A stretch of DNA of 64,000 bases from Acholoe squamosa. Lineage: Eukaryota; Annelida; Polychaeta; Phyllodocida; Polynoidae. The translations under genes and the position numbers were made by a program. Below the pieces are notes generated by a model. That model did not search any database, was not told the DNA's origin, and worked only from the letters and a program-made list of their open reading frames with translations. Numbering within the stretch: the first letter of the stretch is position 1; each line of letters begins with the position of its first letter. Shown in pieces: positions 1 to 64,000 of the stretch. The stretch spans positions 42,269,269-42,333,268 of the forward strand of contig OX439041.1 in the NCBI GenBank assembly GCA_949317995.1, in the 5' to 3' direction.

Positions 1-530
1 GAGTTAACGATGACGTTCACCAGATCGAGCTACCCTTAAGTTATAGGTCACACTATATATGGGAGAACTCCTATATGAGGTTTTTGACTCTCCCCCCAAC
101 CCCCATCCCCTTTTTGCCAGTCCTGCACTGGCATGTAACCCCCCCTCAAAAAACCCTTTTTCGACCTCTCCCTGCCTTAAACATAGCCTTTTTTTGCTGG
201 TTCAACGCAAAATATATTGCTTTTAGCTGAAGTTAGTGACCATCCACACTGTGGTAAGGGCACAGGTGGACTGGTTGGAGACGAAAATTACCCCTAGTTA
301 TCAAATTTATTTCGCTTATTCTTTTTTCTAAACAAGTTATTTAGTGGGACATGTTCTTTAGGGGGACAAAACACCCCAGATTGATTCCGAACACTCCATA
401 TCCGCGCATATTATTTGCATAATTAGCATAATTATGCAGTGTCCTGGTACTTTTCAATATATAGACATTTTCTATTGGTCCCTTATAGAATTTATGTGCT
501 TGCAAATATAAACTACTGACTTATGGTGAC
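1..530 (+). repeat. Dispersed repeat A, copy 1 (5' end cut by window)
   Basis: This block matches 14219-14820, 14938-15520 and 60643-61170 in order and orientation. Shared landmarks are the 'gctacccttaagttataggtcacact' type segment near 30-60, 'gccagtcctgcactggc' near 115, 'ttctttagggggac' near 353 and 'cataattagcataattat' near 418. No protein-coding frame is shared between copies. Family identity is not recognised; it behaves like a non-autonomous mobile element or part of one. Confidence 0.8.
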
Positions 531-589
531 TAAGTATTGATATCAAAAAGATTAATAGCCAGTCTTTGCGAAAAGTTTTTCACCATGCA

Positions 590-930
590 GGACATTCGGT
601 CCTGCAGATTTCTAATTCTGCAGGCCCAGTTCAATTCTCTCAGGACCGAAACATAACAAGTATCTAAGGGCATTTTCTGGGGATAAATAATTATCATAAA
701 ACGAGGATGTACATTCTATTTTAATCATGAAATCCATAAGAATTGGTGAAGTTCTGAGAAAAAAATCATAATATGTTAATGCTTTTTGTTTTATGCTGTA
801 AAAACTCTTAATAATGGTCCGATTTGAGTGCCGTAAAAAATGTCATGTAGCATAAGGTTTGAGGATGACAGTCAGACGTTTGGTCCTGCAGTCTGACAAT
901 TTCTGTTGGCCCGGGAGCCATTCAGACGGA
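590..930. repeat. Dispersed repeat with CTGCAG-rich palindromes, also at 50990-51140
   Basis: The segments 'cggtcctgcaga', 'ttctgcaggcccag' and 'cagtcagacgtttggtcctgcagtc' are closely echoed at 50995-51130 inside the FTSJ3 first intron ('gtcctgcagacattaatgttctgcaggc', 'cagtcagtcatttggtcccacagtc'). It is therefore a dispersed repeat. No coding potential is seen. Confidence 0.55.
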
Positions 931-960
931 TATAGCCGGTTTCCGACGGAATTTGGCAAA

Positions 961-1256
961 GCCTGAATAGCCTTAAATTCATTGGTGTATCATGCCTTAG
1001 CTTGAATGATGCATTCTATCTCAGAAACCATCAGGAATATGGATCTAAAAGTTTAAAAAATGGAATCGGCATGGTGGAAAATCTTGAAATTGATATATTA
1101 CATGTCCAAATCTGCCAATAAACTACAGAGTAATGGGCATTGATTCATCTGTGCATCATGCTTTGCCTGGCATGATGCACTCTAACTCAAAATGTATCAG
1201 GAATATTGGTCTATAAGTTGAAAAAATATAATCAGTATGCATGAAAACATTAAAAT

Positions 1257-1328
<72 letters not shown>

Positions 1329-1740
1329 TACACTTTGAAATCTGTCAATAAACAGCTGAGAAATAGGCATTGATTCATTGGTGCATAATGCCCAGATTGG
1401 CATGATGCACTCTATCTCTGAATCCATCAGGAATATGGATCTAAAAGTTAAAAAAAAAATAGAATCTGCATGGTTGAAAACATTAAAATTGATATATTAC
1501 ATAAACAGAGAAATATGCATTTAGATTCATTTGTGTTGTGCATCATGCTTTGCCTGGCATGATGCACTCTACCTCAGAATCCATAATCTGGGATGTTTTC
1601 CCCCCCAAAAAAAACTCGATCAATAACTACCTTAAACAATTTATAGAAGTTGAAATAAATAAGGCATCCGACATGTTAAACTATTAAGAAACCAAGAGTG
1701 CATCATGTCGATCAGGGCATGATGCATCAATGTACTAGTC
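961..1740 (+). repeat. 167-bp satellite, about 4 units (left array)
   Basis: The landmark 'gcatgatgcactct' or a near variant starts near 1003, 1170, 1400 and 1557. The spacings are 167, 230 and 157; the 230-bp unit contains an (AT)n insertion of about 63 bp, which brings it back to 167. Each unit carries a palindromic 'gcatcatgc...ggcatgatgc' core. The same unit recurs in the same orientation at 62790-63420. Confidence 0.85.
1258..1325. repeat. (AT)n microsatellite inside a satellite unit
   Basis: About 33 uninterrupted AT dinucleotides. They replace the short 'attgatatattacac' of the neighbouring satellite units, so the expansion arose inside one unit after the array formed. Confidence 0.97.
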
Positions 1741-1744
1741 TTGA

Positions 1745-1990
1745 AAGAAGAACTCTCCTCGTTCGTTACAGTCCTGAAGACTACATTATTTCAGTTTTAA
1801 GTTTTAAAGGCTTGCTTCGCTTGCTTGTTCCTGATTGTTGCTGAGAAAGGGTGCATCATGCCAATCAGGGCATATCGATATTGAAAGTAGGCATTCAGTG
1901 CAAAACGTGACTCATTCGTTACAGTCCCCAAGACTACAGTATTTCATTTTTGAAGTTTTAAAGGCTTGCTTCGCTTGCTTGTTTATATAT
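1745..1990 (+). repeat. Two-copy tandem duplication, about 160 bp
   Basis: The block 'cgttacagtcc..aagactaca..tatttca.ttttgaagttttaaaggcttgcttcgcttgcttg' occurs at about 1762-1830 and again at about 1918-1982. Between the copies is another 'gcatcatgccaatcagggcat' palindrome like that of the 167-bp satellite. It looks like a diverged continuation of the array. From 1990 to 3000 I see only unique-looking non-coding sequence. Confidence 0.65.
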
Positions 1991-3004
1991 GCATGTACAC
2001 GTACCTCGTGTATAGCCATAGTGTACCATATTGTTATAACAGGTTTTGAGCAAGTGTTTTATTCGCCAAATGAGCAAGAAAAACAAAAGCAAACTGGAGT
2101 GAGACGTCTGTAATAGGACCGCCTTATATACAAGGTACCAGGACACAAACATGTTACAGAATGTGATGTACAGTGAGATCTCGATAATCTGCCATGCCAA
2201 CAGGGCTTTTGACAGGAATTTTTGCAATGTGCAAATTGCGCACTTATCAACAAGAACAATGTGCCATTCTGTTAACCAATGGGCCATCATGCATCTTGAC
2301 TTGTAGTAAAACAAATACAGTTAGAAATATTTGTGTATATCCATTACTGGTCCAGGGCTCGGCAAATTCCTGTGCCCTGTGCCTGAAGCACAAGAAAAAT
2401 CCATAGGGTGCAGAAAAGTTTGAAAGCTGTGAACGATGGACACAAGAATAAAGGTGGTAAAGATCCATGTTAATTTTTTTTTTATTCACTCTGAATATTC
2501 ACTATTCACTTTTAAAGGTTGAATACAGTGAATATTAGAGAAATCGTGAAAAGCTACAGACAATTTAATTATCACTCTTGTAATATGTCAGGCATGATTT
2601 CCCTGTACCGGGCACACCTTCTCTGACTTGGTTTGTTCGAGCCCTGTGGTCGATATGCAACTACTGCCTATGATTCCTCACTCAGTCTTAGAGCAGGAGA
2701 AGCTATCTGTAAATACTTACCCCAGTATGTGACTTGTCTGACACCATGAAATAAGGTCCCATTTTGCTTTATGTTATCAAACCCTTTTCCTTTATATCTC
2801 AGATATCAATCAATAAAGTTCGGGGAATATGGCACATTTTATTAGATGATTTGGGAGCCATTTACCTTACTAACGAGGGGTCTGTAATTCAAAGTAATGG
2901 CCCTAGGTCTCTAAAAAAAATAAAAGTATTTCTATCCACCATTTTGCGCACATCTAGCCATTTAAATACACAATTTATGGTTAAAATATAGGTATGGACC
3001 ACTA

Positions 3005-3200
3005 AATTGGACATGGTTACATGGCTATTTGTTAAATCGACATGGGCTTTAGTGACATGAGGTGAAAAATTAGTGACATGACATAGGTCCTTTCTTAAAT
3101 TCGACATGGGACATGGATGGTTCTTAGAGGTGACATGGGACATGAGGATTGAAGTGACATGTGACATGAGCACCTCTTGAAATCGACATGTGACATGGGG
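3005..3200 (+). repeat. TGACATGGGACATG short tandem repeat
   Basis: Imperfect iterations of 'gacatg', 'gtgacatgrgacatg' and 'ttaaatcgacatggg' give a low-complexity block. The antisense reading encodes a repetitive SHVT peptide, which reflects the repeat and not a gene. Confidence 0.8.
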
Positions 3201-3687
3201 GACCGCCATCCACTCCCTATAAAATGTGTGTATTACTCGCTGTTCGGCCCTGTCAAAAGCCCTGTGCCAAAATCCTTGAAAATATTGGTCGGATCTGAGA
3301 TTGGCGGATTATTGAGTGAAAATCCAATTGAATTGAGTAAGAATGGTCCTATGGGTGAACCTGAGTGTGGAGGAATATTGGATGGCGGATTAAAGAGATC
3401 TCATTGTACCGTTGTGACCCATTTAAAGGCCTGGGGGGGGGGGCTTATTGATTTCTATACCTCTATACCATTATTCGAAAAAGGTGCTTATTTGAATACT
3501 GTTTTTAGTGTTCAAGATTGTTTTCAATACCCCAATACTCCGAGTGCTTATTCTAGACCATCATTTCTTTGAGACCCCAGCGCTTATATAAAACAAGCCA
3601 TTACTGTATGTTGAAATCTAGACCTTTAATCTTAAACATCATAGGCTGCTTTTCTTAAATTTGTTTCCTCTCTTGCATTTCAACTAG

Positions 3688-5268
3688 GCTGGAGCATTCA
3701 CAACGCCAGCTACACGTCCAGTTGCAGCTGCCCCAGCCCCGACACCAGCCGTGGCACCATCATCCATCCAGCGGCCACGTATGGCCCAGCTCATTGACAC
3801 CCTGCCGCCTGCACCCAGAGACGAGGTTTCACAAACTGCCACTCTCAATTCAACTCAGACAGAGACAAAGACTGCTGGTTTAGTCACCCAGCAGCAGTTG
3901 GTGAATCGGGTGTCAGGTCCAACAGTACAGGCAGCAGTATCTGCAACTGGTCAGCAAGGTGTGACGGCAGTGCGTGCAGTACAACCTGCTGTTCAGTCTG
4001 GGACAATATTACGGACAGTGCGCACTGTGAATGCGGCAGGGCAGCAGGTTGTGCGTACGTTGCAGGCACCCGGAGGTGTTGGTCAACAGGTGGTAAGAAC
4101 AGTGCAGTCAGGGCAGACTGTCGCTCAGCAGCTGGGTCAGGCTGTACAGTCAGCTAAGACAGTGGGTCAGCAAGTTGCACGGACAATACAGGCAGCTGGA
4201 ACAGTCGGACCGCAGGTTGTGCGGACAGTTCAGGCTAACGGTAGCCAAAAACCTGCCGTGGGCGTCCGACAGATTGTCCGCACAGTGCAATCTACTGGAT
4301 CAGGTGGCCAGCAGGTACTGCGCACCGTCCAAACCCCTGGTGTTGTTGGTCAGCAAATCATAAGGACAACAGGACCTGGTGGCCAACAAATTATACGGAC
4401 AACGGGGACAGCTGGCCAACAGATTATACGCACCACTGGCAACCAACAGATTATTAAGACACTTCAGCAGCTTAAGGGCTCAAACTCCCCAATACAGATA
4501 ATACAGACAAGACCAAATGGTTCGCCAATAGCTGTATCATCAGCATCTGGGCAGCTTGTTGTTGGTCAGAACAACGCTGTCCAAGTCAAAACAGTACCAC
4601 AGACAATTCAGCTTGGTGGGGTTGGAAATTCTCAGCCAAGATTTGCCACAGTTGTCAATTCCCCCAAGGTAGGCACAACCACTCCACAGACTATTTCACT
4701 GCTTACCACTCCAAAGGGCACGACCACTACGAGCAATGTCACCCGAATCCCTGCCAAGATAGTGCAGCAGATTGGGCCTGACGGGACCACACGCTTGGTG
4801 CGCATTGTGACGGTATCACCAGGAATGCTGCAGCAGCAGCAACAAGGAGCCACCAAAGGGATCACAGTGACCAAAGTTGCTCCGGCTGTGGCAGGAGTCA
4901 CAGCGGGCAAAACTTTACGCCTCCCACTCAACACTACAACGGGTGCAGCCCTGACAACAAACACAGTCAATGTAGTGCGGCCCTCTGTCACACAACCCCA
5001 AAAACTGACCATTGCCCCACGCACAGGTGCTGGCAACAAACTTGTGGTCACTACACCCCAATTGAACCCAGCCCTACAGCATCGGGTTACACAGCCCGTC
5101 AAGCGAAGTGCTTCACCATTGACTGTAAGTGGTGTTGCTAATTCTAGGGCACGGTCTGCCACACCACCGCCCACAAATGGTGTCATAAAGACTCAGTTAT
5201 CAGAGAAGGACGTCTCTAGATTGTGGGCCAATGATGAAATTAAGTTTAAGAAACTTGTTCGACCAGCG
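3688..5268 (+). other. SBNO1: SBNO N-terminal low-complexity exon with 11 GQQVVRTVQ-type repeats
   Basis: This 527-codon exon is rich in Q, V, T and G and has no folded domain I recognise. From about 4039 to 4471 it encodes eleven imperfect copies of a 9-residue core ([36 protein letters not shown] and so on) with 3-8 residue spacers. Downstream are further [13 protein letters not shown] and RVT-type segments. The last codons read KLVRPA before the GT donor at 5269. The open frame is long and the antisense frame is also open in part, which is a by-product of the repeat composition. Confidence 0.9.
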
Positions 5269-8200
5269 GTATGTATATTAATATTTTTCTGTGCAACTAC
5301 AATTTGTTTGATACATAAAGGTCCATACTGTAAGAGCAGTGAGCAGAATAACGGGAGCATGTAATTGCAAGTATTGGTATTGCATGTAGGTATGGTATAC
5401 CGTAAATTCCAGGGTTCTCTCCACACTGTAATAACGCTGGTGGACCGCCAGCATGATTTTTACTACCGCCGGTGGCATTTCACCCCAGAATCACCGCCGG
5501 TGTCATTTAAGCTACACATAGGTTTTGGATAATTTTGATTTATAGCCCCACACTGAGTGGGACAACCAAAATAGGCTTCTGATATTCCAATTAGGCTTTG
5601 GTTTTATGAGGGTTTTACCACCTGAAAATTTAATGCACCTCGCTGCATGATTTTACAGTGTGATCTTTCATTCTGGGGAGAACCCTGAATTCCCGTGTAT
5701 AAATCGCACCCTGCATTTGTGGTTATGTCAAAATAGTTCTCTAATGAATAGATCATATTCAAAATTCAAAAACCTTAGGGGCCCCCGGACCCCCTCTGAT
5801 GCTGGAACAGTTGGGGAAATATTGGATATAAATTATATCAGACCTATAATAACCCTAGCCCCCACACTCCCTCCATCCCTGTGGGTACAAATTTACGGTA
5901 TAAACACCATATACTTTTTTTGCATTGATTTTAGCCAACAAATAGCCCGTTGGGCCGCACAATTGATCTCGGTAAGCCAGCTGTGATAGAGGAGGAGGTG
6001 GAAGAGGAAGACGAGGAATTAGGACATACGGAGACCTACGCAGATTACATCCCAGCAAAATGTTAGTTACAGTAATTTTACCTAACTAAAACATGTACAT
6101 GTATAATTCATCAAGTAAAGTAAATAAAGGAGAGCAGTGCAGACTATTTACACTTCTGTTAAAAGAAGTACCCCGACGTTGTGAATTTTCTGGAAAATTT
6201 CAAAATGACCAAACTTTTGCTCTTATCATTGAATCTTAAAAAATTGCACACCATATACTACCGTTACTGTATTTCTACAGATTCATGTCTTGGGTAGATT
6301 GGCAACCAATTCTCTCCTTCTCTCTGCACCCCTTGGTAACTTTGAATTTAATGCACGTCTTATACACAATGAATATACGGCATCAAGAAGGAAACCAACT
6401 TTGCCTCATTGAGACTCCTTTGATCATGTGTCAAAATAATCCTTTTTGTAATAATGCAATGTTATCGCTATCACTTCAGTGCGGATTGGGGAGAAACATC
6501 CTGATTCAGTGGTCGAGACAAGCTCGTTGTCAAGTGTAGACCCCCCGGATGTGTGGTACAACCTATCCATCCCAGAGTCAACAATCGACTACGGAAATCT
6601 CTCTGCACTGCAGCTTGAATCCATTGTGTATGCCTCACAGAAACATGACGGCTTCCTGGCTAGCGGGGAGCGTGCGGGCTATCTTATTGGTGATGGAGCT
6701 GGTGTTGGCAAAGGCCGTACAATTGCTGGTATAATATTTGAAAATTACCTTCAAGGAAGAAAAAGAGCATTATGGTAAGATTAATAGACTGCTTATCTGT
6801 GGAGCATAAAGGATAATCCAGAAGCAAGACATGTGAATGTTTTATGTTTAGAGCTCAAACAACCACACATTGCTTTAAAGCACTGATGGATGAATACATC
6901 CCTATTGAGAAATAATCATGTGTAATCTGTAATGCCACCTTTCCTAACTTTTTAGGAATTCCGATTTTCTGGCTTTATTTTCCAAATTTTCAGTAGTCAG
7001 TAGTCTCTGTGTATGTACCCGCTGATTTGAGGTTATTTAGGCATGTTACATATGTAAACCATCATTCTTCCACAGGCTCAGTGTTTCTAATGACTTGAGG
7101 GTGGATGCTGAACGTGATCTACATGATATTGGTGCTGGGAAGTTGGAGGTTTACCCTCTGAACAAGGTATGTAGCATGTTAGGCTGCATAAAATTGATAA
7201 TCAGCTTTGCGGATACCGGGGGCACCCCTTAAAATCGGCCGCATGTACCCTTTTTTTATCATCATTCTACAAAAAAATCCAAAAAATCCGCATCCCTTGA
7301 AAAAATTAAAAAAATAATCTCTTAAAATCCTCATCTCCATAGTGATACTTCTACTTGATCATTTTTTTTTACAATTTAAACAGTTTTGGAAAGCTCAGAA
7401 TGTGTGCTTTCTCATCTTGAAATTGCTAGATTGATCATAATGTAAAATGATAGAATAGGAAACAAATTTTCAAGGGTAGTAGGGTGTACATCAGAGCCAC
7501 AACAGCACACAAGAAAAGAATTCAACGGTTCAATGAGATTGCAGGCATCTGGCATAGACTACAGTGGATACTTCATCATCATTTGAAACAGTTCTCAAAG
7601 AGGACTCTTTGGATAGATATCTGGAGTGTTTTGATGAATAAAAACAGTCCTGGTGAAGACCCAATGTGCCCTATGAGAGGAGAATGATTAGCAGCATTTG
7701 AAGGGGCAGACAATGTGTAAATCTCTGAATTATGTCTGTGGACCATATTAAATTGCATAAACTTTCTCTCCCCTTCCCACAAGCCCCTATAGGGGCTTGC
7801 TCAGGGGAGAGTGTGGGGAATCTGGCGGGGAGAGGGTTGATTATAAACAAAAAGGATAAAAATAAAAAGCCACCTCCCTCATCATTTCAAATAAGAGAAA
7901 ATATCATAGAAAAAAATAAAATAAAAAGCCTCCCTCCCTCGCCGTACTATTTCAAAAAGTGTCTGCAAAACTGATTATCAATTTTATGCAGCCTTATCTA
8001 AAGCCTGCTTAGGCAAGGAAAAACATCAGAATGAGTACTATACGAGTACTATGTAATATGGCAAACTTGATAGTGTCAGGGTATTCTGTGAAAAACCACA
8101 CCCGATTTAACTTAAAATAAGGCTTCAGCCAAGGAAACTTTTCAATCATGTACTGTAATATGACTTACAATTTCAAATTTTGTTGGATTCAGTTCAAATA

Positions 8201-11200
8201 TGCAAAGATCTCTTCGAAAGTGAACGGTAGTGTTAAGAAGGGAGTGATCTTCGCAACATACTCATCGCTCATTGGTGAGAGTCAGTCGGGAGGTAAATAT
8301 CGGACACGACTCAAGCAACTACTCCACTGGCTAAACAGGGACTTCGATGGAGTTGTATCCTTTCAGAAGATTTTGATTATGGCTTGATCACTCTGAGATG
8401 AGGCATAAATAAATTTATCTAATGCATATGAATGTAAGGTTACTTTAATCTCTTGTGAATTAGCTGATTTTATTGCAAATTACACCTTCTATCATGTGAT
8501 TTCGTTTACAAATAAATGTTTAAATGTGAATATTCAAATGTAAGCCAGCCACCCTCCAAAGCTTTCTAACCTAGTATTGATAATGCTGAGAAATTAGCCT
8601 TAACCACAAACAGATCGTGTTTGATGAATGTCACAAGGCAAAGAACTTGTGTCCAGTAGGATCATCCAAACCAACTAAGACTGGAACAACGGTGCTTGAA
8701 CTACAGAACAAACTGCCAAAGGCACGAATCATTTACGCTAGTGCCACAGGAGCCTCAGAACCACGCAATATGGCATACATGACTCGCCTCGGTCTCTGGG
8801 GCGTAGGAACACCTTTCAGGGAGTTCAATGACTTCATCAATGCAATTGAAAAAAGGTTTGTAGGTTTCAACACTGATATTTATTGCTCATATATATTAAC
8901 ATTTTCACTGGATGTTCTAATGCTGCAATCTGTTAAAGAGATGAATGTTTCCCACTTTGGTGGCCCGTCCTAAATGTATGTTACACTTAGCTATCTTCAC
9001 AGCTTTAAATGTTTGGTGATTCCACCAGCATTAAACCAGTTGATGTCTTAACAGGGGTGTAGGTGCTATGGAATTGGTAGCCATGGACATGAAGCTTCGT
9101 GGGATATACATCGCCCGACAACTCAGTTTCCATGGTGTGACGTTTAAAATCCAGGAGATCCCGGTTGCCAAAGACTTCATCAAGATTTACAACAATGCTG
9201 TACGACTGGTGAGTAAAAGACCATAATGACGATAGCAATATGTTAAAAACAAACAAAAAAAAAATTGTGTCAATCAAAAGATCGTTGGGTGATTGATTAT
9301 ACATGTATATCCTCCTCTGCTTACTTTTTGGGGGAAAAAATCTATTTTGATTATCACATGCAAGTCATTTTCTGTGAAATTAAGTGCCATACAACAACGC
9401 ATAAACATATACATAAGATGTGGATGAGTCTTTAAAATAATTGGGAACTTATTACATATAATATAGAAAATATACACCTTGTAGCATTTGCCTCAACTCT
9501 GTGTGTGTCAGCCATCAGGTTTTGACATAATTATATGTGAGCTTCATCACCAAGAAGAAAACCAGGGATGATTGAGTTCAACCTTGTCCTTGATTTCAAG
9601 TGTTTTTTTTTTCACTCACTTAAGAAAAATGAGTTTTCTTGAAAATCCTTTGAAAACAGGATAAAGGAGTCACAAATTACCTCCAGAGGTTGCATACATG
9701 CACACAGTCAGGTCCCACAACACTGCATACAGTGGCAGCATGCCAGTATTTAGTTCAAGGTTTTCAAGGATTCCTTGAAAACTTTCCCCTTTATATTGGT
9801 GTTTGTTCCACTCTTCAGTGTAGTCTTAGCAGCAAGCTATAGTTCCTATGCTAGAAAAGTGTCAGATAGTATACCCCTTTTCTGTGCGTTATGCTTTCAC
9901 CATGTAACTATATTGGTCATATATTCCCTGCACCATTTGACCTATCTACAAACATTTAACATTGTACTTGGACCATAGGTTGTGTTGTGCAAAAGCACCA
10001 CTACCGGGTGGTGCATATTTTGGGTATGCTATCCGAACAAGACCTTAGAAAACAGCTATACAGTAGCATTCTGAAGGGATCCTAGGTCATACTCTACAAA
10101 AGGGCCATAATGTGCACATTTTGGGTATAGTATCCGAACAACATCTTGAAAAACAGCTTTTCCTGTTATTTGAGGACAAACTACATCCTTGTCCAACCCC
10201 TACGGCACCCCCCCCCCAACCACACAAACCCTGTAACACACTTATGGATGAGACTGGAGGGCATATACAGTGCAATAAAAGTTGTTTCCTTTTTTAAGTT
10301 TTTTTGTCATAGTTTTCATCCCTGGAAAACTAACATTGGCTACTTGTGTTCTCAGTGGGTGGACGCTCGCGCAAAGTTTCAACGTGCCGCTGAGCTAATT
10401 GATGCAGAGCAACGGATGAAGAAGTCCATGTGGGGCCAATTCTGGTCAGCACACCAACGCTTCTTTAAGTACCTCTGTATCTCATCAAAGGTACCCTACT
10501 GTGTCAAGGTGGCCCGTGAGGCCGTCAAGAATGGAAAGGTGAGAATCAAATTTTGACCAAACATCTCAAAGAGTTTTGTCTGAAATATAGATTTTGTGTA
10601 CAGAGTATTCATAATGATCACATTGGTTTAGATATGAGAAGTTGGGCGCCAGAAGTTGACCTTTAGCTGTACGTTGATATTGGAATATGTAAACCTGATA
10701 TGGCAGTATTAAAAGCATATCTGCTAATGTATCCACCATTCTTCTCACCCTTCAGTGTGTGGTGATCGGTCTGCAGTCCACTGGTGAGGCACGTACACTC
10801 GAACAGCTTGAAGAAGCGGGTGGTGAACTCAACGACTTTGTGTCCACAGCCAAGTGAGTTTTCTAACTATACTAATAGCTTTTAACTTCAGTGTAATTTG
10901 GACGCTTAAAATTATAAGTTTATAAAAAAAAAACGACGAAACGTGCCATTCTCTATTTGTTGACAACTAATCAGTACTCAATTACCTCCAATATTTCAGG
11001 GGTGTATTCCAAACATTGGTTGAGAAGCACTTCCCAGCTCCAGACCGCAAAAAGACACTTGACATGTTTGGGTTGGGATCTAGTATGTATGACAGTCCAG
11101 CCCCCTCACCTAAGTCAAAGAGTGGCGCTAAACGCAAGAGAGACCCAGTAAGATCTAGTGACTCAAAGAAAGGCCGGTTTGACTTATCAGAGGACAGTGA

Positions 11201-14200
11201 TGACAGTAGCGACAGCTCAGAGTCAGCGCCATCAGAACCTTCATCGGAGAGTGAGCTCAGCCTTTCAGAGAGTGATGACGACATTTCCGATGGAGACAGC
11301 GATGATAACCCATTTGGAAACGGCTCTGACAGCGATGATGGTGAGTTGTGATTGTTAGTGTACAAATTAATTTGCGAGGCCAAAGGTTGAAGTTATAGTC
11401 AAGTCATGTCTTAATTCAAATGGATTGACATTTATTTCTATCATGGGCCTTTCTATGGAGGTCTTGGTTCTATGATCATTCAGATTGTTGGTGGGGATCT
11501 TTGTGTAGCAAAAACTCTCCGTTTATTTGTTAACAGATCCATGGTTAAAGAAATCAAAAGCCTCGTCAAAAAAACCTAAGAAGGAGAAAGAAAAGAAGAA
11601 AAAGGAGAAGAAAGAGAAGAAGAAAAAGGAGAAGAAAAAGAAAAAGGAGAAGAAAAAGAAGAGAGACGACGACAGTGATGATGATATTGACAGTGAATTT
11701 GACAAAGCCTTGGAGGCTGCTGGTCTTAAAGGTGGCTCGATGGCGGGTGCTAACCGATTTGGTGCAAGTGAGTATCTAGTCTTCTCGAACTTAACTACAG
11801 TATTTTTGGCAAAGATGTCTAATTTCAAAGGTTCAGAAATTTATAAAATACCTGCCTTTTTCAGTCAATGCAAGGGAATTCTATTTCATTGTCCCTCCCC
11901 CTCCCCCAAGCTCTTTGCTGGACATTACACACACTGATTCCTCACTCCCCAGCAGTCTGGTGAGCTCTGGAATGTTAGATGCAGTACCGGGTACACCCCC
12001 ACCCCATATGGCACGAGATTGACTTCCCGGCCTACCCCTCCCCGCCCCATCCCACACCCTGCGCAGCTGTCGGAGTGAGCCATGGGGCAAGTATCAGCAC
12101 TCGGAACGCTCTGACGCCTTTCAGATGGCGTGAAGATATGCTCCCCTGCTATTGGCTGATTAGTCTGCGTTGATATAGAGTGGACAATTTCTTTAATCCA
12201 ATGCTAAATATTTCGGGATGATAATTATTTTACTGTAAACAGGTAAAAATGGGCATGTTTAGAACTCTAGATTTATTTCCCTATCAAATCCAAATGACAT
12301 CCCGCAGAAAGGTCATTCAAAATGGCCACCGATGTCACGTTGATCAAATGCCACAAAAAAAGAGTAATTTTTTAGTGTAACCACATATCAAAGATGAAAA
12401 TAACAGGTGTATGGTGAAGCACAGCATGCTCCATTCATCGCAAGCCAGAAGCCTTAGAAGGTCAGGTATCTATTGAGCAAATGACTAGATTACAAGGAGC
12501 TAATGATGCTACTGCACTTATTATCGCCCCGGAGCCCAGACAAGGAACAAGCCCCGCACAAGTCATACTGAAGGCTGTAGCCAAGTGTAGGACAGTTTGA
12601 CAGATCGGCGGATTGCCAGGTCCAGCGATTCAGCAGTGGGGCACAGTATGCCTAGATCCAGTGAATTGTAAAATGAACCATATTATAACACAATAGTGAA
12701 CCGCAAAATGACCCTATTTGGCAGTTAGTATGATTTTAATAAATTGGGGGTTCAGATCATCTTATGCTCCAAAGATTTGAAGAAATGGGGGGGGGAGGGG
12801 CGCTCTGCCAGAATGAGTATCTTTAAATCATAGGGAATAAAAGGAATGGTAGGTTGGTGTAATTCTGACGTATACATATATTCCAAAATCTGTCCAATTG
12901 TCGTAAAACTGTCCAATATAGTCCTATCAAATTCTGTCCAATTGTTCTGTTGAATCGTTCTGTCAAACTGTCCGTTCCCCATAGTAATGAATTGAGAGGT
13001 TGACAAGTGTTGTTACAATTTTTATTTTTATTGTTGACGATTGACGCAAAAACTGTCAGATTTTTTTGGGGGAAAAAAAAGGAAAAAGTATGATTTGTGG
13101 GGTAGTAGGCTACACTTCCTTGGAAACTCTGTCGTATAGTCTATGCAATCTATAGGCCCTAGGGCAGAATGGAGATGAGGTAAAGTATTTTCAGAGTTTT
13201 AGGCCAATACCTGACATCTCTGTTTTGGTGATATATCCTTAAAGATCTCATTCTCTGAAAGAGGACTTTAAGAGTGAAGAATTAAGAAAATTATGTTGTA
13301 TACTGAAATCTTTATCAACATTATTTAAACACCTTCATACATTATTTATCACTGTAAACCTGACCATATTGTATCATCTATACCGCTACTACATGTTACC
13401 ACCTGTACAATACCATAGAGGCATAGTTACATATACCGACACTAAGGGGTCGCGCCAGTTGCTCTTTGTATACACACTGTGTCCAGTCCTTAGACCAGAA
13501 TACGCTGCCTTACCATCAACACCTATACATTAAGACACTGTTCAATATGCTGGAATAAATACACCTTCACTGCTATCTGATATGAGGTCTTGTCCTATCG
13601 ATCATGCAAATTCATAGTACCGGTAGCTAACACAGACTGATTTGTTAACACTAATTAACATATATGTGGCCTTCATACTTATTGGAAGAGGCTCTAGTCT
13701 CTTCCATTGCATTCACATGGGAGGTCGATTGCACACGGAATCGGACAGTCCAATTACCCTTGAGTCGACCATTGCTCTTGTAGCACTAAATAGTACTGAA
13801 TAGCACTTAATAACTGCTGATAGATGGTCGAGTTATGGCAGTTTACCCAGCCTGTGCTGTGTGCAGATGGCATGCACCAATTCAACCCTCCCCACTCAAA
13901 ACTCGCCTACAGCTAAGCAATTATAGCCTGTACACTGTCCAGTCCGCATGCACCAATTCAACCCGCCCTCACCACTCAGAACTCGCCTAGAGCTACGTGA
14001 TAATAGCCTGTACACTGTCCAGTCCGTATGCACCAATTCAACCCACCCTCCCCTCTCAAAACTCACCTAGAACTACGTGATAATAGCCTGTACACTGTCC
14101 AGTCAACATGCACCAATTCAACCCGCCCTCACCACTCAGAACACGCCTAGAGCTACATGATAATAGCCTGTACACTGTCCATTCAACATGCACCAATTCA

Positions 14201-17200
14201 ACCTGCCCTCACCACTCATAGACTAAAAGTATCGATAACTTTGTTCCCATTGTGCAGATTTGAAAATAAAGACCGCCATGACGCTCGCCAGCTCGAGCTA
14301 CCCTTTATCTATAGGTCACACTATGGGAAACTCCTATTATTAAGGGAGATACGATTTATTTTGTAAAACTGCCAGTTCTTGGACCTCTCTGCCAGTGCCT
14401 GGACTGGCGTCTGCCCCGCTTCCCAAAAAAGCCTATATTTCGATCCATTCCTTCCTCAAACCTGCCCTTTTTCGCCGGTGACACTTAAAACAAATAGGTT
14501 TTGGCTGGAGGTAGGGCACAGGTGGACCAGCTCAGGCCGAAAAGGCTGCTAGTTAAAAAATTTATTTCGCTTATTCTTTTCCGAAACAAATTTTTTAGGG
14601 GGGGGCATGTTCTTTAGGGGATGAAACACCCCAGATTGATACCAAACATTCCATATCCATGCATATTATTTGCATAATTAGCAAAATTATCCAGTATCTT
14701 CATACTTTTTCATATATATATAGATGTGTGTCATTGCTCCCTTATAGAATTCATATGCTTGCAAGTATAAATTACTGACACCTAGTTGGGGTTTTGTCAA
14801 AATCCACATAGAACAGCCGCTCCTCAGTCTCGGTAGTATAGTGTGTATCGGCAAAGCATTACTGTAGTAATGAGTTTTTGGCTCATTCGAGAAGTATAGT
14901 ATGTATTGGCAAAGTTCTAATAGCATAAAAGACTAAATAGACTAAAAGTATCGATAACTTTGTTCCATTGTGCAGATCTGAAAATAAAGACTGCCATGAC
15001 GTTCGCCAGCTCGAGCTACCCTTTATCTATAGGTCACACTATGGGAAACTCCTATTATTAAGGGAGATACGATTTATTTTATAAATCTGCCAGTTCTTGG
15101 ACCTCTCTGCCAGTGCCTGGACTGGCGGCTGCCCCTGCGTCCCAAAAAAAGCCTATATTTTGATCCATTCCTTCCTCAAACCTACCCTTTTTCGCCGGTG
15201 ATACTTAAAACAGATAGGTTTTGGCTGGAGGTAGGGCACAGGTGGACCAGCTCAGGCTGAAAAGGCCGCTAGTTAAAAAATTTATTTCGATTATTCTTTT
15301 CCGAAACAAATTTTTTAGGGGGGCATGTTCTTTAGGGGGACGAAACACCCCAGATTGATACCAAACATTCCATATCCATGCATATTATTTGCATAATTAG
15401 CATAATTATCCAGTATCTTCATACTTTTCCATATATATAGATGTGTGTCATTGCTCCCTTATAGAATTCATATGCTTGCAAGTATAAATTACTGACACCT
15501 ATTTGGGGTTTTGACAAAAGTTTGTCTCAGTCCAAAATTTTATTTCGCTTAATTTCATAACAACACTTAGTCTACATATGTCAGTAACTACTCACAATTT
15601 GTCAGACACTAGTCAATATATGTCAGTAATTAGTTAATATATATTAGTAATTATTCACTATTTGTCAGCAATTAGTCAATACATGATAGTAGTTACTTAC
15701 ATTTTATCAGCATCTAGTCAATATATGTTAGTAATTGCTCACTATTGACAAATTTCTTAGGGGGGCATGTTCTTTAGGGGGATGAAACACCCCAGATTGA
15801 TACCAAACATTCCAAACATAGGGCGCAGGTGAACCGGCTAGTTAAAATACCAAACATTCTATATCAGTAATTACTCACTATTTGTCAGCAATCAGCCAAT
15901 ATATGCCAGTACTTAGTCATTATATAACAACACTTAGTCCATATATGTCAGGAAATACTCACAATTTGTCAGATATTAGTCAATATATGTCAGTAAGTAC
16001 TTGCCATTTATCAGCAATTAGTCAATATATATTAGTAATTACTCACTATTTGTCAGTAATTAGTCAATATATATATCAGTATTTACCCAATTTGTCAGCA
16101 ATTAATCAATATATGTGAGTACTTAGTCACTCTATATCAGCAATTATCAATACATGTCAGTATTTACTCACAATCTGTCAGCAATTAGTCAATATATAAC
16201 AGATAAATAGCCATTGTTTCAATTGTGCATCCTGCCTTGACTGGTATTTGTCGAAATATGTCAGTATCTATGGACTATTTGTCAGCAATTAGTTAATATA
16301 TGTTAGTAATTATTCACTATTTGTCAGCAATTAGTCAATACATGACAGTAGTTACTTAAATTTTATCAGCATTTAGTCAATATATGTTAGTAATTGCTCA
16401 CTATTGACTGATATCTGACAAATTGTGAGTAATTACTGACATATATATATATATATATGGACTAAGTGTTGTTTTATAAGACTAAGTACTGGCATATATT
16501 GACTGATTGCTGACATATATTGACTAATTGCTGACAAATAATGAGTAATTACTAACATATATTGACTAATTACTGACAAATAGTCCATACACAGTGACAT
16601 ATTTTGAAAAAAAAGTGTCACAGGTGAAAGACTCAGTCCTAAAGAACGGGCCTCAATTTCATGTCAAATGACACATTTTCTAGGGTGGACCGACAAATAT
16701 ACCGGTATATATATTGACTAATTGCTGACAATGATGGGTAATTATTGACATATGTGGATCAACATGGTAAAAGGTACGCCCGTGCACCCCCTACCGGGTG
16801 TACCTTTTACCATGTTGATCCACATATATTGACTAATTTCTGATAAATAGTGAGTACTTACTGACATATATTGACTAATTGCTGATAAAGTGAGTAATTA
16901 CTGACTAATTGCTGTTATAGTGACTAAGTACTAACATATATTGATATATTTTGACTAATCACTGACAAATTAGTCAAAATACATCAGTAATTACTCACTT
17001 TTTGTCAGCAATTAGTCCATATATGTCAGTAATTACTCACTATATATCAGCAATTAGTCAAAACATGTCAGTATTTACTCAGAATTCATCAGCAATTAGT
17101 CAATATATGTCAGTATTTGCTCGCATTTTAATGAATAAATGTTAGTAATTACTCACTAGCAATAGGTCAATATAATTATGTTAGTAATTTCTCACTATTT

Positions 17201-20200
17201 GTCAGCAATTAGTCAATATATGTTAGTACTTAATCGCTATATAACAGCAATTAGTAAATATATACGTCAGTAATTACTCACTTTGTTAGCAAGTAGTCAA
17301 TATATGTCAGTAATTACTCACTATTTATCAGAAATTAGTTAATATATGTCAATAATTACTCACTCTTTGTCAGCAATTAGTCATAATATGTCAGTAATTA
17401 GTCACTATTTGTCAGCACTTAGTCAAAACATGTCAGTACTTAGTCACTATTTGTCAGGAATTAGCCAAAATACATCAATACTTAGTCACTATTTGTTAGT
17501 AAATAGTCAAAATGTATCAGTAGCTCCATACTATCACTGACCACTTGTCAATTGACAGTTGACATTTGACATTGAAGCCTCTTCCTTAGGACTGAGTCCT
17601 TCACCTGTGACATTTTTGTTTAGGTCTTTCTTCATAAAAGTCCAATACTTTTCATGGATTAATAAAACTTGACAGTAATGTATTTCATCATCTTCTTCAG
17701 ATTCAAGAGCAGCCAATGCAGTTCTACCTGGAATGGATGCTGTCAACACAGCAGTAGAGATGAAGCGGGAATTACTCACACAGATAGAGATACTCGGCGA
17801 TTCCCTTCCTCCCAACACACTTGACCAGCTTATTGATGATCTGGGAGGGCCTGGTAATGTGGCAGAGGTGAGTGCCAAGAATTCATCAGTCCCATGAGGC
17901 CCTTCGGGCCTTAGGACGTTTAACAAATCAATCAATCTTGCGATGCATGATATTTCTAGATGTTCTGAATTCTAGAGCTAAGACATACCACGTTGTCTAA
18001 CAAATAACGGGCACTGATCTATTCTGTCATGAAAATTTTGTTCATTAAATGAAATAAAGTCTTTTTGAACTTAAAGGTATTAAGTGATATTCACTCTCTT
18101 TCCTCAGATGACGGGACGTAAAGGTCGTGTTGTCAGCACTGATGACGGTGTCCAATATGAGTCACGTAGTGAGGTCGATGCTCCGCTTGAGATCCTAAAT
18201 CTAACAGAGAAGCAGCGCTTCATGGATGGAGAGAAGAATGTCGCCATTATATCGGAGGCAGCCAGCTCAGGTATTTCACTCCAGGCTGATCGTCGTGCCA
18301 TCAACCAGCGACGGCGAGTCCACATGACACTGGAGCTGCCCTGGAGTGCTGACCGTGCCATCCAGCAGTTTGGTAAGTTAAAACTAGAGTATGCATTTGA
18401 TAAGCACAATGTATATCTAAGGCGTGAAAATGAGAGAGGTGTGCTTAGCTGTACCATGTACTTGCCTGAAAAAAATTATATTAAAAAAAATTACCAGTCT
18501 TGAGCAATGGATGTTCTTTCGTAACACTCAACTTTCTGTTTTAGGTCGAACACATAGATCAAACCAAGTTTCAGCCCCCGAATATGTCTTCATGATATCG
18601 GAACTTGCGGGAGAGCAAAGGTTTGCTGCAACGGTCGCCAAGAGACTTGAAAGTCTGGTGAGTATTAATCTTTGTCTGGTTGTGCCTAGTGTCTTATTAC
18701 CATTTGTCTTATTCTACTGCTTCCTTCTGCCTGAATGCTTGTGAAATATAATTTTGTTAATATTTTTAGGGTGCTCTTACACATGGTGACAGACGTGCAA
18801 CTGAGTCGCGAGACTTGAGTCGGTTCAATATTGACAACAAGTATGGACGAGCAGCTCTGGAGGCGGTGATGAAGTCTGTGTTACACATTGAATCGCCCAT
18901 CGTGCCCCCACCTGACAACTATCCTGGTGACTTCTTTGAAGGTATGTCCCTATAAAATGTTTTGTAAATACAGGGTCACTGACATCATCAGCTGGTCAGT
19001 GATCTATAGTTAGAGGGCAGTTTGTATGCAGGGGTAGACACTAACGCTGGCCCAGGAGCCAGTGGCCCGTGATTTTACCCCTGGGCCCGTGGTTTTTCTG
19101 AAAAACATTTCTCTTAAACATAGCTCAGACAGGACTATGAGCCACCCGGTCCCAAAAAAATACTGATATGCATTGTCTCTTTTTGTTTAGATGTTCGAGT
19201 AGCCTTGATTGGGGTCGGTCTCGTAAACTTTGACGAGAGGATTGGCGTTCCAACACTGGAGAAGGACTACAACAACATAAGTAAATTCCTGAACAGGATC
19301 CTTGGTATTACAGTGGAGCTGCAGAATGCTCTTTTCCGCTACTTTACCGAAACCCTCACAACCATTATATTACAGGCCAAGCGTAATGGACGATGGGACA
19401 TGGGTATTCTAGGTAAGGACTTTTCTCATGGCAAATCAGAAGTTATAAATTGAGAAATGCAACTCAATAGCTTGTTTTGAAGCCTTTAATTTCGGTGATT
19501 TTGAAAGTATCCAAAGAATTTTAGTGCCCATTAAACTAGCAAGCATCACTTGAATTTGAGTTTAAAACTGATCTTGCTACGAATCAATACGTGTCTTTTC
19601 TTGTTTCAGATCTGGGTGGTGGTGGTGAAAATGTGAGGAAGCTCTCGAGCAAGAACTTCACAAGTAACTTCTCTGGCACACCTGTACGCACAACGCTGCA
19701 CTCTGTGAGTGTTGAGCGGGGCTTAACGTGGGAGAAGGCCTTCTTAATGTGGCGAGAGCATGCAGGACCTGATGATGGGTTCTACCTCTCAGCCCAGGTA
19801 AGCAACAGTAATAGATATGCACATAATAGGCATTGTAAATATAATGACCCGGGGGTATTGTAAATAACTGAGGCAGTATAGTTAGATGTGTATATATATA
19901 TATCATATAGTGCCCGTGAATTAAAAAAATTATATTGAAAACACTCAAAATCACTTTCAGTCTATAATAACAGCAATCAACCACTTGTATTTCAGGTTCG
20001 AAATGCCAAACGGACAGCAATGTTGGTTATCGCCATGTCTGGGCGCCGCAAGGAGAGGCTGTACTCTGTCTACAGACCTAACACAGGTCTACAACTCCGT
20101 GCTGAGAGCCTTGATAAAATCAAGGCGACATATAGGAAGGTAAAGCATCAAAGTTATTCGTCCTTGAGTTCATTGCAGAAAAATAAAGTTCTCATGGTGT

Positions 20201-21554
20201 CCAGAATTTCCATTCTAATACTGGGATAATCTTGAGAGCTTTAGATTTATGTATGATACATATTGATTCCAGGTGCTTCCGGATGATGCACAGCCATACT
20301 GGCAGGACCAGTTTGAGTTGTCAGCCTCAGTATGCAGCCATGCGTACTGGCGTGGGAACTGTAAGAGGGCAAGCGTTGGTTTACCGTGTGAGGTTGGTGT
20401 GCGTTGCAGGACCTACCATATCCTTGGAGGATCGGTGCTTGGTTGTTGGACCAAGGTGGAAGCAGTTCTCGCCTCACTGCCTGGAGGCCATGCCTCCAGA
20501 ATGCAGATCATACGTATTCGTACTGATGACGGGGAGAGGATTGTTGGTACGTATCTTTAACAATTCTGCTTGAAATAGCCTTTGTGGTAGGCATAGCTGT
20601 CTCTACTAAAATGTACATCTCAATCAGTAATTCCTTTTATCAATAAAATATCTGTGTCACTAGTGTGCTCCTAGAAATCATAAAACAATAAGGACGTCAG
20701 GAAAACCCTGTCATTTGTGAAAAAAAATGTGGGAGATCATTATCTTTGCTGAGAGGCTTGTGATAATTATTTTTGCCATGTGGGTGGCATGTGATAATTA
20801 TTTTTGCCTAAATAAGTGATGAAATAAGCAGGGATGTAAGTCTTCAGGGATTTCCCTGATTTCAGGGATTTTCATGTCCCGAAAACCTATACATTCCTAT
20901 ACAAAACCTATGTTTAAGGGGTTTAGTGACTTCCATCCCTGAATAAGTCATAAGGCCCAAACACAGTCTTTAACAACCCTAGAACTCATTTTCTGCGGAT
21001 TTTTAAAAAAACACCTACAAAACCCTGACTAGAGGAGGATGACAGATCATCTTAATGCACTAATGTTCTAAAGCAGTAATGCATTCAGACCCAAAATGTT
21101 CTCCAATAAAAAAAAATGTGCATAAATTCAACTAACAATTGTTAATGTTCTGTCTTCTTCAGGCACCCTAGTCCCAGATGCAGCCATTCTGCCACTCACC
21201 ACTCTCCTATCACAGGATGTAACCAAAAATCCAGGTACTGGAGGAGCAGGCTTCTCTGGAGGTTCTTCTGCAGGGACCTCCTTCCACCACAGCCCGTCAG
21301 CACCCAACCTTGCCATCTTTAAACCAAAACCATCACCAGTCTCCTCATCAGCAGCCAATCGCCAGCCGTTCAGCCCACTTGGCCTGTCTCGCTCTGCCAG
21401 TACAAACTCTTTCCAAGCTGAATTTGCAAACTCAATTGGAATAGGCGCTCTTTCGCCTGCTAATGGTGATGCAGTGCGCAGCCCACTGACACAAAACCAG
21501 ACTTCAAATAGCAAGCCAGCCATCAGCCACCTCAGTATGCCCATGTTGCTATGA
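3688..21554 (+). CDS. SBNO1: Strawberry notch (SBNO) orthologue, 20 exons, 5' end missing
   Basis: Nuclear DExD/H-helicase-like coregulator; Drosophila sno acts in Notch and EGFR signalling. Exons: 3688-5268, 5935-6061, 6480-6774, 7076-7166, 8193-8354, 8614-8855, 9055-9208, 10356-10538, 10756-10853, 11000-11340, 11537-11767, 17701-17867, 18108-18372, 18545-18657, 18770-18941, 19191-19412, 19610-19797, 19996-20139, 20273-20546, 21163-21554 (TGA 21552-21554). Every junction has an AG acceptor and GT donor with matching phase; the sum is 5,442 nt, or 1,813 residues plus stop. Motifs: Walker [12 protein letters not shown] (residue about 640), DECH box (about 756), SATG, and [10 protein letters not shown] motif VI (about 1313). 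Human SBNO1 is about 1,390 residues; the excess here is mainly the large N-terminal repeat exon. The reading frame enters 3688 from an acceptor at 3686-3687, so at least one upstream exon is missing. Orthology to SBNO1 rather than SBNO2 is not resolved; invertebrates usually have one gene. Confidence 0.97.
6480..10853 (+). other. SBNO1: SBNO AAA_34 (P-loop helicase-like) exons
   Basis: Seven exons encode the conserved ATPase half. In order: [10 protein letters not shown] and PPDVWY (6500s), Walker [12 protein letters not shown] with [10 protein letters not shown] (6690-6750), [14 protein letters not shown] (7080s), [12 protein letters not shown] and [14 protein letters not shown] (8240-8330), the DECH box with [17 protein letters not shown] (8614-8690), [15 protein letters not shown] (8740-8780), [13 protein letters not shown] (9080-9130), and [25 protein letters not shown] (10395-10465). 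Spacing and order match metazoan SBNO. The N-terminal side of this block is joined to the repeat exon by 5935-6061, which encodes an acidic stretch and [13 protein letters not shown]. Confidence 0.95.
7182..7993. mobile_element. Harbinger-like MITE, 812 bp, in an SBNO intron
   Basis: A perfect 23-bp terminal inverted repeat is visible: left arm 7182-7204 starts ggctgcataaaattg, and right arm 7971-7993 is its exact reverse complement. A 3-bp direct repeat TTA flanks the element (7179-7181 and 7994-7996). A 3-bp T/A-rich target duplication is typical of PIF/Harbinger. The interior has no recognisable transposase. A palindrome 'agcccctataggggct' lies at 7785-7800. Confidence 0.85.
11000..11767 (+). 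other. SBNO1: SBNO charged linker: acidic Ser/Asp exon plus Lys/Glu exon
   Basis: Exon 11000-11340 starts with the conserved [18 protein letters not shown] and then turns into a long Ser/Asp/Glu tract. Exon 11537-11767 opens with DPWLKK and is a nearly pure lysine/glutamate run of about 35 residues followed by an acidic [13 protein letters not shown]. Vertebrate SBNO1 has a similar acidic-then-basic linker at this place, so the layout is conserved though the sequence is not. It probably forms an unstructured or single-helix linker between the two helicase halves. Confidence 0.9.
11768..13871. other. First part of a 5.9-kb SBNO intron, no gene seen
   Basis: Non-coding. The only structure noted is a short run of 'ctgtccaatt' variants at about 12888-12975. 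The intron donor is 11768-11769 and the acceptor is 17699-17700; the codon AAT is split across it. Confidence 0.6.
13872..14218 (+). repeat. 80-bp minisatellite, about 4.3 units
   Basis: The landmark 'atgcaccaattcaaccc' starts at 13872, 13948, 14028, 14108 and 14188, giving spacings of 76, 80, 80 and 80 bp. Units share 'agctacgtgataatagcctg' and 'tacactgtccagtc'. The array stops abruptly at the first base of repeat A copy 2. Confidence 0.93.
14219..15520 (+). repeat. Dispersed repeat A, two tandem copies 720 bp apart
   Basis: 'gactaaaagtatcgataact' starts at 14219 and again at 14939, and the following 580 bp are nearly identical. Shared landmarks include 'gcagatytgaaaataaaga', 'tcgagctaccctttatctat', 'ggtagggcacaggtggacca' and 'atttgcataattagca'. 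A third partial piece lies at 15745-15845. The copies sit inside the large SBNO intron. Confidence 0.9.
15540..17530. repeat. 21-bp minisatellite array with an inverted middle block
   Basis: The array alternates two 21-bp half-units, 'tatgtcagtaattactcact' and 'atttgtcagcaattagtcaa' types, giving a 42-bp dimer. The direction is forward at about 15540-16400, reversed at about 16400-16975 and forward again to 17530. Because the unit is a multiple of 3, translation gives spurious heptad peptides on both strands. The same array occurs at 61310-62790, again after repeat A. Confidence 0.95.
16751..16826. repeat. Perfect 27-bp hairpin with 22-nt loop
   Basis: The left arm 16751-16777 ('tatgtggatcaacatggtaa' then 'aaggtac') pairs perfectly with 16800-16826. 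The loop has its own cccg/cggg pairing potential. It interrupts the reversed block of the 21-bp array and is the only unrelated sequence in it, so it may be a tiny foldback insertion. Confidence 0.9.
17891..17937 (+). mobile_element. 3' tail fragment of a non-LTR retrotransposon
   Basis: 'aggcccttcgggccttagg' is followed by 'acgtttaacaaatcaatcaatc'. An (aatc)n end like this matches the style of the 3' tail of the retroelement at 59460-60095 ('aaacacaaatcaatcaatca'). It lies 24 bp after an SBNO splice donor. Only the tail remains. Confidence 0.55.
19029..19105 (+). mobile_element. Fragment of the CAGGGGTAGAC element
   Basis: 'caggggtagacactaacgct' followed by ggcccaggagccagtggccc matches the left end of the 355-bp element at 37641-37995. 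The right end is not seen, so this is a truncated copy in an SBNO intron. Confidence 0.65.
20829..20941. mobile_element. hAT-like MITE 'CAGGGATGTAAG', copy 1 (113 bp)
   Basis: It begins cagggatgtaagtcttcagg and ends gacttccatccctg, so its ends are inverted repeats. The direct repeat AATAAG flanks it (20823-20828 and 20942-20947). Other copies are at 29872-30014, 38350-38531 and 57227-57399. CAGGG ends and 6-8 bp duplications are the hAT pattern. Confidence 0.85.
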
Positions 21555-23640
21555 CAGTAGCCATGGCAACGCTACGTGCAATCCAGACAGATCATTACTA
21601 TTGTATTAACTATTATCATACTTATCCTTACTATAACTACTACAAGTGCTGTGATCAAAAGATATTGTGTGAGAGCGAGAATACCAGTTGTCAACTTGAG
21701 GCAAGCGGTGCGTGTGGTTTTCACTGAGTAATTGTGATAGAACAAGACCGATAACAAGTATTCTACCATACTAACAGAGATGTGATTGTTGAGAGTGCAT
21801 AGATCTGGCCGAATGTGTGATCGAATTTGTGAAAGAATGTGGCTGCATCAATGTATAACAAAAGAAATGGAAATAGAGCAAACGATAGATTGCTGAAAAG
21901 AAACTCCCTGCCAGCGAGATTCAAGTCTTGGGGTAAAATGACTAAACTAAAACATCTGTGTATTTTGCAAAATCAAAGACGTTGCACAAGGAAAGGGAAT
22001 AGAGATTATGTGAAGGTGTCACAGGGGTAAATGACGGTAACCCATAATGTATGCACGGAGTAGGTACCGACTGATAACCTGTACATAGTGCACAAGGCAA
22101 TAGCTTGTACCAAGCAGATAACATGCTTGTCATGAAGAAATACACATATTTGTATAGACAGCAAGATAATTCAATAAAACTGCAATGTGTAAGAATGAGA
22201 TGCTTGAAAATGAGGGTAGATCTAAGAAGGGGTGATTGGTGAAATGAAAGCTGTGTGTTTGAAATGGGTGTGATACATCAGTAGCAGAACCTGTTATCTA
22301 ATATCTAGGTCTAACCTCGCCGCTTACAATGTAAAGCCTTATTATCATTAGAGGAAACAGTGGTGCTATAATCACAAAAAAAGGTATTTGAATTCCTTTA
22401 GGGCTGGATATGGGAAAAGAAATCCAAGAGCTGGAGTTTGATTGTAGTATCTACCATTGTCTATTCAAGTTGATTTCATTAGGGGGAGGACATTCACCTT
22501 AAGTAAAAGTAAAGAAGGCTATTGGTGATTGTTTGTATTGGTATAGTTTTCAAGGATCTGTGTATTCCTTTATTTATGTTGAATATCTGTATTCCAGAGA
22601 CGGGTTTCCCTTCTCATTCAAGCATTTTGGAATTGCCTTTGTGAAATGGTTCATTTGGCAAATTTGCTCAAGTCAAGGTATCTATGTATTCATTGAGAGT
22701 CTTTGATGTGTGATGAAGCAGGGTGGTGTGATCTATTAGCACCAACATGTGATGAATATAGGAAGGTAATATTGTACAGTTAACCCTTTAAAGGCGGCAT
22801 GATGCCTCAAGGCTTGATCATTAGTTATCAAGATACATCAATGTAGTGCTTGTGAGTTACTCGCTGAAGTACATCATGCCAATATTTCAGGAGTAAATCA
22901 GCCCAATAATGTCAGCATAATAATGCATGGCTTGCTGTGTGGTACTGCATTTGTGCATCTGATAAAAGGGTCGTATAGTTACTGTACCTCTGAGCTGACC
23001 TTGAAGGGTTAACTCTACTTTCCTATATTACTGTAAAATCCAGTGCACAAGCCGCGGCTTATAGACCATTTCAGAGTTACGGTGGCATATATAGGATCTG
23101 CTGGAATTCTATGCGGCTCGTATTTGGGCTTTTACATTTATACACTATTGTAAGGAATTGCAACCATTTCAGATCCATAATGCAGCTTATGGCATAGCCA
23201 GCAACTCAAGTACATGCGGTTGCGGCCTTTACGCAGGGTTTTATGGTGATTAAATTGATATAAGATGTGAATGTTTGACTTTGCATAGGCACACATAAAA
23301 GTTGCAGGTGGTGAAGTATTTGTCACGATAAAATTTGTTTCTGTTAATGTTCATGTACGCCATTATGATGGTATTTTCCAGTTCAACATTCTGCACCCCT
23401 TTTCGGGTGGACGTGTGCCAGTTCTGTGTTGTGCGAAAGGTCCAGGGTGATTGAAAATTACATTTCCAGGGTAAATGTTTTCAAAACATTTCGAAGTTGT
23501 GAGCAAAGTGTATTGTTGAAACTTATTGTTAGGCGCTAATTTATTCACGAAGCTACATTCACTTCAGCGTGCGTGTGTTTATGTATAATGATGAATACAT
23601 GTAACGTTTGATTGAAATAAAGCAATCTTGGAAAAAGTTG
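21555..23640 (+). other. SBNO1: SBNO 3' UTR region with two poly(A) signals
   Basis: After the stop codon there is no coding frame. AATAAA occurs at 22173-22178 and at 23616-23621; the latter is followed within 40 bp by GT-rich sequence. Either could end the transcript, giving a short (about 0.6 kb) or long (about 2.1 kb) UTR. The long form would include the TTAA-flanked MITE at 22780-23012. Confidence 0.6.
22780..23012. mobile_element. piggyBac-like MITE with TTAA ends
   Basis: TTAA at 22780-22783 is followed by ccctttaaagg; the right end is ccttgaaggg followed by TTAA at 23009-23012. TTAA target duplication plus CCC ends is the piggyBac signature. The interior of about 225 bp has no transposase. 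Confidence 0.75.
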
Positions 23641-23948
23641 AAATTATTGGAAGTTAGTGTTCTTTATTGGTGTACTTCCATTATTTTCGAAAAGGAAAAG
23701 ACAACCCTATTTTCATGATGACTTCCTTCGGTAGAATTTTCATTGTTCAAATAATCAGGCTCCCACGCATAATGGAATGTCATGGAATTAAAAGTTGTTA
23801 GGGAAAGTCATGGGATTTCTGAAAATTTCTTCTTGAGTCATGGAAAAGAGGAAAACTGAATATGTATTGCAAAAAATCCATTAGAGTGGACTTTTTTACA
23901 CCTCGATTGCAGGAAGTTTGCAAGGTCAATCCCGATAATGTCCAAATA

Positions 23949-24185
23949 TACCGTAATCTCCAGCATATAAGACGCATCCTCTACGCCAAACAAAATGTTG
24001 GGGCGTCTTATAGGATCTACTGAAATTGGGGGCGCGTCTTATACGAGGGGTAATTTTACTGTAGAAATGTACTAATCTTACAAATTTCAGCCTTAAAATT
24101 TGCGTCTTATACGCGAAAATGCCTTTGCTGAGTTTGGGGTGCGTCTTATACGCGCAACGCGTCTTCTACGTGGGAGATTACGGTA
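23949..24185. mobile_element. TA-flanked MITE 'CCGTAATCTCC', copy 1
   Basis: The left end reads ta-ccgtaatctcc and the right end ggagattacgg-ta, so the ends are inverted and flanked by TA as in Tc1/mariner elements. Interior 'gcgtcttatacgcg' motifs are repeated in both orientations. Related copies are at 24937-25231 and 34080-34276, with a fragment near 63868. Confidence 0.8.
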
Positions 24186-24639
24186 GTTAAAAATGTCCTG
24201 GAAAGTTTTTATTTTTGTCATGGAAATGTCAAGGAATTTAAGGCTGGGGATATGTAGGAACCCTGAGTCATACCTTTTACAAAAATAAGTTATTGTAGGG
24301 GTAGGAGAGAAACATCCCTAATGCAAAGAATGCCATCACAATTGACCGGATGGATGGTGTTTCAAGATCTGTTTCTAATTGTGAAAGAAGGGTGTACAGC
24401 AGCCTTATATCATGTAGGGTAAGTCAACGGGACTGTCTAGTGCTAGTAATGAAAGGAAAAATTGGCCGTTGTGCATTGAAGCACAGAAGGCTCAGGGTAG
24501 GTACCGTAAAAGCCTCTATCAACCCTGTAGGGTCACAGGAATCAGCACTTGCGAAATATTGACTAATTACTTACAAATAGAGACTATTATCTATACATGT
24601 ACTGACACCAGTCTGACATAATCTTCTCTTACTAAACCC

Positions 24640-24775
24640 CTTGGACTGCTGGCCCCCTGGTGTGCTGGCCTCCCGGACACCTGGCCCCAGGACACTTAGC
24701 CCCCTGGAACCTAGCCCCAGGACACCTGGTCCCCTGGAAACCTGACCCCCTGGACACCTAGCCCCCTCGCTCCCA
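24640..24775 (+). repeat. Short minisatellite 'ccccctggacacctggc'
   Basis: About six imperfect units of 17-20 bp, e.g. 'ctggcctcccggacac', 'ctggccccaggacactta', 'gccccctggaaccta'. Purely local. Confidence 0.8.
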
Positions 24776-24936
24776 AATAAAAGAGAAAAGTCAGACCAGG
24801 ACCTAACCCTATGGGGAAGTGGATTGGAGAATCACTAAAAATCAATCTACTTCTTATTTGAAAATAATCATGGTAAATAGATGAGTGCATGTTTAGTTTT
24901 TTTTTCTTGCATGAATTTAGAGACAAATATATGAAC

Positions 24937-25231
24937 TACTGTAATATCCCGCGTACAAGGCGCGTCTTGTACGAGAGGTTTTAGTTCTTACTGGATCCAG
25001 AAGGGGGACACCAAGACCTTTCATTTGATATCTTACACTCCCCACTAAGTCATGATAGGATCTAAGGGGGCCTGGGGGGTCCTGGGGGCTCTAGCAACAC
25101 ATAGCTTTTTGAATTTTGAAAATTCATTAAGTAGAACAAAAGTTATGAATTTTTCATTTTTTTCACTATTTTCAAAAACTCTAGGTGCGCCTTTTACGCG
25201 AGGTGCACCTTATACGCGGGAGATTACGGTA
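24937..25231. mobile_element. TA-flanked MITE 'CCGTAATCTCC', copy 2
   Basis: The ends are ta-ctgtaatatcccgcg and cgcgggagattacgg-ta. It is slightly more diverged than copy 1 on the left end and carries a different, longer middle. Confidence 0.7.
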
Positions 25232-25239
25232 GGGTAGAG

Positions 25240-26185
25240 TGACCTTGAGTCGTCCAGGTACCTTGAGTCGGCCATTTTGCTTGGTTTTGGGCAGAAAATG
25301 AATGTGTTAATGAATATATTAGTGAATTCTAAGCTATTTGCACTGGTGATATATGGCAAGATATGCTATAAGCTATCTTAGCATCTTTTGGAATATAAGT
25401 CTAGGACCTTCCAGGAGCTCTAGATGACACTAGAGTTTGTGAATTATTCTTTAAGTCAGATATAGGTTTCCGATGATTTTCCAGCAACAAAATGATAGAT
25501 GAGTGATAATGAGATATTGACCAAGTAACAGAGTTAAACCTAACTAAAATTGGAAAAAAGCATTGCATTCACACTCTGGCAAACATTATTTAACTTGAAA
25601 TTATTCCTTTTATAGTGTTCAGTACAAAAGTCAACAATCTGCTTATAGAAGTTGACTTGTGGTATGATAAGACTGACCCAAGGTGTCTTTGAGCAATATA
25701 TGTACCTTGAGTCGGCCACTACACAAGTACCTTGAGTCGGCCACTATTGCTTTTTGGTCCAAAATGAACTTAGTAGTGACCATTTCATTGGGTTCTAAGT
25801 TATTTACACTGCTAGAATATGTTGTAGCACCTGCTATCTTTCCATCTTTGGGTAAGTGAAACTAGCACTATCCATTATTTTTCAACAAAATCAACTATAT
25901 TCTACCAAATAGGTAGAGAGGTCTTCTGAGAGATTGACACCCACTTTGAAATGACGGACAGCTGATAAATGGGGATAAGTTTGCTATAATTTATGTTTAC
26001 CCAAGGAATGGTATTAATCAGCATTATAACTAGTAAAATAATTCCATAAACACTCTGACCAAGATCACTCAGCCGGGAATAAATGTTTTCCTTGTTTTGC
26101 TTCAAAAGCACACTCTTTACTATGAATTAGTTGAGTCATTTTATGATGTGGCTGACTCAAGGTACCACAGTGGCCGACTCATGGT
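25240..26185. repeat. Diverged tandem repeat, about 480 bp, 'accttgagtcggccac'
   Basis: 'taccttgagtcggccatttt' (about 25258), 'gtaccttgagtcggccacta' (about 25701 and 25731) and 'gtggccgactcatggtac' (about 26168, inverted) mark repeated blocks. Sequences after each mark are alignable ('aatgaa...ttctaagctatttgcactg' against 'aatgaact...ttctaagttatttacactg'). Confidence 0.6.
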
Positions 26186-26644
26186 ACTGATGAAAGAAAA
26201 TTCACATCTGTTGAATAATGGGTGCTCAAAGAGCTCCATGACTATGGGTATGAAAGTTGTAACATTGCTGGATGGAAAGAGTAAGACATCTCGGTAATAT
26301 TTATATCCATTTTTAGATGACCCCTGCAAGTTTTCCTACTGTTACAAAGATCTTAGAATAACTAGTTGGTGGTGAGATGACCCAGGTTTATAACAAGTTA
26401 ATTAACATATAACTTCTATTTCCTATAGAAAATGGTAAATGAAAAATTGACTTTTGTTCATTTTTAAACGCCACCGCCAACCCAGCGGTATAGACTCAGG
26501 GGGACCCTGAGCCAAATATGACAACAGGGTCAGAGGTCACATGTAAGACATTTTATTTCATGCGATTAATAACTTTCCATAGATTTAAGGTGGATGGAGG
26601 TCTTTAAAAAGTGGTTTGCTGTGCAGCTGTACATATTTTTTTCA

Positions 26645-26820
26645 CACATCACCTTTCAGACTCGGGCTTCCCAAGCCCACTTAAAAGGGTCTATATCTCC
26701 TCTTTCCTATTCCCTCAGGATGACACATTCCCTTGTGAAATTGTGTAATGTAGTTCTCGCCATGAATATGACCTTAGCTGTCGAAATTGCATTAAACAGC
26801 TATTACTCACTCACTCCTTT
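26645..26820 (+). repeat. Dispersed repeat B
   Basis: 'gggcttccc..agc.cacttaaaagggtctat' to 'gaatatgacc...agctgtcgaaat' and 'ctattactcactcactc' also occurs at 61874-62050 and 62299-62485, and its end is echoed at 35945-36005. The 26594-27118 frame that spans it is not conserved in the other copies, so I do not call a gene. Confidence 0.7.
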
Positions 26821-27599
26821 CAGACTCCACCTCCTTGTGACAACAGGGCTCCACACATACATGAGTCCTCCCAGCATAGCTGGGGACCCCACCGACTTAT
26901 ACCTACAATGCAAGGAGATTGGGTCTCCTGAGGATAGACCCATTCTACCCACCCTTAACATCTGCAACCCTGACTGGATAACCCTCACCCACAAACAGCA
27001 CAACGCACCAGAAACCATTCAGCACAGGATGAAAGAAGCACCTACAGTGCTTTTGCAGTCATTGGTACAATTCTTGAAGCTCACACCTTGCTCCATTCAT
27101 AATAACGTACATAGATAATGTATGTAAAGAGGAGGGTCATGGTCCTATATAACCAGCAGATTCGGTGGCTACTCGATCTGCAGGCTATTTGATTACCAAT
27201 AGAAAGGTTGGGGAGATCGAGCCCTGCCATACCATAGCACTCTGTACCCATGCACCTTGTATACTTGTTATTACAGTAGTACCATATCTTCCCAAATAAA
27301 GGATTGTCATGAACTCAAGGTGTGACTTATACCAGTGCATAAACTACCCATGTAAAGCCTCACATGCAGCTTATTACTTTATTCCCAACTTAGTGTACGG
27401 TTCAGTGTACTTTAGTTTATGAATTTCCTAGCATGGAAGAGCACCCATGATGACATATTTTAATAAGGTTATATTCACGGGAAGGAAACTCAATAGCAGC
27501 AACTGAAATTGAATGTGTGTTCTGACACCAATGACCCAAGGCTTTATTTTTTTGTGATTTTTTTAAAGATTGTTGTGTGATATAAACCACAGAAGGCTC

Positions 27600-29800
27600 A
27601 GGGTTGATGTGTATGGCTTGAGTTGATTTTGCTACCATAGGAAACCCCCTTGGTAATATTGGGTAAACCTTTGACAACATTGGGCAACCCCTTGGCAATA
27701 TTGGGCAACATTAGGTAATTTTCTGCAAAGCCTTTGGCAACATTGGGAAATTGAGTAATTTCTTGAGAAAGCCTTTGGCAATTTTGGGTAACTTTTGGCA
27801 ACATTGGGAAACCCCTTGGCAACATTAGGCAAATTCCTGGGAAAACCTTTGGCAACATTCAGAAATTGAGAAATTCCTTGGAAAAGCCTTTGGCAATCTT
27901 GGGTAACCTTTTGACAACATTGGGGGCAACCCTTAGCAACAATTTCTTGGCAATATAGTAAAATCCTTTGGTAAAATTGGATAACCCCTTAGCAATATTA
28001 GGCAAATGTTGGAAACCCCTTGGTAATATTTGGCAACCCCTTAGCAACAGTGGCAACCCCTTAGCAACAGTGGGTACCATTAAGTGATCCCTTGCTAAGA
28101 TTGGGTAATTTGTTTGCCAATTACTTGCCAGCACCATTGCATGGACAACTCCTTTGAAACATTGGTTGTGACCATTCCTTGTGAAACCCTTTGGCAAAAT
28201 TAGGTTATTCCCTTGGTAATATAGGGAAACCCTTTGCAGATATTGTGCAATCCTTTGGTAACAATAGTAACCCCTTGCCAGCATAAGGTAATTGCTTGGC
28301 AACATTGGCAAATCCTATGGCAACATCAGCCAACCCCTTGACAACATCAGTTGTAATCATTGGGTAATTCCTTGGGAAACCATTTGGAAACATTGGAAAA
28401 CCCCTTGGTAACATTAGGAAACTCTCTGGCAATATTGTACAACCTCTTGGCAACATTGGGTGATTCAATAACACTTTGCATCATTAGACAATGCCTTCTC
28501 TGTTCCACACGAAGTGTGCAACATTAAGTAATTCCTTGGTAACATTTGAAAATCCTTGGGCAACATTGGCTGTAACCATAGGATAATTCCTTGGGGAACC
28601 CTTTTGCAACATTAGGAATCCCCTTGGTGACATTTGGTTACTCCCTGGCAACCCCTGGTACCCCATGTGGAACCCCTTATATCAGGTAACTTGCTGGCTA
28701 CATTAGAAAACCCATTGAAACCCTTGGTAACATTGGGCAATTCTTTGGTAACATTGGGTAACTTCTTGGTAATATTTGGAAACCCATTGGTAATATTATG
28801 CAACCAATTGCTAACATGAAGTAACCCCATTGGGAACAATATGCAACCCTTCACAACATTGGGCATCCCCCAGGCCATGTCAGAGAACCAATTGGGAAAC
28901 CCCTTGGCAATATTGGATAACCTTTTGGCAACATTAGGAAACCCTTGGAAATATTGGTAAACCCCTTAGCATAATTGGTTGTAACCATCGAGTAATTCTT
29001 GGCAACATTGGAAAACCCTTTGCCAACATTGGGCAACCCCTTGGCCAAATTGGGTGTAACCCTTTGGCAACATTAGGAAACCCCTTGGAAATATTGGGTA
29101 ATCCTTTGCTAGTATTGGATAACCCCTTGGCAACATTGGGAAATTTCTTGGCTACACTGGGAAAGCCTTTGGCAACATTGGGTAATCCCTTAGTTACATT
29201 ATGCAACACACAGCAATCCCTTGGCAACATTGGGAGGGCCTTTGGTAATATTGGGAAAGCCTTAGGCAACATTGGGTAACCCCTTGGCAACATTGGTTGT
29301 AACCACTGAGTAATTCTTTGGCAACATTAGAAAACTCCCATGGTAATATTGGGAAACACTTCGGCAACCCCTTGACAATATTGTTTGTAACCATTAGTAA
29401 TTTAGTAACCCTTTGGTAACATTTGGACATCCCCTTGGTGATATTGGAAATACCTGTCGCGACCCCTTGGCAAAATTGGTTTTAATTTCTTCATGGTTAC
29501 ATTGGAAAACCCTTTGGCTTTTTTGGGCAACCCTTTGGCAATATTAGGTAACCATGTGGCAACATAAGATAATTCCTTTGTAGCATAGGGCAACCCTTTA
29601 GCAACATTGGGTTATTCATCAGCAAAATTCAGTACCCCCCTGGCAACAATAGGTTATCTCTTTGTAACATTAGGTAATCCTTTAGTAACATTGGGTGAGC
29701 CCTTGGCAACATTAGGTAATTCCTTGATAATATTAGGCAACCCCTGGGTAACATTGGGCAACCCTTGGCAAAATTGGGAGTCTACTTTTGGGTTACCTTG
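27600..29800. repeat. 21-bp minisatellite 'cccttggcaacattgggtaa', about 100 units
   Basis: Units of 21 bp alternate forms such as ggtaatattgggtaaaccttt and gacaacattgggcaacccctt. The whole 2.2 kb is built from them. 21 bp is seven codons, so both strands give heptad peptides; these shift frame repeatedly and carry no conserved domain. It is unrelated in sequence to the 21-bp array at 15540 and 61310, though the unit length is equal. Confidence 0.95.
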
Positions 29801-29805
29801 GCAAC

Positions 29806-30085
29806 ATGAGGGCCATCAGAAGTAGGGGGCTACCAGACATTAGAGCCATCAGACATCGGGCCTATAGGATACAGGGATGGAAGTCACTAAACACCAAAAT
29901 CCCTGAAATGCTCGAAAAGAACCCCTTAAACATAGGTTTTGTATAGGAATGTATAGGTTTTCGGAACATGAAAATCCCCGAAATCAGGGAAATCCCTGAA
30001 GACTTACATCCTTGCGGATATAGGAGTCTTCAGACATGGGGGCCATTAGAAGTAGGGCCATCAAACATGGGGGCCATCAGAGGTG
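29806..30085 (+). repeat. 'gggccatcagacatgg' minisatellite, left part
   Basis: Iterations of gggccatcagacatgggggc-type units of about 20-22 bp. The run is interrupted by the hAT-like MITE at 29872-30014 and resumes at 31425-31535 after 1.3 kb of other sequence. Confidence 0.8.
29872..30014. mobile_element. hAT-like MITE 'CAGGGATGTAAG', copy 2 (143 bp, opposite orientation)
   Basis: It begins cagggatggaagtcac and ends gacttacatccttg. It carries the same 'acctatacattcctatacaaaac' interior as copy 1, here reverse-complemented. GGATA repeats flank it (29867-29871 and 30016-30020), less exact than in other copies. Confidence 0.8.
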
Positions 30086-30089
30086 GGGC

Positions 30090-31420
30090 CCCCGGAGGGT
30101 CCTGTCGAAATATAATGAGGAAGAACCTGTAAACTCTCTCACCCCCTGTGAGCCGGAATTCAGGCTTGAACATCCCCTGAATTTAAAGGCACAAAAGGGC
30201 CATGGGCCACCATTCAAAGAGTTTTTGGTGAATCTCTTCCATTTTTTCATCAGTTTTAGTCAAGTAATGGGTCAAGGCACTGTTTCTGAATAGTATAACG
30301 ACAGTTGTCCTTGAATGACCTTGAGGAGAGGTCGCATCCAAACTCAGGTCAAATTGAGCGGGACAAGCAAACAACCCTGCCTTTTTTCTATGATGTGGCA
30401 TTCCAGCCTAAAAGGCAATGTGAAAAAATTGAAAAAGAAGTCCTCAGAACTGAGATTCTTTTCAATATGATGTATAGATTAGTAAGGCCACCTAAATTTG
30501 ATAACTTGGATTACGGGATTTTTCACCCTCAACTTTGGTCAGATAGTGGGGGGGGGGGGGGGGGGAAAGGCCTATGTTAAGACATGTTTTGGGACACCAA
30601 ATGTACATTTTAGCCAAGAAAAGGTTGATTTTTTACAATTCTATGTCACATGTAAAGGTCAAAACTTTATATTGGTTCATCTCCATGGACATTTTATTAT
30701 TTTTTTACCCCTAAATGTTGCCAAAAATCTCGTCGTCGGATCCGCAATCCAAGTTATTAGAATAAAACGGCCTAAGGGGTTAGCAAAAGTACCTGGCCAG
30801 GATTCTATCGAAATCCACCTTATTAAAGCTAGAGCCGGAAAAAAAAACTATGTTCCAGCTGCTAATTCATGATACGCCCCCTCCCCCCCCCCCCTAATCA
30901 CACGATCTACCCCGCAGGATGGTAGACAATTAGCTTCGACTTGTACCCACTCCCTTCCCTCTATGAGCAATGGTTCACATGATACACATTCTTACATAAG
31001 AGAAGTACAAAAAAATCTTGATGGTGCCACTTGCTTTAAAAATATGATATCTAGGCAACTGCTGGTCTATTTGACTCAGGATTCAAAGCATTCAAGTGGG
31101 TAGAAAATGTGCTTGCTGACTTACTATGTCACATAAGACCCAGTCTTGCTATCGCATCAGCTGTATTTGGAGTACAAGGATACAAGCTGCTGGTGAACAT
31201 AGGTCAGAAATATTAAAACAAAAAGGCCTTGGGAACTTAGGGGTTAAATTTCTTTCAGACAGAACTGATAGAAATGTGCATGGTCTAAGAGTGTGGCAAA
31301 ATATTATACATATAGCAAATATATGAAAAAAACAAAAGACTTTTTGAGTTGTAAAAAACATTCGGCAATACAAGAAAGTACCAATTTTATTTTTTGGTTC
31401 TCGTTTGCGAAAGACCTTCC
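30090..31420. other. Unrecognised 1.3-kb segment between two halves of a minisatellite
   Basis: It contains short open frames (30305-30580, 30498-30872) that I cannot match to a family, and G-runs. It separates the two parts of the 'ggccatcagacatgg' array, as an insertion would. No clear terminal repeats were found. Confidence 0.35.
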
Positions 31421-31424
31421 ATGG

Positions 31425-31535
31425 CTAAGGGCCATCAGACATGGGAGCTATCAGAAAGTGGAGGCCATGAGAGGCAGGGGTCATCAGACATCAGAGCCTC
31501 TTGGGTGGGGGCTACCAGACATGGGGCCCGTCAGA
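31425..31535 (+). repeat. 'gggccatcagacatgg' minisatellite, right part
   Basis: About five units of the same type as 29806-30085. Confidence 0.75.
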
Positions 31536-31989
31536 GGTTAAAGTGTCATATCACTGAAGGGGGAGCTGTCCACTGATGTCATTGAACTGACAGCTAGTTT
31601 TTTAATTGTGTTGATTTCATGTAAAGTATCTACATTCTAGGTGCTGGACATCTGCTAGACATACCTATCTCCCTCTAGTCATACCCAATACTCGTCAACC
31701 TTTGAAATGATTTCAGGTTATTTTGCTTAGAAATGTTGAAATACTTTCAAAATGACAGATTATCATTTACAATGCTTTATGGTAATTTTGAGAGCTGTAA
31801 CTGGCCGTGAGATTTGGAGCTTTAAGGTTAAACCTATGGGAGGTTTGTATCCCACGGCTTCCAACATGAAATAAAGGGACTTCACTTTGCTCGGTTGAAA
31901 GGGTATTTGAAAGGCAGACTGTCTCATTCCGTTTATCCATTGTCTGGTAAAGAAGTGAAAAGATGACGCATTCATTTCTCTACCCATCT

Positions 31990-32454
31990 TGCACATTTTA
32001 TTTCCATTTTATTATACACCTTGAAGTATTTGGTTTATCCAATTTGAAGAGAAATTTCTCTTTTCATAATTTATTACCTAATGAAGATTTATATCACTCC
32101 ACATCCTACACAGTATTCTGGGTATCAGGAGTTTGCTATATTGTATATTACAGTAAGAATCAGTTGACTAAGAAGTAATAACACCGCTAAGGGGCTTAAT
32201 TGCACCGAGCTGAACAACAGCTCAGGTAGTTCCCAGCAGGTGGAATTCCAATAATAATAATTCCCCCTTGCAGATAAGTCTGTAAACCTCCACATGGCTT
32301 AAGACTTCCAAATCCAGCAAAGCGTAATGTGGAAATAAAGAGTCTTGCTATTGATGCAATGGAATAGGGTTTGTACGTCGTGAGTTGCAAAAGCCCAGAG
32401 TAGTTGCAGGAACTCGGGTATCCGTGGTGGTGGGTCGTGTTCTGGTTGGTGTAT
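31990..32454 (-). other. EIF3C: EIF3C 3' UTR and poly(A) signals
   Basis: Reading on the minus strand after the stop at 32455, AATAAA occurs at 32075-32070 and at 32002-31997. These would give a 3' UTR of roughly 400-480 nt. No other gene is seen between here and 31540. Confidence 0.55.
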
Positions 32455-35400
32455 TTAGTAGCGGTTATGGTAGCCACCAGAGCGGTTGTCACGGTTATTG
32501 TCTCTGCCTCCCCTGTAGTTATCATTGTCACGGTTGCCACGATAGCCACCACCCCCATAGCCACCTCCTGAAATTGAAAAAAAAATATAATTGATACATT
32601 TACAAAACACTTCTTTGTGGGAGCCATCACCGTTAAGGTGCACATTTACAGTTAGGTGTAAGTGTGATAATAGCATCCTTGCTTATGATGACTTATCCAT
32701 TTATTAGTTGTAATCATGTTAACTGTGGATGTACTAGAATTCCTATTAGTATTTAACAAAGCCAGCCTACCCTACGAGTCCTAGAAAGGGAAGCTTTATA
32801 GCCTAATTTTGCTTCTGCCAGTTTCCCTGTCAGTTTTTAGACTTAACTACATGGTGTACTATAAGCAGGTCAGAGTGAGTGCATGAATTCTATTTACGAC
32901 AAGACGTTTTTACAAATAGTAGTAATGTTCATTGCATAAATACTTACGGCCTCCTCTCCGATCACCATCGTCACGGTCACGCCCTCCACGATATCCACCA
33001 CCACCTGCAAGTTGTGTCAATTCCAAGACTTAGAACCCATGTTTTTTTCAGCCACATCTCCGTGTGACTTAGAAGCCACATCTCCGTGTGACTTAGACTC
33101 CCTGTTTTGCAACTACATCTACATAAAGATGTCTACAAGGCAATGAGATTTTGAATAAGAATTTATTCCTTTGTCATAGATATGGCTACTTCCGATGGTA
33201 AACCTTCTATTCTTGTTCCGTCAGCTTCTTTGAGACTTCCAACCACCACTGGTGCTAAACAAAGACTTCTGTATCAGATGCTTTTGATAACAATATTTAG
33301 CCTTACCTCTGCCTCCTCTGTAACCGCCTCGTCGGTCCTCTGCAATATATCAAATAGATTAAATTATATCACTCATTCATTTTTTCCATTCTTGTATGGG
33401 TATTCTTAAAACAAAGAGTTTTTTTTTTATTCCCATGAAAAACAAAACCAGCTTGATTGGAGGTAATACTGGTAGTGCACTACCTTTGGTTTAAGCTGGC
33501 ATGTGAACAGTATATGTAGTTACTTTTGATAATTGCCTGAGATTTTTTAACCACACGCATCATTTACATGTACAACAAAATGTTGAATTCTTGAAGGCAC
33601 GCACCATAGTTACCATCGCGACCTCCACGTCCTCGGTAGCCACCACGGTCGCCACCTGGCATATCAGAAAAGACAATCAATACAATATGTTTATACTGAG
33701 CAAGCAAGGAAAACCTATCAAGTCTTAACAGTCATCCTTCTGAGAAGCGCCAGACATTTATTTTAATACATGCTACATGAATATTATAGCACATGTGTGA
33801 TGCATATATACATGTACACCACTGTCTAGATACTCAAGTTAACTGCACTGCACTATTAGTGACCCTATGAGGGCATCACAAGAGACGGGACTAGGGCCTA
33901 ACTAAGTTTGATAAATAGGGTGATTTGATATATAGGCCTACAATAAATCAATGAGACAGATAACTTACCGTATCCACCGCCTCGGCCACCTACAAAATAT
34001 AAATAGGGATAATTATTTCAAAAGAACGCAAAGTTAAATACCGGTAGTAGATAAATTGAGAGCCTGTTATATGAAAGGGACTGTGAACTCCTGCGTATAA
34101 GGCCCACCTCACCTATAAGGCACACTAAAGGGCCTAGTTTTTGACACTTTAATACTACTTTTAATGTAATTATGTCCCACCTTTAAAGCACAACCCCTCC
34201 TTTGGCAAGTTCTTTAAGGTGTGGTTGGCCTCAGATTCACATATAAAACGAGCCTTATATGCGGGAGATTACGGTATTTCAATCTCCATATAGAAGAATT
34301 CGCATTGTAAAACAGCGGGTTATGTCCAGTAAGACTGTGTATAAGCCTCTCCATCCCTACAGGCACAAGGATGACTCAAATGTCTAACCCAAATTGATGC
34401 TCACAGGAGCTTGTCAATGTTGGCGTGCGGCTATACGTAAGGTGCGTGTAATAGACAACGAGTGGTCAGCGGGTCTTCTCACTGACGTGCATACCAAGCA
34501 TAGCACAGTGGACCTACAGAATATGACACTGAAAGTTTATGGCTAAAAACTCATCGAATCTATGGAAGGCGAAAGTCAACGCAAGGATGACATCTGTGAA
34601 GCTGACATACTAAATTTCAGAAAGTCAAATTCCACCATCCCCTTACACGAGGGGGCAAGGCAACAGGATTATACAACGGAGTTGTAAGGCCAATGGTCTG
34701 TATTGTATTAAGTACCAGTGGTTCATTTGGTATCTAAATTTTGGATAGGGGTAGCCAATATTTTCCCAATTGTTTGAGCAGCAGAGCATATATCAAGCAG
34801 TGAGAGGATAAAAATGAAGGGCACTGACTAGAGTCTTTGCAAGGTGAGAAGGCAAAATGACACCTATAGCTAACATCAGGCTTAGTGACCACTGCAAAAA
34901 GCAGTCACAGGGAGCAGGTACGAGGGGTCTGGTGAATGGGGGAGGGGTCCTCACTCATCGCAATAACATAGCTGTCAGTGACCTTGTTGTCTTGTTGTGG
35001 ATTATAAAGATAAGGGGAGGGGGGTCTTATGCTATATAATTATTGCAAGGAAAGCATTCAAATACAGGGTGTTAAAAACAGTGTGTGACATCCAGCATAG
35101 ACTATGCACCTTACTATGTAAGGGTCATCTAATAGCTATGTGTATTTGACGCCCACATGTTAATACTGGATATATGTCCTCTATGGTTTTAGCACTCATG
35201 GCTTATTTGACACTGCAAAATACTAGGGAATTACTGACTCTAGGCTATAGACTCTTCAGACTGGAAATAATTCTCCCCCTGTTTCTACTCTGAGCAAGGG
35301 TTTCCTTGAAGAGGGGATCTGGTGATTTTTGGGTTCCATCCCATACCCTACGTAGTAAAAGCCTATAGTCTAAGGACCGTTGGCATAATAATATCCATCC

Positions 35401-38400
35401 TGGTCCGCTTTACACTGTTTGGTAGTGTGCTCTGTTTAGAAATGTTCACAATCATTATGTTGCTACCACATCCTGAAATGTCCATACATGAAAGTTGCTT
35501 TGTTTAGGGGTGCCTGGGTGATTCTCACTTTATTCTTTTAAAAAAGAAATTTGCGGCGATCCTTAAAAAGAATTAGTTCTCTTTTTCAAATAGGCAATTC
35601 AGAGGAGGAAACGTGTGAACCCCAAGCAAATAATTCTCTCTGCATGGCTACTCATACATACACTTTAGGTGTACCGGGTAAGGGTACATAGGATTAGTAA
35701 GCGACTATGTCTATGCTATTGATACATTCCTAAATGGAACATCCATATATTATTGACCTATAGGTGAAGAATGTGATTTCATCTGGAGCTTCTCTACGCC
35801 AACTACCAGTCTATCAAAAGAGGTTATTTGTCACTTCTTTATCTCTTTATCCTTTGACCTCGCTTCCTGGGCTTCCATAGCCCATATCTAAGAGTTGGAT
35901 ACAATATTCATCTGGTAAACTGATGACTAATTTGTTTTCTCACCAATGACATGACCTTAGCTGTTGAAATGACATTAACCCAACATCCATCAGTCACTCA
36001 TCCACTGACAAGCATCTATGGCAACAACATTAATCATGCATTAAACCAACATGAGAGATACACTTAGTCGGTATATTAAGTCCCTGTAGGTTATTCAAAG
36101 AGGATGACAAAGCAGGGGTGTGAAATCCTGAAACCCATTTCCTCTGAAGCATATTATACATCTCCCATGGACTAGCTTTACATTAAATGGAAATAATTAA
36201 AACAGTGAATTAGGCACTTTTTACCACCTTATGTTGTAAAGGAAGGCTGAGAATATCCATGGAGATATAAAACAGCTCCATTTGGGGTGAAATTAGATCC
36301 AATATTGGGTAAAATTATAAGACCCCCCCCCCTTTTTTTTTTATAAATGGTAACTTTTTCTCAGCAGATTTGCACAGATCTCAGATATGGTCCTGGAGAG
36401 CATCAAAACCTCTGAATTCAGTTTCTTCTGAGATTTCACACCCCTGACAAAGTTATCGGTAGTAAACTCCCCCCCCCCTTCAAAAAAGTTCATTTAAACA
36501 TCTCCGTATGTTATTCAAAACCTGCTCAATTAGGGGTTATCCTAGGTAGCGAAAAACATTCGGCCATACTAAGTTTTGATTCCCGACCACCAACGATTCC
36601 CATTGTTAGTAGGTCAGTCATTTACAAACACATTTAATGTTACATTTATACTCTCTGCCCATCGTATTTTATCTTCAGAAATGTACTGGTCATAATTTTC
36701 CCAGATGGTGTTTACAACACCCCGCCCGCACTATGTCTGACTAGTCTACACACGCTCTAACAATCACCTGAGCTCAAGTATCTAAACATATGGTTAAATC
36801 CTCTCATTCCAGTCTCTTGACTGAAGATCAAATAGTTTGGAATACTGAGCTGAAATGATCTTAAAACGATGATACAATAGCTTTACGCCAACAAGACAGT
36901 AAAAAGGTTAACTTGCCAAATCCGCCTCTGCCACCTAAAATGTATAAACAGGGTAAACTTACTTACTAAGTTCAAAAATGATCAGTGGCTTACAGCCTTG
37001 ATCGCCATAGCCAGTAGTTTTGAGTGTGGGCCAGTGATTATTTTTTTTTTCAAAAACAACCTCCCTACTTGCCCAGGTGGCCAGTGGGCTTTCCACCCAC
37101 TAGTACACTGTATCTGGTAGAAAAGGTCATCATAACTACAAGGATTCTCAAAGTGCTGGCGAAATGGTCTTATGGTGATGTTGAAATTTTAACATGCCAC
37201 AGATGTCGCTTGATTTTGCTACTTTTTTTTTAATTTTTTTTTTTTTTTTTTTTACATAGCGCCAACAAGACAGTGAAAAGGTTAACTTGCCAAATCCGCC
37301 TCTGCCACCTAAAATGTATAAACAGGGTAAACTTACTTACTATAAGTTCAAAAATGATCAGTGGCTTACAGCCTTGATAGCCATCCCATCCATTCAGCCC
37401 CCTGCTCCCAAGGAATCTTTGTAAACCATAGGGTCCACTGGGATCTTATACACAAATCCAAGGATTCTTTTCTTAAACACCCTGAACAATGAATGCTCTT
37501 TGCACACACACATTCATATAATGCTCAGTGGAAAGTTCCATTAAACATTTTATCAATCTGAATCACTTTTCATACCACCGGGTATTGTTCTCAGCCACAG
37601 AACATCCAAGTTGAAAGCATCACTTAAGTTGCAATATAGTCAGGGGTAGACACTAACACTGGCCCGATGGCCAGTGGCCTGTAGTTTTGAGTGTCGGCCA
37701 GTTAATTTTTTTTTTTTAAATCACCTTCCTACTGGCCAAGGTGGCCAGTGGGCTTTCCACCCACTAGTGGGCCGTACACTGTATCTAGTAGAAAAGGTCA
37801 TCATAACTACAATATTCACAGAGTGCTGGCGAAAATGGAATCAATGGTGATGTTGAAATTTAAGCTTTTTTTTTGACATAACACAGGCTTTTCCAGCTAT
37901 GAATTCCGGGCCAACAGCTTTACCTACGGGACAATGGATTTCTGAGTCAATTGGCCCTGGTGGCCAGTGGCTAAAAATGTTAGTCTCTACCCCTGAATAC
38001 ACCATCTGCAGACACCCATTTGGGATACTTATTCAAATACTGGCACTGAATGACACGAGTTACCTTCATGCGACTCATTTTCAGCCATGACCGAGGTCAG
38101 CAACAGATCTATGGACAGGCAATACTAGTTTATAACAAGCAATATAATTATTATAATTCTGGCTCTGTATCTGCAATGAAACTGGGACGTGAGACACTTC
38201 TATCCAGCAACACATCAAAATATCGCTCAAGTCCTGTAAATACTACACGAAGAGAGTGATGAACTGAAGCTATTTGTGCACATCTCCCAACATTTGCGAC
38301 AATATCTATTGTAAACTGATAAAACGAAAAAAATAAAATTCAGATTGTCCAGGGATGTAAGCCAGGGTGTATGAAAAATTCTAAATATACACATAGAAGT

Positions 38401-41400
38401 TCTGATTTTATTGCAAAATACAAAAAAAAAAAAAAAAAAGATCTGAGAAAAGAAATTTGGGTAAATCTAAAAGGCATCTCAAACTCTGGAAGTTCTGAAA
38501 TCAGACAAAATTCTGAAAACTTACATCCCTGGATTGTGACGGATTAATATCATTATATACAACATAAAAATAAACTTGTCATATGTACCTCTGAAGTTCC
38601 GGTCGCCAAAACGGTTTCCTGTGCGAAGAGAACAAATTGATCGATTCATTATTACCTGATACTAAATAATACTATCTAAAATACCCTTCCATTACATGGT
38701 TATTCTTAAGTATCTGGTATATACAACTTCAGCATCCTGATAGCTAGGCCTACAGCTGCAATTATTCAATTGAGTTTTAATTTATTCACATTTCTAAACG
38801 GTAGGGCATTAATTATGGTTTCACATAAGTGCCATGGTTTAGGATAATTTCATTTGAGTCCTTCGGTATTTAGATCTGCAGAGTCGGGGCTGGGGGGGGG
38901 GGGGGTGAAGAGATAAATGCCAGACCCCACATGCAGGGTGGAGAGTATTTAAACTGGTTTGATTCGCTGCGACACAGCAAGACCATTCCAAGTATTTAGA
39001 ACCCCTGTGGATAGAGGAAAAATGCTAATAAATTAAATCAAAATGAACATATGGTGAGTAGTTTAAACACTAACCTTGCTTGTTAAAGAAGTAGCCACCT
39101 TGCTTCATCTCCATGATCCTCTCATTGTTGTCAACCAGTGTCGAAACCTTCTCAGACAGCTGCAACGCGAGTGACTGAAGACGTGTGGGCTCAGTTCTGT
39201 GCATCATTACTGTCTGGGTTGGCTCGTCAAGAGATGCCTATAAATCAATTGATCACATTATAAGAATATGATCATTAACGGTAATTAATGAGGATTAAAA
39301 CGGTACTTCAACATAAAAAAACTTTGAAATAATTAGGTTGAAAATAAGTGATAAGCTTCTGAAAGCTAATGTGGAAGCATTTACATTATTCATAAATTCA
39401 AATATCACATATTATTCACCATGAGCTCCTCATTGATGATCATTTTACTAATGGTGGAATGAACGACAGGCTTGGCAAGTTCAAACATCTCAGCCAGCAG
39501 GTCGAGTGACAAAGAGTTGTAGACAGAGCTGTAGGTGAAGAGGTATGTCCGTAGAGACTCCTCCTTTATCTTCTGTGTCATCATTTCACGTACACGGTCC
39601 TTCTGGTGAAACAGGTCCCACACCTAAAAGAAGTTGCAAGGACATCAGTAGTTATTATAAATGTTGTGAACGAAAGCGAATGACCAGACGAAGAATGTAT
39701 GTTAAGTCAAATCATTTAATGTTAATGTTTAAAATCTAGGAGGTCAGTCTGTAATCTAGAAAGTCTTCTTTTTATATGAATGTTTTAGCATACTTTACAG
39801 AAACTAGGATTTTAATTTTGAAAGCTCTGAATGAAACAACTGACCTTGGCATTCATCTTCTCATTGACGATGAAGTTACAGCAGTTGTTCCAGTTGCCGT
39901 TCTTCATGGCCTTGGATGCAGCAACAACGTGCTCACGCATGCTCTCTGGGGGCCCTACCAGTGGCTGGCGCTCAGATACCCGAAGTACGTGATGGAAGTT
40001 TTTACTGATCATACGCCGCCGGGCATCAAACTCATGGGCTGAAACCACAAAGTATCTCATCAAAACATGGCACTTGGTTTCAGCCACTTGGTTCAGCTTC
40101 TAGAGGTGCGACTTATAGCATTAATTTAATGGTAGTTACTATGCAAACATGGCATAGTACCCTATGGGATATCCATGTTTAGGTAGGGGGCACTGGGGTA
40201 GTATCCATAGATTGGTGACTACACCTTATACCCCTATTGCCATAGTGGTTTGGCCCACCCTCTCCCTCCTCTCTGGTTAAGCACCACCTAGTTATAACCA
40301 TTAGCACTAGAACAAATCAGTTACAGGTGCCTCCCCATAGGTGGGATATTTATAAGGAATAGAAAGGAATCTTGCCCAGCAGGGCTATTAATAAGGAATC
40401 CAACAGAAGCTTAAATTTGATAGCCCTGCGGGGAAAAATTCTTTTCTAACCTAAATGTATAGCCCTGCGAGGCAAGATTCTATTCCTGTCAAAATTGATT
40501 AAAAAACCCTGTATACAACCAATAGACAGTATCATTAGGGTTTAGGGCTGTTCCTCTAGTTCTATAAGAAGAATGGGATGTTATCATGGTTCCTTTTAAA
40601 AGAAATCATGGCTTTTTAAAACCATGATAACATCCCTCTCTTCTTATAGAACTAAAGGAACAGCCCTAAACTAGTAAACCCTACTGATACTGTCCCTATT
40701 GGCTGTATACATGAGTTTTAACCAATTTGAAATAGAATAGAATTTGCCTCGCATGGCTATTAATAAGGAAAAGAAAAGAATCTAGCCCTGCAGGGCTATT
40801 AATAGGGAATCCAATTGAAGCTTAAATTTGATAGCCCTGCGGGGCAAATTTCTTTTCTATCCTGTACCATGGCTTTGTCAAACCATGATAACATCCCTCT
40901 CTTCTTATAGAACTAGAAAAATAACACCTAGAGGGAAGCACCTGTGCTGCCATCATCTGTGTATGGAATAGACTAGAGGATGGGCCAAACCACTTTTGGA
41001 GAGAAGGGGTGTCAGGTGTAGTTGCTAATCTGTGGATACTACTCCAGCGCCCCCTACCTAACCTTGGATATCCCATCTGGTACTATGCCGCAAACATCAA
41101 TCCCATGTAATTTCAAATTTACAAATTCTCCAATGGAAAGGCTTAATCACCCCAAAACTTCGTTAAAAATCTATTTATAACCTCAACATACCAGCCATGT
41201 AGGGGATCTCCATAAGCATAGCAGAGACGAGGTACACACACTCGAGCAGCTCGAGGTTAATGTGCATGTGGTACGGCATCTGACGCCGTTTCTCAATCTT
41301 CTCCTGCTCTGGTGTCCTCTCGTGTTGGCGTTGTAGTAACAAGCCCTACAAACACAGAAAACATCAGTGAATACTCTGCTTATCTTCTTCTGGTACACAA

Positions 41401-44400
41401 TTAAGAAATGAATTAGCTTGAATACAAGATAACTGTCCTCAGGACCATTCATTAATCACAGACGATGGGGGTGGGTGTGTTTCTGTGCTAGTTGTATTAC
41501 TACACTGCCCAATCAGCAATGGAGCATTGGGCCATGCTTGTCCCAATATAAGTCGGTATCAACTCAATATAAGCCGACATTGACCCAATGTATCCTTGCT
41601 ACCTGGGCACAGTGCATTCATTTTCTCTTTAAAAAGTGATGGATTTAAAACGATAGCTAACCTGGGCAAGTAGTTCCTTTGCACGTCCTCCACTCTGGAT
41701 GTCGACTAGACAGTTGTGGGCGTCATTTATCATGCCCTGACGGAAGGCGCACAGACCAAGTTGCACCATGGCACGGTTATACATTATCTTAAAACAGAAA
41801 TCAATTTGTTTCAATTCTAAAGGGGGAGATTTCGTTGGTATACCTACGAAGTGGATTCCTGCTATGCCCTTACAGCATGTGGTATACCGCATCCACATAG
41901 AGGTTATCATTTGTATTGCCCCACAGAGGGTCTTGTTTAGAGTTTGGTAGGAGTCCTTAGAATTGCCTTTGGTTGTTGGAGAACCTCCATATGGCGCCAT
42001 GAACTGACCAACGACCAGACAATTGAGGGTGTCTACATCTTTCAAACTTTTGTCAGTTGGGGGCAGATAAATTCATTTTCTGAATGTTTAATTCATCAAA
42101 AGTAGAGCGAGTAATAGATGTTCATTGCACTTCGACAGCTACGGTCATATTAATGGAGAGGAAACTATATTACACAATTTCACATGTGAATATATGTCAG
42201 TGTCCGTACATACAGAGGGGACAGAAAAGACACGCTTCAGACTCTGAAGTGGGCTAGGGAAGCCTATCAAAACTAGAAGATTTTTGTAAATCTATTATTT
42301 AGTTTAGTGACATGGTATGCATCTTACAGAATGACTATGCACTAAGACAGAGATATCTAGGATAACTTGGAATTGAATATTTGACCAGAGCTCTTTATCC
42401 AATCATATACGCGACCCCCTGTGGCTTCACAGGCTATTCCATCTTATTCATAGTATCCCCTCCTCTTTTTAAGATTACAACAGACGTAATGCACACAAGA
42501 AGAATGCAATTTTAAAGATTAAAGATAAAAGTTAAACGGCCTGAGATAAAAGTTACTGCCGACTCTTATTACATTACTCTGATTTACACAAGATTCAGTC
42601 ATACATAACAAACTAACCTGGGTTGGGATGTCAGAATGCTCAATGTTATCTTGGAGATGTGACATGAGCATCAGATCACGGGCTTCATACCATCGGTCAT
42701 GCAGTGCATGGTGGTAGATGTGACATAGAATGGCGCGTGTTCGTATCCTATCTGTATTATCCTTGGCATAGATATAGGTGCAAAACTTGTCCATTTTCTT
42801 TTCAGAGCCCTCCTCGATGACTGGGTAACTCTTGTGCTCTCTTTTCCGCCGTTCGGCATCAGTCTCTGTTTTCTCTTCTGGTACAGCTTCTTTGTTCTCA
42901 CCATCTTCTTCTGGTTTCTTCTCTCCCTCTTTGGGTTCCTCTGCGCTTTTGTCATCTGCAGGCTTAGCATCTACGATTGTGATTTCTACTTTGGGTACCT
43001 CTGGTTCAGACTGTTCAGGCTCTTCTGGTTCAGGTTGTGGGGTCTCTCCGGGTAACAACCGCCTCGACCTCTTGTCAAACTGTCATAGATTGAAATATTT
43101 GTTAGTTACAGACTAGTAGTAAACAGTCAGCATATCTGTTGCTAACTGATTCCAATTTATGCTCTATCAGCAAAGAAACAACCCTAGCATATAGTTGTTT
43201 TAATCGTAAAATGTCAAAAGACAATGAGGTATGATTTATACAATTTATGATTGGGACAACTTGCTCAAACATTACTGAACCTTTCAAGGGAGCCTTCAGG
43301 ACAACTACCCTTAAAAACAGGGATGGAATGGATCACAAAATCCCTATAATACGCTCAATTTGCACCTCGAAAATATCACATGTGGATTGTATTTGTTTTT
43401 AGAACTTGAAAATAATGCTGATTAATTGTGCTGAAGACTCTCAGATGACCAAATCGACTAAAAAAAAAACACGCCCAAATTGGAGAAAAGGTCTAGGGTC
43501 GGCCCTGTTATACACACCTTTCTTTTTTTTGCCTAGTCTTATATGTACTACGGTATACCTATCTAGGAAGATCTAAAGGCCAAATTGGCTGCTATCTAAT
43601 GAAATTTTATGAACTTCTAAGAAAAATCACGGGCCCATATTTAAACCATGGGCCATTGGCCCCCAGGCCAGCTTCGTGTCTGATACTGACTGAATGTGGA
43701 AGTGATATCTCGTATGGGACACAAGATCAAAATTGTTATACATAAAAGTTACTCACTTTATAATACATGTGCTCCACACGTTTGAGGTATATACGGCAGA
43801 TCTCTTCTGTTGTAGAGCGTCCAGACATGTACTCCTCCAGGTCTCTAAGAATTTTACACACAACTCTTTCATCTTTCAACCGCTCTACATACTCTGTGCT
43901 GTGTGCATCACATCCCTGTAGCATTTTAATGAACTCCTCATCAAGGCGCTCAACAATGGTAAGAATACAGGCACGGACACGGAAAGGGGGACCAGAGGCA
44001 AAATCCTCAGATTCCTCAGCCACGTTAGCTCCCACAATGATATCGGTGTTCTCCTGCAACTTCTCCAACAGGTCCTGGACAAAGGCCACACACTTTTCCC
44101 ACATATCTTGTTTCATGTGATTAGCAATGCTAGAGTTGTAGTCAAAGATGGCAGAGACAATATCAAACATAAGCCTGACATCTACACCAATGCCAAGGTT
44201 GTGCGCAGCAGCAATGCTTCGCAGCTCAATCAGCATTTCAATCTGGGTGTTCCGGTCGGTAGCTTTCTTGCCACGGGCACTAATTATCTCTATACGTTTC
44301 TTCTTGACAGCATCATGAGTAATCTCTGCATCTTTAGAGAACATTTTAGGCCTCTCAGATGTGAGTGGGGCACCACCCTTGATGGTAGTCCATTCTCCAT

Positions 44401-46911
44401 CTTTATCATCATCTTCACTATCCTTCTCCATCTCCTCTCTACGCTCACGACGCTCTCTTCGCCTCTTTTCTCGCTCCTTCTCCTTCGTATCATCTGATGT
44501 GACCTTTTTCCTGAAGATATCTGGGCCCAATTTGGTATCAAGAGGGATATCATCATCTTCATCAGATTCTGAATCGCTGCTTGAACCCCAGTCCATGTCT
44601 GAATCAGAGTCTTCGTCATCACGATCCTTTGCGATAGTTACTTTCTTTGGTGCCTTTGCTTTGAAGAAGTCTGATGCAGGTATTTCTGGCCCTTCTACTT
44701 CATCTTCGTCATTTGACATCTCATCTTGGTCTCCGTCAACATTGCCGTCCTCGACATCAGGCTTCTCACGGTAGGCAGTAATATCAGTTTCGAAGTCCCG
44801 GGTGTATTTGCGTAGTTTTTGACGCAACGTAGTCAGACCTTTAGCATTGTTCTTGCTCATGGCTTTCCTTGCAACGCGATCTTCCCAGCACTGAAATAAA
44901 ATGTTATATATGCATCTATCACACAAAGTGTTGCCTTATTTAAGATTTCATCCGCAATGTGTCTTATGCAATTTACAAAATATATGTTATTCACATGTTT
45001 CATGTGACATCCAAAATACCATACACTATATCTTGCATAGCAAAGAAAAGCCTAGTCAATGATGATCACATAAGCAAAACTCATACCTCGTTGACAAAGT
45101 CTTCAAGCTCAACCAAACAACGGATGTAGAACCGAGGCATGCCCTCCTTCTCTACAACTTTCTTGGCCTTGTCAAATGCTTTGCAGAGATCTTCAAAATC
45201 TGTTGAAATGTAATCACATAGATAATCATATGGATTACTAAGGTGGTTTGATCGATAAGCAGGTTCGACTTTGATCCAAGGAGTGGAAGTGACAAAGCAT
45301 TACAGTTCTTGAAATGCTCAATTAGAAGCCAGATAATATAGGTCATTCACAGGAATGTATTACAGTACAGGTCTTTTTAACTTGGAAATCGCCGGCATTG
45401 GGGAAGTTTGAACATTACTTATATGGATAAGCAAGGAGGAGACATAAAATTTGGTGCTTTTTACCCCATCCCCGATGTGGTATGAATATAATGCAGCAAT
45501 GTAAATTGCTGATAACTCGAAAAGTGAAAAGCCTGTGATTGGCTCCCATGAGTTGTGCACTCATCCTGTTGCATCAGCACTCCCATTGACTGACACGCCG
45601 TCCTTTACAGGGGACGCCATGGAGTCAAGCACTCCCTGACCCAGGTTATTCGCACCACCAAGCCACTATTCGCATAACTCCCGCCAAAACTGCGCTATTC
45701 GCACATTGCAAAAAAAAGGCGGGAAAGTTGATACATGGATCAACATCATATACCTTCACCATTGGAGGCTAAAAGCGTCTTAGGCCACCCAGAGGGTGGG
45801 ATTTTTCAGACCCATGAGGAAGGGGGAATTTTTTTTTTATTTGTCATGAAAAACGTAAGCGGGGATGCCATGAAATTGCCATCACATTCTAGGATTTAGT
45901 GATTGGAAGCCTAGATTCTTTAGCTGACGGATAAAAAAAAATCTTTTTTCCGGAACTCGGGAAAAGATTTTCCCATTCTCACAAAAAAGTCCACCAGGCC
46001 TCTGGACAGGAAACAAACATATTTTTAAGGGTGGCCTTATGGCTGCCAACCAACTGAGTCTGTACAATATTGACAATTGCTCATAATTTACAAAACTTGG
46101 TAATGAAATACCTTTTCCTGCAACACCCCTACATCTCCTCCTTTAATGGCACTACAAATTCATTAAGTAATTCTGCCTCTTATATATAAAATTTCCATCT
46201 TTTTTAAAACTTATTCGCCCCACCAAAATGACTGAAAGTGCAGGGCCCCAGGGTGTCTCCTTATAACTCGTTTTTCGAGATAAAAATGTTCCTACACTAT
46301 TTACTACACTTCTTCTTACAATCAATAACACTGTATATTTATTTTTTACAATGATGAAACAAGGCAGACTCATATCACCACTAAAACAAATCTATGCCAA
46401 AGAAGCACTGTACCTTGCAATACATTGGCCATATCCTTGATTTTCTTGTGGTTCTTAATGTCCTTGATCTTTGTGTTGAGCTCTTCATAACGCTTGTCTT
46501 TGGCGCTACGCACAACACGCTTAGTATCCTCTTCATCGTCACTCCACTGGAATTTCCTGTACTCAGAGATTCAAATTATAATTAGTTCCACAATTTTAGG
46601 AATAGGAAAGTTGATCAACTTCCTGTCACTATTTCAAAAGCCTTTATTATTACTTGATTCAAGTTCAACAGTATTCACTTATAATTGGCTGTTAACAAAG
46701 TTTTTCCTATTAAAATGATAGAATAATACTCTGTCTATTTCTTAGGGTCACAAAGTAGTGTAGTGTAGTGGCAAAAGGTTATATAGGAAGATTATGGGTT
46801 CCGATTATTTTACCTCTGAGTGATCGCTGGCTTCTGTTGCAATTCATCATCAGATGATGAGGTCTCGCTCTCTGTATCAGAGGCATCAGCGGCGTAAAAC
46901 CTGGACGTCAT
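32455..46911 (-). CDS. EIF3C: Translation initiation factor 3 subunit C (eIF3c), complete, 18 coding exons
   Basis: Core PCI-domain subunit of cytoplasmic eIF3, which binds the 40S subunit and eIF1/eIF5. Exons, 5' to 3': 46911-46814, 46556-46414, 45199-45087, 44890-43757, 43079-42618, 41787-41662, 41345-41192, 40038-39845, 39623-39420, 39237-39075, 38618-38589, 37308-37291, 36934-36917, 33989-33969, 33655-33605, 33339-33307, 33004-32948, 32567-32455 (TAA 32457-32455). All phases agree; 3,132 nt, 1,043 residues (human about 913). Start: ATG in the strong context agccaccATGa, [16 protein letters not shown], like vertebrate MSRFFTTGSDSESE. Hallmarks: [18 protein letters not shown] (exon 2), [10 protein letters not shown] (exon 3), acidic linker residues about 160-290, [22 protein letters not shown] (exon 5), [16 protein letters not shown] (exon 6), PCI region from [12 protein letters not shown] (exon 7) to [10 protein letters not shown] (exon 9). 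The C-terminal 113 residues are an expanded RGG tail. The acceptor at 46934-46933 shows a separate 5' UTR exon upstream. Confidence 0.97.
33050..33096 (+). repeat. 24-bp direct repeat in an EIF3C intron
   Basis: 'agccacatctccgtgtgact' occurs twice head to tail. Local duplication only. Confidence 0.85.
34080..34276. mobile_element. 'CCGTAATCTCC' family MITE, copy 3 (left end degraded)
   Basis: The right end is cgggagattacgg-ta at 34262-34276, as in copies 1 and 2. The left end (about 34080, ctgtgaactcctgcgtataagg) is recognisable but diverged. It lies in the EIF3C intron between the 18-nt and 21-nt exons. Confidence 0.65.
36882..37390 (-). repeat. EIF3C: Tandem duplication carrying an 18-nt EIF3C microexon
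   Basis: Blocks 36882-37005 and 37256-37380 are nearly identical (gccaacaagacagt through gatcagtggcttacagcct). Each contains the exon at 36934-36917 or 37308-37291, identical in sequence, encoding GRGGF with split flanking glycines. Each exon is followed on the minus strand by GCAAGT instead of GTAAGT, a GC-AG intron; only this donor keeps the frame. Between the blocks lies a piece of the CAGGGGTAGAC element (37005-37255). Confidence 0.85.
37641..37995. mobile_element. CAGGGGTAGAC element, 355 bp, in an EIF3C intron
   Basis: The left end is caggggtagacactaacact and the right end is gttagtctctacccctg, an inverted pair. CAGGG ends suggest a hAT-like MITE, though the flanking 8-mers (aatatagt, aatacacc) agree only in part. 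Its interior is repeated at 37005-37255 and its left end at 19029-19105. Confidence 0.7.
38350..38531. mobile_element. hAT-like MITE 'CAGGGATGTAAG', copy 3 (182 bp)
   Basis: The ends are cagggatgtaag and cttacatccctg. GATTGT repeats flank it (38343-38348 and 38532-38537). It contains a poly(A) run near 38420. It lies in an EIF3C intron next to the 30-nt exon. Confidence 0.85.
40151..41089. mobile_element. Foldback element, about 940 bp, almost all inverted repeat
   Basis: The left arm starts ggcatagtaccctatgggat and the right arm ends atcccatctggtactatgcc. Inner landmarks also pair: aggtagggggcactgg with ccagcgccccctacct, tttagggctgttcct with aggaacagccctaaa, and ttatcatggt with accatgataa around a centre near 40605. 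It has no coding capacity. It fills most of the EIF3C intron between exons 7 and 8. A fragment recurs near 50325-50385. Confidence 0.85.
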
Positions 46912-47171
46912 GGTGGCTCTTTACCACGGCACCTGAAATGTAGAAATATACTATTATTCAATATATTATGCTAAAGATGATACTTAGTAGTATAGCCGGC
47001 CAAAACTCATTGGGTTTGATAACCGGGTAGTAGATGGACGTCCGTCCTATGCGTATTGTAAGTGTAGTGGAAGGCAGCCTCAGACAGAGGCTATTGATAC
47101 TCAGTTCAATAGCCTGGGGTCAGCTCTATATCCCACTGGATGTGTATTCCATTTTATTGTTTTATTACCCC

Positions 47172-47420
47172 TTTTGATCTAGATAAGAATCTGATTGATC
47201 TGGGATGTGTATTCACTCCCCAAGCTGAGGTGAGGTAACTCCACAAGTAAAGCATCTGCTTGGGGAGTGAGCTTCGTCGCCGCGGCAGCGAACCACTCAG
47301 GATAAGGTCTGAAGCCAGCCCGTAGTGTGACGGGCTGGAGAGGGCGAGCCTGAGTGGAAGGGCGAGTGGAATAGGGCCAATACACGCCCAGGTTCAATGA
47401 GATACTTATCTAGATCAAAA
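47172..47420. mobile_element. MITE with 16-bp inverted ends in the EIF3C upstream region
   Basis: The left end ttttgatctagataag (47172-47187) is the exact reverse complement of 47405-47420. Inner inverted pairs are cactccccaagc with gcttggggagtg and cagcccgt with acgggctg, so it could fold strongly. It lies between the EIF3C start codon and its likely first exon. Confidence 0.75.
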
Positions 47421-48534
47421 CTGACAATAAAACATTTCCTTCTAGGATGATACCTGGGTGAGTAACTCACCTAGCGCTACAGCCTGGGGACTCGGTTATC
47501 TCAGTGGGAGCGGCAGTGCTACCAGATGTTTCACTTTAATTATAGCTACTTGCAGGCCTTAACCACATCATCACCGTGTTAACTCTAAAGCTAGCAAAAG
47601 TAGCTAGCAAGACATGGCAAAACGAAAATATGCAAAGACTTCTAATTGTGCAATTGTGGTTCAACTCGCATCAGATGCCACCATATTGAATATCTTGCAA
47701 GGTAACACACACTCCTAGTGGGTAGATCACTCCACTGTGACACTTGTGCTTCACACTCACACTCACAGGCTGTCACAATTTTTGAACAGTTATATTTTGT
47801 TTGTTTACTTGTATCCTTTGCCACTTTAATCAATACAAATGACACTTTCAGAACAAAGACTTCCTAATTAAAGTATATTGTTCCATTTAAAGACAAGGTT
47901 GTCATGTATAAGGCCATATGCATTGTTTTGTTTTGCTTGACATTTTGCACAAGCGTGTTTTGACAGTCGCGGCCCCGGACGAGTGGACGCATGGCTGCTG
48001 AGACCGGCGAATAGCGAGCACAAACGTAAGATCACCACCCAGGATCTATGCAGCTGAGCCCGACTGTAGAGCACATATGGCGAGATCAATCAATCGTTAA
48101 TACGTTTGCCTAATATTACAAGTCAACAGAGAAATATATTCATTGTAACTTACCCAAGAAAGCCAAAAAAGCCTGGTTTACCCCAACAATATGGCGGGTT
48201 TCGCAACTCACGTGTAGGTGAAAAGAACGTCATCACTTCGTGTGTATGTATAATACGGAATGTGAAGGCCATCAACCGAAACATACTTGGTCATTTGTAA
48301 AGTAAGATATTACAAAATAGTCGCATATTTTATTTTCAAGTTCAAATTATAGCATAGAAAAGATTTCTTAAGAGAATATAAGAACAAACTACTGGGAATA
48401 TTTCAATTTAGCTCAATAAGTCGTATCCTTTTTCGGTTCAGTTTTATTCTAATAGATGGTTGCGTTTTACTGATATCCAGAAAGTACACAAGTAGGGCAT
48501 GACGTTTTACACACGACACAACAACACGTGCTGG

Positions 48535-48540
48535 ACAGGC
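48535..48540. promoter_or_regulatory. CACGTG E-box upstream of FTSJ3
   Basis: The palindrome CACGTG sits 59 bp before the FTSJ3 ATG. Myc/Max-type E-boxes are common at ribosome-biogenesis gene promoters. Function here is inferred from motif and place only. Confidence 0.4.
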
Positions 48541-48598
48541 AGCACGTCAAACCAGAAAAGATTAGGAAAAGGTCTGCAAAAGCAGATTTAACATCAAG

Positions 48599-51500
48599 AT
48601 GGGAAAGAAAGGGAAGATAGGAAAGGCTCGCAAGGATAAATTTTATCATTTAGCTAAAGAGACAGGTGAGTATTTGCGTTGTAGTTTGAAATACTGTCTG
48701 TACCCAAAGATCTAGACTAAACGAATCCTGGACTGGAATTGCGGAAATTTCGGCCAGTTTTCAGTTTAGCCTTAGGGAGTGATCATTTTTTAACAACGGG
48801 GGGCTGGTGGGTTTGAGGGGGGGGGAGGGTCAGAATTTTTTCAACCCCTTGACCAGGGGGGGGTCAGAATTTTTTCAATACATCTGATGGGGGGGGGGTC
48901 AAAATAATTTCACCTATTTTCAATGGAAAACCCTGCGCGTTACTATAGGCTAAAAGTAAAAGGGGACATTCGCGAGCGAATTTTGTCCCTTATGGGGGGT
49001 TGAAAAAATTTTACTCCCTTGAGAGGGAGGGGGGTCGGAATTTTTTTTGCGAATAGCTGTGAATGGGATCTGATAAATTACATGGGAGGGGTGTGAAAAT
49101 TTTTGTCCCCGCCCCCCCCTCCCGCCTATATTCTAACCAAGACAAGGCAAGAGTATATGGTAACTGGACACCTCGGTCTCGGAAGCAGAGACACCTCGGA
49201 AATAGACTCCTTGGGATAGGCACTTACCTAATATTTCAAGACTTTATCCCATTAAACCTATCTAATGCTCAATGGAAGGATCTTGAGAAAAGAAGTGGAT
49301 TTGCTTTTGAAATGAAGTCTCTATGTCAATTTTAAGTGGAATTACGACCGGTCAAAGGTACCAAATCAGACCTAGAATTCTGCCATAGTTAAGAGTTTAA
49401 TTTGGATCTAATTTTGTGATCAAGCAAGATGAATCCAAGGTATACTAGATCACTAAAATGAATATTTTTGGGCAGTTTTCTTTTCAGATAAGCAAGATAT
49501 ACCCTCAAGAATGTAAATAATGATACATTTTATCATAATCAAACAATGTAAAAGCAAATTTTTGATGTCATCTTTTCTCTTGAACTGTGCGCTCTGACAG
49601 AACCATGGCAGAATATCGTCTTTGACTCAGGATGTATGAATGATCATAACTTCCATTGAAATTGACATAATAACTTCATTTAAAAAGCAAAACCACTTAT
49701 TTTTATCATAGCTATCAATTTCCCACCATATAAAATACATACAATAAGGTCTTAATTGAAAGGTAAGTGCCCAACTTTGGGCAGGTTGGGATAAGTGTCT
49801 AGAGATAATCTCGCCCAAAAAGTTTGCAGGGTCTGTCAAACATACTGCAGCCCCTTAGAAAAAGAAAATGAAAACATTTTCTAGATCATTTTTAACCATA
49901 GAACAGGTGGGAACCATTTATTTTTAGGTGCTCAATTATCTTCTCATCGTAAAATGGTTCTAAACTTTTGGTTGAAATTTGATGGGGTCAAAGGCAAAAT
50001 TCCCTGCATTCAATCTTGTACAAAAAATAATCATTTTAAAGGTCTAGCCAAGCCTGTTAAAATGAGCCCTTGTTTGTAAAGATCCCCCAGTAAATAGCTT
50101 CAGAATAAGCTTGCAAAGAAAGGAGAGTTTAACACTACCCAGTTTCAGCTTTATCACAGTTTCACACCTCTCCTGCAGCAGACTCACACAGTGGAGGTAT
50201 TTCAGTGCCTACTTGGGAGCAGGGACACCTCGGAAGCAGACATCTTGGAAGCATATAACTTTCTAAATAATTCTTTTTACAATTTTAAAATTGTTTCTTT
50301 GCCATCCCAGGATTCTACGGCGTAGGGACAGTATCAATAGGGTTATAGTTTTTCAAATTCTACAAGAAGAGAGGGATATTATCTGCTTCCGAGGTGTCCT
50401 ATTCTCTGCTTCCGAGGTGTCTGCTTCCGAGCTGTCCCTGTTTCCGAGTTGTCTAGTATTCAAGTATATTGGTATAGTATACTATAGTTAATGGGGCTGT
50501 GTACAAATGACGTCATGCAGGAGGGGGGAGGGGGGGTCCCACTGCCCATGACCAAGCATGACAAGGGGGGGTCATGGGCTGTATGACATCATGTCATCAA
50601 AATATCACAAGTTTTAACAAGAAAAAAAGATTTGTAAAGGTAGGGAAGTTTAATGCATTCATCTGATATGAAATACCAATACAGGCATGCTTTCCTCAGA
50701 CATCCCACTCAAAGAGTATCACTCCCATCAATGTCAGTGTTGGTTGACTAGGCCTACTCTATCCTACCTCTAACCTAGGCCCTGTAACACTTTGAAATAC
50801 CCTTTTAGTTGGACACGTTTTACCATACATAGGACCCCATGTATAGGTTGATCCCTGCAGGTAAGAAGCTCCCTGACCATGAGAATTTGGTAGAAAGCTT
50901 CAAAATGACCCAAATTCTATTCTATATGATATATTTCACAATTCAAAAACCCATTGGTAACTTAAGGGTTTCTCATTACTTATCAACGGGCCATTCTGTC
51001 CTGCAGACATTAATGTTCTGCAGGCTCGGACTGATTTTGGCAGTACTGGATTCCTCAAGAACACAAGGTCTTGAGATTACAGTCAGTCATTTGGTCCCAC
51101 AGTCTGGTCATTTCTGCAGGCCCGGCAGCAATTTTCACAGCAATGGCCTTGGTCCCACATGTTTTATGGACTGCGAGGGGTGCAGTAGATTTCCATACAG
51201 AGGTGCAGAAAATTTTCTGACCCCTTCCCTTTGGACAGGTTGCAATTTCCCTGGTCACCCCCCTTGTTCTACAATAATTCACAGGCTTTCCTACTGAAAA
51301 GGCATAACATCTTTTTGACCCCTCCCCCACCTTGAGGTGTCAAAATCATTTCTACCTTGGAAACAAACAACCTTACTTTCCTTTGTCTGAATGAGACTCT
51401 AGGGGCTATGCCTTATATGCAGGTTCTACAGTAAAATCTGACTGCTTTGTATGTCTGATTGCAATTGATGGTCTTCTGACAATTTGATCCTTTTCTTTTA

Positions 51501-54500
51501 TCATGTATTAGACTATTGATCTAGACAGGATTTTTTTTCAGGATATTTTGTGACAGGAAATACTTGTGTATGATCAATACCATAGGCATAGTACTCTGTG
51601 TATAAGGCACAGAAATTCAATCCACATATAGGGACTCATAAGCTGATGCTGACAGTGTTCGGCATGTTTTTCTGTTCATTAATTTTGTTGATCAGTGCTA
51701 GTTCATCTGTTTTATGTTGCATGTATCCTTGATTGCCAATTCACACCCATTATGTCCCTTTGAACCATTTCAATTTGTTTATCTAGGCTGTACACTATTC
51801 ATGCACTTTGGGCAGAGGGGGGGGGTATCTCTGCATGACGTCATGTTAAGGGGGGTCAAGTGTTGTATGACGAAACATGACAAGGGGGGAGGGGGGGTCA
51901 AAAATGGTCAAAAAAAGCATGACGTCATTTGTACACAGCCCCAATAGTAGGCACAGTCACAAAGTGACCTACAGAATTGAAATAGATATTCAGTGAAAAT
52001 TTCAAGTCAATATCTTGTTTAGTTTCTGAGAAAATGACAATTATGTCGTCTGAGAATTCTGCCCATTATCCCATAGACATAGTGAATCATATAGGACATT
52101 GTGACCGCTGACAGATAACTGCCTGTTGGTGAAAACACATTTTTCTGTTCTCATTTTATCAATTTTTAACCAATTTCCTTCAAATAAAAAATGTAATGAT
52201 GAGTGTTGGATGCCCGGTAGATCTAGCTCACCTGTGACCTTGGCGGTCAAAGTAATTTAAGGTCAAGGTCAAAGGTCACTTTTCAGCGAGACCTAAATTC
52301 TACCTAGATTTAAAGAGACTACCAAATTTACCTGGTAATATAAGTATGCTTACATACTATAAATGTGTATCAAATACCCTACCAGCTTAGGTGACCTTAT
52401 TTTCAGGTCATTAAAGGTCAAGGACAAGGTCAGAGCTTAATTTTTGGTCTCCAGTGTCATGTGTCCAAACTTTTTGACCCAAAGTTTTCAGGAGAGTCCC
52501 TTGGCTCTCAGCTACAAATGACCTATCATTGGATTTGTCTTGATGAGTAGGATCAATTTATGGCCTTAGTAGTGTGAACCAACCAGTAAAAGTGTGTGAA
52601 CCGAAGCTCTGAAAAAATACATTTTTCAATTTCTCCAACAATTCAACTTTCCCCCCACCTGATCTTTAAAATGAATCAATAGCTTTCCATTGGTACCCTA
52701 GCCATGCCTGTGCATTTGTAAACAAGTCAGGATGATGCTAGGTATGATGTCATAGAAAATACCCGTATGCAGAAAGTAGGTCACACATTTCGCGGCAAGG
52801 GGTACCCTTGCAGTATGGGGCTTTATGACTGTGGCTATTAATAGTAGGAAAAACATGCCAAACACTTATTTTGGATTTTCCCGGATAATTTGACACCATC
52901 GGGAAGCTGGCAACTTGAGTAATTTAATGGTGTTCAAATTGTCTTTCTGAAGGTAGGGCCTACTAGAACAGAAGTTATAAAGGATTGAATATGGAATTTA
53001 TATCACATTTTCTGTCAGTGGATTCACTGCCATTGTGAGTCTTATCAGTCCCTGCACACTGCACAGCCTGAACTGGGACTCCCTTATTTCAGACCTTGCA
53101 TTACTTATGTCAAATTAAATTTGACTGAATAATCATAGAGATTAACCAGTTACACCACTGTAAGCACAACAGTTTGGCGATTCTGGGGCTATATTTTGCA
53201 CCATAAGGAAGTAAGATAATTATTATAGATCATGTTGGAAAGTCAAAATATTTTAAATGGCAGTGTGATAGCTGACCTGAAATTCTTGGATTTTTTACTC
53301 AACTCTCTTATACTCTTTAGCTTTGGGCTAATTTGGGATAATAGATAATGGATAGCTGATTAAATAGGCCTAACATAGCACAAAAAATTAGTTATTTCAA
53401 GCTCGTAGCATTCGTGAGACCTTGGGCTTTAATTTGATACCAAACATGCCTATAACATTTTTCTTCAATTTTGAGTCATATTTACCAAAAATTTCTGAAA
53501 AAAAAGAATTGGGGTTGGGCCAAAAATTTAGGGTAGGTTGGGATACCTTAACACAACTTTTTTTTTAGGCCATATCCTAAAAGTACACATTTTTATGGTT
53601 ATCCCTGTATAAGTTCAAAAAAGTTACCAAAATATTTAGTTTTAATATTTTCGGTTTTATTTCAAAACTCTTCTGAATTACATATAATTTGTCCAGATAT
53701 TTCATTATTTCTGCCTCTATAGTAACTAATAATGTCTTAAGCTTTCAATAGAGGTAAAAAATATCAGCATTTTATATTTCAAGGTTTTATAGAAATTCCA
53801 CTCTACGCACACCCATCCCCCTTGAGAACTGTTAAGAAATTAAATCAATGACTGGATCTAGAGTAAAATGACCCACAAATTCTGATTCCTTGGTTATTTT
53901 TACCCTATTTACTGAAATATTATCAATTTTGACAATGGTAAAGGGCCTGAAAATAGACGATCATATTAATTGATTTACTATGGTGACAGATAGGGACTTA
54001 CGTGAGTGAGCACTAGTGTGTTATTCCTAACTATAGAACTATGCAAGATTCAAGAAGGCTTTGATTTATTATATTATTGACTATAAATGTATTAAGGATA
54101 CATTCATGTCAGCACCGCATCAACATTGATTAAGTTATAAAGTGTTTTATATATGACAGAATACAATTTATCACAGCAGGCTTTTTGGCTCAGGGTCTCC
54201 CTGAGCTGCTGGTTAGGCAGGGTCTAGTAAATCAAATGGTATCAACTTTTAATTTGCATATTTTTAATAAAGAATGAGTATATTGTATAACAAAACTACC
54301 AAATATAAGTAGAAAAGGATCATATCGTTACTGTGACCGAAGCTCAAAGAAAACAGATTTATATATTTATTCATAAAAATAAACTTCAAAATGCCACTGT
54401 GGAAAACTGCTGAAAAGCAAACTTTTTTGTTTCCCATTGAAACCTATATATAAACCAATTTCTTCTCAAGTCAATTCCTCATAGAGTCCAATAGTAAAAG

Positions 54501-57500
54501 TTCCAGGATAAATGCAAAGTGTATGAAATTAAGACACTTTGCCCTCTGTGAGATGACAATTTCTACTCCGAGATAGAAATTTTGAAATATGCGCGACAAT
54601 TCTTGCTCTCCTCAATTCTGCGCATTTGACTGAGAAAGATCAAAACACCAAACGACGACGACTGTTGCAAACATGCCTCCTACACCACACATTGACTGTC
54701 CACCCACTGGCTCCAGCTGTTCCCATCTATTTCTACTGGAAGCAGCATTTGTTTAGTAGTTGAATAGTCAACTGTGTCCACCAACTGGTAGCATAAACAC
54801 CACAAGGCTTAAAGGGAGAGCAGATGTGCGTGTTTAGTCCTGGTGCTGGCATTACCGGCATGTTTAACTTGACAATTTCTATCTCTGTTAATGATTGTTT
54901 TGAGGTAGCACATTATGGATATCAATATTAGATCATCATATTTCAGTTTTGAGCAAGATTAAAAACTTAAGTGTACAAAAAGATAGAAAAAGGGTTTATA
55001 AAGTGATTTTGTGATCTATATCACACATTCAATCTTATGAGTGTTGGGGGTCTGGTACATGTATGGACATGGATAGGTACATGTGGTGTTGTGTGGATAA
55101 CCAACCCTGAGCCATGTGTGCTTCAAGGCACAACGTCAATTCATTCGTTAGGAAGTGGTCATTTTTTAACAACATGGGGTGGGGGGCTGGTTAGTTTGCT
55201 CGCAAGGGTAAAAATTTGTTGACCCCCACCCATAGGCAATGAAAATTTGCATAAAGCACACCCTTTTATCCTATACAATGTAGTAACACGCAGGCTTCTT
55301 CGCTGAAAATTATTTCGACCCCCTCCTGCTTCGGAGGGCTTGAAAGAATTTCGACCCCCCCCCCCCGCTAAAGGGCTTGCAAAATTCTGATCCCCCAACC
55401 CAACCCACCTTCCCCCCAACGTTGTTACAAAATGATCACTCCCTTAAGAAGGGGTGAAAATTTTTTGCCCCTCCACCCAAATCAACCACCCCTCCCCTGT
55501 AGTTATAAAAATGACCACTCCCTCAGTGGGCCTGTATATGGAGTCTGAGAAAGACATGCGTGTCAACGTGTGGGATTTTACAGACAGGGTCACTTTTTAT
55601 CCCATATAGTCTGCTGCCTCTTCCCATGTCCATCGGATTGTAAAAGTGCCTCTCTACCTTCTCCCTGTCCCCTCTGCCTCCTGCCTGCCCCCTCCTTACC
55701 TACTTCCTTCCCCGTCTCTGCCTCCTTTCTACCCCGTCTCTGCCTCTTCCTGATCATTGACAGATAAACCACTTGCTAACAGGTCGTGACTGCTGACAAT
55801 ATGATATATATTTGATGTATATTTGTAGTTGATGTATGTAGGTGAGTTTTCCAATGACAGTCATATTAATCCCAAGTGTAAAGCTTCCTCTACTTCATCG
55901 ATATTGGTCTAATCAACTGGCATATGATCATTCTAGATATTGTCACACATATGATATTCAAAAATAGACAACACAGAGTTACACAGAATTAATTCCCTAT
56001 CCAACACAATGTTTGCTTGTAGGTTTCCGTGCCAGATCAGCGTTCAAACTTCTCCAGTTAAACAGAAAGTATGAGTTCCTCCAGAACTCGCGTGTGTGTA
56101 TCGACCTGTGTGCCGCTCCTGGAGGATGGCTCCAGGTGGCAGCACAGAACATGCCCGTCTCCAGTGTCATCATAGGTAAGTCTCTACCACACATCATAGG
56201 GGAAGATCTATCATTGTGTGTTCTAACTATACTTAACACTGAAAGGATGACTATAGGTTTAAATTCACTGTCTTCCTGAATTATCAGTGCAGTGCTGTAA
56301 AGAGACTTCGGGAATTTTATCAGTCCTGTAATGTCAGCATAATGCATGCATACACTCACTGCTCAGTTACACTCATTCATCACGACACCCAATGGTCATG
56401 AGACATTAAAATTCTATGCGGCTCCTAAAAAGATAACCGTTATGGGAATAGGTATGTTTATCTGGTAGTTCAAAGTTAACAAAAGACATAGGGTATTGGT
56501 AGAGCCAGCGTCTTTGTTATATAAACAGATCTACCTGAAGATCATTCAAAACATTATTATGCATGTGCATCAATGATAATATCGGTAATATCCCCAAAGT
56601 TAGGGCTTGGCATGTTAGGGAAACTGATGATTTACAAACAACTCTTTGTTTTTAGGTGTTGATCTGGTGCCCATAAAACCAATCCACAATGTGAAGACCT
56701 TCACTGAGGATATCACCACTGATAAATGTCGCCAGGTAATGCTTTTTGTACAATATGGGAATAAGAGAGAGAGAGAGAGTGCATTTAAATGAATATTTTT
56801 AAATGGCTCACTTAACACACACACAAAAGTATACCTTATTTATTAGAGGATTCGACACGTTTCACGATCTAAATCCCTTGAGAATATTGGAATTCTCTTT
56901 ACCTATATGTCTGACCTGGTTGTAGTGAGTTCCTTTGTCGATTAGTTCAGAAATAAACAGAGACGTTTTGGTTCATTGCAGGTTTTGAAGAAAGAGCTTC
57001 ACGACTGGAAGGTGGACGTGGTGCTGAACGATGGTGCCCCCAATGTCGGCAAGAACTGGGTACAGGATGCCTTCTCACAGGGTAAGAGTACTATCAATAA
57101 TAGGTTGATAGCTTTTTATATACCAGCAAGTTGATTACACAGGGACTACTGGTTTACTAGTAACTACGTGGGATACCAACATATATTGTCTATAATCAGA
57201 CTAATTTCGACAGTCTTCAGTAATGGCAGGGATGTAAGCCTTCAGGTTTTATCAGGATTTCCTAATTTAAAAAAAATTTGAATGACATGTATTTCCCTGA
57301 TACAAGTGGTAAGGAGGGCTGTTTGGAAAAATAGAAGGCTTTTATATCAAGTAAATGTATGGCTTCCTGATGTTTGCCCTTGCCTGACTTACATCCCTGG
57401 TAATGGTATACTGAAAAAAAAAGATTTCATTGGAATTCAGTCACACTATATGTAATAAAACATTATTTATTTTGTAGCCGAGCTGACCTTGTCTGCCATG

Positions 57501-58854
57501 AAACTGGCTACAGATTTCTTGAAGAAAGGGGGGTGGTTTGTAACGAAGGTCTTCAGATCAAAGGACTATCAGTCATTGATGTGGGTCTTCTCACAGCTTT
57601 TCCGCAAAGTCTACGCAACCAAACCACAAGCTTCACGTAATGAGTCTGCTGAGATCTTTGTCGTTTGTCAGGGCTATTTAGCACCCGATAAACTTGATGA
57701 AAAGTTTACAGATCCTAAGTATGTCTTCAAAGAGGTACTTGGCGGCCAGAAGAAAAAGGATGTCATGAACCAAAAGGCCAAACCGTAAGTGAGAATGTCT
57801 TGAATTCAATTGTAATTCGCAATATCTTGAAATCAGAAGTAATTTTTCTTGGAAACACAGGGGGGAGAACTTAAAAAATGAATGCAGTATGATGTTGATA
57901 AGTACATATACTTGATTGATAAAACAGGATCTTTTGGAAACATAGCCTTCTACTGTAATCAACCACACATGCTGCCTTTCCAAAGCCATATGGCTAGATT
58001 TATTTAATTGCTGACTGCATGATTGTAATTTCAATAAATGATAACGGAAATAGCGGGTGAATAAGACAAATTGATGTGAACATGTGTATATTTTGTTCGT
58101 GGTTTGTAGGAAGGCTGAGGGTTATGCTGACGATGACCTTGTGCTGCATCACAAACTATCCGCGTTAGAACTTGTTAAGTCCGACAACCACATGGAGCTC
58201 CTGGCAGATGTGCACGAGGTCAGAAGCATGAATTTAGAATGATTTTTAACTTTACCTAGAATTTGGCATGATATATAGACTTTTAAATACATTTCGTTGA
58301 TCTGTGTCATTTTCTCTGTTGTAGGTTGTTCTTGATGATGAGGAGCTTCAAAACCATAAATTGACAACAGATGAACTACGGGAATACTTTAAAGATATCA
58401 AAGTCCTTGGCCGACGAGAACTTAGGTAGCGACAAATACACTACTTATTTCTACCACAAAAGTCATAATTGCAAACTCCTCAGTTTTTTCAGTTTATATG
58501 GGGGTGGTAGTCTTAGAAAATTTTGGATCAGCCATCCATAAAATGCACCAGCATGCATCATTTGGCTTCTCAGAATACACAATTTTTTAGGGGGAGACCG
58601 CCCCCCCCCCCCCCAATTTTTACCAGAAAAATCTTATTGTCCAGAGTTTGCATGTATGGAAAGTAAACACTCTCTGAGAATGATATCAAACTGGTATTGT
58701 CTGTATAGCATTTTCTCTGATTGATATGCGAAAATATAAACAATAGACTTTAATAAACAATCAATCTAACGGATTTGCTTTTCAGACTGGTCTTGAATTG
58801 GCGAAAGAAGATGAGGGCTCACTTTGCCGCTTTGAAAAAGGCCGCGTCACAGAC
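48599..58854 (+). CDS. FTSJ3: FTSJ3/Spb1 pre-rRNA 2'-O-ribose methyltransferase, 5' part (8 exons)
   Basis: Nucleolar SAM-dependent methyltransferase for 60S precursor rRNA. Exons: 48599-48665, 56023-56175, 56656-56735, 56982-57081, 57478-57784, 58110-58218, 58325-58425, 58786-58854 (986 nt, 328 codons, ending mid-codon before GTAAGT). Start [20 protein letters not shown] matches vertebrate and yeast starts. The FtsJ domain has the K-D-K-E catalytic set: K31 (SAFKLLQ), D117 (VVLNDGAP), K157 (FVTKVFRS) and E192 (ESAEIFVV); SAM motif [13 protein letters not shown] is in exon 2 and VDLVPIKP in exon 3. [19 protein letters not shown] is near-invariant. Exons 6-8 enter the Spb1 middle region ([28 protein letters not shown]). 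The Spb1_C half is not found in the last 5.1 kb and presumably lies beyond 64000. The first intron is 7.4 kb. Confidence 0.96.
48776..49130. repeat. G-rich repeat 'ggggtcagaattttttc' in FTSJ3 intron 1
   Basis: Begins gagtgatcattttttaacaac and then repeats ggggtcagaattttttcaa units separated by G runs. Related sequence with inverted ends lies at 55150-55446. Confidence 0.6.
49155..50460. repeat. Inverted clusters of 'gacacctcggaagcagag'
   Basis: Forward units lie at about 49166-49202 and 50222-50250, and reverse units (ctgcttccgaggtgtc) at about 50383-50452. The outer clusters face each other, so this 1.3-kb stretch may be a mobile element or a foldback. A fragment of the 40151-41089 element (cagtatcaatagggtt, agaagagagggata) lies at 50325-50385. 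Confidence 0.5.
50493..51943. mobile_element. DNA transposon remnant, 1,451 bp, 25-bp perfect inverted ends
   Basis: The left end 50493-50517 starts ggggctgtgtacaaatgacg; the right end 51919-51943 is its exact reverse complement. A 3-bp repeat AAT flanks it (50490-50492 and 51944-51946). Each end contains the palindrome TGACGTCA. Inside are a segment shared with 590-930 and no recognisable transposase. A Harbinger-like origin is possible from the 3-bp duplication. Confidence 0.8.
52240..52450 (+). repeat. Clustered 'aaggtca' motifs in FTSJ3 intron 1
   Basis: The block has about eight (A)AGGTCA or close variants, including aaggtcaaggtcaaaggtca near 52260. It is a short tandem motif cluster; nuclear-receptor binding is possible from the motif but unsupported. 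From 52450 to 55020 I see no gene and no clear repeat. Confidence 0.5.
55150..55446. mobile_element. MITE-like block with ends 'agtggtcattttttaacaac'
   Basis: The left end is gaagtggtcattttttaacaac and the right end gttgttacaaaatgatcactccct, inverted to each other. The interior is C-rich ('aatttcgaccccc'), the complement of the G-rich repeat at 48776-49130. Confidence 0.6.
57227..57399. mobile_element. hAT-like MITE 'CAGGGATGTAAG', copy 4 (173 bp)
   Basis: The ends are cagggatgtaagccttcagg and gacttacatccctg. The direct repeat GTAATGG flanks it exactly (57220-57226 and 57400-57406). It sits in FTSJ3 intron 4 and is the cleanest copy of the family. Confidence 0.9.
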
Positions 58855-59231
58855 GTAAGTAAAATATTTACACCCTGGATATATTAAGCATACCCCCAGA
58901 CTTTGTGGATTATGCTAGAAAAAGTCAGAATGACAAATTTACCTTAGCTCTAACTCTCCTAACTGATTTTGGGTCTCTTTCTTATTTTTGATGATAGGGA
59001 GTAAAGTTTGTAGTTGTGTCTTAAGCCGGCTTATTGTAGGAGTAGTACAGAGACTTCTGTTGGTGTCTGCTTGTCTTGTATGTTGGACAAGTGAAACTAC
59101 TTCAGTATTAGTAGTAGTTGACTAGTTAAGAGGGTAGAAATGATCAAACAACTGATGGTGATCTGACTGTGTAGATACACAGACATCTCACTTGAGATTG
59201 GATGAATCTACTTTTGTGAGCCTCATTAATT

Positions 59232-59266
59232 GACCACTTTCCGCTGCTTTAGCGGAAGTGGTCATA
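59232..59266. repeat. Palindrome 'gaccactt-ccgct...agcgg-aagtggtc'
   Basis: Near-perfect 14-bp inverted repeat with a short loop (gaccactttccgctg / ttagcggaagtggtc). It lies at the edge of the array that surrounds the retroelement fragment. Confidence 0.7.
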
Positions 59267-59459
59267 TTACAACTGCATCGGCCCATAGACTTTGCCTAGA
59301 GCTCTACCCTCCACTGTAAATCAATGTACCAATCGCACACTAGTTTCATACCTGAACTGGTCTATAGCCCCCTCCCCTCACCCCCTCCCCCCTCCCGTGG
59401 GTCGGCGTCTTTGGCTGCTACGCCGCTGAGGCAGTCCCCCCCCCACCCACCCACCTCTA

Positions 59460-60095
59460 TGGGTCCCTGGCCATGTAGGGATTCAAGGAAATGAACAAGC
59501 AGACTCAGCTGCCAAGGATGCCCTGGGCCAGGCAGTAGTAGAAATGCCACTTCCATCAAGCGACCTGAAGCGCAAGATCAACAAGTACATATATAACAAA
59601 TGGCAAACATCATGGGACGCAGAGGTGGGAAACCAACTCCAAAAGATCCAAACAAAGGTCAACATGACCAAACCCTACAAGTGCAAGTCTAGAAATGAAG
59701 AGAAAACTATGAGCCGCCTCAGAATAGGTCACACAAGACTGACCCATGGTTACAGAATAGGAAAAGGGAAAACCCTCCCAAGTGTGCCCGCTGTCAGAAC
59801 CCCCTGACAGTGGAGCACATCCTCATCGATTGCCAACAGTGTCCCTACAGGGCACAATACCATGCTTGTACAAGCTTGAAAGAACTATTTGAGAAAAACA
59901 AACCAGAGGAAATATTGGGATATATCAAAGCCCTTGGGCTGTACAATAACATCTAGTTGAAACCTGATGATTACTTCCCCCACATAGACAAATCATACCA
60001 CCATTTCCGCTGATAGTGCCTATCAACCTGTGAAGCACAGGATAGCCACTTAGTGCCGCTAAAGTGCTGTAAAACACAAATCAATCAATCAATCT
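59460..60095 (+). pseudogene. 5'-truncated, frameshifted non-LTR retrotransposon (RNase H end and zinc-finger tail)
   Basis: The frame from 59460 reads WVPGHVGIQGNEQADSAAKD, the C-terminal signature of an RNase H domain as in I/Jockey-type LINEs, and continues to GYRIGKGK near 59770. A frame change follows; the +1 frame then gives NPPKCARCQNPLTVEHILIDC, the usual C-x2-C zinc-binding tail, and ends at TAG 59954-59956. The 3' UTR of about 140 bp ends in (aatc)n at about 60080-60095. Reverse transcriptase and endonuclease are absent, so the copy is dead. Confidence 0.9.
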
Positions 60096-60600
60096 ATGAG
60101 TTCAAGCTGTCATCGGCACATGGTCGGCGCACACCGACTGGGCTGCCGCGATGCTGGCTCTATGAGTTCAAGCTGTCATTGGCACACAGACGGCTTGAAC
60201 CCGCCAAGCGCCTATAGCCCCCCCCCCCCCGACACCCACATCTATGAGTTCAAGCTGTCATCGGGCACACGGTCGGCGTTTTGCCCCCCGAACAAATCTA
60301 CAGCGACTGGTCTGGCTCTATGAGTTCAAGCTGTCATTGGCACACGGTCAGCTTGAACCCGCCGAGCACCTAGGCTATAGCCCCCTCCCCTCGCTTTGCC
60401 CGCCGAGCAAATTTACAGCGACCGGGCTGCCGCGGTGCTGGCTCTATGAGTTCAAGCTGTCATTGGCACATGGTCGGCGTTTTGCCCGCTGAGCAAATCT
60501 ACAGTGACCGGTCTGCCGCGGTGCTGGCTCTATGAGTTCAAGCTTGAACCCCCTCCCCCCTTCCTCCCCCCGATGGGTCGGCGCGGTGCAGTAGCTGCAG
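60095..60600 (+). repeat. Tandem array 'ctatgagttcaagctgtcat', 6 units of 65-130 bp
   Basis: The landmark occurs at about 60096, 60160, 60242, 60319, 60445 and 60529. Units share gcacacggtcggcg and gctgccgcggtgctggct. The similar 'gggtcggcgtctttggctgctacgccgctgag' at about 59400 suggests the array began before the retroelement and was split by its insertion. Confidence 0.8.
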
Positions 60601-60642
60601 TACCAGCGAAAGTGTTGTTTGTTTACAATGTGAGCTCAAAAA

Positions 60643-61170
60643 ATTGCTAAAAATATCGATAGCTTTGTTCCCCTTTTGCAGATTTGAAAATAAATATCGC
60701 CATGATGATCGCCAGCTCGAAATACCCTTAAATCATAGGTCACACTCTGGGAAAACTCCTATATGAGGTTTTTGACTACCCCCTGCACCCCCTTTTGCCA
60801 GTCCTGCACTGGCATGTAACCCCCCCTCTCAAAAAACCCTTTTTACGACCTCTTCCTGCCTTAAAAATAGCCTTTTTTCTCCAGTTGAGCGTAAAACAGG
60901 TATCTTTTGGCAGAAGCTAGTTCGCGTCCACACTATGCTTAGGGCACAGGTGGACCGGCTGGGTCGAAAAGGCACCTAGTCAAAAAAATTATTTCCCTTA
61001 TTCTTTTCCGAAACAAATTTTTTTAGGGGGGTATGTTCTTTAGGGGGATGAAACACCCCAGATTAATGCCAACCATTCCATATCCGCACATATTATTTGC
61101 ATAATTAGCATAAATATCCAGTATCTTGGTGCTTTTCCATATATATATAGATGTGTGTCATTGCTGAATG
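60643..61170 (+). repeat. Dispersed repeat A, copy 4
   Basis: It begins aaaatatcgatagctttgtt and runs through gatttgaaaataaatatcg, taaatcataggtcacac, gggcacaggtggaccggct, ttctttagggggatgaaaca and catattatttgcataattag, in the same order as the other copies. It is followed after 140 bp by the 21-bp array. Confidence 0.9.
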
Positions 61171-61309
61171 GATGTCTTTCTATTTCTCCATTCTCTGGTG
61201 TTTGATTGAAAATGTTGACGCCATTCTGTGTTTTAATTTGTGTTTTAATCTGTGTTTTTACAGTACATGTATTGAGTTTAAGGCTATAACAGGTTAGTAT
61301 TAGTGCTAT

Positions 61310-62790
61310 GGTATGATAGTAATTACTCACTATTTGTCAGCGGTTAATCAATATATGTTAGTAATTAATCACCATTTGTTAGCAATTAGTCGAAATATGC
61401 CAGTATTTACTCATAATTTGTCAGCAATTACCCGTAGTCAATATATGTCAGTACTTAGTCACTCTATATCAGCAATTATCAATACATGTCAGTATTTACT
61501 CACAATCTGTCAGCAAATAGTCAATATATTACAGAGAAATAGCCATTGATTCAATTGTGCATCTTGCCTTGACTGGTATTTGTCAAAATATGTCAGTATC
61601 TATGGACTATTTGTAAGAAATTAGTCAATATATGTCAGTATTTACTCACTATTTGTCAGCAATCAGCCAAATCAGTCAGTACTTGGTCATTATATAACAG
61701 CAATTAGTCCATATATGTCAGTATATGTCATATAAGTCAATGAATGTCAGTACTTTGTCACTATTTGTCAGCAATTAGTCAAAATATGTCAGTAGTTATG
61801 CACAATTTGTCAGCAATTAATTAAAATATGTCAGTACCTATGCACTATTTGTCAGCAATTAGTTGATATGTCAGTGGGCTTCCCTAGCTCACTTAAAAGG
61901 GTCTATTTCTCCTCTTTCCTTTCCCCTCAGATGTGTGTGGTGCACATATATGCGCGGGCACTGACACATTCCTCAAAAATTGTGTAATGTAGTTCTAGCC
62001 ATGAATATGACCTCAGCTGTCGAAATGGTGATAAACATCTATTACTCACTCACTCACTCTCGATATGTCAGTAATTGCTCATAATTTGTCAGAAATTATT
62101 CAATATAGATCAGTAATTACTCACTCTTTGTCAGAAATTAGTCAATATTCATCAGTAATTACTCACTATTTGTTAGCAATTAGTCAATATAATGTCAGTA
62201 ATTACTCACTATTTGTCATCAGTTAGTCGATGTATGTCAGTACTTAGATATCATGTCAAGATTTGAAGCACTTTTTTTTCGGTGGGGGTTCATAATTCGG
62301 TGGGCTTCCCTAGCTCACTTAAAATGGTCTATTTCTCCTCTTTCCTTTCCCCTCGGATGTGTGTGGTGCACATATATGCACGGGCACTGACACATTCCTC
62401 AAAAATTGTTTAATGTAGTTCTCGCCATGAATATGACCTCAGCTGTGGAAATGGCGATAAAAATCTATTACTCACTCACTCACTCTCGATATGTCAGTAA
62501 TTGCTCATAATTTGTCAGAAATTATTCAATATACATCAGTAATTACTCACTCTTTGTCAGAAATTAGTCAATATACATCAGTAATTACTCACTCTTTGTC
62601 AGCAATTAGTCAATCTAATGTCAGTAATTACTCACTATTTGTCAGCAACTCACTGAGTAAGTACTGACATATATTGACTAATTGCTGACAAATAGTGAGA
62701 AATTACTGACATTATATTGACTAATTGCTAACAAATAGTGAGTAATAACTGATGTATATTGACTAATTTCTGACAAAGAGTGAGTAATAT
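61310..62790. repeat. 21-bp minisatellite array, second locus, with reversed end
   Basis: Same tatgtcagtaattactcac / tatttgtcagcaattagtc units as 15540-17530. It is forward to about 62650 and reversed at 62651-62790. Two copies of repeat B (61874 and 62299, 425 bp apart) are embedded with flanking array, making a higher-order repeat. Confidence 0.95.
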
Positions 62791-63420
62791 GCATGTAAAA
62801 GTTTGAGAAATGGAATCGGCATGGTGGAAAACCCTAAAATTTATATATTACACTTTGAAATCTATTGGTAAACAGCAGAGAAAATGTGGGTTGATTCATT
62901 GGTGCATCATGACCAGATTGGCATGATGCACTCTATCTCTGAATCCATCAGGAATATGCATGTGAAAGTTTGAAAATGGAATCGGCATGGTGAAAAACCT
63001 TAAAATTGGTTATATTACACTTTGAAATCTATTGGTAAACAGCAGAGAAAATGTGGGTTGATTCATTGGTGCATCATGCCCAGATTGGCATGATGCACTC
63101 TATCTCTGAATCAATCAGGAATATGGATCTAAAAATTAAAAAAAATGGAATTGGCATGGTTGAAAATCTTGAAATCGATATATTACTTGTCCAAATCTGC
63201 TAATAAACTACAGAATAATTGGCATTGATTCATTTGTGCATCATGCTTTGCCTGGCATGATGCACTCTAACTCAACAAGTATCAGGAACATGGGTCTATA
63301 AGTTAGAAAAAATAGAATCAGTATGCATGAAAACATTAAAATTGAAATATTACTCTTTTAAATCTGTCAATAAACAGCTGAGAAATAGGCATTGATTCAT
63401 TGGTGCATTATGCCCAGAAA
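62790..63420 (+). repeat. 167-bp satellite, about 4 units (right array)
   Basis: 'gcatgatgcactct' starts at about 62921, 63088 and 63255, an exact 167-bp spacing. A final partial unit ends near 63420. Units share ggaatcggcatggt and ttgattcattggtgcatcat with the left array at 961-1740. Confidence 0.93.
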
Positions 63421-64000
63421 CTCCTAAACCCCTCATTAAAGTGGTCTTGCAGCTTTGCTGCACCCTCTCGACCCCTAGCATACTCGTTATAATTTTGGTC
63501 AGTTGAAAGTTATTAACTCCGGTTATAGGCATCATGTAGACCCGGGGCATTTTAACATCAGCAAAATGGATTTTTTTTTTGTCTACAAACGAAATGTAAA
63601 TGCCTGTATCTCATATCAGATAACAGATATCCAGTAACGTTGTGTCACATATGGTAGGTCTATATGTATAGATCATGAAATGTTACATGTGAAGAAAGGG
63701 ATATCTGTAGTCCTCATTTTATCTTTTACACAAAAATAAAAGTCAAATTGAAAGGTAGGTGAGACGTTTTGGTATCAATGGGAGTGACAAAATTGTAGCT
63801 ACATTTGGTGTGCTGTAGCTGAAATTTCCTGCCTCTTGGTGCCCCCCCCCCGTGGCTTCAGGGAGAACTAAAACCTCGTAAGACGCGCCTTATAACGTGA
63901 GATTACCACATGTCATGTGTGTGTGTGGGGGGGGGGGGCAGCCCCCTAATGAAATCTCTGTTCGAGTTTTCAGTGACAGTATATCACTTGAGTCATGTTT
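63421..64000. other. Non-coding end of window
   Basis: No gene or clear array is seen. A fragment like the CCGTAATCTCC MITE family (taagacgcgccttataacgtgagattacca) lies at 63878-63908, and C and G homopolymer runs at 63842 and 63927. Confidence 0.5.

Follow-up and report, generated by a model that had tools for sequence, protein, structure and literature searches.

We consider it likely that the disordered C-terminal tail of EIF3C in the polychaete Acholoe squamosa has been extended into an array of RGG motifs, at least partly by the in-frame duplication of phase 1-1 mini-exons. The gene lies within a stretch of 64,000 nucleotides, the window of this analysis, in which the tail is divided among eight small exons, two of them identical in sequence.

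Gene model and identity of EIF3C

EIF3C is read on the minus strand from position 46932 to 32455, where 18 coding exons join into one open frame of 1043 aa with a single stop. The first coding exon (46814..46932, minus strand) carries the start codon and encodes MTSRF, with the alignment to human EIF3C beginning at residue 3, and exon 4 (43757..44890, minus) is the largest exon of the protein body, placed by the gene model and PF05470 within the eIF-3c_N region. Exon 10 (39075..39237, minus) is the last exon of the gene model before the tail. In Pfam, PF05470 (eIF-3c_N) covers residues 33-749 with 729 bits (E 4.9e-219) and PF01399 (PCI) covers residues 819-890 with 40.1 bits, giving the order of eIF-3c_N followed by PCI that identifies EIF3C. 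Comparison beyond the worm's own genome was made with PDB chains, and each of the 14 matches at E <= 0.001, the best with E 0, bears the name eIF3c, subunit C or subunit 8; the alignment with human EIF3C covers residues 3-519 and 587-946 of the 1043-aa protein. Judged by its sequence, the gene is thus the ordinary EIF3C of an annelid-like animal, with a body well conserved with that of human. A protein search of the same genome with exon 10 and the tail as query returned two matches, both of them the EIF3C gene itself, and no spliced retrocopy, which would have shown the exon joins.

The upstream neighbour of EIF3C, at 6455-18500 on the plus strand, is a homologue of strawberry notch with matches to PF13872, in two pieces, and to PF13871. 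The downstream neighbour, at 55968-57788 on the plus strand, holds an FtsJ-like methyltransferase domain (PF01728), likewise split in two. Between 27640 and 29775, about 2 kb contain patches of a degenerate tandem repeat with a commonest period of 20-21 nt (TTGGCAACATTGGGAAACCCT and variants). The mitochondrial contig, of which the first 9,999 of 15,641 bases were read, agrees with annelids in its gene order and genetic code; in it, a long stretch of simple TA repeat lies between trnA and trnS, at approximately 4451-4867.

The RGG tail and its exons

Exons 11-18 encode a tail of 113 residues with 47 Gly and 27 Arg. Proteins of the RGG/RG-motif type are recognized by at least three closely spaced RGG, and the EIF3C tail has 13 RGG in its 113 residues. 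All of its exons are on the minus strand, and in the gene model the seven internal ones are each phase 1-1: exon 11 (30 nt, 38589..38618), exon 12 (18 nt, 37291..37308), exon 13 (18 nt, 36917..36934), exon 14 (21 nt, 33969..33989), exon 15 (51 nt, 33605..33655), exon 16 (33 nt, 33307..33339) and exon 17 (57 nt, 32948..33004). Exons 12 and 13 are identical and each is followed by a GC donor, and the flanks of exon 14 are, with moderate support, similar to theirs in the flank alignment. Exon 18 (32455..32567) supplies the final 113 coding nt including the stop codon, and AATAAA occurs near it at positions 32070, 32008 and 31997. The original prediction had described a tail of 30, 18, 18, 21, 51, 33, 57 and 113 nt spanning 32455-38618, joined in frame to exon 10, with about 13 RGG and internal exons that are phase 1-1 and divisible by 3; each of these points was reproduced in the predicted gene model. 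Searched alone against PDB and against Pfam, the tail gave no match in either at E up to 1.

The length of 51 nt for exon 15 is uncertain because a competing in-frame donor lies 9 nt upstream and agrees with the consensus at 6 of 9 positions, the modelled donor at 5; use of the competing donor would end the exon at 33614, giving 42 nt and removing the three residues GNY. In-frame, Gly/Arg-rich mini-exons were sought with a scanner that required a pyrimidine-rich acceptor and a donor matching the consensus at 6 or more of 9 positions. With the Gly+Arg fraction set at 0.5 it picked up each of the seven internal tail exons, exon 15 solely in its 42-nt form. At a fraction of 0.6, by our count six of the seven pass, and nothing was found on the plus strand of the window or on the minus strand outside the tail. 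Scanning introns 10-17 likewise gave no additional hidden mini-exons. Across the genome, two restricted patterns for RGG mini-exons gave 24 and 30 matches, one of which is EIF3C exon 14. Among the three other most RGG-like matches, two lie within longer open frames (one of these passing the scanner) and one has no scanner match; the other 50 were inspected visually in the matched sequence alone. Run backward as controls, the two patterns matched 279 and 10 times, making the first pattern uninformative.

Duplication of exons 12 and 13

The two 18-nt exons lie in a direct duplication, found by repeat detection and genome search, which the original prediction, in proposing that the tail could be lengthened by exon duplication, had not described. 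Exon 12, its acceptor region and its donor are contained in a unit of 125 bp (37260..37384, minus), and exon 13 in one of 123 bp (36886..37008, minus). BLAST gives 97% identity between the units, and the differences, two substitutions and a gap of 2 nt, leave the exon itself untouched. Each unit extends from 74-76 nt upstream of the exon to 31 nt downstream and therefore comprises a whole splice unit, GC donor included in both. A search of the 1.48-Gb genome with the 125-bp unit found these two copies and no others, where a miss need not mean rarity. Adjacent exons with copied flanking introns, as in exons 12 and 13, are what defines a tandem exon duplication. As these exons are identical within a duplicated unit and the flanks of exon 14 are similar with moderate support, the EIF3C tail has probably lengthened through exon duplication, with one recent event at the least, and the expectation of lengthening by this route is borne out.

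Between the two units, 37009..37259 (plus strand) is taken up by a piece from the interior of a small inverted-repeat transposon, without the termini of the element. The transposon is present in full nearby at 37641..37995 (plus strand), where it is 355 bp long and has terminal inverted repeats matching at 17 of 18 bases. Eleven loci of this transposon were compared, including the window copy; both ends were present with no more than 2 mismatches in five of them, which are 352-373 bp in length, and not in the other six. The transposon can also be aligned with the final bases of the unit around exon 13, and break repair or template switching is proposed because of this short homology at one junction. 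The latest event would thus have copied the 18-nt exon, its acceptor region and its GC donor as a 125-bp unit, probably through such repair or switching, leaving the internal transposon fragment between the copies and adding six residues with one RGG. The segment 37009-37259 was also considered as an entire transposon flanked by a long target-site duplication, a reading that was rejected because related copies extend past both its ends and it lacks terminal repeats. Poly-A retroposition of the unit, considered in view of a T run at 37234-37253, was dropped, the run being oriented wrongly for a 3' tail. In the intron between exons 13 and 14, the segments 34647-35391 and 36113-36447 are interspersed repeats with many copies in the genome, mostly of 79-93% identity among the 40 of 4844 candidates that were scored.

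Older kinship among the tail exons was assessed by aligning exon pairs together with 80 nt before and 60 nt after each exon, giving 21 pairs. Exon 12 against exon 14 scored 46, compared to a maximum of 33 in 169 controls with flanks swapped from other introns of EIF3C. When the flanks came instead from decoy splice sites anywhere in the window, a score of 46 was reached in 34 of 20000 controls, a chance rate of about 0.002 before allowing for the 21 pairs, and the best decoy scored 55. The score of 42 for exon 13 against exon 14 was reached by 50 of 20000 decoys, and that of exon 14 against exon 16, weaker than those of exons 12 and 13 with exon 14, by 70 of 20000. Taken alone, the acceptor flank in the exon 12/14 comparison had its equal in 19 of 245 decoys by local alignment and in none of 245 by anchored identity. 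Six of the 21 pairs stood above all swapped-flank controls (12-13, 12-14, 13-14, 14-16, 11-13 and 11-14), the last two by one or two points; 11-12 showed no excess. Small excesses of this kind are regarded as noise, since exon 11 exceeds the controls with exon 13 and not with the identical exon 12. As the remaining 15 pairs show no excess over these controls, duplication is not shown for exons 11, 15, 17 and 18. An older duplication within the group of exons 12, 13 and 14 has moderate support from these sequence alignments.

Intron phase, splice sites and possible skipping in frame

All eight of introns 10-17 are phase 1, compared to two of the nine introns that precede them (introns 1-9). With every intron in or bordering the tail in phase 1, all 128 combinations of skipped internal exons keep the frame, giving predicted tails of 37-113 aa with 1-13 RGG. 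The tail is therefore modular in the sense originally proposed, able to be shortened in frame by skipping and lengthened in frame by duplication, as seen in exons 12 and 13. All modelled introns end in AG, and all donors are GT except those after exons 12 and 13, which are GC (GCAAGT) and are new relative to the earlier reading. Retention of intron 10 would bring in a TAG immediately after KQG, and one TAG is located inside the genome match to exon 10. Donor consensus matches are 5-7 of 9 in the tail and 5-8 of 9 in the body, such that tail donors as a class are not clearly weaker than body donors. Exons 12 and 13 are separated by an intron of 356 nt, and mutually exclusive use of the two exons by steric exclusion is not expected at this length.

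Since the frame survives the loss of any internal tail exon and two of these exons have GC donors, some variation of tail length through splicing is plausible. According to PMC2490688, GC donors show enrichment in genes with alternative splicing in human, nematode and Arabidopsis, which by analogy gives a hint only that the EIF3C tail may be alternatively spliced.

The symmetry of the tail exons was compared with three genes of the same genome, in which three internal RGG exons were measured. Fibrillarin has two internal RGG-bearing exons of 213 and 66 nt, both phase 1-1, and GAR1 has an RGG-bearing exon 2 of 54 nt that is also phase 1-1, with the intron preceding its last exon likewise in phase 1 and splitting a glycine codon. 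In the HABP4/SERBP1-family gene the RGG block lies within one open frame. A glycine codon split after its first G matches the usual exon-junction sequence. Because the internal RGG exons of fibrillarin and GAR1 are also 1-1, phase-1 symmetry is probably generic to RGG exons of this genome and no special design is needed for it. The uniform phase and the divisibility by three noted previously are thus present, and their standing as a special feature of EIF3C is weakened. What is unusual in the EIF3C tail is the number of its exons and their sizes of 18-33 nt, not their phase; its 51- and 57-nt exons are near the size range of the control RGG exons. The RGG exons of fibrillarin and GAR1 resemble those of the EIF3C tail in phase but are fewer and mostly larger, with none of 18-33 nt in the parts of the genes read.

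Comparison with known systems

Mammalian EIF3C (the human chain of PDB 28zx and others) shares with the worm protein a stretch just before the tail, MASLD.PTQTV.MHRTEPT, followed by KQG, and its aligned end also has Gly, Tyr, Arg and one RGG. The human chain, however, is 913 aa long and aligned to residue 904, whereas the worm tail alone has 113 residues and 13 RGG. In the passages of PMC11746136 on eIF3c in the human 48S complex, an N-terminal domain, a linker and a CTD are described and a C-terminal RGG tail is not mentioned. Within the open-access literature, which leaves most subscription papers outside, no RGG tail on eIF3c appears in the titles and abstract beginnings of the matches listed.

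RGG-box proteins such as FMRP, FUS, EWS, Caprin-1 and ALY/REF share disordered Arg/Gly repeats with the EIF3C tail. The array in EIF3C, for its part, is carried by a core subunit of eIF3, is divided among eight exons and includes a fresh exon copy. RGG boxes are presented in passages of PMC4822317 as RNA-binding elements that are altered by arginine methylation and splicing, and in FMRP and ALY/REF alternative splicing is described there as changing the RGG or neighbouring regions. By analogy with RGG proteins generally, the tail would most likely be a basic, arginine-methylatable and RNA-contacting extension of the eIF3 core, and it may influence translation.

Origin and possible role of the tail

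The same features can be accounted for in other ways. Neutral drift, in which a loose Gly/Arg composition suffices and introns and extra exons accumulate with no selected function, exon duplications being tolerated because the frame is kept, is possible but somewhat unlikely. The symmetric phases do make any duplication harmless to the frame, and the one observed is recent and adjoins transposon debris in repeat-rich introns; however, eight exons free of a stop or frame break, with 13 RGG kept, suggest constraint on composition. Use of the mini-exons by the cell, which would skip them, for example under stress, and so tune RNA binding by eIF3, appears rather unlikely as the main explanation. 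It agrees with the complete set of in-frame skip combinations and the range of tails that these would yield, with the competing donor in exon 15, and with what is reported of GC donors (PMC2490688) and of RGG regions in FMRP and ALY/REF (PMC4822317), but phase 1-1 looks generic for RGG exons of this genome and the tail donors overlap those of the body in strength.

That the second 18-nt exon is an artefact of assembly or haplotype is highly improbable. A unit present twice at 97% identity within 500 bp could raise this concern, yet the copies are 251 bp of different sequence apart and differ by substitutions and a gap, a transposon fragment is not what a false join would ordinarily introduce, and the whole structure of 499 bp could be covered by a single long read. 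Extension of the tail by in-frame mini-exon duplication is the preferred reading. A further idea is that the tail acts as an evolvable RGG counter, in which the number of mini-exons would differ among individuals or close species and inclusion at the GC donors would set the number of RGG units per eIF3 complex; this is speculative and held to be quite unlikely.

EIF3C of this worm, a core translation factor, appears to show a disordered tail while it is being lengthened by an exon of six residues. Should the number or inclusion of such exons vary, eIF3 would naturally occur with graded doses of RGG units, and the role of an RGG tail in translation initiation could be tested directly.
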